Of a DNA stretch of 37,062 nucleotides, positions 1 to 37,062 are shown piece after piece. Source of the stretch: Gemmatimonadota bacterium (GTDB lineage: Bacteria > Gemmatimonadota > Gemmatimonadetes > Longimicrobiales > Longimicrobiaceae); contig JAIRKD010000048.1 of the NCBI GenBank assembly GCA_031260285.1, positions 1-37,062 of the forward strand, given 5' to 3'. A program made the translations under genes and the position numbers. Position 1 is the first letter of the stretch. Each line of letters starts with the position of its first letter. The notes beneath the pieces were generated by a model, which saw only the letters and a list, made by a program, of their open reading frames with translations, was not told the origin of the DNA and did no database searches.

Positions 1-797
1 TCCGTGCCCCCCACCAGCCGCAGACGGATGATGATCCTGTCTCCGAAGCGCTGTTCTGTGAACTCCTCGGTGATTCCTTCCGCGACAAACGGTCCGTAGC
101 CGATCTGCCGGACCCGGTCTTCCGTAAGCGCCTCGATATCCACAATTCCGGCGAGGATATCGTTCGCCCGGTCGGGATCATCCCCCTTCTGCATCGAAGC
201 CAGCACATCGCTCGCCCCGGCGGGAAGGTTGGTGTACTCCAGGAGCCATTTCGGATCCTCATGGCAGAGGTTGTTCGCGACCCGGTCCATCGCGATCCGC
301 ATCGCCTCATCGTCGCTCAGAACGACATAGCGTTCACGGCCCCGGTCGAACACCACCTCGCCGTTCACCCCGACTCCCGCAAAGACAACCGCGCCGGTCC
401 GCTCTTCGAGGAACTGCTCCAGCGCCTCCTGGTGCTCCGTGATCCGGGTTGTGTAGCTGGCGAACCCTTCCGCGGCGGAGGAGAGGAACGCCTGCACACG
501 GGGGTCGTTCAGCGCGCTCCCCTCATGCATCGAATCCAGCCAGGCCCTCCGGTAGTTCTCCCGGACAGCCCCCTCTTTCAGCGCCCGGTCGATCACGTAC
601 TCCATATACGAATCGGAGGTGAACCTGCGCGCCTCCGTCCGGTCTGAGCTGCCGGCGATCGAATCCGCGGTGTCGAGTACCAGCTGCAGCGCCGCTTCCC
701 GCGCAATCGCGATCGCCTCAGCCAGCCGCCGGTTGGAAAGGCTCGCCAGAGGAGCGGAGAGAAGCCGGAGACTTTCCTTATCGCAGAGAACGCACAT
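1..797 (-). CDS. Hypothetical protein, C-terminus cut off by the window edge
   Basis: Reading leftward from an ATG at 797, an uninterrupted frame runs off the window (265 codons seen). An in-frame TGA lies directly before this ATG, so the start cannot be further upstream. The protein begins MCVLCDKES, a CxxC pair at residues 2-5, followed by a helical, charged region (RRLAEAIAIAREAALQ) and then an alpha/beta-looking part (GAVVFAGVGVNGEVVFDRG near residue 135-155). Codon usage is like the neighbouring genes (GC-rich third positions), which supports real coding. I do not recognise the family. It is divergent from the aroF operon, with a 338-nt gap between them. No signal peptide or membrane helix is visible. 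The CxxC could bind metal or be redox-active, but two cysteines alone do not establish that. Confidence 0.7.
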   Translation of the reverse strand, partial: MCVLCDKESLRLLSAPLASLSNRRLAEAIAIAREAALQLVLDTADSIAGSSDRTEARRFTSDSYMEYVIDRALKEGAVRENYRRAWLDSMHEGSALNDPRVQAFLSSAAEGFASYTTRITEHQEALEQFLEERTGAVVFAGVGVNGEVVFDRGRERYVVLSDDEAMRIAMDRVANNLCHEDPKWLLEYTNLPAGASDVLASMQKGDDPDRANDILAGIVDIEALTEDRVRQIGYGPFVAEGITEEFTEQRFGDRIIIRLRLVGGT

Positions 798-936
798 TCA
801 GACCAGTAGGATCGCCTGGTGATTCAAAAGATTTTAAACCGGACACAGCCACCACGAGCCGGACAAAGTCCTGTACACCGGATTCCCGGCAGGGGTCGCG
901 TATCTTTCGGGTGTATGGAAAGCGACTTCAAAACGC

Positions 937-965
937 TTGACGCCTTCCCGACCCGAACCTAGCTT
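937..965 (+). promoter_or_regulatory. Candidate promoter of the aroF operon
   Basis: TTGACG at 937-942 and TAGCTT at 960-965 are separated by 17 nt. The -35 box matches five of six consensus positions; the -10 box is weak. Transcription would start near 972-974, giving a leader of about 160 nt that contains the terminator hairpin. Confidence 0.45.
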
Positions 966-1081
966 TGCGCACCATGATAGAGTAACGCGCTCCTGTCCGG
1001 GCCGCCGCTGTTCCGCGGCTCTTCAGGGGCCGGGGTTGGCGGTACGCGCGCGGAGACGCGGGCGGTTCCCGGATCTGATAC

Positions 1082-1109
1082 GGCCCGTGAAAACACGGGC
1101 CTTTTTTTT
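1082..1109 (+). terminator. Leader terminator before aroF (candidate attenuator)
   Basis: GGCCCGTG (1082-1089), loop AAAA, CACGGGCC (1094-1101), then eight T (1102-1109): a textbook intrinsic terminator. It lies 26 nt upstream of the aroF ATG, in the aroF direction, and the upstream gene is divergent, so it is best explained as conditional termination in the operon leader. Confidence 0.75.
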
Positions 1110-1135
1110 CGCGTCCTGGTAATTGAGGGATTCGC

Positions 1136-2194
1136 ATGATCGTTGTAACCAGGCCAGGCGTAACCGAGGCGGAAGTGGACGTCATCCGCGAACGGATCGA
1201 AGCCCTGGGGTTCCGCACCCATATCTCCCGGGGAGAACACCGCACCATCATCGGCTGTATCGGTGACGAAGATCTGCTCCGGGAAGCACCGCTGCTCCAG
1301 CTTCCGGGCGTCGAATCCGTCACTCCGGTGATGAAGCCATACAAACTGGCGACAAAAGAGTTTGTCGGCGGCAGGCCGAGCCTGGTTCGGGTGGGTGACA
1401 GCGCGGCGGCGGTGGTGGGCGGAAAGGAACTGGCGATCATCGCGGGACCCTGCTCGGTTGAGAGCCGCGAGATGTTCCGCGAGACCGCCTTCGCCGTACG
1501 CGCCGCCGGCGCGGGAATGCTCCGCGGAGGTGCCTACAAACCCCGCACCTCGCCCTACGCCTTCCAGGGCCTCGGCGTTGCCGGCCTGCAGATCATGGCT
1601 GAAGTCCGCGCCGAGACCGGGATGCCGATTGTCACCGAAGTCATGGACACCCGCCAGGTCGAGGTGGTCGGAGAGTACGCGGACATGCTGCAGGTGGGTG
1701 CCCGCAACATGCAGAACTTCTCCCTGCTCTCGGAAATCGGGAAGATCCAGCGCCCGGTGCTGCTCAAGCGTGGGCTCTCCGCCACAGTGAAGGAACTGCT
1801 CATGGCGGCTGAGTACATCATGGCCCAGGGCAACCGGGATGTGATTCTCTGCGAGCGCGGCATCCGCACCTATGAGACCGCAACACGCAACACCCTGGAC
1901 ATCGGCGCGATTCCGGTGCTCAAGCGCGAGACCCATCTGCCGGTGATTGTGGACCCCAGCCATGCGGGGGGACGCGCGGATCTGGTGGCTCCGCTCTCCT
2001 TCGCCGCCATCGCGGCGGGTGCGGATGGTCTCATCGTCGAGGTTCATCCCTGCCCCGAGCAGGCGCTTTCCGACGGCGATCAGTCGCTCTCCCCGGATGC
2101 CTTCAGCAGCTTCATGCAGAGCCTCGCTCCGTTTGTCGCCGCCGCCGGCCGCACATTGAAGCCTCTTCCCTTCACCACCCCGGAGACCCGATGA
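1136..2194 (+). CDS. aroF: 3-deoxy-7-phosphoheptulonate synthase (DAHP synthase, type I beta)
   Basis: Catalyses condensation of phosphoenolpyruvate with erythrose 4-phosphate, the first step of the shikimate pathway, in the cytoplasm. The 352-residue protein has an N-terminal ferredoxin-like domain of about 75 residues ([17 protein letters not shown] to [11 protein letters not shown]), as in the Thermotoga type of enzyme where this domain mediates feedback inhibition, followed by the TIM barrel. Barrel motifs include AGPCSVE (metal-binding Cys), [10 protein letters not shown] (substrate binding), RNMQNF, LLKRG and DPSHAGG (metal-binding His). GAGGGA at 1125-1130 is a good ribosome-binding site for the ATG at 1136. 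The stop overlaps the chorismate mutase ATG by four bases (ATGA). Feedback by Phe or Tyr is likely from the domain layout, but the effector cannot be read from the sequence. Confidence 0.96.
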
Positions 2195-2487
2195 GCGACC
2201 AGATCCCGGAGAGCGTCACCGCTGAACTGCTCGGCATTCGTGACGAGATTGAGCGAATCGATCGGGCGATCATTGAACTGATCGGAGATCGCGTGCGCCT
2301 CGCGCAGCGCGTAGGGGGTGTGAAACGGGCTGCGGGACTGCCCACACTGGACCCTCCCCGGGAGGCGGCGGTGGTCCGGCGCGCGGGTGCGCTCGCCCGA
2401 GATGCGGGGCTGGCTGATGAGGAGATCCGGTACATCTTCTGGCACATCATCGGCCTCTCCCGCCGCATGCAGATGGATGCGCGATAA
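2191..2487 (+). CDS. aroQ: Chorismate mutase, AroQ class
   Basis: Converts chorismate to prephenate. The 98-residue all-helical protein matches the monofunctional AroQ fold. Residues aligning with the E. coli active site are present with correct spacing: Arg17 (LGIRDEIERID), Arg34, Lys45 (GGVK) and Arg57 (PPREAAV), equivalent to Arg11, Arg28, Lys39 and Arg51 of the E. coli domain. The ATG overlaps the aroF stop codon, so translation is probably coupled. Fusions or close pairings of this mutase with type I beta DAHP synthase are known, and the mutase can act as a regulatory partner. Here they are separate but overlapping genes. No prephenate dehydratase follows; tyrA comes next, so this operon points toward tyrosine. 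Confidence 0.93.
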   Translation: MSDQIPESVTAELLGIRDEIERIDRAIIELIGDRVRLAQRVGGVKRAAGLPTLDPPREAAVVRRAGALARDAGLADEEIRYIFWHIIGLSRRMQMDAR

Positions 2488-2551
2488 GCAGGGATGGCAA
2501 CCCGCAACAACCCTTGCAGAGCGGGGGAAAACGCTCTGACATGACCAACAC

Positions 2552-3385
2552 ATGAAGGAATCTCCCCGCTCCACAGCGATCATCGGTCTGGGCCTCATGG
2601 GCGGATCTCTCGCCCGGGATCTGGCCGCCGCCGGTGTCCGGATCTCTGCTTCTGACCGGGATCGCAATGTTGTTGAAGCCGCGATAAACGCTGGAATCGT
2701 CACGGAGTCGCTCGATGAATCACTGCGGGGAGTCTCCACCGCGGAGCTTATCGTCATCGCCACACCGGTTGATTCCGCGCTGGAGGCGCTGGACGCAATC
2801 GCAGAACATGCAGCCCCTGACGCGGTAATCACCGATGTCGGCAGCGTCAAACGATCCATCGAGGCCAGGGCTCTGAAGCTCGGGATGGGAGCGCGGTTTG
2901 CCGGTTCTCACCCACTGGCTGGAGACCACCGGTCGGGATGGGGTGCAGCCCGGGATTCGCTGTATGCAGGGGCTCCGGTTTTTGTCTGTCCCACGGTGGA
3001 GACAACTCCCGAGGCGCTCCAGGTAGTCAGGACGCTCTGGGGGCAGGTCGGCGCGGTTGTCGAAGAGATTGACGCCGCTGATCACGATCACCGGATGGCG
3101 TGGATGAGCCATCTCCCCCAGATCGTGTCCACCGCGCTCGCCAATGCACTCTCCCGCTCGGACTACACGGCGGAGCAGCTCGGCCCCGGGGGACGCGACA
3201 CCACCCGCCTCGCCGCCAGTTCACCCGATCTCTGGGCAGCGATCAGTTCTGCCAACGCGGATTATATCCGCGACGCGCTGGATGACCTCGGAGCCGCTGT
3301 AAACGCCTTCCGCAATGCGCTGGACCGGGCTGACACAGAAGAGCTCCGCGCCCTGTTTGATCAGGCGCGCCGCTGGCGTTCCTGA
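2552..3385 (+). CDS. tyrA: Prephenate (or arogenate) dehydrogenase
   Basis: Oxidative decarboxylation of prephenate (or arogenate) in tyrosine synthesis, using NAD(P). The 277-residue protein opens with a Rossmann motif (IIGLGLMGGSLARDL, about residues 10-24), then shows the family motifs DVGSVK, GSHPLAGDHRSGW and a helical C-terminal domain with SHLPQ containing the catalytic-type His. Substrate preference cannot be decided by eye. The gene lies 64 nt after the mutase. That gap contains a small hairpin (AGAGCG / CGCTCT, about 2517-2536) and a four-codon ORF starting at 2541 whose TGA overlaps the tyrA ATG, so coupled initiation is possible; the ATG at 2552 lacks a strong Shine-Dalgarno sequence. 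A strong terminator follows the gene. Confidence 0.94.
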   Translation: MKESPRSTAIIGLGLMGGSLARDLAAAGVRISASDRDRNVVEAAINAGIVTESLDESLRGVSTAELIVIATPVDSALEALDAIAEHAAPDAVITDVGSVKRSIEARALKLGMGARFAGSHPLAGDHRSGWGAARDSLYAGAPVFVCPTVETTPEALQVVRTLWGQVGAVVEEIDAADHDHRMAWMSHLPQIVSTALANALSRSDYTAEQLGPGGRDTTRLAASSPDLWAAISSANADYIRDALDDLGAAVNAFRNALDRADTEELRALFDQARRWRS

Positions 3386-3405
3386 AACACGGGGTCCTGT
3401 AACAG

Positions 3406-3439
3406 AAGAGCGCCGGGGTCAGGCACCCGGCGCTCTTTT
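3406..3439 (+). terminator. Terminator of the aroF-aroQ-tyrA operon
   Basis: GAGCGCCGGG (3408-3417) pairs perfectly with CCCGGCGCTC (3426-3435); the loop is eight bases, flanked by AA and TTTT. It lies 20 nt after the tyrA stop. Confidence 0.85.
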
Positions 3440-3943
3440 CCTTCTTTACTGATTTTTCTTCAGGAATTCCTTTTTACTGAATTCCTTTTTACAGATTCCC
3501 GTCTGCAGATCCATTTTATGCACTCTGGCGGTAGCTGGCAGACCGGCCCGTACCGCCCCCGCGCCTCAGCCGTGCCCACCCGGAGAGGACTCCAAGAGTC
3601 AGAGGTGGGGGAAATGTCGGCATTCTCGAACGCGGGAACGGCCGGCAGCCGTATCTTCCAGTAATCTTCTCTCAAGTAATATTCCGCTGATATTCCGGAT
3701 CTCCCCGGCGGTCCTTTCCGAAGCTCTTCTGAAGTTCCCGGAACTTCTTTATCCGGGAGTGATCCCAGGCATCCGCTTTCAGGTATTCCTCCGGCGCCTC
3801 CCTTCAGTAATCATCCGATAACCGGGTTCCGGCGCGCCCCGGTCCGCAGAGTTTTCAGTACGGTTATATATCGTTTTCCGATAACGACTCAGGCGTGAAT
3901 CATGCGTTTCTGAACGGACCAACTGTCAACCGCCCAGAGGGCC
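3440..3943. other. Intergenic region with a 15-bp tandem repeat; no gene seen
   Basis: About 500 nt without a credible gene. GAATTCCTTTTTAC occurs twice in tandem (about 3464-3493, period 15). The rest is mixed, more AT-rich than the genes, with a possible promoter-like TATATC near 3866-3873 ahead of the small membrane protein gene. A short minus-strand frame across the repeat (3460-3675) looks like a by-product of the repeat. Confidence 0.5.
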
Positions 3944-4297
3944 ATGAGATCCACAACCCGTTTTACAGACTGGGCTTACCTGCTCGCGGCAGCGTTTTCC
4001 ATCGCCCTGCTGGTCCTTGCGATCGTTTTCTTCTGGCGACCCGCGGGATCGGGCCATCTGGCGCCGAGCTGGTGGATGGCGGTGGTCATGGGCGTACTCT
4101 TCTTCATGGTGCTCGGTCTCGGATACAACCGGAAGAGAACCAGAACCCACGCGGCGCTTCATCAGGCGCTGGCGGAAACGCGTGCGGAGATCGCCGCGGA
4201 AAAGCGCTCACAGGCAAAACCTGCCCCACCCCCGTCATCCCGAGGGAAGACGAACCCGCCGCCGGACCGGAAGGGAAAGAAGAGTTCCGGGAACTGA
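3944..4297 (+). CDS. Small two-helix membrane protein, unknown function
   Basis: A 117-residue protein with two clear membrane segments (about residues 10-32, WAYLLAAAFSIALLVLAIVF, and 43-60, WWMAVVMGVLFFMVLGLG), followed by a basic, Lys/Arg/Pro-rich tail of about 50 residues that should be cytoplasmic. The tail starts with a short amphipathic helix (THAALHQALAETRAEIAAEK). AGAGGG lies just upstream of the ATG. No family recognised. It precedes the sigma factor gene, but that gene has its own promoter, so a functional link is not shown. Confidence 0.65.
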   Translation: MRSTTRFTDWAYLLAAAFSIALLVLAIVFFWRPAGSGHLAPSWWMAVVMGVLFFMVLGLGYNRKRTRTHAALHQALAETRAEIAAEKRSQAKPAPPPSSRGKTNPPPDRKGKKSSGN

Positions 4298-4472
4298 GTC
4301 TCCGCTCCCCGGCGCTTTCCGGAGAGGCTTCCAGCTGAGGGAAAGCCCGACCACAAACACCCTTCCGGCGAGAGAATTCAACCGCGGACCCGACCCGGGA
4401 AACGGGCATGGGCGAGAAAGGGAAGCATGCCCTATCAGCTTCCGCCGCTGCGGGTTCCGCATATCGCAGCCC

Positions 4473-4501
4473 TCGACAGGGAGCGACATTTTCTCTATAT
4501 T
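4473..4501 (+). promoter_or_regulatory. Strong promoter of the ECF sigma factor gene
   Basis: TCGACA (4473-4478), 17-nt spacer, TATATT (4496-4501); both boxes match five of six consensus bases. The expected start of transcription (about 4508) coincides with the ATG at 4510, eight bases after the -10 box, implying a leaderless message. Confidence 0.65.
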
Positions 4502-4509
4502 CCCTCACT

Positions 4510-5196
4510 ATGAAGATAATTACGCGCAGGTGCGATTTGACTCCTGGCCAGCGCGGGCCTTCATCTCCCGCTGGCCGCCCCCGTCATCGCTCTGAGATAC
4601 CGGTTGCGCCCATGGTTGATCTGACCGACGAGCAACTCTTCCAGCGCTACACTGACGGAGATGAGTACGGCTTCCATCTCCTGATGCAACGCTACGAGCC
4701 CCGGATTCAGGGATTCCTCCGCAAACGCCTCAACGATGAGGAGCGGGTGGAGGATCTGACGCAGGATACGTTCCTTCGCATCCACCGCGCCCGGGAAAGC
4801 TACGATCCCAGCCGGAAGTTCTCGACCTGGATTCACACCATCGCGAACAACCTGCTGAAGAACGAGTTCCGGAACCGGTCACGCCGGCGGGAAACCGTGT
4901 TTTCCGAGCTGCGTCCGGAAGCCTCCCCGGCGGGTGGGGCTTCGCGGCCGGTTGAGTTCCAGGCGGACGTGGCCGATCCGGAGCGGGAGACCTACCGGAG
5001 CGAACTGCGCGAGGCGATTGATACCGCCATTGAACGGATGGATGAGCACCACCGGATTCCGTTTGTTATGCGGGAAGTGGAAGATCTTTCCTACGAGGAG
5101 ATCGCGGACGCCATCGGAATTCCGGTCGGAACGGTGAAGAGCCGGCTCAACCGGGCCCGTAACTCCTTCCGGAGCCTGCTGCCGGTTCCTGTCTGA
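4510..5196 (+). CDS. RNA polymerase ECF-type sigma factor
   Basis: Directs RNA polymerase to a set of promoters, normally in response to envelope or stress signals. Sigma region 2 is visible from about residue 40 of this model (LFQRYTDGDEYGFHLLMQRY ... DLTQDTFLRIHRARESYD ... FSTWIHTIANNLLKNEFR) and region 4 near the end (LSYEEIADAIGIPVGTVKSR, a helix-turn-helix). The start is ambiguous. The ATG at 4510 sits right at the predicted transcription start; the ATG at 4612 begins exactly where homology to the family begins and would leave a 100-nt leader with a poor ribosome-binding site. The extra 34 residues look unstructured. No anti-sigma factor gene is adjacent; the next gene encodes an outer-membrane protein. 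A strong terminator follows. Confidence 0.92.
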   Translation: MKIITRRCDLTPGQRGPSSPAGRPRHRSEIPVAPMVDLTDEQLFQRYTDGDEYGFHLLMQRYEPRIQGFLRKRLNDEERVEDLTQDTFLRIHRARESYDPSRKFSTWIHTIANNLLKNEFRNRSRRRETVFSELRPEASPAGGASRPVEFQADVADPERETYRSELREAIDTAIERMDEHHRIPFVMREVEDLSYEEIADAIGIPVGTVKSRLNRARNSFRSLLPVPV

Positions 5197-5226
5197 CCAT
5201 ACGCGGCGCGATCCTGCCGCTTCGGC

Positions 5227-5260
5227 CCCCGCTTCCCCTCCCGGGGAGCGGGGTTTTTTT
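5227..5260 (+). terminator. Terminator of the sigma factor gene
   Basis: CCCCGCTTCCCC (5227-5238) pairs with GGGGAGCGGGG (5243-5253) with one bulged T and loop TCCC, followed by seven T (5254-5260). It lies 30 nt after the stop codon. Confidence 0.9.
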
Positions 5261-5327
5261 GGCGATTTACCTCTGTCCACAGCCAATCATTCGCGGCCGT
5301 ATGGGGAAAACCATTCGTTCGCGCCGC

Positions 5328-5352
5328 AGGGGCGGGTTTGAAACCCGCCCCT
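5328..5352. repeat. Palindromic repeat, family A (GGTTTGAAACC core)
   Basis: AGGGGCGGGTTT, a central G, then the exact reverse complement: a 12-bp perfect hairpin. Similar units lie at 16606, 25598 and 33180. All four are intergenic, downstream of a stop codon. Confidence 0.85.
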
Positions 5353-5460
5353 ACGCCGGGGATCAATACCATCAACCTTCCAACAGACCGCAACCGGCAT
5401 TTTTTCTGCGCAACAGCCCTTCCTGAAGTCCAGCATCTGTTCATGCAGTATCGGAGGACC

Positions 5461-6339
5461 ATGTTGTTCCCAGTTGATGGCTCAGGCGACCCCATCCGCG
5501 CGACCGCAGCGAGGGGAAGAAACAGGCTTCCGCTTCTGCTGGTGGTGGCACTTCTCCCTGGGCTGCTCCTTGCTCATCCCGCCTCCGCGCAGCTCCGCCC
5601 CTGGGAACCTTTCGACTGGTCCCTCTTTGATGAGGGCAGGGTGAGTATCGCCATGGGCACATCCGTTCTGGCGGACCAGCGCGCCTCTCTCGCCGGAACG
5701 CAGGGGCTGCTCATCGAGGCAGGGATGTTCTCCGGCGGGGTCCGGATCGACAGGGTCGGGGTTGAGGCGGCGGGAACGCTCTACCGGCAGTTCCGGGAGC
5801 GGACGGTATTTGCGGCCCCCTCCGGCGGAGCGGAGGAACGCCCGATCGGAACCCGGCATGACGCTGGTGACTACCGGATCTCCACCGGGATTGCGCTCAC
5901 CAGACCCGACCGGAGAGCCACGTTTCTCCTTCGCTTCGGGTCGCGGCTTCCAACAACGGATAACCGGGTCGGACTTGAGCGTGACGCCATCGACTTCTTT
6001 GCCACCTTCGGCGCCCGGATAACCGCAGGACCCGCCCGCGCCTTCGGGGAGCTCGGAGTGGGGATCCATGGCACCCGGATCGAGACCTTCGAGCAGTCCG
6101 ACCTTCTGATCTATATGCTGGGAGTTGAATCCCGTACGGGGCTGGTGCGTCCGGGGGTTGTCTTCCTCGGCCAGACGATCAGCCGTTCCCTCTGGTTCCG
6201 CGGCACGGAACCTCTCTCCGAGGTACGCCTGAAGGTGGATGCCGGGGGCGGCCTCTCACTACGGCTGGAAGCGATCCACGGTCTCGCGGAGTTCAGCCCC
6301 GGGAACGGGATTTCCGCGTCTCTGCTGGCGACGTTCTGA
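5461..6339 (+). CDS. Predicted outer-membrane beta-barrel protein
   Basis: A 292-residue protein with an N-terminal signal peptide: basic RGRNR, hydrophobic core LPLLLVVALLPGLLLA, then a signal peptidase I-type site around HPASAQ. The mature part is rich in alternating hydrophobic and polar strands (DYRISTGIALTR, RATFLLRFGSR, VDAGGGLSLRLEAIHG) and ends in the aromatic residue Phe (SASLLATF), typical of a barrel recognised by the BAM complex. No named family is recognised. The start is uncertain: GGAGG at 5454-5458 lies 2 nt before the ATG at 5461 and six before a TTG at 5464; an in-frame ATG at 5443 has no such site. It stands alone between two transcription units. Confidence 0.72.
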   Translation: MLFPVDGSGDPIRATAARGRNRLPLLLVVALLPGLLLAHPASAQLRPWEPFDWSLFDEGRVSIAMGTSVLADQRASLAGTQGLLIEAGMFSGGVRIDRVGVEAAGTLYRQFRERTVFAAPSGGAEERPIGTRHDAGDYRISTGIALTRPDRRATFLLRFGSRLPTTDNRVGLERDAIDFFATFGARITAGPARAFGELGVGIHGTRIETFEQSDLLIYMLGVESRTGLVRPGVVFLGQTISRSLWFRGTEPLSEVRLKVDAGGGLSLRLEAIHGLAEFSPGNGISASLLATF

Positions 6340-6413
6340 ACGCCTGCGATCCAGGTCGTTCCATGCAACACTCCCGCGATCCGGCACAATTCCCGCGCTT
6401 TCCTGTTCCTGTA

Positions 6414-6428
6414 CTTTGAAATACAAAG
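6414..6428. promoter_or_regulatory. Operator-like inverted repeat CTTTG-N5-CAAAG
   Basis: CTTTG (6414-6418), AAATA, CAAAG (6424-6428), ending three bases before a TTGACA -35 box. A winged-helix regulator gene lies second in the operon, so this is the obvious candidate for its binding site (autoregulation is inferred). Confidence 0.6.
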
Positions 6429-6431
6429 CAC

Positions 6432-6460
6432 TTGACAGAAAAGCTGCGGAATGCCACTCT
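6432..6460 (+). promoter_or_regulatory. Promoter of the membrane protein - regulator operon
   Basis: A perfect TTGACA (6432-6437) is followed 17 nt later by a poor -10 sequence (CACTCT, 6455-6460), six bases before the ATG at 6467. No Shine-Dalgarno sequence precedes that ATG, so the transcript may be leaderless. Confidence 0.5.
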
Positions 6461-6466
6461 GTTTCC

Positions 6467-7075
6467 ATGGCCTCTATTCATCCGATTCGTCCACCGAAGG
6501 AAAACGTTGCGCTGCACGACCGCGCGATGGAGAACCTGCGTTTCATCCGTGAAACGATGGAGGGCGCCAGTTTTACGGCGGTCTCGGGCTGGGGACAGGT
6601 CGGCATCGGGGTCACGGCGCTTCTGGCCACGATGATTGCCTCTCTCCAGCCGACGATTCATGCCTGGACGGCGGTATGGAGCGTGGAGGCGGTGCTGGCG
6701 CTGGCGATCGGCGGAATCACGGTCGCCCGGAAGGCGCGGTCCGCGGGAATGCCGCTGCTGAACGGGCCGGGCCGGAAGCTGGCGCTGAGCATGGCTCCGC
6801 CGCTGCTGACGGGAGCGATGCTCACTCCGGTGCTGGTTGAACAGGGCATCTTCGCGCCACTTCCGGGGATGTGGCTGCTGCTCTACGGGTCGGGGGTGGT
6901 GGCCGCGGGGTCGTTCTCCGTCCGGATCGTCCCCCTGATGGGGATGGTGTTCATGGCGCTGGGGACTTTTGCGCTCCTCTCACCCATGGAATGGGGAAAT
7001 GTTCTGATGGGGATGGGGTTTGGTGTTCTTCATATTCTGTTCGGCGCCCTGATCGCCTGGAGGCATGGTGGCTGA
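6467..7075 (+). CDS. Six-helix integral membrane protein, unknown function
   Basis: A 202-residue protein. After a soluble N-terminal segment of about 35 residues (ending NLRFIRETMEGAS) come about six hydrophobic helices, roughly 36-62, 66-86, 105-125, 132-153, 155-170 and 175-197, ending in a short basic tail (WRHGG). I do not recognise a named family. It overlaps by 11 nt the following winged-helix regulator gene. A gene for a polytopic membrane protein paired with a small winged-helix regulator under an inverted-repeat operator is a recurring arrangement in environmental bacteria, usually of unknown role. The ATG at 6467 is chosen because the promoter lies immediately upstream; longer frames would start inside the preceding gene. 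Confidence 0.75.
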   Translation: MASIHPIRPPKENVALHDRAMENLRFIRETMEGASFTAVSGWGQVGIGVTALLATMIASLQPTIHAWTAVWSVEAVLALAIGGITVARKARSAGMPLLNGPGRKLALSMAPPLLTGAMLTPVLVEQGIFAPLPGMWLLLYGSGVVAAGSFSVRIVPLMGMVFMALGTFALLSPMEWGNVLMGMGFGVLHILFGALIAWRHGG

Positions 7076-7457
7076 CCGTCGTGACGGAACCAGACGTTCA
7101 CCGGAGCGCGATGCGGAAGGTGCGTTCCTGCGTGGTGAACGAGGCGGGCGGGTGGATGGCGCGCCAGCCGACTTCGACCGGCTGATCCATGAGCGGATCC
7201 GGCTCGGGATCGTAAGCGCGCTTGCGGTGAACGAACGCCTGACCTTCAGTGAGTTGAAGGCCATTGTCGGCGCCACCGACGGGAATCTGAGCGTACACGC
7301 GCGGAAGCTGGAGGAGGCGGGCTACCTGGAGTGCAACAAGGGTTTCCAGGGGCGGACTCCACGTACCGAGTACCGGCTTACCTCCCCGGGGCGCGAGGCA
7401 CTCGCGCGTTATCTGGATCATATGGAAGCGCTCATCGAAGCAGTCCGGGAATCATGA
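7065..7457 (+). CDS. Winged-helix transcriptional regulator
   Basis: A 130-residue DNA-binding protein. After about 35 low-complexity, Arg/Gly-rich residues comes one winged-helix domain: [20 protein letters not shown] (helices 1-2), the recognition helix region [20 protein letters not shown], then the wing [21 protein letters not shown]. This is the pattern of the small MarR/PadR-like 'winged helix DNA-binding' family. No ligand-binding domain is present. It overlaps the membrane protein gene, so the two are co-translated. It probably binds the CTTTG-N5-CAAAG site at 6414-6428 and controls its own operon. The start could be the ATG at 7065 or the GTG at 7068; GGAGG at 7059-7063 fits the latter better. 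Confidence 0.85.
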
Positions 7458-7491
7458 CAAGCCAATCTGCCACGAAGTTCGCGGAGCGTTC

Positions 7492-8235
7492 GTGAGAGAT
7501 ATGATCCAGAGTGACACGGAATATACCAACCCCGAGGGGTTGCACGTCGGGATGATCATGGATGGCAATGGTCGCTGGGCGGCGGCGCGGGGTCAGCCCC
7601 GGCTCTTCGGCCACCGGCGTGGCGCAAAGGTGGTGACGGAGATGGTGGAAACGGCGCCGGCGCTGGGGATCGGTACGCTTACGCTCTACGCCTTCTCCTC
7701 AGACAACTGGAAGCGTCCGGCGCGCGAGGTATCGGGGTTGATGCGCCTCTTCCGCTCGTATCTCGCCTCTGAGACGGCGAGGTGTGTGGAGAATGGAGTG
7801 CGTCTGTGCATCATCGGTCGGCGGGATCGGCTTTCACCCGCGCTGATCCATGCCATCCAGGCTGCGGAACAGACAACCCGGGCGGGGAAACGCCTTCTGC
7901 TGCGGATCGCCATCGACTATTCCGCCCGCGATTCGATTGTTGCCGCGGCCCGGTGCGCGGGGGAATGCTTCCCCGGGAGCCGTGAGGAGTTCGGTGCGCT
8001 GATCGCCCGCGTGACAAACTCTCCGGTGGTACCGGAGGTGGATCTGCTCATCCGTACAGGCGGAGAACAGCGGCTCAGCGATTTCCTGCTCTGGGAGTGC
8101 GCCTACGCGGAGCTGGCATTTCCGGACTGCATGTGGCCGGAGATGGATGCACGCCGGCTGGGCAGGGTGATTGAGGACTTCCATTCGCGGGAGCGGCGGT
8201 TCGGAGGACTGGCTCACACCGCGGCGGCGAGCTGA
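7492..8235 (+). CDS. uppS: Polyprenyl (undecaprenyl-type) diphosphate synthase
   Basis: Cis-prenyltransferase adding isopentenyl units to farnesyl diphosphate to make the lipid carrier for peptidoglycan and other wall polymers. The 247-residue protein carries the family signatures: MDGNGRWA with catalytic Asp24, [18 protein letters not shown] and, near the end, [19 protein letters not shown]. The usual STENWKRP motif reads SSDNWKRP here, a conservative Glu-to-Asp change. The start is GTG at 7492 with GGAG six bases upstream; an in-frame ATG lies at 7501. Classical neighbours (frr, cdsA, dxr) are absent; it follows the regulator by 34 nt and may be in its operon. It could be a second paralogue rather than the housekeeping copy. 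Confidence 0.93.
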
Positions 8236-8308
8236 CAGAGGCCACGCCCGGACTCTTTTTCCTCAGTCATTCCATCTTTCAACCGGTTGATCAGGCCGGT
8301 CAACGGCT

Positions 8309-8389
8309 CGCCCAGTCAGCCAGTCAGCGGGTAGGGGCGACCGGCCGGTCGCCCCTACGGACCCAGTCGCCCGGTCAGCCAGTCGGGGA
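8309..8389. repeat. Imperfect direct repeats flanking the family B palindrome
   Basis: Two 22-bp segments, 8309-8330 and 8368-8389, both reading CGCCC(A/G)GTCAGCCAGTC and differing at four positions, flank the palindrome at 8331-8358. The right copy is inside the end of gluQ-RS. Confidence 0.65.
8331..8358. repeat. Palindromic repeat, family B (GACCGGCCGGTC core)
   Basis: GTAGGGGCGACCGG followed directly by its exact reverse complement: a perfect 28-bp palindrome. Its last three bases but one, CTA at 8355-8357, form the TAG stop codon of gluQ-RS on the minus strand. Confidence 0.9.
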
Positions 8390-9320
8390 GTGTAACCGGT
8401 GTACCCGCCGGGGGAATCCGCGCCGGATCAAATCCGGCAACCAGATCAACAGGCATCACCTCGCGCGGTTTCTCCAGCAGACCACACGTCCAGGCGAGCC
8501 AGCCTACCAGCCGTTCCGGTGGGACTCCTCGTTCCCGGATCGCTCCGAGAGTCAGCGATCCTTCCCGTTTTGCCATCCGTTCCCCCGCCTCGTCCAGCAT
8601 AAGGGGCACATGCAGCCAGCGGGGTGGTTCGCGATCCAGTGCCTGATAGAGGAGCATCTGCCGCGCGGCGGAGGGGAGCAGATCAGCGCCACGCACAACG
8701 TGGGTGATCTCCATCATCAGATCATCCACAACCACAGCGAGCTGGTAGCTGGCAACTCCGTCCCGCCGGCGGATGACAAAATCCCCTGACAGTTTCTCCG
8801 GATCGAAGATGTGCTTCCCCTGGATCAGATCATCCACTACGACAGGCCGGGAGGGCACCCGGAAGCGCAGGGCGAAGTCTTCCGCCGCGGGGTCGAGCGG
8901 GCGCAGCCGGCAGCTCCCCGGGTAGGGCGGTCCCTCATCATCAACGCCATGGGGAGCACTCGCGGCGGCCGCGATCTCCCGCCGGCTGCAGGAACAGGAG
9001 TAGACCAGCCCCTTTGCGCGAAGGCGGTTGATGGCGTCCTCGTAAAGCTCCGTCCGCCGGGACTGGAGGTAGGGAGTGTGGGGACCTCCGACGTCGGGCC
9101 CTTCATCCCAGTCAAGACCGATCCATCGGAGGTCATGGGGCTGGGAGACGCGGTACTCATCGCGGACCCTGCCGAAGTCGAGATCCTCCACGCGCATGAC
9201 AAACATGCCGCCTGAAGCGCGGGCGTGCAGCCAGGCAAGCAGCGCGGTTCTCGCGTTTCCGAGGTGAAGATGACCGGTGGGGCTGGGCGCGAACCGACCG
9301 CGGGTCCGCGCCTCATCCAT
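8355..9320 (-). CDS. gluQ: Glutamyl-Q tRNA(Asp) synthetase
   Basis: Attaches glutamate to the queuosine base in tRNA(Asp), using a paralogue of the glutamyl-tRNA synthetase catalytic domain. The 321-residue length, lacking the anticodon-binding domain, separates it from GltX. Visible motifs: RFAPSPTGHLHLGNARTAL (HIGH-type, residues 8-26), the zinc-binding set CSCSRREI ... YPGSC, and the KMSKS-type loop ERMAKREGS. The ATG at 9320 follows the stop of the upstream acidic protein by two bases, so the pair is translationally coupled. The stop codon and last residues (LPDWLTGRLGP) lie in or next to the palindromic repeat and its flanking direct repeat, so the C-terminus may have been altered by that element. 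Confidence 0.93.
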   Translation of the reverse strand: MDEARTRGRFAPSPTGHLHLGNARTALLAWLHARASGGMFVMRVEDLDFGRVRDEYRVSQPHDLRWIGLDWDEGPDVGGPHTPYLQSRRTELYEDAINRLRAKGLVYSCSCSRREIAAAASAPHGVDDEGPPYPGSCRLRPLDPAAEDFALRFRVPSRPVVVDDLIQGKHIFDPEKLSGDFVIRRRDGVASYQLAVVVDDLMMEITHVVRGADLLPSAARQMLLYQALDREPPRWLHVPLMLDEAGERMAKREGSLTLGAIRERGVPPERLVGWLAWTCGLLEKPREVMPVDLVAGFDPARIPPAGTPVTLPDWLTGRLGP

Positions 9321-9322
9321 GG

Positions 9323-9895
9323 CTACAGCCCCTCAAGGAAGCGGTCCACCCGGGCCTCGTTTGCCGGGCGGGTGGAGCCCGCAAGCGCGGATTCAAGCAG
9401 GTCCGCGAGTTCTTCCGCAAAATTCTCCGGATGAACACGTTTGAGGCGGACCAGCGGCGCAAAGGTGAACAGAGCCGTAGCGGGGGGATCGGACTCCGGG
9501 TCCCCGGGCTCATCATCACCACGCCAGGCGTCGTCGGAGCCGCTCCCGTCGCGCCAGGGCTCCGTATCTTCCTCCTCCTCACCGTTCAGCTGTTCCGCGA
9601 GCTGCTGCCGGTCCACAGGCACCGCGAGGCCGACCATCGCGTGGACCTCATCGGATTCCTGCTCCGGCTCCTCCGCGAGAACGCCCAGCAGGACGGGAAT
9701 GTTCAGCATCTCCTGAAGCGCATTCACTGTTTCCCGGGAAAGGAAGGCGCGGAAGCTCGGGCGGAGGTTCTCCTCCGCAAAGAACGCCATCGGCAGAAGA
9801 TCCGAATCGTCGGGAACGAGACCTTCCCCATCAACCTGCTCCATCCGCAGGCGAACCTCATCTTCTTTCAGATATACATGCATTGGGTCATCCAC
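9323..9895 (-). CDS. Acidic protein of unknown function coupled to gluQ
   Basis: A 190-residue cytoplasmic protein without signal or membrane segment. It has a folded-looking N-terminal half (MHVYLKEDEVRLRMEQVD ... LSRETVNALQEMLNIPVLLGVL), a very acidic linker rich in Glu, Asp and Gly around residues 105-140 (NGEEEEDTEPWRDGSGSDD), and a C-terminal helical part (NFAEELADLLESALAG). I do not recognise the family. It is first in a two-gene unit with gluQ (two-base gap), which hints at a role in translation or RNA modification, but this is only a neighbourhood argument. GGGTGG just before the ATG may serve as ribosome-binding site. Confidence 0.7.
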   Translation of the reverse strand: MDDPMHVYLKEDEVRLRMEQVDGEGLVPDDSDLLPMAFFAEENLRPSFRAFLSRETVNALQEMLNIPVLLGVLAEEPEQESDEVHAMVGLAVPVDRQQLAEQLNGEEEEDTEPWRDGSGSDDAWRGDDEPGDPESDPPATALFTFAPLVRLKRVHPENFAEELADLLESALAGSTRPANEARVDRFLEGL

Positions 9896-9930
9896 CCGTG
9901 TTAGCGCCGGTCTGGCGTAGAGGTACCCCT

Positions 9931-9951
9931 CGGGTATTTTACCCGTATAAT
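9931..9951 (+). promoter_or_regulatory. -10 box with adjoining inverted repeat in the divergent promoter region
   Basis: TATAAT at 9946-9951 is a perfect -10 box for the dehydrogenase gene. Directly before it, CGGGTA-TTT-TACCCG (9931-9945) is an inverted repeat where a regulator could compete with polymerase; no good -35 box is visible, which fits activator dependence. The site also lies about 40 nt upstream of the divergent gene at 9895. Confidence 0.55.
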
Positions 9952-9975
9952 GCGGGTCCCCAGAACTGATTGAAA

Positions 9976-12879
9976 ATGCTGCCTGTTATCGATACCCCGC
10001 GGACCCCGGCGGTCCGCGCACTGGAAGCCGGTCTGCGAGAGAAGATTGTCGGTGAAGTTCGTTTCGACATCAAGTCCCGGCTGCTCTACAGTACCGACGC
10101 ATCGCTGTATCAGATCCTTCCGCTTGGTGTTGTGCTTCCCCGCAACGCCGAGGATGTGGAAACGGTGATGAAGCTCGCCGGGGAGGCGGGTGTTCCGGTT
10201 CTCCCCCGCGGGGGTGGCACCGCGCTCGCCGGGCAGACGGTTGCCGAGGCGGTGATCATCGACTTCTCGAAGTATATGAACAAGGTCCTCGAACTGGACC
10301 CCGAGAAGCGAATCGCACGGGTGCAGCCGGGGCTGCGGCTCGACCGGCTGAACCGCGCCGCCGCTCCACATGGCCTCCAGTTCGGTCCGGACCCCGCGAC
10401 CTTCCGCCAGTGTGCGCTCGGCGGGATGATCGGGAACAACTCCTGCGGTTCCCGGTCGCTGGTCTACGGAAAGACGGGCGATCATGTCCATTCGCTCCGC
10501 TGCTTTCTGCCCGATTCAACCTGCGTCGACCTCCGCCCGGTGGACCGGAAGCTGATCCCGACGCTTCCGGGCCGCGAAGGTGAACTCGCCCGGCAGGTTC
10601 TCAGCATCCTTGAACCCGAACGGGAACGGATACTCTCACGGTACCCGCGCGTTCCACGTCGCGTCTCGGGCTACAATTTTGACGCGATTCTGGAAGAAGA
10701 GAAGCTGAACCTCGCGAAGCTGATTGTGGGCAGTGAGGGAACGCTGGCCACTGTTGTGGAAGCGGAGCTGGGTCTCGTGCCGGTCCCGAACGCCCGGAGC
10801 CTGGTGCTCCTCTCCTTCCGGGAGCGGTGGACGTCGATGGACGCGATTCCCGCGATCCTTCCGGAAAGCGGGCTCTCTGCCCTGGAGATCGTGGACTCCC
10901 GGGTGCTGAACGGCGCCCGCGAGCTCTTCGAGTTCCGGGCTACGGCCTCGCTCATTCCTTCGGATGCGCTGGGCGTGCTCTTCTGTGAGTTTTCGGGGGA
11001 TTCACCCGCCGAGGTTGCCGCGCTTGCGCACGACTTCGCCGCCCGGGCGCCCCGCCTGCCGGGAACGCCCACCCCGCGCGTCTTCCTCGTTCCGGCCGAG
11101 CAGACCGCCGCCTGGTCGCTCCGTCAGCTTGCAACCGGCCTGCTCTACCGGACCACGGCCAGCCGCGATATCCGGCCGCAGGAGTTTGTGGAAGATACAG
11201 GCATCGCTCCCGAGAAGCTCGGCGCGTATACCCGCCGCTTCGAGGAGATCGTCCACCGCAATGGCACAACACTTGGCTTCTTCGGTCACGCGGGACAGGG
11301 CTGCCTGCACATCCGCGTGGATCTGAACCTCAAGCGTGGTGAAGACGTCCATCGGATGCGGGCGATTGCGCGCGATGTGGCAGAGCTGGTTGTCGAGTTC
11401 GGAGGCTCTCTCTCCGGGGAACATGGGGACGGCCTTTCCCGCAGCGAGTTCCTTCCCCTCATGTTCGGGCCGGAGATCATGCAGCTTCACCGTGAGGTGA
11501 AGGCCGTGTTTGATCCGGAGAACCGCGCCAATCCGGGGAAGATCGTGGAGACCCCGCCGATGACCGACAACCTTCGCTTCGGCGAGGAGTACCGGGCCAC
11601 CTCGCCGGAGACCTTCTTCGATTATTCCGAGGATGGCGGCTGGGACAAGGCGGTGGAGAAGTGCAGCGGCATGGCCGTCTGCCGGAAGCTGGATGTCGGC
11701 ACCATGTGTCCCTCATTCATGGTGACCCAGGAGGAGGAGAGCTCAACCCGTGGCCGCGCGAACAGCCTGCGCGAAGCGATGCGAGGCAACCTTCCGGGGA
11801 TGAAGAGCGAGGAGACGCTTGAAGCGCTGGATCTCTGCCTGGAGTGCAAAGCGTGCAAGACAGAGTGTCCGGTGGGTGTGGATATGGCGCGCTACAAGTC
11901 CGAGTTCCTGGCGCAGCACTACAAGGCGACGGGGAAGACACCGGCACCGGCGCTCTTCTTCGGGAAGATCCGGGACTTCGCGCGGATCGGCTCTCTGGCG
12001 CCGGGGCTGGCGAACTTCGGAAGCAGAATCGCCGCACCGGTACTCAAGCGGCTTGCCCATGTGGACCCGCGCCGGTCTCTGCCCGAAGTTGCGTCAACCA
12101 CATTCCGGCGTGAATGGGGGAAGACCGCGGGCGCACGTGCCGGCAGTCCGTCCGGGGAGAAGGCTCTGAAGGGACGTGTCATCCTGCTCGACGATACCTT
12201 CCACAACTACTTCGAACCCCGGCCACTCTCCGCGGCTGCCCGGGTGATCGGGCGGGCGGGGTACTCGGTTGAGCTGCCGGAGCGTCAGGTGTGCTGCGGC
12301 CGTTCGCTGATCTCCAAGGGGCTGCTTCCCGAGGCGAAGGAGACGCTCCGCGACCTGGTGGAAGTGCTTGCGCCCGCCGCCGAGGCGGGGATCCCGATTG
12401 TGGGTGTTGAGCCAAGCTGCATCCTCACCCTTCGGGATGAGCTTCCGGATCTGGTGAGTGGCCCGCGCGCCAAAGCAATTGCGAGCCAGACCTTCACCTT
12501 CGAGGAGTTCCTGGCCGGGCCCGCGGAGTACCAGCCGGGTCGGCTGGAGCGGAACGCGGTGGTTCACGGGCACTGCCACCAGAAGGCGCTGGTCGGGATG
12601 GAACCGACGCGGAAGCTTCTCTCGCGGGTGGAGGGGCTGGAGTACCGGATCCTCGATTCCGGTTGCTGCGGAATGGCAGGTTCCTTCGGCTACGAGGAAG
12701 GTCATTACGAGGTTTCCCGCGCGGCGGGTGAACGCGTTCTCTTCCCTGCGGTGCGCGCCGCGGAGGATCTGGTTGTGGCACCTGGCTTCTCCTGCCGTTC
12801 ACAGATCAAGGACTTCTGTGACGGACGGCGGGCGATCCATACGGCTGAACTGCTCGATCTGGCGGAACAGGCAAAGTAG
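9976..12879 (+). CDS. FAD-linked oxidase fused to Fe-S oxidoreductase (D-2-hydroxyacid dehydrogenase, YdiJ-like)
   Basis: A 967-residue fusion. The N-terminal half is an FAD-binding 4 domain (VLPRNAEDVETV, PRGGGTALAGQTV, FGPDPATFRQCALGGMIGNN) plus the FAD-oxidase C-terminal domain (GFFGHAGQGCLHIRVD, FDPENRANPGKI). The C-terminal half binds Fe-S clusters (CSGMAVCRK...GTMCPS; CLECKACKTECPVGVD) and has two CCG-type domains (QVCCGRS; GCCGMAGSFGYE). The same architecture occurs in E. coli YdiJ, a D-2-hydroxyglutarate dehydrogenase, and in D-lactate dehydrogenases, so it should oxidise a D-2-hydroxyacid and pass electrons to the quinone pool or a carrier. The exact substrate is not readable. A TTG at 9970 is the alternative start; neither has a strong ribosome-binding site. 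Confidence 0.92.
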   Translation: MLPVIDTPRTPAVRALEAGLREKIVGEVRFDIKSRLLYSTDASLYQILPLGVVLPRNAEDVETVMKLAGEAGVPVLPRGGGTALAGQTVAEAVIIDFSKYMNKVLELDPEKRIARVQPGLRLDRLNRAAAPHGLQFGPDPATFRQCALGGMIGNNSCGSRSLVYGKTGDHVHSLRCFLPDSTCVDLRPVDRKLIPTLPGREGELARQVLSILEPERERILSRYPRVPRRVSGYNFDAILEEEKLNLAKLIVGSEGTLATVVEAELGLVPVPNARSLVLLSFRERWTSMDAIPAILPESGLSALEIVDSRVLNGARELFEFRATASLIPSDALGVLFCEFSGDSPAEVAALAHDFAARAPRLPGTPTPRVFLVPAEQTAAWSLRQLATGLLYRTTASRDIRPQEFVEDTGIAPEKLGAYTRRFEEIVHRNGTTLGFFGHAGQGCLHIRVDLNLKRGEDVHRMRAIARDVAELVVEFGGSLSGEHGDGLSRSEFLPLMFGPEIMQLHREVKAVFDPENRANPGKIVETPPMTDNLRFGEEYRATSPETFFDYSEDGGWDKAVEKCSGMAVCRKLDVGTMCPSFMVTQEEESSTRGRANSLREAMRGNLPGMKSEETLEALDLCLECKACKTECPVGVDMARYKSEFLAQHYKATGKTPAPALFFGKIRDFARIGSLAPGLANFGSRIAAPVLKRLAHVDPRRSLPEVASTTFRREWGKTAGARAGSPSGEKALKGRVILLDDTFHNYFEPRPLSAAARVIGRAGYSVELPERQVCCGRSLISKGLLPEAKETLRDLVEVLAPAAEAGIPIVGVEPSCILTLRDELPDLVSGPRAKAIASQTFTFEEFLAGPAEYQPGRLERNAVVHGHCHQKALVGMEPTRKLLSRVEGLEYRILDSGCCGMAGSFGYEEGHYEVSRAAGERVLFPAVRAAEDLVVAPGFSCRSQIKDFCDGRRAIHTAELLDLAEQAK

Positions 12880-12931
12880 ACCTGCCCGCAGAAACTGGTT
12901 GTACGGAAGCTGATTACGAACCCGGGGCGGA

Positions 12932-12963
12932 CCCGGACGATCCGTTGATCCGGATTGTCCGGG
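12932..12963 (+). terminator. Hairpin after the dehydrogenase gene, probable terminator
   Basis: CCCGGACGATCCG (12932-12944) pairs with CGGATTGTCCGGG (12951-12963), one G-T pair, loop of six. Only a weak pyrimidine tract (CTCCTTC) follows, so termination would be moderate. Confidence 0.5.
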
Positions 12964-13035
12964 CTCCTTCACGGAACGACCGGAGATGACCGGGCACTCA
13001 TTCAAGATCGTCGGAGACTGTCGGAGATAATTCAG

Positions 13036-14532
13036 ATGCGCCCAACCACTCTCTTTGCATTTGCCCTGCTTCTCACCGTTTCCAGCGGCTGCGCGACGGT
13101 GGAAGGATTTGTCCGTCGGGGCGGCGGTGGGAGTGTTTCAACAGCAGGAATCGCCGCGGATCTGGACCGGATCTTTGATGATCCGGCAACGGAACGTGGG
13201 CAGTGGGGCGTGGTTGTGCGTTCACTTTCCACCGGAAAGACGGTGTACGCCCGGAACGCGGACCGCATGTTCCTGCCCGCATCCAACATCAAGCTGCTGA
13301 CAGGCGCCGCGATTCTGGAAACGCTTACCCCCGAGTACCGGTGGACAACCTCCATCTCGACCACCGGGCGGGTGGTGAACGGGGTGCTCCAGGGTTCACT
13401 GGTCATCAAGGGAACCGGCGACCCCACCTTCAGCGAACGGTTCTACCCCGGAGACGCGCGCACTGTTTTCCGGGAGTGGGCAGACAGCCTCCGCTCGCGG
13501 GGGATCCGCCGTGTTTCCGGTGGAATCATCGCCGTGGACTCAGCGTTTGCGGGACCCATCTACGGCCAGGGATGGATGTGGGATGACCTCCTGACTCCTT
13601 CCTCCGCGCCATACTCTGCGCTGCAGTTCAACGACAACGTCATTTCAGTCAGCCTCTACCCCAGCTCCTCGGAGATGCAGCCGGGTGTTGTGGTGGTGTC
13701 GCCGGTCACCCAGGCGGTCCGGGTGCTGAACGACACCCGGACGCTGGGAGCGGGAAATCCGAACGCGGTCACTCTCACCCGTGACGAAAACGGAACCGGG
13801 ATTGTTGTCGGCGGCCAGATCGCGATCGGTTCGCCGGAGGTCCGGAATACGGTAGCGGTCTCCAACCCGGTGACCTACTTCGTCACTGTGCTCCGGGAAA
13901 CGCTCCGCGAGGTGGGGATTGATGTGGAGGGCGCCGCCCTGATGCTCTCGGATCTGGAGCCGTACGATCCTCTTCTCCGGAACGCCGCGCCGCTCTTCAT
14001 CCATCAGTCACCGCCGCTTGCGGAGGTGCTGCCACAGATGATGAAGCCCAGCCAGAACCAGATCGCGGAGCTGATGTTCATGACCGTGGGCCGCGAGATC
14101 GGGGAGAACCCTACCGCGGAAGGTGCCACGGAGGTGATCAACGACCTGCTGCGCAGCTGGAGCATCAACCCGGCGGGGCTGCGGATGGTGGATGGCTCGG
14201 GGCTCTCCCGCTACAACCTCGCCTCGCCGGCGCTCCTCGCGGATGTGCTTGCGTACATGGACAAAAGCCATTGGCGCGAGATCTGGACAGCGTCCCTGCC
14301 CGTCTCCGGCCGGGATGGCACGCTGGCGGACCGCATGCACTCCCCGGCGCTGATTGACCGGATCCAGGCCAAGACGGGAACCGTCAACTCCGTCCGCAAC
14401 CTCTCGGGCTATCTTACAGCGCCGAGTGGTGAGCGGTTTGTGTTTTCGTTCCTCCTGAACGGCTCCCTCGCTCCGGCTTCCGAAGTGGACCGGATTGTGG
14501 ATACCGCTCTGTACCGTCTGACGCTGGACTGA
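13036..14532 (+). CDS. dacB: D-alanyl-D-alanine carboxypeptidase/endopeptidase, PBP4 type, lipoprotein
   Basis: Trims peptidoglycan by removing the terminal D-Ala or opening peptide crosslinks, outside the inner membrane. The 498-residue protein begins with a lipoprotein signal (FAFALLLTVSSGC, lipidated Cys19). The three serine-peptidase motifs of family S13 are in order: SxxK at Ser83 (PASNIKLLTG), SxN (KPSQNQIAE) and KTG (QAKTGTV), with a large domain inserted between the first and second, as in PBP4. GGAG at 13023-13026 supports the ATG at 13036. It converges with two minus-strand genes, one an M15 peptidase. The lipid anchor is a variation on the periplasmic soluble E. coli enzyme. Confidence 0.93.
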   Translation: MRPTTLFAFALLLTVSSGCATVEGFVRRGGGGSVSTAGIAADLDRIFDDPATERGQWGVVVRSLSTGKTVYARNADRMFLPASNIKLLTGAAILETLTPEYRWTTSISTTGRVVNGVLQGSLVIKGTGDPTFSERFYPGDARTVFREWADSLRSRGIRRVSGGIIAVDSAFAGPIYGQGWMWDDLLTPSSAPYSALQFNDNVISVSLYPSSSEMQPGVVVVSPVTQAVRVLNDTRTLGAGNPNAVTLTRDENGTGIVVGGQIAIGSPEVRNTVAVSNPVTYFVTVLRETLREVGIDVEGAALMLSDLEPYDPLLRNAAPLFIHQSPPLAEVLPQMMKPSQNQIAELMFMTVGREIGENPTAEGATEVINDLLRSWSINPAGLRMVDGSGLSRYNLASPALLADVLAYMDKSHWREIWTASLPVSGRDGTLADRMHSPALIDRIQAKTGTVNSVRNLSGYLTAPSGERFVFSFLLNGSLAPASEVDRIVDTALYRLTLD

Positions 14533-14548
14533 TCCGCCGCTTCTGTCT

Positions 14549-15091
14549 TCAGTTGTTCTCCAGATTCCGCTCCCGCCGGTTCTCCGGGCGTTGGGGCGGA
14601 ATCACGTCAGGCCGATGTTCGGACCGGACTTCCGGTCGAAGTGACGAATCGCGGGAGATCCGCTCTGCCTCTTCGTACTCCATATCCAGCATTCTGCCCA
14701 TCTTCCCGTTGATCCGGCCGAGAAGGATGCGGGAGGCGCGCAGGTCGTGGTTCGAGTTGATCAGCATCAGCGCCAGATCACCCGCACCCCAGAGGAACCC
14801 CGCAAAGACAATCAGCCGGGTTGCTTCGATCAACAGAGTGGGAACAGCCTCCATGCCCATCCGTACGACCCCGATGATCACCTCTCCGACAAGCAGAAGC
14901 ACCAGCAGTGCGCTGAGCATCTTGAAGAGCCGGGCAATATAGCGGAGGCCCTCATGGGGGCGCAGATCCTCATCGCGGACCGAGGCAAAGTCGGGGGCTG
15001 TGTCCCGTCTCTCTCCATCCCGATGATCCCGCCGTTCCTCCACCATCACCACCCTCTCGGGATCTGATTTCTTCCCTCTCCAGGAGACCAT
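14549..15091 (-). CDS. Two-helix membrane protein, unknown function
   Basis: A 180-residue protein: charged N-terminal segment of about 50 residues, two membrane helices (about 58-78, LSALLVLLLVGEVIIGVV, and 84-110, PTLLIEATRLIVFAGFLWGAG), then a charged, Arg/Glu-rich cytoplasmic tail of about 65 residues. GGAGAAAG eight bases upstream supports the ATG at 15091. It follows the M15 peptidase gene by 73 nt on the same strand, and probably shares its transcript. No family recognised. An internal ATG at 15046 is a possible alternative start. Confidence 0.72.
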   Translation of the reverse strand: MVSWRGKKSDPERVVMVEERRDHRDGERRDTAPDFASVRDEDLRPHEGLRYIARLFKMLSALLVLLLVGEVIIGVVRMGMEAVPTLLIEATRLIVFAGFLWGAGDLALMLINSNHDLRASRILLGRINGKMGRMLDMEYEEAERISRDSSLRPEVRSEHRPDVIPPQRPENRRERNLENN

Positions 15092-15164
15092 GGGTCTTTC
15101 TCCATTCCTGTTGCGTTGTTTCTTCCTCTCGTTGCTTCCCTTCCCTCACCCGATCAACCGCTGG

Positions 15165-16331
15165 CTACCAGCGCGCCCGGTATCCGCGGGTATCGATATG
15201 AACAAACCCGCAGTGGGATCCCGGGTTGGGACGATAAATCCCGATCCCCCCCACCAGATCCGGATGTCTGCTCTCCACCCGTTCCGCCGCCTCCGCGACA
15301 ATGCGGGCGTCGTTGATATCGACCTTCCCGTCACCGTTCAGATCGTCCATGCAGCCATCGCCGTTGTTATCAATCGCGATATCAGCGGCGTCACCATACA
15401 TATGCCGGGACATCGCGGCGCGGCCCCTGGGGTCACCACCCGACTCATTGTACGACGGAGTGCGGAAACCACTGATCACAAAGACGTTTTCAACCGGATG
15501 CCCCATCAGCTCCAGCTCCTGGAGCGTGAGTTCGAGCTTGTCGAGAAGCAGCGGCTGAAGCGCCACATACTTCGGCCAGACCCCTTCCTGCCCCTTGGTC
15601 AGGAAGTCGCCCAGAACGAAGTGCTCGGACACCGGCGTGTTCCGGTTCTCCGGAGTCACTTCGATGAAGCCACCCGGCGGCGCGTATTTCCCCTGCCCCC
15701 GGGGCCATGAGCCGATCCGGAAGTTCCCGATCCGCCCGGCCCGAAGCGCCGTTGAGGGAATGAGGGTCACCACACTCAGATCGGGAATCAGCCGGGTCAC
15801 CCCGCGCGAATAGGCGATCATATTCCAGATCCCCGGCTGGCCGGGCCGATCCGGGAGCACATCCGAAGCCATTGTCACCGCGGGGTCAGCCCCTTCGGGG
15901 AGCCGCGGGATATACCCGATGGTTGTCTCCGCCGGAAGCGAGTCGGGAAGGAGCATTGAATCCCCACCCTCCTGGACAACAATCCGGATTGCTCCGCTCT
16001 CTCCCCGGACGTCTTCCCAGTTCACAAAACGCTCCAGAACAGCGCTCATCGTGAAGCTGGCGTTGGGTCGCGAGGTAGAAGACAGTGGCGATTCGGTTGC
16101 ACCGATCCGGCGCACCAGGGATGGGTCATTGTTGCGGGCGAGAGCAACCGCGGTCGAATAGATCCATCCGACGGTGAAGATTCCCATCAACACAAAGAGC
16201 GAAGCATCCAGAACCCGCCGTTCGCGCCGGTTCAGGCCGGTTCGTTCCCAGACACTTCCGGGCTCCCGGTCGTCAGGATACAGGTAGTCATCTTCGTGGT
16301 ATCTCATGCGGTTCTGGAGTTCAATGTCCAT
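15165..16331 (-). CDS. Membrane-anchored M15-type metallopeptidase with EF-hand/dockerin-like insert
   Basis: Probable zinc D,D-carboxypeptidase or endopeptidase acting on peptidoglycan. About 388 residues: cytoplasmic segment, one membrane anchor (SLFVLMGIFTVGWIYSTAVA, about residues 43-62), an extracytoplasmic region of about 200 residues, then the catalytic domain. Motifs: SGFRTPSYNE, SRHMYGDAADIAID (zinc-ligand His and Asp of the M15 pattern SxHxxGxAxD) and HCGFVHIDTRG near the end (third ligand). Between the second and third ligands lies DNNGDGCMDDLNGDGKVD, two loops matching calcium-binding EF-hand/dockerin repeats. The pair with dacB suggests cell-wall turnover. The start is uncertain: ATG at 16331 is chosen, with TTG at 16340 and ATG at 16307 as alternatives; none has a clear ribosome-binding site. 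Confidence 0.85.
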   Translation of the reverse strand: MDIELQNRMRYHEDDYLYPDDREPGSVWERTGLNRRERRVLDASLFVLMGIFTVGWIYSTAVALARNNDPSLVRRIGATESPLSSTSRPNASFTMSAVLERFVNWEDVRGESGAIRIVVQEGGDSMLLPDSLPAETTIGYIPRLPEGADPAVTMASDVLPDRPGQPGIWNMIAYSRGVTRLIPDLSVVTLIPSTALRAGRIGNFRIGSWPRGQGKYAPPGGFIEVTPENRNTPVSEHFVLGDFLTKGQEGVWPKYVALQPLLLDKLELTLQELELMGHPVENVFVISGFRTPSYNESGGDPRGRAAMSRHMYGDAADIAIDNNGDGCMDDLNGDGKVDINDARIVAEAAERVESRHPDLVGGIGIYRPNPGSHCGFVHIDTRGYRARW

Positions 16332-16639
16332 GCCGCGCAAGATGATGGTATTCTTATTGTTAGCGGGTGAAACGGGGAGGATTCAAAGGGCGGGGTTCAG
16401 ACGGAAGGAAGACGGCATGGTGGCCCATCCGGAATCATCCGGGGGCGGCAGATTCTCCGGTTTCAGGGGAATCAGGGAACGGTGTGGCCGCAGAAAGGAA
16501 ATATTTTCGGCCGGGTTTCGCAGGGATATCGTCCTTCCAGACTGCAACACCCTTACAGATCTGCGGGGAGAGGAAACACAGCCCGCGTCTCCAGCGCAAA
16601 AAATACAGGGGCAGGTTTTTGAAACCTGCCCCTGACCGG
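16332..16639. other. Intergenic region; only the terminator palindrome recognised
   Basis: About 300 nt between the M15 gene start and the helicase stop. Apart from the palindrome at 16606-16634, I see no gene or recognisable element; it must include the promoter of the M15 gene. Confidence 0.4.
16606..16634 (-). terminator. Family A palindrome acting as helicase terminator
   Basis: CAGGGGCAGGTTT (16606-16618) pairs with AAACCTGCCCCTG (16622-16634). On the minus strand it starts five bases after the helicase stop codon and is followed by TATTTTTTG (16597-16605), so this copy of the repeat forms a complete intrinsic terminator. Confidence 0.85.
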
Positions 16640-17884
16640 CTACCCGACCCGCAGCAGCTTTTCGAGTTCCTCGGGGGAGAGCTGGGCACCCGCGCGAGCG
16701 CCCATGCGGCGTCCGCCCTTGGGCGCTTTTTTCGGGGTGACGGGGTCGGAACCTTCCGGAGTCGCCAGCCCGAAGCCGTATCCTTCCAGCTCCACCTTGG
16801 GCAGCTCCCGACCGATGTGGTATTCAATCGCCCGCAGTTCCCCGATCTCGCCGGGTGACATGAAGGTGATTGCCTCACCCTTCTGGCCCGCGCGCGCCGT
16901 ACGGCCGACGCGGTGAACGTAACTGTCAGGATCCTGTGGAACATCGAAGTTCACCACGTGAGAGATCCCTTCCACATCCAGGCCTCTCTGTGCCACATCG
17001 GTCGCCACAAGAACACGCACTTCGCGGTCGCGGAACTGATCAAGTGCCTTCACCCGATCCTTCATCGCCCGATCTCCGTGCATCACCGCCACCTGCACCC
17101 CCGCCTGCTGCAGCTGCCCGATCAGCTTGTCCGCCCCGAATTTTGTGCGGGTGAAGACAATCACCGAATCCATCCCCGGTCGCTTGAGCAGTTCGATGAG
17201 GAGCGCCGCCTTCCGCCGGCCATCCACCGGGTAGACAAACTGCTCAACACCTTCCGCCGTGGTTGCCTGGGGAGCAACCTCCACCGTCACCGGATCGCGC
17301 AGGCTGTCGTACGCCAGCGACCGGACTTCGTTGGGAAGCGTCGCGGAGAAGAAAAGCGTCTGACGGTCCCTGGGGCAGCGTTTGAGGATCTGGCTGATCT
17401 GCGGGCGGAAGCCCATATCGAGCATCCGGTCCGCCTCGTCGAGGATCAGCACCTGGAGTTCGGAGAGATCGACGTTGCCCCGTTCGAGGTGGTCGATCAG
17501 GCGGCCGGGGGTGGCCACCAGCACATCGTAGCCCGCCCGCAGGTCGCGGACGTCCTTCTGTACCGAGGTGCCGCCGTAGAGGACGCCGACCCAGAGGTGC
17601 AGATACTTCACGTATTCACGGGTCGCCTCAGCGACCTGGATCGCCAGCTCCCGCGTGGGGCAGAGAACCAGTGCTCTCAGCCCTTCACCCTCGCGCAGCC
17701 GGTGCAGCGTGGGCAGCATGAATGCCGCCGTCTTCCCCGTTCCCGTCTGTGCCCTTCCCAGAACATCCCGACCAGCAAGCGCCTCGGGGATCGCTTTCTC
17801 CTGGATCGGCGTGGCCCCGGTGAACCCCAGATCGCTCACCGCCCGCACAATCTCCGGCGCGAGCGATAACTCTTGGAACTCCAT
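16640..17884 (-). CDS. DEAD-box ATP-dependent RNA helicase, RhlE-like
   Basis: Unwinds RNA duplexes in ribosome assembly, mRNA decay or cold adaptation. The 414-residue protein has the full motif set in order: Q motif (FQELSLAPEI ... GATPIQEKAI), Walker A AQTGTGKT (residues 45-52), PTREL, TPGRLID, DEAD (149-152), SAT, VFTRTK, ATDVAQRGLD and HRVGRTAR. The C-terminal extension after the helicase core is short and basic, ending LSPEELEKLLRVG, resembling RhlE-type proteins rather than DeaD, which has a long C-terminal RNA-binding domain. Start: ATG at 17884 with AGGAAG upstream; homology begins at this Met. It is probably monocistronic, ended by the palindromic terminator. Confidence 0.95.
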   Translation of the reverse strand: MEFQELSLAPEIVRAVSDLGFTGATPIQEKAIPEALAGRDVLGRAQTGTGKTAAFMLPTLHRLREGEGLRALVLCPTRELAIQVAEATREYVKYLHLWVGVLYGGTSVQKDVRDLRAGYDVLVATPGRLIDHLERGNVDLSELQVLILDEADRMLDMGFRPQISQILKRCPRDRQTLFFSATLPNEVRSLAYDSLRDPVTVEVAPQATTAEGVEQFVYPVDGRRKAALLIELLKRPGMDSVIVFTRTKFGADKLIGQLQQAGVQVAVMHGDRAMKDRVKALDQFRDREVRVLVATDVAQRGLDVEGISHVVNFDVPQDPDSYVHRVGRTARAGQKGEAITFMSPGEIGELRAIEYHIGRELPKVELEGYGFGLATPEGSDPVTPKKAPKGGRRMGARAGAQLSPEELEKLLRVG

Positions 17885-18258
17885 CTCTTCCTTTCGATTG
17901 CCTCGATCTGGCCCGGGCTCTGCCTTCCGGGTCCGCCTCGATCGCGTATGGCGGCCATTCGCCGCTCGTTCGCCGACATCCGCCGGCGAGTCCTGGGTAT
18001 ACACCAGTGTACAGGGTTTGTTACCGGAGGTTACGGGAGGGAGAGGGGAACGGAGCATGTCCCGAAAAATCGACAGATGCAGAGAATCTCCCCCGATCCG
18101 GAATGGGGCTTCCGGCCTGCTCCGGAAAAAGCTCAGACAGGAGAGCTTTTCCGCCTCTCACACCTGAGCTGTTACTCCTCCTGCACTCTCCATCGCTCCG
18201 CCATTCCATCTTCACTTCACCGCATCATCACCCTGCATAACCATAACGTCCCGATTGT
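17885..18258. other. Intergenic region between phzF-like gene and helicase; no gene seen
   Basis: About 370 nt, presumably with the helicase promoter. The only structure noticed is an inverted repeat CCGGAA-N6-TTCCGG near 18099-18116, without a T tract. Frames on the plus strand here are short and lack family resemblance. Confidence 0.4.
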
Positions 18259-19059
18259 TCATTCATGCCCGAGGATGGACCCTCTCAACACAGTCACCGC
18301 CTGGCCGGCGATCAGCACCCGGCTGCCGTTCATGGTAACACGAACGGTTCCTCCGCGCGCTGAAACCTGGTACCCGGTCAGGCACTGCGCGCCAAGCCGT
18401 TCCGACCAGAAGGGAGCCAGTGCGCAATGGGCCGAACTGGTAACCGGGTCCTCGGGAACACCCTGCCGGGGTGCGAAGAAACGCGAAACAAAATCCACTC
18501 CCGAGGTGATCGCGCGGCTGGTGACAACCACCCCCCGAACCGGGATGCGCGCAATGGCCGCGAGGTCCGGGCAGAGCGTCCGAACGGTTTTTTCGTCAGC
18601 CAGCTCCACCAGAAGATCGGTACCGTCACTGCCCACCCAGAGGATTTCGACGCCCAGTGCTTCCGCGAGGCCGCAGGGTGCGGGCTGCAAGCTGACGGGC
18701 CGGGCAGGAAAGTCGATCTCGATCCAGCCAGCGCGGAGGTGAGCGATCAGTTCACCTCCCCGGGTATGGAATCGCGCAGGCTGATCCGCCCGGAGGTGGC
18801 CCTCCTCCCAGAGAACATGCGCACTGGCGAGGGTGGCGTGTCCGCAGAGATCCACCTCCCGATCGGGCGCAAACCACCGGAGATCAAACCCGTCTTCATG
18901 AGGGATAAGACAGGCAGTCCGGGAGAGGTTGATCTCCCGCGCGACATCACAGAGCCACCACTCCGGGGGAAGTTCGTCGAGAATACACACCGCCGCCGGA
19001 TTCCCCGCAAAGGGCCGCCGGGTGAAGGTATCCACCTGAACGATCGGGACCGTTCTCAT
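18259..19059 (-). CDS. PhzF-family protein (isomerase fold) with altered active site
   Basis: A 266-residue member of the PhzF/YHI9 family, which has a diaminopimelate-epimerase fold. Diagnostic motifs are VDTFTRRPFAGNPAAV (residues 9-24), LCGHATLASAHVL and EDPVTSSAHCALAPFW. The general acid-base Glu of PhzF (Glu45, motif NLSET) is replaced: the segment here is EINLSRTACL, with Arg47 (codon CGG) at that position. The protein may therefore be catalytically different or inactive. Its ATG at 19059 shares one base with the plsC stop (TGATG); a GTG at 19062 is an alternative start. Physiological substrate unknown, as for most of the family. Confidence 0.88.
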   Translation of the reverse strand: MRTVPIVQVDTFTRRPFAGNPAAVCILDELPPEWWLCDVAREINLSRTACLIPHEDGFDLRWFAPDREVDLCGHATLASAHVLWEEGHLRADQPARFHTRGGELIAHLRAGWIEIDFPARPVSLQPAPCGLAEALGVEILWVGSDGTDLLVELADEKTVRTLCPDLAAIARIPVRGVVVTSRAITSGVDFVSRFFAPRQGVPEDPVTSSAHCALAPFWSERLGAQCLTGYQVSARGGTVRVTMNGSRVLIAGQAVTVLRGSILGHE

Positions 19060-19814
19060 CACGCCCGGTCAGCTGCCTGTTTCAGCTCAGCGGCGAGCTG
19101 GTTACGCGCCTCCTGAATCAGCGACCGGACCCGGTCGCGCAGTTCCGGAACATCGCTGAGGGTCATCCCTGCGGTTTCGATCGGCTCCAGCACCCGGACT
19201 TCCGCGCGGGATCTTCCAAAGGCGAGTGAACCTTTCCGCATCGCGCTCCGGGTTCCGGAGACCGCCATCGGAAGGATCGGGACGCCGCTCCCGATCGCGA
19301 GCCGGAACGCTCCATCCTTGAAGGGAAGCAGCTCTCCCGATCCCGACCGGGTCCCTTCAGGGAAGATCATTACCGAAACCTTCCGGTCCAGACGCTCCTT
19401 GCACGCCTCCAGTGCCTCCGCCCGACTGGACCGGTTCGACCGGGTCACACTGACGTCACCCGCCATCCGCATCATCCATCCCATAACCGGAATCCGGAAG
19501 ATCGTCTCCTTCGAGAGCCACTTCATCTCCCAGGGGAGGTGGCTGATCAGGAAAATATCCGCAAACGATTCGTGGTTGGAGACCGCAACGTACGGCCGGC
19601 GCGGATCAGCGGGACGGTACCCCGAGGTGCGGAAGTGCCAGAAAGGGTTCACTGCCACTGCGGCAACAGCGCACCGGCGGAACCATCGGCCCACGGTATA
19701 CCGACCCGGATCGCGCGGCGCCGTGACCAGATAGACAAGCGCAAGCCAGGGGAACCAGAGCAGCGCGAGAACAGAAGTAATCAGCCAGATAAATGGAGAT
19801 AGAATTTTTGTCAC
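19059..19814 (-). CDS. plsC: 1-acyl-sn-glycerol-3-phosphate acyltransferase
   Basis: Acylates lysophosphatidic acid to phosphatidic acid in membrane lipid synthesis. After an N-terminal membrane anchor (FIWLITSVLALLWFPWLALVYL) come the acyltransferase motifs: NHESFADIF (HX4D, catalytic His and Asp), WLSKETIFRIPVMGW and FPEGTRSGSG, in the right order and spacing. Start uncertain: the open frame reaches an ATG at 19943, but that region is made of a short direct repeat (19905-19990) and encodes no plausible protein, so the GTG at 19814, just before the hydrophobic segment, or a GTG at 19865, is preferred. Neither has a good ribosome-binding site. It overlaps the PhzF-like gene by one base. Confidence 0.9.
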   Translation of the reverse strand: MTKILSPFIWLITSVLALLWFPWLALVYLVTAPRDPGRYTVGRWFRRCAVAAVAVNPFWHFRTSGYRPADPRRPYVAVSNHESFADIFLISHLPWEMKWLSKETIFRIPVMGWMMRMAGDVSVTRSNRSSRAEALEACKERLDRKVSVMIFPEGTRSGSGELLPFKDGAFRLAIGSGVPILPMAVSGTRSAMRKGSLAFGRSRAEVRVLEPIETAGMTLSDVPELRDRVRSLIQEARNQLAAELKQAADRA

Positions 19815-19904
19815 CGGGAGGGATTTGTCGAGTTTGTCACCCCCGGGCTGACATCGCGGGTTCACCGCCGGGGGTCTTGTTGTGACTATGGGGATGCTAC
19901 AGCG

Positions 19905-19990
19905 GGTCGCGCAAGCACGGGCGTTCCGCGACATCACACCCATCCGCTTTGCCAGATCCCGCCGGATCGCGCAAGCATGGACGTTCCGCT
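19905..19990. repeat. Pair of direct repeats upstream of plsC
   Basis: TCGCGCAAGCA(C/T)GG(G/A)CGTTCCGC occurs at about 19905-19930 and 19964-19990, 60 nt apart, with few mismatches. The unit is not a palindrome. No function recognised. Confidence 0.7.
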
Positions 19991-20007
19991 GTCAGGTCGG
20001 GCGGAGG

Positions 20008-20325
20008 TCAGACCCGCTCGATCAGCACATCAAAAATTCCACCGCACACTGCCGGGCTCCAGGAGAGGTAGTCTTCTGTAAGATCCACCCGGGCGACCTG
20101 GGCGATACCCGTTTCGAATACTTCACGGGCCGTCTCGATCACCTGCGCCTCTCCGCACCCGCCGCCAACGGTGCCGACAAGGCCGGTCTCCAGATCAATC
20201 AGCATCCGGCTTCCGACACCCCGAGGGGTTGAGCCTTTTGCGTTGACAATGGTTGCAAGCACCGCCTTCCGTCCCTGGCGGGCGGATTCCAGAGCCGCTT
20301 CAAATACCAGCCGGGTTTCGCTCAT
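20008..20325 (-). CDS. XdhC/CoxI N-terminal domain protein (stand-alone)
   Basis: A 105-residue protein equal to the N-terminal domain of XdhC, the factor that brings sulfurated molybdenum cofactor to xanthine dehydrogenase-type enzymes. Family motifs are AKGSTPRGVGSRMLI and GTVGGGCGEAQVIETA. The Rossmann domain of full-length XdhC is absent; it is supplied by the neighbouring gene upstream on the same strand (20440-21261). GGAGATGAATTGAT before the ATG gives a ribosome-binding site. A similar split into a CoxI-like domain and an XdhC protein is known in CO-dehydrogenase and related clusters. No molybdenum hydroxylase subunits lie in the window. Confidence 0.87.
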   Translation of the reverse strand: MSETRLVFEAALESARQGRKAVLATIVNAKGSTPRGVGSRMLIDLETGLVGTVGGGCGEAQVIETAREVFETGIAQVARVDLTEDYLSWSPAVCGGIFDVLIERV

Positions 20326-20439
20326 ATCAATTCATCTCCACACAATCTCCACTCCTGATTGCGTGGTGTCTGTCCTCTTTATTCCGTAAACGGTTATGCG
20401 GTGGATCCGGCAATGCCGGAGAACCGTTCTGCCGGGTGC

Positions 20440-21261
20440 CTACGCTTCACCGGAAGGATGGTTGTGCCGGAGAAAGCGTTCCACAACGCGGGCCCGGTCG
20501 CGCATGGATACCCCGGTCCCGCCGCGGCGCACACGGACGAGCTCCGCGGCGATCGAGATCGCGATCTCCTCCGGGGTCTCGGCTTCGATATCCAGACCGA
20601 TCGGCGAGTATACAGCCGCCAGTCGCTCCGTGGAGATCCCCTCGCGACGGAGCTGCTCCAGTGTTGCCCGCACCCGGCGCTGGCTTCCAACCATCCCCAC
20701 ATACGCCAGATCAACACCGCGCAGCATGATATCGCGGAGCGCATCGTAGTCGTATTTATGGCCGCGGGTGACCAGCACCAGATGCGTCCCCGCGCCAAGC
20801 GCCACACCACGGAAGGGATCACTGAAGTCCGCCTTCACCAGCTGGACGGCCTCGGGGAAGCGCTCCAGCGTCGCGAAGTCGGGACGGTCGTCCAGCACTG
20901 TGACCGCGTAACCGAGCATTGCTCCGATGCGGCAGAGAGGCCGGGCGATATGGCCCGCGCCGACAATCACCAGTTCATCCGGCGCGAAGTGCGGCTCCAG
21001 ATATACCGTGACCGGGCCGGCCGGCGTATCAATACGCTCCTGCCGGGGCCGCCTCGTCCGCAGTACCTCGCGGCTCAGCTCCCGGACGCGCGCATCCGCC
21101 TCCGTGTCACCCAGGGAACCGCTGGCTGAGGTCGCCCGCACCACCATACGTGTACCCACAGGTACCACCGAAGTGGGGCTGTCCATGACCAGCACCTCCA
21201 CAACCGGCGGTCCACCCGCCAGCGCGGCGAGGATCTCCTGAGCAGCTTCAGCGGTGTTCAT
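20440..21261 (-). CDS. XdhC-type molybdenum cofactor insertion protein (Rossmann domain)
   Basis: A 273-residue XdhC relative. The C-terminal Rossmann domain is well conserved: ELVIVGAGHIARPLCRIGA, VTVLDDRPDFA, HLVLVTRGHKYDYDAL, GMVGSQRR and SPIGLDIEAETPEEIAISI. The N-terminal part (residues 30-75, VGTRMVVRATSASGSLGD) looks like a worn remnant of the XdhC/CoxI domain without the GSTPR motif, and the intact form is encoded separately downstream (20008-20325). The two proteins probably work together. The ATG overlaps the mocA stop codon by four bases, so the order of translation is mocA, xdhC, coxI-like: cofactor modification followed by delivery. Confidence 0.9.
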   Translation of the reverse strand: MNTAEAAQEILAALAGGPPVVEVLVMDSPTSVVPVGTRMVVRATSASGSLGDTEADARVRELSREVLRTRRPRQERIDTPAGPVTVYLEPHFAPDELVIVGAGHIARPLCRIGAMLGYAVTVLDDRPDFATLERFPEAVQLVKADFSDPFRGVALGAGTHLVLVTRGHKYDYDALRDIMLRGVDLAYVGMVGSQRRVRATLEQLRREGISTERLAAVYSPIGLDIEAETPEEIAISIAAELVRVRRGGTGVSMRDRARVVERFLRHNHPSGEA

Positions 21262-21854
21262 GGCTGGCCGGTGATCAGCTTCCGGTAGTCCTCAGGCGTA
21301 TCCACATCAAGCAGGACGCCAGATGTGTCTGTGGTCACTTCCACAATCCGGTCTGTATGGCGCCGGAGGAGGGTGCGCATCCCTTCCGGCAGTTCGTTCT
21401 CCATCACTTCTCCGATCAGTTCTCCGCGGATGACCAGCGGATGACCTCGCCGGCCGTTGTATACGGGCAGCGCGATCGCCCCCCCGTCCCGGACCGCGGT
21501 GATGAGCTGCTCAACCACATCACCCGGTGTATCCGGGGCATCCACCGGTGTCACCACAACGGCTTCGGGCACCCCCGTGATTCCCGAAAGACCGTGTCTC
21601 AGAGAGTCGATCTGCTCAGAGCCGGGAATGGGGTTGATCGCGATCCCGGCTCCGAGGGAAGCCGCCAGATGCGCAATCGCGGAGGCGTCCGGATCCTCCC
21701 GGGGGCCCACCACAACGATCACCGGCTCACACCCGCCCGCGCGCAGTGCGGCAACCGCACGGGAAAGGAACGTCTCTCCCCGCAGTTCGAGGAGCGCTTT
21801 GGGAGTCCCCATGCGACTCGAAAGGCCGGCGGAGAGGATGATACCCGCAATCAC
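21258..21854 (-). CDS. mocA: Molybdenum cofactor cytidylyltransferase-like nucleotidyltransferase
   Basis: Transfers CMP (or GMP) to molybdopterin-Mo to form the dinucleotide cofactor. The 198-residue protein has the MobA-like Rossmann fold with the nucleotide-binding signature ILSAGLSSRMGTPKALLEL (residues 6-24), TPVDAPDTP (metal-binding Asp) and GRRGHPLVI, LLDVDTPEDY near the end. Pairing with two XdhC-type proteins points to the cytidylyl (MocA) type that serves xanthine dehydrogenase-like enzymes rather than MobA. Start is GTG at 21854 without a clear Shine-Dalgarno sequence. The target enzyme is not encoded nearby. Confidence 0.87.
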   Translation of the reverse strand: MIAGIILSAGLSSRMGTPKALLELRGETFLSRAVAALRAGGCEPVIVVVGPREDPDASAIAHLAASLGAGIAINPIPGSEQIDSLRHGLSGITGVPEAVVVTPVDAPDTPGDVVEQLITAVRDGGAIALPVYNGRRGHPLVIRGELIGEVMENELPEGMRTLLRRHTDRIVEVTTDTSGVLLDVDTPEDYRKLITGQP

Positions 21855-22050
21855 GGAATCTGGCGGAACGAGGTGTAAACGGGATTCAATGGATCAGCTC
21901 GTATGTCGGCTCTGTACCAGCCGGTATAACGGCCTGAGTATGGCACTCCCTGCGACCGGGCGGAAGGGTGTCGCTTTTTTACACCAGGCCTGGTCCCCGG
22001 TCCGTCGGAAATGGTTCCGGACCCCCGCCGGACGGAGAAGGGTAACGCCT

Positions 22051-22605
22051 TTACTCTCCCGCCCCACCCCGTTCGAGGAGACGGGGCGCAATCAGGCGGA
22101 ACCAGGGGGTGAAAAGCCCGGGCTGCTCCTGCAGTTCAAGCCGGAGCTCCCCGGGGGTGATCCATCGCCAGTCCATGACCTCACGTGGGTCCGGGTCGGG
22201 GTTCCGGCTGGTGGTTCCCGTATAGATATGATCAAGTTCATGCTCGATCAGGCCTTCCCCCACGTCCGCGTGGTAGAGTACAACAAAGGCATGGTTGAGG
22301 GGGGTCTCGAGTCCCATTTCCTCACCAAGCCGGCGCTGGGCGGCGCGGTGAGGATTCTCCCCCGGCCTGGGGTGTGTACATGCCGTGTTCGACCAGAGGC
22401 CGCCTGAGTGATACTTTGCGGCCGCCCGGCGTTGTATCAGCATCCGCCCCGCGCGATCGTAGAGAAAGATGGATACCGCCCGGTGCAGGGCGCCCTCGCG
22501 GTGCGCCTGAAGCAGGGGAGCCGTGCCCAGTTCGTTATCCAGTGCGTCCACCAGGACAACGGAGTCTTCCCTCTCCGGCGGTTGATGATCACATAGGTCA
22601 GTCAT
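22051..22605 (-). CDS. idi: Isopentenyl-diphosphate delta-isomerase, type I
   Basis: Interconverts isopentenyl and dimethylallyl diphosphate, supplying isoprenoid synthesis (the window also holds a cis-prenyltransferase). The 184-residue Nudix-fold protein shows the type I motifs: HRAVSIFLYD, KYHSGGLWSNTACTHPRPGE (catalytic Cys in NTACTHP), RRLGEEMG (Nudix-like) and EHELDHIYTG with the metal- and substrate-binding Glu and His. Start: ATG at 22605 with GGAAAG upstream; a longer frame to 22662 has no sequence resemblance. It is alone, with about 195 nt to genes on either side. Type I enzymes are patchily distributed in bacteria; the MEP pathway can run without one. Confidence 0.93.
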   Translation of the reverse strand: MTDLCDHQPPEREDSVVLVDALDNELGTAPLLQAHREGALHRAVSIFLYDRAGRMLIQRRAAAKYHSGGLWSNTACTHPRPGENPHRAAQRRLGEEMGLETPLNHAFVVLYHADVGEGLIEHELDHIYTGTTSRNPDPDPREVMDWRWITPGELRLELQEQPGLFTPWFRLIAPRLLERGGAGE

Positions 22606-22799
22606 CGGGAAGCTTTCCGCCGGGTTGTAACGGGAAGTGGCATGGACAGAAGGGATGAACAACGCGCACGGAAGACGGACGGAACCATGGGATCAAAGAC
22701 CTTCCCTCTGTTTCAGCCGGATGCCGTCTGCGGGAGGATACATCAAAGAGGCTCCCGATCAAGGGCTCTTCAAAGGAACCATCCGCTGGAGACGGGCCG

Positions 22800-23024
22800 T
22801 CAGTTGACGGCCTTCACCACCACTCCGGGTGTACGGACGGCCTGGGTATCCGCAGTCACCCGTACGCCGTCAACTTCGGAGTCGCCGGTGGTACGGCCCG
22901 CCACTTCGGTTGCGGATTCACCGGGATCATCCGGACCGGAGTTGTCCGGACGACCGGAGCACGCCACAAGAAGCGACGAGCAGAGTGACGAACAGAGAAG
23001 CGTAATGACAATATACCCGCGCAT
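22800..23024 (-). CDS. Small lipoprotein, unknown function
   Basis: A 74-residue protein with a convincing lipoprotein signal: MRGYIVITLLCSSLCSSLLVAC, lipobox LVAC with lipidated Cys22. The mature part of about 50 residues is hydrophilic, rich in Gly, Asp, Thr and Val, and looks unstructured. GGAAG lies upstream of the ATG. The frame extends upstream to 23705, but that part is antisense to the barrel protein gene. It is divergent from the BamA-like gene at 23232, with 207 nt between. A weak hairpin (22746-22770) with a short T tract on the minus strand could end the transcript. Confidence 0.65.
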   Translation of the reverse strand: MRGYIVITLLCSSLCSSLLVACSGRPDNSGPDDPGESATEVAGRTTGDSEVDGVRVTADTQAVRTPGVVVKAVN

Positions 23025-23231
23025 GGGCTTCCGGGCCTCAGGAGAAGGTACCATAATCCGAATGATCACCAGGAACCGGATCGGCAACTCGCGTACCGGC
23101 AGCAGCCCGGCGGCCAGCCCGGTCACAGCAGCCGCGGAAGCTCCGCATGCGTCCATGTCCATCGGTTCTGAACCGGGCGCCATCGGGCGTTCCGGCTGGC
23201 GGACACCCGACGCCCGACAGGAGAGCAACGC

Positions 23232-25463
23232 ATGATCACCTTCCTCGCCGCGGCGTTCCTTCTCCAGATTCCGGATGCGGGCGCTCAGCTTCCAGATGCC
23301 AGTGTCGGCTTTCCGGGTACAGATATCCAGCTTCCGGATGCGGGTATCCAGCGTCCGCAGCCAGCGACCCGGCTGCAGGGCAGCCTGCAGCCCGACACGG
23401 CCCGGATCTTCGACTCGCCGGAAACGGAGTCGCTTGTGGTCCGGGCGATCGCGGCGATGGGAGACATCCCTGCCGAGCTGACGGATTATCAGGCCCGGGT
23501 GCAGAGCACGATGCAGATCACCATCGCCGCGGATACCGTTGGCGTTTCCGATCTGCCGGCAACGGTGGACGAGGTGATCTCCGATGTGAACTGGCACCGG
23601 CGGGGATACCTCCAGCAGGATGTGGTCGGCCACCGGATGCGGGTGCTGATACCGCTTCCCTACACGCTGGCCACCATTTTTGAGACCCCCTGGATCACGC
23701 CGCACCTGTATGGCCCCCGGATCTACTCCCCGCTCGGGCAGGCGCCGGCGCTGAACCCGTTCAGCGCGGAGGGGCCGAGGTACTACCGGTACCAGACGGG
23801 GGATACCATCCGGGTTCGCACCACCGATCAGCTGCTCACCCTGGTACCAATCGAAGTACGCCCGAGAGTGCCGATCAAAATGAGTGACGTCCCCCTGGTG
23901 GTGGGGACCTTCTACCTGGACGCCGACCGGGCAGCGGTTGCCCGCGCGCGCGTTGGCTTTGCAGGAGGAAGCGGCGGACTCCCCCGCGTCATGGGACAGA
24001 TCGAGACCTTCCTGGAGTTCGAAAACGCCCTCTGGGACGACCGGTTCTGGCTTCCCTTCCGCCAGCGTCGTGACATCCTGTTCGAGTCGCGGCTCCTGGG
24101 CGGCGGAGTCACCGCGCGGGTGGTGAACCGGTTTGACGATATCCGGCTGAATACCGGCTGGGAGCCAACCGGCCGGATGACAACACTCACCTGGTCAGAC
24201 ACCCGCGACCGGCAGGCGTTTGAGAACTGGCGCGCCCCGATCGGTGATGAAGAGTCCGAGCTGACCGCCCAGGACTTTGCCGATCTGCGGATTGTCTCCA
24301 CTCTGGGTGGTGATGAGAACGCGGATGCCGCAGCCCGGCTGCGTCTTCATTACGACCGGGGGAACCACCTCTTCCGCTTCAACCGGGTTGAGGGTCCGTA
24401 TCTGGGTGTGGGCGCGAGCCTTTCCCCCGTCTTCCCCCGTCTGAACCGGCGCGAGGTATACGGCACTGCCGGATGGGCGTTTGCGGAGAACACCCCCCGT
24501 GGCGAACTCGTCTACCGTCAGGGAACTACGGTTGTGGCGCTTCCCGGCGCGGGGATCGACTGGGGGTTGGAGGCGGCGCTCTACCGCCGGCTGAACGACA
24601 TCCAGCCCTTCCGCCCCACCTTCATGTGGGACTGGTTCTATACGATGCCCGCCTTCCTCTGGGGTGGCGACCGGCGTGACTACTACGATGCGCTGGGCGC
24701 GGAAGCCTCGCTGGTCGGGCGGAGCGGCCGGTGGACGGGCCGGGGCGGGCTGCGCTTTGAGCAGCAGGATTCGGTGAGCGTAAACACCAACTGGTATCTG
24801 CTCAGCAGCAAGGAGCTGGAGACCCGGCCGCTGGCGGGAGTTGACCCCGGAAAGCTCTTCGCCCTGGAGACAAGCGCCCAGTACTCCTTCGGGCCGGGTG
24901 CGTTCGGCATCGGGAAGAGCTTCCTCCTGCGGGCAGAGGCGGAGGCGGGCTTCGGGGACTTCAGCTACCAGCGCGTGACGGGGCTGCTCAGCACCCGGTA
25001 TTCCCTGGGGCCCATCACCCTCGCCACCCGGACGGACGCGGGATACATCACAGGTGACGCGCCGGCCCAGAAGCTTTTCCGCTTCGGCTCCATCGAGGGG
25101 CTGCGAGGCTACGAGCCCAACGAATTCGGTGGCTCAGCGGCGGTGCTCGGGCGGGCGCGGCTGCTGCTGGGTGTGCCGCCGCGGAGGTCAACGCCACTCA
25201 CCCGGGTCGGGCTGTTCATGATCCCGCCGCTCCGACCGAATCTGGTGCTGCTGGGAGAGACCGGCTGGACTATGGTGTCGGATGAACTGGCGCCAACGCT
25301 GGAGCGCTTCGGGTCGCGAACCACCGATGGGTTCCGGAGTTCGGTGGGGGTGGGGGTGAGTATTTTTGACGACGCGCTTACAGTGGAACGGCTTTTTCCG
25401 GTGGGGAAGGATGAGGGCGCGCGGGAGCGGAAGTGGTATGTCGGGTTTACGTACTGGTATTAA
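23232..25463 (+). CDS. Large BamA/DUF5686-like outer-membrane protein
   Basis: A 743-residue protein. It starts with a short signal peptide (MITFLAAAFLLQIPDAGAQ), then a Pro/Asp-rich repeat segment with three near-copies of (I/L)PDAG(A/I)Q (residues 13-42), a mixed alpha/beta region to about 330, and a C-terminal barrel. The last 130 residues resemble BamA/Omp85 barrels: GSIEGLRGYEPNEFGG matches the conserved LRGY-type motif, and the chain ends in an aromatic residue after SIFDDALTVERLFPVG and YVGFTYWY. No POTRA-repeat pattern is obvious; the overall shape is closest to the DUF5686 group. GGAGAG upstream supports the ATG. Role not known: possibly protein or lipid insertion, or surface exposure. 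Confidence 0.78.
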   Translation: MITFLAAAFLLQIPDAGAQLPDASVGFPGTDIQLPDAGIQRPQPATRLQGSLQPDTARIFDSPETESLVVRAIAAMGDIPAELTDYQARVQSTMQITIAADTVGVSDLPATVDEVISDVNWHRRGYLQQDVVGHRMRVLIPLPYTLATIFETPWITPHLYGPRIYSPLGQAPALNPFSAEGPRYYRYQTGDTIRVRTTDQLLTLVPIEVRPRVPIKMSDVPLVVGTFYLDADRAAVARARVGFAGGSGGLPRVMGQIETFLEFENALWDDRFWLPFRQRRDILFESRLLGGGVTARVVNRFDDIRLNTGWEPTGRMTTLTWSDTRDRQAFENWRAPIGDEESELTAQDFADLRIVSTLGGDENADAAARLRLHYDRGNHLFRFNRVEGPYLGVGASLSPVFPRLNRREVYGTAGWAFAENTPRGELVYRQGTTVVALPGAGIDWGLEAALYRRLNDIQPFRPTFMWDWFYTMPAFLWGGDRRDYYDALGAEASLVGRSGRWTGRGGLRFEQQDSVSVNTNWYLLSSKELETRPLAGVDPGKLFALETSAQYSFGPGAFGIGKSFLLRAEAEAGFGDFSYQRVTGLLSTRYSLGPITLATRTDAGYITGDAPAQKLFRFGSIEGLRGYEPNEFGGSAAVLGRARLLLGVPPRRSTPLTRVGLFMIPPLRPNLVLLGETGWTMVSDELAPTLERFGSRTTDGFRSSVGVGVSIFDDALTVERLFPVGKDEGARERKWYVGFTYWY

Positions 25464-25597
25464 GGGGAAGTAACGCACACGGCCTGCTGACCCACCGCGA
25501 TCAGCGGCCTCTGCGGAACGCCGGAGCTGCAGCACCCGACGCAGGCGCACGCGATTGCCACTCGCTAAATCGTGGGCATCCATGGAACGCCGAAGTC

Positions 25598-25626
25598 GCA
25601 GGGACAGGCTTGAAACCTGCCCCTGC
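25598..25626. repeat. Palindromic repeat, family A, imperfect copy
   Basis: GCAGGGACAGGCTT, central G, AAACCTGCCCCTGC: same plan as the copies at 5328, 16606 and 33180 but with two mismatched pairs. It lies between the barrel protein gene and argR. Confidence 0.75.
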
Positions 25627-25700
25627 GATTTCGGATAAGTTCTCTCCCACTTGCATCACCATCCACCCACCAAGCATCTTTTCCCTGTCGTCGCGTTCTG

Positions 25701-25729
25701 TTGGTTCTCCCCGGAACGCTCCGTATCAC
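25701..25729 (+). promoter_or_regulatory. Candidate argR promoter
   Basis: TTGGTT (25701-25706), 17-nt spacer, TATCAC (25724-25729). The predicted transcription start (about 25736) is only a few bases before the GTG at 25742, giving an almost leaderless message. Confidence 0.4.
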
Positions 25730-25741
25730 ACCAACTCATAC

Positions 25742-26203
25742 GTGTTCACGGTGCTGAAGCCTCAACGCCACGCGGAGATCCTCGATGTCGTCCGCAAGAA
25801 CCGGGTGGCTTCCCAGGAAGTCCTGCGTGAACTGCTGATGGCGCGGGGGATTGATGTCGCCCAGGCCACCCTTTCGCGTGATATCCGCGAGCTGGGCCTC
25901 GTGAAGGTGCCCGAGGAGGATGGGGGCTCGACGTACACCGTCCCGACTCACGTCACTGACCCGACGCCCACGCTGGCGAGGCTTCTGCCGGCGCTGTACC
26001 TCGGTGCGGACGGGGTGCAGAACCTTCTGATCATAAAAACGCTGACGGGTGGCGCTCAGCCGATCGCGGTTGCGATTGACTGGGAGGAGTGGCCGGAGGT
26101 GGTGGGCACGCTCGCGGGGGATGATACGATTCTGGTGATTCTTCGCGCGGCTGAGCACCTTCCGGTGATTACGCAGCGGTTGCAGACACTTGCGGGGATC
26201 TGA
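25742..26203 (+). CDS. argR: Arginine repressor
   Basis: Arginine-responsive regulator of arginine biosynthesis. The 153-residue protein has the N-terminal winged helix (KPQRHAEILDVVRKNRVASQ; ARGIDVAQATLSRDIRELGL, with the typical TLSRDIRELG recognition region) and the C-terminal oligomerisation and arginine-binding domain (NLLIIKTLTGGAQPIAVAID; GTLAGDDTILVI, with GDDT matching the Asp pair that contacts arginine). Start is GTG at 25742 or 25751; neither has a ribosome-binding site, but a promoter lies just upstream. It is located 1.5 kb before the arg biosynthesis operon and probably controls it through the palindrome at 27643-27652. Confidence 0.94.
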   Translation: MFTVLKPQRHAEILDVVRKNRVASQEVLRELLMARGIDVAQATLSRDIRELGLVKVPEEDGGSTYTVPTHVTDPTPTLARLLPALYLGADGVQNLLIIKTLTGGAQPIAVAIDWEEWPEVVGTLAGDDTILVILRAAEHLPVITQRLQTLAGI

Positions 26204-26254
26204 ACTGACCGGGGGAATATCCTGCCCCCACTCGCCGGACACCGGCCTGTTCCG

Positions 26255-26278
26255 CAGGGCATCTCATGCAATGCCCTG
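26255..26278. repeat. Palindromic repeat, family C (GCATGC-type core)
   Basis: CAGGGCAT, eight-base loop (CTCATGCA), ATGCCCTG. Related copies at 26378, 28802 and 29679. It follows the argR stop codon by 51 nt. Confidence 0.7.
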
Positions 26279-26377
26279 GCTGGTTCGGGTTCAAAATTCC
26301 TGACGCAGGAAACCAGATCGCCTTTTACTCACTATCCGTATAACCGACCCCCGGTCATGCCGGGAAGGGATTTCTCC

Positions 26378-26404
26378 GTAAGGTGTTGCATGCAACGCCT
26401 CTAC
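26378..26404. repeat. Palindromic repeat, family C
   Basis: AGGTGTTGCA followed by TGCAACGCCT (26381-26400), one G-T pair, extended by GTA...TAC with a bulged base. Lies 27 nt before the next gene's ATG. Confidence 0.75.
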
Positions 26405-26430
26405 ACCTTCTCACTCCACTCTTGTGAACC

Positions 26431-26718
26431 ATGAAATACCGACTCTCTCATGTCTCCATTCACCAGGCCGGGAAAATCAGTGCACTCGTTTACGGGATTC
26501 TGGGGCTGCTTATTATGCCCTTGTTTCTGATTGCGTCTATTTTTGATCCCGAAGAAGCATTTCCGATCTGGGTCGCGATTCTACTTCCGTTGTTTTATGC
26601 GGGACTCGGCTACCTCTGCGTCGCTCTCTGCATCTGGGTATACAACGTCATAGCGGCTCGTATCGGGGGAGTGGAGTTCACTCTCTCCGCTGTTCCTGAT
26701 TCAGAACACGCTGACTGA
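26431..26718 (+). CDS. Small two-helix membrane protein
   Basis: A 95-residue protein with two membrane helices: about 17-38 (SALVYGILGLLIMPLFLIAS) and 47-75 (WVAILLPLFYAGLGYLCVALCIWVYNVIA), a short acidic connector (FDPEEAFP) and a C-terminal strand GGVEFTLSAV. The pattern (HQAGKISALVYGILGLLIMP ... GGVEF) resembles a widespread but uncharacterised bacterial membrane protein family that I cannot name with certainty. It lies between argR and the arg operon but has no evident link to arginine. No good ribosome-binding site; a family C palindrome is just upstream. Confidence 0.78.
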   Translation: MKYRLSHVSIHQAGKISALVYGILGLLIMPLFLIASIFDPEEAFPIWVAILLPLFYAGLGYLCVALCIWVYNVIAARIGGVEFTLSAVPDSEHAD

Positions 26719-26918
26719 TCACGGCAATCAAACAGGGTTCCGGCGACGACCATCGGGATCAACCATAATGGAAGATGGTTGTCAGATGGGGCGTGGCTCC
26801 ACACCATTTGACCATCAATTCAGATTGGAAGGGATTGCCCGGCGTTTCCGCCCCGATTGTACCATTTATATGACCGGCCAGCCCGCGCTGGAGATAGAAC
26901 CCATTCTTATCGAAACGC

Positions 26919-27185
26919 TCACAGAAGTCTCCAGAACCAGAGTGCAATCATCAAGGGCAGCAACTGAACAACCCACCTGAGTCGCCAGTTGTGAAGGAAT
27001 GATTGCCATGTCAGAAGGAAGAGGGACCCGACAACTACCGCAATCAGACTCACAAAAAGAACAAAGGCACCCACGTGCCCGTCCCAATTCCCGAGGAATG
27101 AAAGCGCGATAAGCAGATTCGGCCCGACAAGCGCCAGCCCCAGAATGAAATTGATCCGAACAAGAGCCAATTCCATGAATTTCAC
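26919..27185 (-). CDS. Small three-helix membrane protein, unknown function
   Basis: An 88-residue, very hydrophobic protein: helices at about 8-30 (VRINFILGLALVGPNLLIAL), 37-58 (HVGAFVLFVSLIAVVVGSLFLL) and 68-88 (LRWVVQLLPLMIALWFWRLL). Start is GTG at 27185, with GGAGG five bases upstream; an in-frame ATG lies at 27176. It converges with the other small membrane protein gene. No family recognised. Base composition is less GC-rich than the arg genes. Confidence 0.65.
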   Translation of the reverse strand: MKFMELALVRINFILGLALVGPNLLIALSFLGNWDGHVGAFVLFVSLIAVVVGSLFLLTWQSFLHNWRLRWVVQLLPLMIALWFWRLL

Positions 27186-27657
27186 GGATGCCTCCAGGTG
27201 TTCATTCAGGTCAACCGGATAATTCCATCAATTCCAACTACGGAATACTCTGTAACGCACAGATATTGTCATACTAATGCATGCTCCCGATGACACAATA
27301 TTCCTTCTCTATGTGAGGAAAGATGATGCCTCCGGGAAGAGAGTCCTCATGGGTTCGCCTTCTGGCGCCCATAGAGAACGGACATGAATCCCTCTGATAG
27401 GACCTGACGAAGGTCGTCGGAAATCTGCGGGTCCCAAACCGGATCATGAAGCTGATAACCAACGACGAACGACGCCTCACTTCATTCCCCGTTGGCACTT
27501 CCACCCCATTAACCATACAATATCCGGTTTCACCCGGAATTCCCCGCTCGCCCGGACAGGATCGCGCCTCCCCGCGCCACCACTCTCCCCGCGAACGGCC
27601 ACCGCTCCTGGCCCGCCCGTTGCTTGACGACCACCAGGACATGAATATATTCTTATC
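27186..27657. other. Intergenic region upstream of argC; no convincing gene
   Basis: About 470 nt, more AT-rich than the flanking genes. Short frames on both strands have no family resemblance. The last 35 nt contain the argC promoter. Confidence 0.45.
27624..27652 (+). promoter_or_regulatory. argC promoter with overlapping candidate ArgR operator
   Basis: TTGACG (27624-27629) and TATATT (27646-27651), 16-nt spacer. GAATATATTC (27643-27652), a perfect palindrome inside TGAATATATTCTTAT, overlaps the -10 box and resembles half of an ARG box (TGAAT...ATTCA). The ATG at 27658 or 27661 lies six or nine bases after the -10 box, so the transcript is probably leaderless. Confidence 0.6.
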
Positions 27658-28662
27658 ATGATGAATGATTCTTCACCCTTGGCGGTAGGTGTGCTGGGGG
27701 CAACGGGGTACACGGGGCGGGAGCTGCTGAAGAAGCTCTCCCGGCATTCCCGTGTCCGTATTGCTTTTGCCACCTCCGAGAGCGAGGCGGGCGCGCCGCT
27801 GCGCCGGCTGGTGCGCAATGCTCCGGATCTCGCGCTCCAGAAGGCGGAGACAGCCCCGCTTGGTGAAGCCGCGGTGGTGTTTTCCTGCCTTCCCCACGGC
27901 GATTCGAGCCGCTGGGTGGAGCGCGTGCTTGCCGCGGGCACAGCGGCGATCGACCTTTCGGCGGACCTCCGGGTCCAGGGGCCGGAGACTCCGGAGTGGG
28001 CGCGTGAGGCGGTGTACGGGCTGCCGGAGCTGCATCGGGAGAAGATCCGGTCCGCCCGGCTGATCGCGAACCCGGGGTGCTACCCCACCGCCGCGATCCT
28101 CTCCATTGCGCCGCTCGCCCGCCGGGGTCTGCTGGCCGATGCGCCGGTGATCATCAATGCGGCTTCGGGTGTGACGGGCGCTGGCCGGACTCCCAAGCGG
28201 GAACTCCTCTTCGCGGAAGTGGCGGAGGATTTCCGCGCATACGGGGTGGGCAACACGCACCGGCATCTGGCGGAGATGGTGGATCAGGTCGGAAAAGTCA
28301 GCACGGGCGCGGTGCCGGAGCTGATCTTCACCCCACACCTGCTCCCGGTTCGACAGGGGATTCTGGAGACGATCCATATCACTCTCCGGAAGCCGCTCTC
28401 CCGGGAGGAGGCAACCGCGATCTACCGCGAAGATTACGGGAACGAACCATTTGTTGAGGTTCTGGCGGAAGGGACCCCGACGCTCACAAGCGTTGTCGGG
28501 ACGAACTACGTTTCGATCGCCGCGGTTCCTGTGGAACGGGTGTCCACTCCGATGCTCCAGGTGATCGCCGCGGAAGACAACCTGATCAAGGGCGCAATCG
28601 GCCAGGCGATTCAGAATCTGAACATCATGCAGGGCTGGCCGGAAACCGAAGGCCTGCTCTGA
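27658..28662 (+). CDS. argC: N-acetyl-gamma-glutamyl-phosphate reductase
   Basis: Third step of arginine synthesis: NADPH-dependent reduction of N-acetylglutamyl phosphate to the semialdehyde. The 334-residue protein has a Rossmann motif (VGVLGATGYTGRELLKKL), the catalytic Cys in NPGCYPTAAILSI, GVTGAGR, the His motif THRHLAEM and LLPVRQGILETIH. This is the long type I form. It opens the cluster argC-argB-argD-argA-argH. No ribosome-binding site precedes the start; the promoter is immediately upstream, so initiation is likely on the 5' end of the message, at ATG 27658 or the adjacent ATG 27661. Confidence 0.96.
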   Translation: MMNDSSPLAVGVLGATGYTGRELLKKLSRHSRVRIAFATSESEAGAPLRRLVRNAPDLALQKAETAPLGEAAVVFSCLPHGDSSRWVERVLAAGTAAIDLSADLRVQGPETPEWAREAVYGLPELHREKIRSARLIANPGCYPTAAILSIAPLARRGLLADAPVIINAASGVTGAGRTPKRELLFAEVAEDFRAYGVGNTHRHLAEMVDQVGKVSTGAVPELIFTPHLLPVRQGILETIHITLRKPLSREEATAIYREDYGNEPFVEVLAEGTPTLTSVVGTNYVSIAAVPVERVSTPMLQVIAAEDNLIKGAIGQAIQNLNIMQGWPETEGLL

Positions 28663-28916
28663 AGGGTTCCCGGGGGGACTGATCCCGTGTTCCACCAGAT
28701 TGCAGGGGCGCAGCGCCCAGGGGGCAGCTCGGCAGTGTAAGGACTGCCCCTCGGGGTCGCTCCGGGGTCAGCCCCGGCAGGGTGATAGGGTGTGGAAACA
28801 GGCAGGGCGTTGCACGCAACGTCCCTGCACCCGGGTGCCGCCATGGACGTGATGCGGAAACAGCTTTCAGAGCTGCCCGACACCGGACCGCTGTATACAA
28901 CGACGCGAGCAGAACG
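28663..28916. other. argC-argB intergenic spacer
   Basis: A 254-nt gap, long for an operon. It contains a family C palindrome (28802-28828) and GC-rich inverted segments (CAGGGGGCAGCTC / GACTGCCCCTCG around 28708-28756), but no gene. The gap could reduce or separate expression of argB from argC. Confidence 0.45.
28802..28828. repeat. Palindromic repeat, family C
   Basis: GCAGGGCGTTGC, AC, GCAACGTCCCTGC: arms complementary except for one extra T. In the argC-argB gap. Confidence 0.75.
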
Positions 28917-29666
28917 ATGGGGAAGATCACCGTAGTCAAGGTTGGCGGGAACGAGGTTGATGATCCCGCATGGGTAAAACGGCTGGCGTCGGGGATCGCA
29001 GCAAGCCCGGATCCGGTGGTGGTGGTCCATGGGGGCGGAAAAGAAGTCTCCGATGTGCAGCGGACACTTGGCGCGGAACCGGCCTGGCGGGACGGTCTGC
29101 GCGTGACCACTCCCGAGGCGCTGCGGGCGGTTTCGATGGTGCTTTCAGGCCTGGTCAACAAACGGCTCGTGGCAGCGCTGATCACAGCTGGCGTTCCGGC
29201 CGCTGGGCTGTCGGGAGAAGACGGCGGCACGCTGAGGGCGGTGCCGGTACGCGGTGGCGTGATGGGCCGCACCGGTGAAATCGAACGGGTGGACGGAGCG
29301 CTGATCCGGGTACTGCTCGACGGCGGCTTCACCCCGGTGATCTCACCGGTCTCCCGGGGGCCGGACGGCGGCGCGCTGAACGTCAACGCGGATGACTCCG
29401 CCGCGGCTGTTGCCGGCGCACTTGGCGCGGAGCGTTTCCTTCTGGTATCCAACGTCCCGGGGGTCCTGCGTGATGGCGCGAGGATCCCCTCGGTGACGGA
29501 GGCAGCACTGGAGGAGCTGATCTCTCTGGAAGTTGCCAGCGGAGGAATGATCCCCAAACTGCGCGCTGGGATGCGTGCGGCGGCGGCAGGTGTGGCGGAT
29601 GTCCGGATCGGAGACCTGTCCCTGCTTTCGGATTCGAACGCTGGAACGCGGTTGTTGACTGTATAG
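28917..29666 (+). CDS. argB: Acetylglutamate kinase
   Basis: Second step of arginine synthesis: phosphorylates N-acetylglutamate. The 249-residue protein belongs to the amino-acid kinase family: catalytic Lys in VVKVGGNEVDD, VVVHGGGKEVSD (phosphate binding), RVTTPEALRAV, and LNVNADDSAAAVAGALGA and a Lys in GGMIPKLRAGM. Its length and the lack of an N-terminal extra helix resemble the arginine-insensitive, E. coli-type enzyme; if so, feedback control would act on ArgA instead (inference). Start at ATG 28917, where homology begins; no strong ribosome-binding site. Confidence 0.95.
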   Translation: MGKITVVKVGGNEVDDPAWVKRLASGIAASPDPVVVVHGGGKEVSDVQRTLGAEPAWRDGLRVTTPEALRAVSMVLSGLVNKRLVAALITAGVPAAGLSGEDGGTLRAVPVRGGVMGRTGEIERVDGALIRVLLDGGFTPVISPVSRGPDGGALNVNADDSAAAVAGALGAERFLLVSNVPGVLRDGARIPSVTEAALEELISLEVASGGMIPKLRAGMRAAAAGVADVRIGDLSLLSDSNAGTRLLTV

Positions 29667-29678
29667 AATTGGCTTTGC

Positions 29679-29701
29679 CAGGGCGTGCATGCAACGCCCC
29701 C
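29679..29701. repeat. Palindromic repeat, family C
   Basis: CAGGGCG, core TGCATGCA, ACGCCCC; one base short of a full palindrome. It begins 13 nt after the argB stop. Confidence 0.65.
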
Positions 29702-29867
29702 GGTGCGGTGGAGGATCGGCGGTGAATGGTTTGCTGTGAGAGCTGATTTCCTTTCGGGGTGCCCTTTGCGCCGGGGGAAACAACCAGTAGTCCGGAAGAC
29801 TCCAGGGTCGTAGACAGAAACGGTCGTAAAAAGAAACCGTCGGGAACGTCAGCGAGTGGTGAACGAG

Positions 29868-31085
29868 ATGAATACGAGCGAAATGATCAGGAGCGAGATG
29901 ACGCCGGTGATATCAGCCGGGTGGCAGGGTGATGCGTTGCTGCCCGTATACAAGCAGCCGTCCACGGTGATTGTGGGGGGTGAAGGGTCGTATCTGGTAT
30001 CGGCTGAAGGGAAACGGTACCTCGACTTCACCGCCGGCATCGCCGTAAACGCGCTCGGATACGGCGACCCTGATCTGGCCGGAGCGATCCGGGCGGCGCT
30101 TGATACGGGGTTGATCCATACATCCAACCTCTATCGCACGCTTCCGGTTGCGGAGCTCGCCAGCTGGCTTGTGGCGCACTCCTTCGCCGACCGGGTCTTC
30201 TTCTGCAACTCGGGCGCGGAAGCCAATGAAGGCGCCTTCAAGTTCGCCCGGCGCTGGGCGCGCGAGAACGGCGGGGCGGACAAGTACGAGATTGTGGCGT
30301 TCCGTCACTCGTTCCATGGCCGCACCTTCGGAGCACTCGCCGCAACCGACCGGCCGGGCTACCAGGAGCCGTTCAGGCCGCTGATGCCGGGCGTCCACTT
30401 TGTGGAGCCGGGAGATGTGGAAGGCTTCGACGCGGTGGTCAGCGCGGAGCGGACTGCGGCGGTGATCATCGAGCCGATCCAGGCGGAGGGAGGGGTCGTC
30501 CCCGTACCGCCGGAGTTCCTGGCGCACATCCGCGAAGTCTGCGACCGCAACGGCGTGCTGCTGATCTTTGACGAGGTACAGGTCGGGCTCGGGCGGACGG
30601 GGAACCTCTGGGGGCATGAAGCCACCGGAGTGACGCCGGACCTCATGACACTCGCAAAACCGATCGCCGGCGGGCTGCCGATGGGCGCGGTTCTGCTTAC
30701 GGAACGCGTCGCCGCCGCAATCAGGCCGGGTGACCATGCAACCACCTTCGGGGGCGGCCCGCTCGTAGCCTCCGCCGCGCTGGCTGTCTGCCGGAAGATC
30801 GGAAGCCCTGACTTCCTCGCGGATATCCGCCGGAAGGGCGATCTGATCGCTGATGTACTGGGCGCCCTGGCGCTCCAGCGGGACGAGATTGTCTCGGTCC
30901 GAGGCTCGGGTCTGATCTGGGGGATCGAGACCAGCACCGACGCGGCGCCGGCGATTGCCGCTGCCTTTGAAGCGGGCCTTCTCCTGGTCGGCGCCGGTCC
31001 GCGCGTGATCCGTCTTCTGCCGCCGCTCAACATCAGCGACGAAGATCTGCGGGCCGGCCTGACGACCATCGCCGAAGTGCTCTGA
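29868..31085 (+). CDS. argD: Acetylornithine aminotransferase
   Basis: Fourth step: converts N-acetylglutamate semialdehyde to N-acetylornithine with PLP and glutamate; may also serve lysine synthesis. The 405-residue class III aminotransferase shows YLDFTAGIAVNALGYGDPDL, VFFCNSGAEANEGAFKFAR (PLP phosphate contacts), HSFHGRTFGALAAT, IIEPIQAEGGV, LIFDEVQVGLGRTG (PLP Asp) and the Schiff-base Lys in MTLAKPIAGGLPMGA. ATG at 29868 is chosen with GGTGAACGAG before it; GTG codons at 29856 and 29859 are alternatives. About 200 nt separate it from argB, with a family C palindrome in between. Confidence 0.95.
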   Translation: MNTSEMIRSEMTPVISAGWQGDALLPVYKQPSTVIVGGEGSYLVSAEGKRYLDFTAGIAVNALGYGDPDLAGAIRAALDTGLIHTSNLYRTLPVAELASWLVAHSFADRVFFCNSGAEANEGAFKFARRWARENGGADKYEIVAFRHSFHGRTFGALAATDRPGYQEPFRPLMPGVHFVEPGDVEGFDAVVSAERTAAVIIEPIQAEGGVVPVPPEFLAHIREVCDRNGVLLIFDEVQVGLGRTGNLWGHEATGVTPDLMTLAKPIAGGLPMGAVLLTERVAAAIRPGDHATTFGGGPLVASAALAVCRKIGSPDFLADIRRKGDLIADVLGALALQRDEIVSVRGSGLIWGIETSTDAAPAIAAAFEAGLLLVGAGPRVIRLLPPLNISDEDLRAGLTTIAEVL

Positions 31086-31086
31086 A

Positions 31087-31668
31087 GTGCTGATCCGCAT
31101 CACGGATCAGCGGGGCCCGGGGGAAGCCACAGGCGGCGCGGGGGTTTCCTCCCCCCGTCGTTCAACACGCATTCCCTCGGAGGCTGGAGACGGAACGGGA
31201 ACAACGGGGAAGATCAGCGTCCGCCCCGCCCGGATCCCGGATATGCGGGACGTTGAGCCTCTCATCCGCACCTTCGCGAATGAGAACCTGATGCTGCCCA
31301 AAGGTCTGGACCAGCTCAGCAGAACCTTCCGGGAGTTTGTTGTCGCGGTTGATGAAGATGATTTTGTGATCGGCTGCGGCGCACTCCGGGTCTATACGGA
31401 GGAACTCGCCGAGGTGTGCTCCCTCGCCGTGGACGCTGCCTGGCAGCGGGGTGGTGTGGGAAGAAAAATTGTGGAAGCACTTACGGAGGAGGCGGGAAGA
31501 CTCGGCCTCAGCGAGATCTTCGCGCTTACCCTCCGGCCGGAGTTCTTCAAAAAACTCGGGTTTGAGGTTGTCGTCAAGGAGAACTTTCCGCTGAAGGTAT
31601 GGGCGGACTGTCGGAACTGCCCGAAGCTGCACGCCTGCGACGAGATCGCGGTGGCGCGGAAGGTCTGA
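31087..31668 (+). CDS. argA: Amino-acid N-acetyltransferase (N-acetylglutamate synthase), short GNAT form
   Basis: First step of arginine synthesis: acetylates glutamate with acetyl-CoA. The 193-residue protein has a single GNAT domain: ISVRPARIPDMRDVEPLI, CSLAVDAAWQRGGVGRKIVE (acetyl-CoA loop) and FFKKLGFEVV, ending with the Cys-rich segment WADCRNCPKLHACDE that is typical of this short ArgA subgroup. It lacks the kinase-like arginine-sensing domain of E. coli ArgA. The first 42 residues (to GTTGK) are low-complexity and unlike the family, but no better in-frame start is visible; GTG at 31087 follows the argD stop by one base. ATT or CTG initiation further in cannot be excluded. Confidence 0.9.
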   Translation: MLIRITDQRGPGEATGGAGVSSPRRSTRIPSEAGDGTGTTGKISVRPARIPDMRDVEPLIRTFANENLMLPKGLDQLSRTFREFVVAVDEDDFVIGCGALRVYTEELAEVCSLAVDAAWQRGGVGRKIVEALTEEAGRLGLSEIFALTLRPEFFKKLGFEVVVKENFPLKVWADCRNCPKLHACDEIAVARKV

Positions 31669-31703
31669 CCCTGAAAGATCCGGAAGAGGGAGATCAGCAA
31701 GAG

Positions 31704-33116
31704 ATGGAATCGATGCCGTTGGCCGCGCAGCCCGCAAAGCTCTGGGGGGGTCGTTTCACCGCGGAACCATCCGCGGATATGGACCGCCTGAATCAGTCGC
31801 TCCCGATCGACCGGAGGCTCTGGCGCGAGGATATCACGGGGAGCCAGGCGTGGGCAGCGGCGCTGGGCCGGGCGGGTGTGCTCTCCACCGGGGAGGCTGA
31901 TCTGCTTGTGGAGGGCCTGGAGCGGGTTGCCGCCCGGCTCGCGACATGGCCGGTTCACGAGTGGAACGACGCAAGTGACGAGGATATCCATTCACTGGTT
32001 GAACGTCTGCTGCGCGTTGAAGTCGGCGCAGCTGCGGGGAAGCTGCACACCGGCCGCTCCCGGAACGACCAGGTGGCCACAGACACGCGTCTCTGGGGCC
32101 TCGGCGCGGTGGACCGGCTGGATGTGTTCATCCGGGATGTGATCAGCGCTCTGGTAAGCTGTGCGGAAGCAAATGTGGATACGGTGATGCCGTCGTACAC
32201 ACACCTTCAGCGGGCGCAGCCGGTTGTGGCGGCACACTGGGCGCTTGCACACGCCTGGGCGATCTCCCGCGACCGCGACCGTCTTCGCGATGCGCGCCCC
32301 CGGGTGGGCGTCATGCCGCTGGGCTCCGGCGCGATCGCCGGCTGTCCCTTCCCCGTGGACCGGGAAGCGCTTCGCGAGGAGCTGGGCTTCACCACAATCT
32401 CGCCGAACAGCATTGATGCGGTAGGTGACCGCGACTGGATCGCGGAGCTCCTCTTTGTTTCTGCATCACTCGGGGTTCATCTCTCCCGCCTCGCGGAAGA
32501 TGTCATTCTCTTCTCCTCCGCGGAGTTCGGGTTTGTCCGGCTTTCTGATCAGTACTCAACCGGCAGTTCGCTGATGCCGCAGAAGCGGAACCCGGACGCG
32601 ATGGAACTCGCGCGCGGCAAGTCCGGCCGGTTGATCGGCGGGCTGATGCTGATGCTCACCGTGCTGAAGGGTCTTCCGACGGGGTATAACAAGGATCTGC
32701 AGGAGGACAAGGAAGCTCTTTTTGACGCGGTGGATACCCTGGAGACGATGCTTCCGGCGGTAGCGGGAACGATCCGGACCCTGCGCTTCAACGCGCCCCG
32801 TGCCGCTGCGGCAATCGACCCATCGATGCTCGCGACGGATATCGCGGAGTTCCTGGTCCGCGGAGGTGTTCCCTTCCGGGAGGCGCATGAGATGGTCGGC
32901 CGGCTGGTGCGCGCGGCAGAGGAGGCGGGGTGTTCACTCGCGGAGCTTCCGCGTGATAGCTTCCTTGCGGTTTCGCCGGTTTTTGAGAGCGCAGAGCTGA
33001 CAAAGCTTTTTGATCCCGCACAGGCGGTTCAGGCACGGGCGAGTGTGGGTGGAACTTCGCCGGAGTCAGTACGGGCGCAGATCAACGCGCTGAAGCTGCA
33101 GCTGACAGCGTCGTGA
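31704..33116 (+). CDS. argH: Argininosuccinate lyase
   Basis: Last step of arginine synthesis: splits argininosuccinate to arginine and fumarate. The 470-residue protein has the fumarase/aspartase superfamily signatures: KLWGGRFTAEPSADM at the start, DEDIHSLVE, GKLHTGRSRNDQVATDTRLW, YTHLQRAQPV (catalytic His region) and the flexible catalytic loop GSSLMPQKRNPD. Start is ATG at 31704; homology begins within ten residues (KLWGGRF). argG, normally its neighbour, is not here. The gene lies 35 nt after argA and ends the operon; a palindromic repeat follows it. Confidence 0.96.
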   Translation: MESMPLAAQPAKLWGGRFTAEPSADMDRLNQSLPIDRRLWREDITGSQAWAAALGRAGVLSTGEADLLVEGLERVAARLATWPVHEWNDASDEDIHSLVERLLRVEVGAAAGKLHTGRSRNDQVATDTRLWGLGAVDRLDVFIRDVISALVSCAEANVDTVMPSYTHLQRAQPVVAAHWALAHAWAISRDRDRLRDARPRVGVMPLGSGAIAGCPFPVDREALREELGFTTISPNSIDAVGDRDWIAELLFVSASLGVHLSRLAEDVILFSSAEFGFVRLSDQYSTGSSLMPQKRNPDAMELARGKSGRLIGGLMLMLTVLKGLPTGYNKDLQEDKEALFDAVDTLETMLPAVAGTIRTLRFNAPRAAAAIDPSMLATDIAEFLVRGGVPFREAHEMVGRLVRAAEEAGCSLAELPRDSFLAVSPVFESAELTKLFDPAQAVQARASVGGTSPESVRAQINALKLQLTAS

Positions 33117-33179
33117 TTGGTTGATGGGGATGAAGGGCTGCTGAGATTTAGATTTGTGGGATGGAAATGCAAGCTGGGT

Positions 33180-33212
33180 GCAGGGGGCGGGTTTGAAAAA
33201 CCCGCCCCCTGC
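33180..33212. repeat. Palindromic repeat, family A, longest copy
   Basis: GCAGGGGGCGGGTTT, loop GAA, then its exact reverse complement: a perfect 15-bp stem. It sits between convergent genes argH and the 33257 lipoprotein and could block read-through from both sides, though no long T tract follows on either strand. Confidence 0.85.
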
Positions 33213-33256
33213 GGCGTTAATGCAGCCCTGATTCGCGGGAAGAAGAGCATTACATC

Positions 33257-33889
33257 TCAACTCTCAGGATACACGCCACGCTGTCCACAAATTTCCCATG
33301 TATATACAAAGCGGCCAGAAAAAAACACTTCCGAATCAATCTTTATATTACATCGACCCTTACGTCCATCGTCGATCGACCACGCCAATGGTCCATCAAT
33401 CGAAATTGTCCTGTGGAGCACCCGTATATCATTCTCAACCAATGTTTCCTCGTAAAAAACGGTCATATTCAGCGGCCTGGGATTACTGAGGGTTATCACC
33501 TCATATCCCCCGAATCGATCTGTACTCATGGAGTAGACGCATTGATCCAGGGAGATTGTCCCTGACGCAGTAGCAGAAACAAGAGCCGCAGCAGTACTTA
33601 CACTTACCTGTCCGATAAGGGAAACAACCCGATATCTTTGCTCAACAGGGAATACAGAATAATCCATTGAACACGAGGTAACGGAATCCCATGGAACTGT
33701 TCGTGGTGTCGATGTGAGATCCGCCTCGAGAAGAGCAGTTGACAGCATCCCATGATCGGCATTCGCGGCGGTACTGAGGAAGGAACTGAACAGCCATGAT
33801 GCCTCTTCCCAACTCATCTGAGTATCGGGGCCTGTAGAACCACATCCTCCGATGACCAGCAGCATTAAAACTCCGCAGATTATTTTCAT
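33257..33889 (-). CDS. Lipoprotein, unknown function
   Basis: A 210-residue protein with a lipoprotein signal: MKIICGVLMLLVIGGC, lipobox VIGGC, Cys16. The mature part is Ser/Thr-rich with predicted beta strands (YRVVSLIGQVSVSTAAALVS; NDIRVLHRTISIDGPL) and paired cysteines that may form disulfides. GGAG nine bases upstream supports the ATG at 33889. Codon use is markedly less GC-rich than in the arg genes, as in the next gene, suggesting a fast-evolving or transferred segment. Not recognised. Confidence 0.72.
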   Translation of the reverse strand: MKIICGVLMLLVIGGCGSTGPDTQMSWEEASWLFSSFLSTAANADHGMLSTALLEADLTSTPRTVPWDSVTSCSMDYSVFPVEQRYRVVSLIGQVSVSTAAALVSATASGTISLDQCVYSMSTDRFGGYEVITLSNPRPLNMTVFYEETLVENDIRVLHRTISIDGPLAWSIDDGRKGRCNIKIDSEVFFSGRFVYTWEICGQRGVYPES

Positions 33890-33968
33890 CACCAGGAGCT
33901 CCGGCAATAGGTATCAGTCATGGCAGAGGAGACGTAGAATGAATTCAGCAAGAACGACACTCACTCTC

Positions 33969-35054
33969 TCACTGCTCGAATAACACCCGATAAATGGAAT
34001 ATGGCCCCGCAACCCGATTCCTAGGATTCAACGCAACAACCCAGAGAGCATTCCTTACGGGGTCAAAAGCGATATCCTGGAAATATCCAAAGCGTACCCC
34101 GTCCCCCCGACCGGTAGAAGGAGCAGGATTGCCGTCCGTTATTGACACATTACCCACAACAGTGCTGACATTACCATTAACGTCGACCTTTCTGATTGTC
34201 CCGGATCCCTGATCCGCTACATAGATATTTTCATCGAAATCAACAGCAATCGGGTTTTCAAATCCGTTGGTACTGAATAGTGCATCCGCTCCCTGGGCAT
34301 CACGATAACCACGAACGTTCTTCTGCCCAGCTATCAATTCCAGTTGATTTTGGGAATCAAATCGCCAGAGCGCATGGTACCTGAAAACATAGATCGCTCC
34401 TGTTTGAGGAGATACAGCAATGGATGTATGCCCTACAATGGAATAATAATCACCAAGTTCTTCAGAGTTGATTATTTCTGCAGAAACATCCAGAGTATCG
34501 CTGCTCTCCCTCCGATCATACCTGACGGTCCATATAGAAGAAACAGAGCTATCCCAATCCGAAGCAATGAACTCATTTGAGGACAGCATTTTTATTTGCG
34601 TAATAGTATTCACTGGGGAATACCTCATAATCCCTCTCGTGGATACATACAGAGAGTCATTATTGAACAGATATGTTACTCCCCCTTCAGAAAATATCCC
34701 GCCTCGCGCGATAGAAATCACCCTGCTCTCTTCTCCTGAAGCATCGCAGGCAATTGCCGTAAGGAATCCTCGTTGAGAAGAAAACAAAGGAGAGATCAAA
34801 CCAGAGGTAAGGTCAATTACACTTACTGAACTTGGTGACGGTTGCGTGAAATATAATTTATCAGAACACAGAGCGACACGGACATGACTGATGGGAAGAA
34901 ACCCTCCGCGTATCGCGGCTACCTCGGTAACAGTCGCCCGGGCCGAAAGCAGCGGCTCATCGTTCCGGGCGGGAGAAGTGCTGTCGCTCGCGCCGCAGGA
35001 AGCCAGAAGAATCGCTAACGGCAGCGCGAGAAGTCGGCCAGAATGCATATTCAT
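33969..35054 (-). CDS. NHL/beta-propeller-type lipoprotein
   Basis: A 361-residue protein with a lipoprotein signal (MNMHSGRLLALPLAILLASC, lipobox LASC) and a body that looks like a beta-propeller: repeated short segments such as TSIAVSPQTGAIYVFRYHALWRF, NPIAVDFDENIYVADQGSGTI followed by RKVDVNGNVSTVVG, and DIAFDPVRNALWVVAL, which match the NHL-repeat pattern (pro-x-gly-hydrophobic blade starts, G-x-I-x-x-hydrophobic). Such proteins usually act as scaffolds or sensors at the cell surface; no enzymatic motif is visible. The ATG at 35054 is preferred to an upstream frame start at 35108 because the signal peptide begins there. Base composition is lower in GC than most of the window. Confidence 0.75.
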   Translation of the reverse strand: MNMHSGRLLALPLAILLASCGASDSTSPARNDEPLLSARATVTEVAAIRGGFLPISHVRVALCSDKLYFTQPSPSSVSVIDLTSGLISPLFSSQRGFLTAIACDASGEESRVISIARGGIFSEGGVTYLFNNDSLYVSTRGIMRYSPVNTITQIKMLSSNEFIASDWDSSVSSIWTVRYDRRESSDTLDVSAEIINSEELGDYYSIVGHTSIAVSPQTGAIYVFRYHALWRFDSQNQLELIAGQKNVRGYRDAQGADALFSTNGFENPIAVDFDENIYVADQGSGTIRKVDVNGNVSTVVGNVSITDGNPAPSTGRGDGVRFGYFQDIAFDPVRNALWVVALNPRNRVAGPYSIYRVLFEQ

Positions 35055-35302
35055 CACGGAACCATCGGCTGGAGAAACGGATGACATCTGAAGGCAGGTT
35101 ATATGCAAAAGGACGAGTCAGGCAAGTATTCTCTGATCGGGGCGGAGTTTGATGCTCACCCGGAGTACCCTGCCCTCCTCGACCTCAAAAGGATCGATGG
35201 ATTCATGGTGCGGAGAACGGCTGACCGGTTCTTCTCTTCCCGGGGCCCGGAGGACTCTGACGGAAGATAGTACCGGTTGGTTGGCGGAACAGAAAGAAAC
35301 TT

Positions 35303-35330
35303 CCCCGGAGCTGGATGCTCAACTCCGGGG
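35303..35330 (-). terminator. Terminator of the 35370-36014 gene
   Basis: CCCCGGAG (35303-35310) pairs with CTCCGGGG (35323-35330), 12-base loop. On the minus strand it follows the stop at 35370 and is succeeded by the T-rich AAGTTTCTTTCTG. Confidence 0.6.
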
Positions 35331-35369
35331 GGAAAGCAGGGATACAATATGAATCATGAGCCCGCGGAA

Positions 35370-36014
35370 CTACATCCTGTATCCCAGCATCATGGAAAAG
35401 GTACCCCTGGGCGTTATTGCCCCTTCGGAGCGAAGGAAGATCTTCCCCGAACTGAACTGCTGCAAAGCTACCAGACGCAGAGATTTATCCACTCCGTACG
35501 AGTACCCGTACGTTGGCCAGCGCCCGTACTCTTCCCTCCAGACAACACCCCCCCGGAAAAAAAGGCCCTCCATAACATTGCCGTGCTCATCCCTCCGGCT
35601 GTGTCCGACTCCGATTTCAGCGACGCTGTACAGCGCGGCGGGTGAGCCACCATGCTCAAAACCGTCCCTGTTCACAAATCCATCCCGGGTGAACTCTCTG
35701 CCCACAGTTACCGAGGGGCAGAAAGGGATGGACGCCGCCACAGCACCCAGCTCCAGAAGCTCGCGGAAGTGAGCCCGGCCGATGGCTGAAACCCCGGAGC
35801 GGATTTCCATTCCACCCGAAAGCTGGGCCACGTAGTGATTTCCATGGTCAGGTCCACCCAGCGCTGTTTCCCGCGTTTCTTTGTAGTAACCTGCTCCCGC
35901 CGCGACAAACCCCGACCGGGCATCCTCCGGAAACCCGAAGCATGCCTGCGCGGCAAGTCCGGTGCTGACTGTGAAGAGGGATAGAGCAAGCGCGGACAAT
36001 GCAGTGATCTTCAT
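35370..36014 (-). CDS. Secreted beta-barrel protein, paralogue 1
   Basis: A 214-residue protein with a signal peptide (MKITALSALALSLFTVSTGLA, cleavage after LAAQA) and a strand-rich body typical of small outer-membrane barrels (SGFVAAGAGYYKE, HYVAQLSGGMEIRSG, VYSV/AEIGVG segments, final FSMMLGYRM). The first 25 residues nearly match those of the next upstream gene (36229-36852), as does the DNA before the start codon, so the two arose by tandem duplication; the mature parts have diverged strongly. No family name recognised. No Shine-Dalgarno sequence stands out before the ATG. Confidence 0.75.
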   Translation of the reverse strand: MKITALSALALSLFTVSTGLAAQACFGFPEDARSGFVAAGAGYYKETRETALGGPDHGNHYVAQLSGGMEIRSGVSAIGRAHFRELLELGAVAASIPFCPSVTVGREFTRDGFVNRDGFEHGGSPAALYSVAEIGVGHSRRDEHGNVMEGLFFRGGVVWREEYGRWPTYGYSYGVDKSLRLVALQQFSSGKIFLRSEGAITPRGTFSMMLGYRM

Positions 36015-36228
36015 CTCATCTTGCCTGTACAGAGGTTGATTGCGCCGGGGAACTCGAGGCGGAACAGGAATAGATTGATCCCTCCCGCAAACTCACAGAA
36101 TGGATCCGCCTCTGAATGAAGCCGAGCGGGAACGATGCTTCATCAGAAAGAGGGGTCCCATCTTATTACAAGAGAACTTTTGTCCGGAGACCCGAGCGGG
36201 AGCATCGACATTGACCTTCCCGGAAGAA
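36015..36228. repeat. Duplicated upstream region, copy 1
   Basis: About 210 nt before paralogue 1 align with 36853-37062 before paralogue 2. Conserved blocks include GGAATAGATTGA, GATCCGCCTCTGA, GGGAACGA, and the CGACATTG(A/G)CCTTCC end. The copy includes a decayed version of the hairpin that is intact at 37015-37048. Confidence 0.75.
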
Positions 36229-36852
36229 TCAGAAGATCATACCGCCCACAACTCCGAACGTATCACCCGCATCCGAGATACGAGCGCCTACAACATATCT
36301 GTCAATAATCAGATTGACACCACCAACAAATCCCCAGGCAAATAATGTCGAGGTATACTGTCCGTAAAAGGGGCTATCAATGGTTGTTTTCCACCACTCT
36401 ACCCGAGGATTGGCGTACGGATTGAGTACCGCGCCATGACCCAATGGAAAACCGAAGCCGAGGGCAGCGCCGAAAGGGATCCATACCTCCCAGGGAGCTT
36501 CTATGCGTCCGAAATTCAAACCCACAACAGGACAGACCGATATCGCCGTCCCCGAGTCGCGCGACTTCAGCGTTTTTTCGTAAGCCGCTTCAGTCGAAAA
36601 CCTGTGTCCGAAGATTGTGGGAGAGCTTTCTGATTGAAAAAGTGTATACCCGGCTTTCAAACTCAATTCGGGAGACACCATTCTGCCCAGATTGATATCG
36701 TAATTGGTACCGTAATCGCTCCAGGAGCTTACTCCAAGCATCCCCTGGTTCTGACCCGCATTCAGCGGGGTGCCCAGGCAGACCTGCGCCGCAAGTTCGA
36801 CACAGACCGTGGAAAGGGATAAAGCAAGCGCACATAATGCAGTGATCTTCAT
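36229..36852 (-). CDS. Secreted beta-barrel protein, paralogue 2
   Basis: A 207-residue protein with signal peptide MKITALCALALSLSTVCVELA (cleavage near LAAQV) and a mature part rich in glycine and alternating strands (YDINLGRMVSPELSLKAGY, IPFGAALGFGFPLGHGAVL, FVGGVNLIIDRYVVGARISD), ending in an aromatic Phe (VVGGMIF), as expected for an outer-membrane barrel. Its signal peptide is almost identical to that of paralogue 1, but the rest is different, implying duplication followed by fast divergence or recombination. The ATG at 36852 is the start; a frame extending to 37053 is the duplicated upstream region, not coding. Confidence 0.75.
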   Translation of the reverse strand: MKITALCALALSLSTVCVELAAQVCLGTPLNAGQNQGMLGVSSWSDYGTNYDINLGRMVSPELSLKAGYTLFQSESSPTIFGHRFSTEAAYEKTLKSRDSGTAISVCPVVGLNFGRIEAPWEVWIPFGAALGFGFPLGHGAVLNPYANPRVEWWKTTIDSPFYGQYTSTLFAWGFVGGVNLIIDRYVVGARISDAGDTFGVVGGMIF

Positions 36853-37062
36853 CTCAATTTGCCTGTGCATAAGATTAACTACGTCGGGAACTTGAGGCGA
36901 GAGAGGAATAGATTGACCCATCCCACAAACTGAAGTGATCCGCCTCTGATTAAAAGCTGAATGGGAACGACTCTTCACGAGAAAGAGGGAATCTGTTTCC
37001 ATCTCATTAGAAAGGGTGCTCCCGTCCGGAAACCCGGACGGGAGCACCGACATTGGCCTTCC
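36853..37062. repeat. Duplicated upstream region, copy 2
   Basis: Counterpart of 36015-36228, reaching the window edge. Because the preceding unit ends with a stop codon nine bases past the same point, a third related gene probably ends just beyond 37062. Confidence 0.7.
37015..37048 (-). terminator. Strong hairpin, terminator of a gene to the right of the window
   Basis: GGTGCTCCCGTCCGG (37015-37029), loop AAAC, and its exact reverse complement (37034-37048): a 15-bp perfect stem. On the minus strand it is followed by CTTTCTAATG. It should terminate a minus-strand gene whose end is just outside the window. Confidence 0.65.

Follow-up and report, generated by a model that had tools for sequence, protein, structure and literature searches.

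How did two neighbouring genes that encode barely similar proteins come to have the same upstream DNA and related signal peptides? This question is raised by genes A and B at the right end of a 37,062-nt stretch of DNA (the window), which is the entire contig C110 of a draft Gemmatimonadota assembly (2.76 Mb, 110 contigs; estimated completeness 98.15%, contamination 4.78%). The initial annotation took the pair for a variable surface-protein family that diversifies or recombines cassettes behind a constant leader. The reading we favour, at a probability of about 0.72, is that old paralogues exchanged a block of leader and signal peptide, that the A end was duplicated at about the same time or slightly later, and that gene B is a mosaic left by the exchange.

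Gene A (35370 to 36014, minus strand) encodes 214 aa, a signal peptide followed by a 192-residue mature part that begins QACFGFP, carries its second cysteine within a CP pair and ends in TFSMMLGYRM; codons 1-23 (35946 to 36014, minus strand) are taken as the signal-peptide codons, with a putative cleavage site. Gene B (36229 to 36852, minus strand; 207 aa), which precedes A in the order of transcription, carries an A-type signal peptide (codons 1-23, 36784 to 36852, minus strand, typed by the mosaic test below) on an old B-type body. A longer frame of 277 aa, which runs through the leader, was rejected as gene B. The two adjacent minus-strand genes, their common upstream DNA and the hairpins are all present in the window as first annotated. 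The signal peptides had been called nearly identical, which overstates a likeness of 18 in 23 residues and, at the DNA level, 53 identical bases in the first 66. The mature parts are barely alike, as had been claimed: BLASTP joined the proteins over residues 1-32, with no significant match past residue 32 and one additional piece at chance level. Searches with B in viral contigs, with the B pair in genome contigs and with A in plasmids gave nothing usable; nor did NCBIfam, where a single sub-threshold match was obtained, for the B-type gene of a second locus (B73, below).

In DNA, the repeat spans a terminator hairpin, the 5' leader and the signal-peptide codons. One leader copy fills the 214 nt from the B stop to the A start (36015 to 36228, minus strand), and the other lies before B (36853 to 37062, minus strand), where it is cut by the contig end. 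The 283-nt block of B, comprising leader and signal-peptide codons, matches the block before A at 76% identity with an E value of 9.9e-49 within its own genome, so the likeness is not a matter of chance. The annotated 210 nt or so of common upstream DNA was recovered as 153 identical bases among 202 aligned, with 20 gapped columns. The two hairpins also proved to be as described, the one at 37015 to 37048 (minus strand) being terminator-like and intact, with 15/15 pairs, and the one near 36182-36205 (minus strand), in the leader before A, being decayed, with 4 of 12 consensus stem pairs broken. The intact hairpin probably belongs to a further gene past the contig end. A separate terminator-like hairpin behind A (35303 to 35330, minus strand) is weak because three such sites occur in the region, compared with 2.3 expected from shuffles. 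Past the terminator, a conserved RNA fold of the leader has no real support: in the three sequences available, 5 of 57 predicted pairs were changed on both sides, and the covariation term was -0.31. A promoter scan returned two sites, neither of them on the minus strand, and an Rfam search over 33000-37062 gave nothing usable.

A DNA search of all 110 contigs found three copies of the leader; next in rank came matches to the hairpin's self-complement (E 2.9e-5 and 5.5e-5), followed by one at E 0.68. The third copy (C73:1751-1972) lies on contig C73 between a B-type gene (B73, C73:1130-1750), which it follows, and a second A gene (A73, L034:1973-2311 on C73), which it precedes; the window genes are accordingly labelled A110 and B110. 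A73 matches A over 106 codons and then breaks off, a truncated copy, and at the break stands an opposite-strand gene that by its look we take to be an AI-2E-type transporter. Upstream of B73 the genome search gave no leader match. That part of C73 (L034:1-1086) holds a 361-aa open frame, cut by the contig start, with no Pfam match at E 0.1. At both readable places, behind B in the window and behind B73, the block starts at the stop codon of a B-type gene. Because the window ends inside a block and the block follows B-type genes, the unseen gene beyond the edge is probably B-type as well, and a further B-type gene just past the right edge is likely. The other B-type genes in the genome are a tandem pair on contig C97 and a single gene on C55, all three absent from the leader matches of the genome search. 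The C97 genes (L032:3162-4738) are adjacent, in the same orientation and 36% identical in their mature parts; their flanking genes are presumably cmk-like and rpsA-like.

Gene B is a mosaic: its leader and signal peptide are of A type, its body an old one of B type. Among the sites at which B110 matches only one of the two C73 genes, those matching A73 and those matching B73 stand at 27:3 in nt 1-66, 3:1 in nt 67-75 and 2:19 in nt 76-120 (Fisher p 5.5e-9 for nt 1-66 against nt 76-120). The best break falls at about nt 70-77 with A73 and 62-77 with A110, corresponding to about 36776-36791, over the AAQ-x-C codons. The mosaic also follows from divergence (dS and dN by Nei-Gojobori counts), since A bodies and leaders are close and B bodies far apart, with a dS of 0.23 for mature A110-A73 against 1.76 for mature B110-B73. 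The corresponding dN values are 0.057 over the 83 codons kept by the truncated copy (dN/dS about 0.25) and 0.325 over 181 codons (dN/dS 0.18), and both body pairs are under purifying selection. The age of the B pair can be given only as old because its dS is near saturation. Across the 23 signal-peptide codons, dS is 0.27 for B110-A73, 0.53 for B110-A110 and 0.49 for A110-A73, each of these on only about 18 synonymous sites, and 1.57 for B110-B73, whose signal peptides are alike at 9/23.

The three leaders are about equally close to one another. Their identities range from 75 to 79%, with 157/209 for B110-A73 (14 gapped columns) and 169/214 for A110-A73 (8 gapped columns) beside the B110-A110 count given above, and the two A leaders are grouped by a 4-nt gap and several bases. 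Between B110 and A110 the leader differs at 49 of 202 positions, far fewer than the 89.6 synonymous differences in 132 between the B bodies (p 1.5e-15). That different bodies came to lie behind a common leader by recombination, as originally suggested, is borne out by the mosaic test. Third positions of B110 and B73 agree at 19/29 in the last 29 codons and at 73/175 in the rest (p 0.025), a weak hint that a later duplicated tract began inside the 3' end of the B gene.

From 20 B-type proteins we defined a QxCxGxP family by a mature QxCxGxP start and exactly two mature cysteines, the second at position 76-92 and usually followed by proline. From 24 matches to B, we excluded two to A signal peptides and one of 71 residues within a frame of 1211 aa; one of the remaining 21 proteins (L016), which does not have the exact QxCxGxP, was dropped, and 20 were used. 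Exactly two mature cysteines were counted in 20/20 of these B-type members, the first being given by the choice of motif itself, and CP stands at the second in 18/20. Both window proteins have the two cysteines, B at mature positions 3 and 85 and A at 3 and 77, the latter with CP. When the A body was shuffled with the motif kept, CP turned up at that position in 90 and 109 cases of 20000, for a signature that had been noticed in A before it was tested. An alignment of eight sequences including A left Q23, C25, G27, P29, C107, L181, F199 and G204 invariant (B numbering). A C-terminal pattern, its last letter chosen after seeing A, occurred in 16/20000 shuffles and together with CP in 0/20000; a looser form occurred in 1114/20000 and 11/20000, respectively, and the pattern adds little to the case for A's membership. 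A profile of the B family, built through MAFFT, did not recognise the A body (E 0.13), which leaves the cysteine signature as the basis for calling A a paralogue. Against the same profile the truncated A copy reached E 0.004, which does not improve on the top-scoring shuffle (0.0044) among 200 that kept the motif, and hhalign of A to the B family gave a probability of 12%, with E 0.0024 across just 19 columns.

B-type proteins turned up in 17 of the 99 genomes searched, a count that includes the source genome, and the pairwise match of B to the protein from one of them, G009, reaches E 1.7e-20. For A, no match was accepted from any other genome, whether among these 99 or among 298 genomes of the phylum (the sets overlap), and G001, the only genome of the same genus searched, matched neither A nor B. 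The only distant match to A, in G103 (E 0.002), was set aside as chance; it lies antisense to another open frame. In a narrow literature search, no title or abstract dealt with the QxCxGxP family or with a leader exchange of this kind in Gemmatimonadota.

The genes lie beyond a conserved arginine region. Gene order up to argH is conserved in all three relatives examined (G001, G009 and G007), and the window frames from 33.2 kb on had no match beside argH in these genomes, compared over 14 kb per relative and reaching about 6.7 to 8.5 kb past argH. The argH product is 64-71% identical to its counterparts in genomes of its own family (eight near full-length matches). Among the 80 named loci kept for this protein, the best four were Gemmatimonadota MAGs (56-57% identity), and Gemmatimonadota names accounted for 16/80, the remainder belonging to other phyla, including one Chloroflexi record at 57%; this points weakly to a Gemmatimonadota-like lineage. 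From 33200 to 37062 the G+C content is about 48-58%, compared with mostly 63-67% in the arginine genes, and the leader-bearing region of C73 is also low, at 48-56% compared with 61-65% farther along that contig. Adjoining A within this stretch are two minus-strand genes (33257-33907 and 33969-35108) that look lipoprotein-like by eye; the product of the latter has an NHL-type match (PF25021, 33.5 bits, cut-off 27.1) and that of the former has none. No second copy of either was found in the genome (33.2-35.3 kb searched, 14/14 candidates scored).

We propose that A and B are old, strongly diverged paralogues of one two-cysteine family whose members bear signal peptides. A block of about 280 nt, consisting of the terminator of the preceding gene, the 5' leader and the signal-peptide codons, would have been copied between the two types by recombination, either from A to B or from B to A. 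The break lies where the export signal ends, in the conserved AAQ-x-C codons that surround the signal-peptidase site, and short homology at the QxC codons may have mediated the exchange. The stretch running from the end of a B-type gene through terminator and leader to A would have been duplicated to C73 at about the same time or slightly later. The block may carry a promoter, and the effect would be to give different bodies one set of expression and export signals; the locus today drifts under ordinary purifying selection. The three leader copies, the mismatch in age between leader and B body and the position of the breakpoint are direct observations, made on a type, A, that is confined to one genome and on a draft assembly with an estimated contamination of 4.78%.

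An adjacent, co-oriented pair with common upstream DNA and the same family signature could also be the product of plain tandem duplication, with very fast divergence of the bodies while constraint kept the leader and signal peptide. This is very unlikely, as the body of B110 is far nearer to B73 and its leader and signal peptide are far nearer to A, affinities that one tree cannot yield together, and the leader shows no constraint beyond that of synonymous sites. A variable surface-protein system, in which bodies are still shuffled behind a constant leader and the truncated A on C73 serves as a silent or donor cassette, is likewise highly improbable. It would account for the common leader, the different bodies, the truncated extra copy and the likely further unit past the contig end, and the low-G+C surroundings are absent from three relatives; however, the leaders are drifting at the rate of synonymous sites, both body pairs are held by purifying selection and the assembly contains three leader copies. 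Near-identical leaders or recent conversion, the marks by which such a system would be known, were not found, identity being 75-79% and divergence neutral-like. The leader is not constant, and the A leaders differ as much as A synonymous sites (45/214 against 13/66.8, p 0.86), so they are not being homogenised now. Two tyrosine recombinases (PF00589) were found, on C22 and C53, and no serine recombinases (PF00239), so that neither of these two families is represented on C110 or C73; RecA-type recombination would need neither. Of the variable surface-protein family originally proposed, one past leader exchange stands, but active variation finds no support in leader divergence, selection or copy number; nor is ongoing diversification supported by the dN/dS values or by the C97 pair, which falls outside the leader matches. 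It is quite unlikely, too, that the QxC codons form a standing recombination joint at which bodies have repeatedly been mounted on one leader, in an array that runs on past the edge.

The second locus could instead stem from another, related organism in a mixed bin, in which case the A genes would be orthologues with no duplicate locus. This is compatible with the mosaic reading, and B's mosaic nature stands regardless. A contamination estimate of 4.78% allows for it and a dS of 0.23 would suit two related species, but no second full-length copy of C73:6001-25125 or of window positions 14000-33200 was present among the candidates scored (40 of 147 and 40 of 148, respectively), the remaining matches being either incomplete (79 to 508 bases at 67-77%) or under 50 nt in length, and the G+C contents are equal (0.619 and 0.620). 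With no second full-length copies among the scored candidates and the neighbours of A single, we regard C73 as most probably another locus of this genome and a mixed bin as unlikely.

An exchange between old paralogues thus remains our preferred reading, and it would offer a datable example of paralogues for exported proteins in which the signals for expression and export are swapped separately from the bodies. It also draws attention to a two-cysteine protein family that has been little catalogued and, if the array should prove longer and variable among strains, to a model for surface-protein shuffling outside known pathogens. The products had been annotated as barrel proteins, and A and B probably are outer-membrane barrels, judging from relatives of B. 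The likeness to the small barrels of OMP_b-brl (PF13505) comes through one of five B-type relatives scanned, the G009 protein, which passes the cut-off (E 5.5e-8, 33.6 bits against 28.7); of the other four, two score under it and two lack any match. The difference is that a Pfam search at E 1 gave no family for A, B, B73 or A73, none of which reaches the PF13505 cut-off. Single-sequence structure models of A and B had pLDDT values of 31.8 and 29.7, too low to be of use. Within the genome, the C97 pair resembles the window pair in family, adjacency and orientation, but its genes have their own signal peptides and are not among the leader matches.

The closest parallel is found in Helicobacter pylori, where, as described in PMC3960876, intragenomic recombination between the outer-membrane paralogues babA and babB yields chimeric babB/A and babA/B genes. 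Here as there, paralogous genes for outer-membrane proteins (probable ones in our case) have recombined within a genome into chimeras. In contrast to bab gene conversion, which the same source describes as frequent and as altering adhesion (PMC3960876), the window genes record a single old exchange, with diverged leaders, in one genome. Nothing shows active antigen switching, and the case of A and B is one of ordinary recombination between paralogues.
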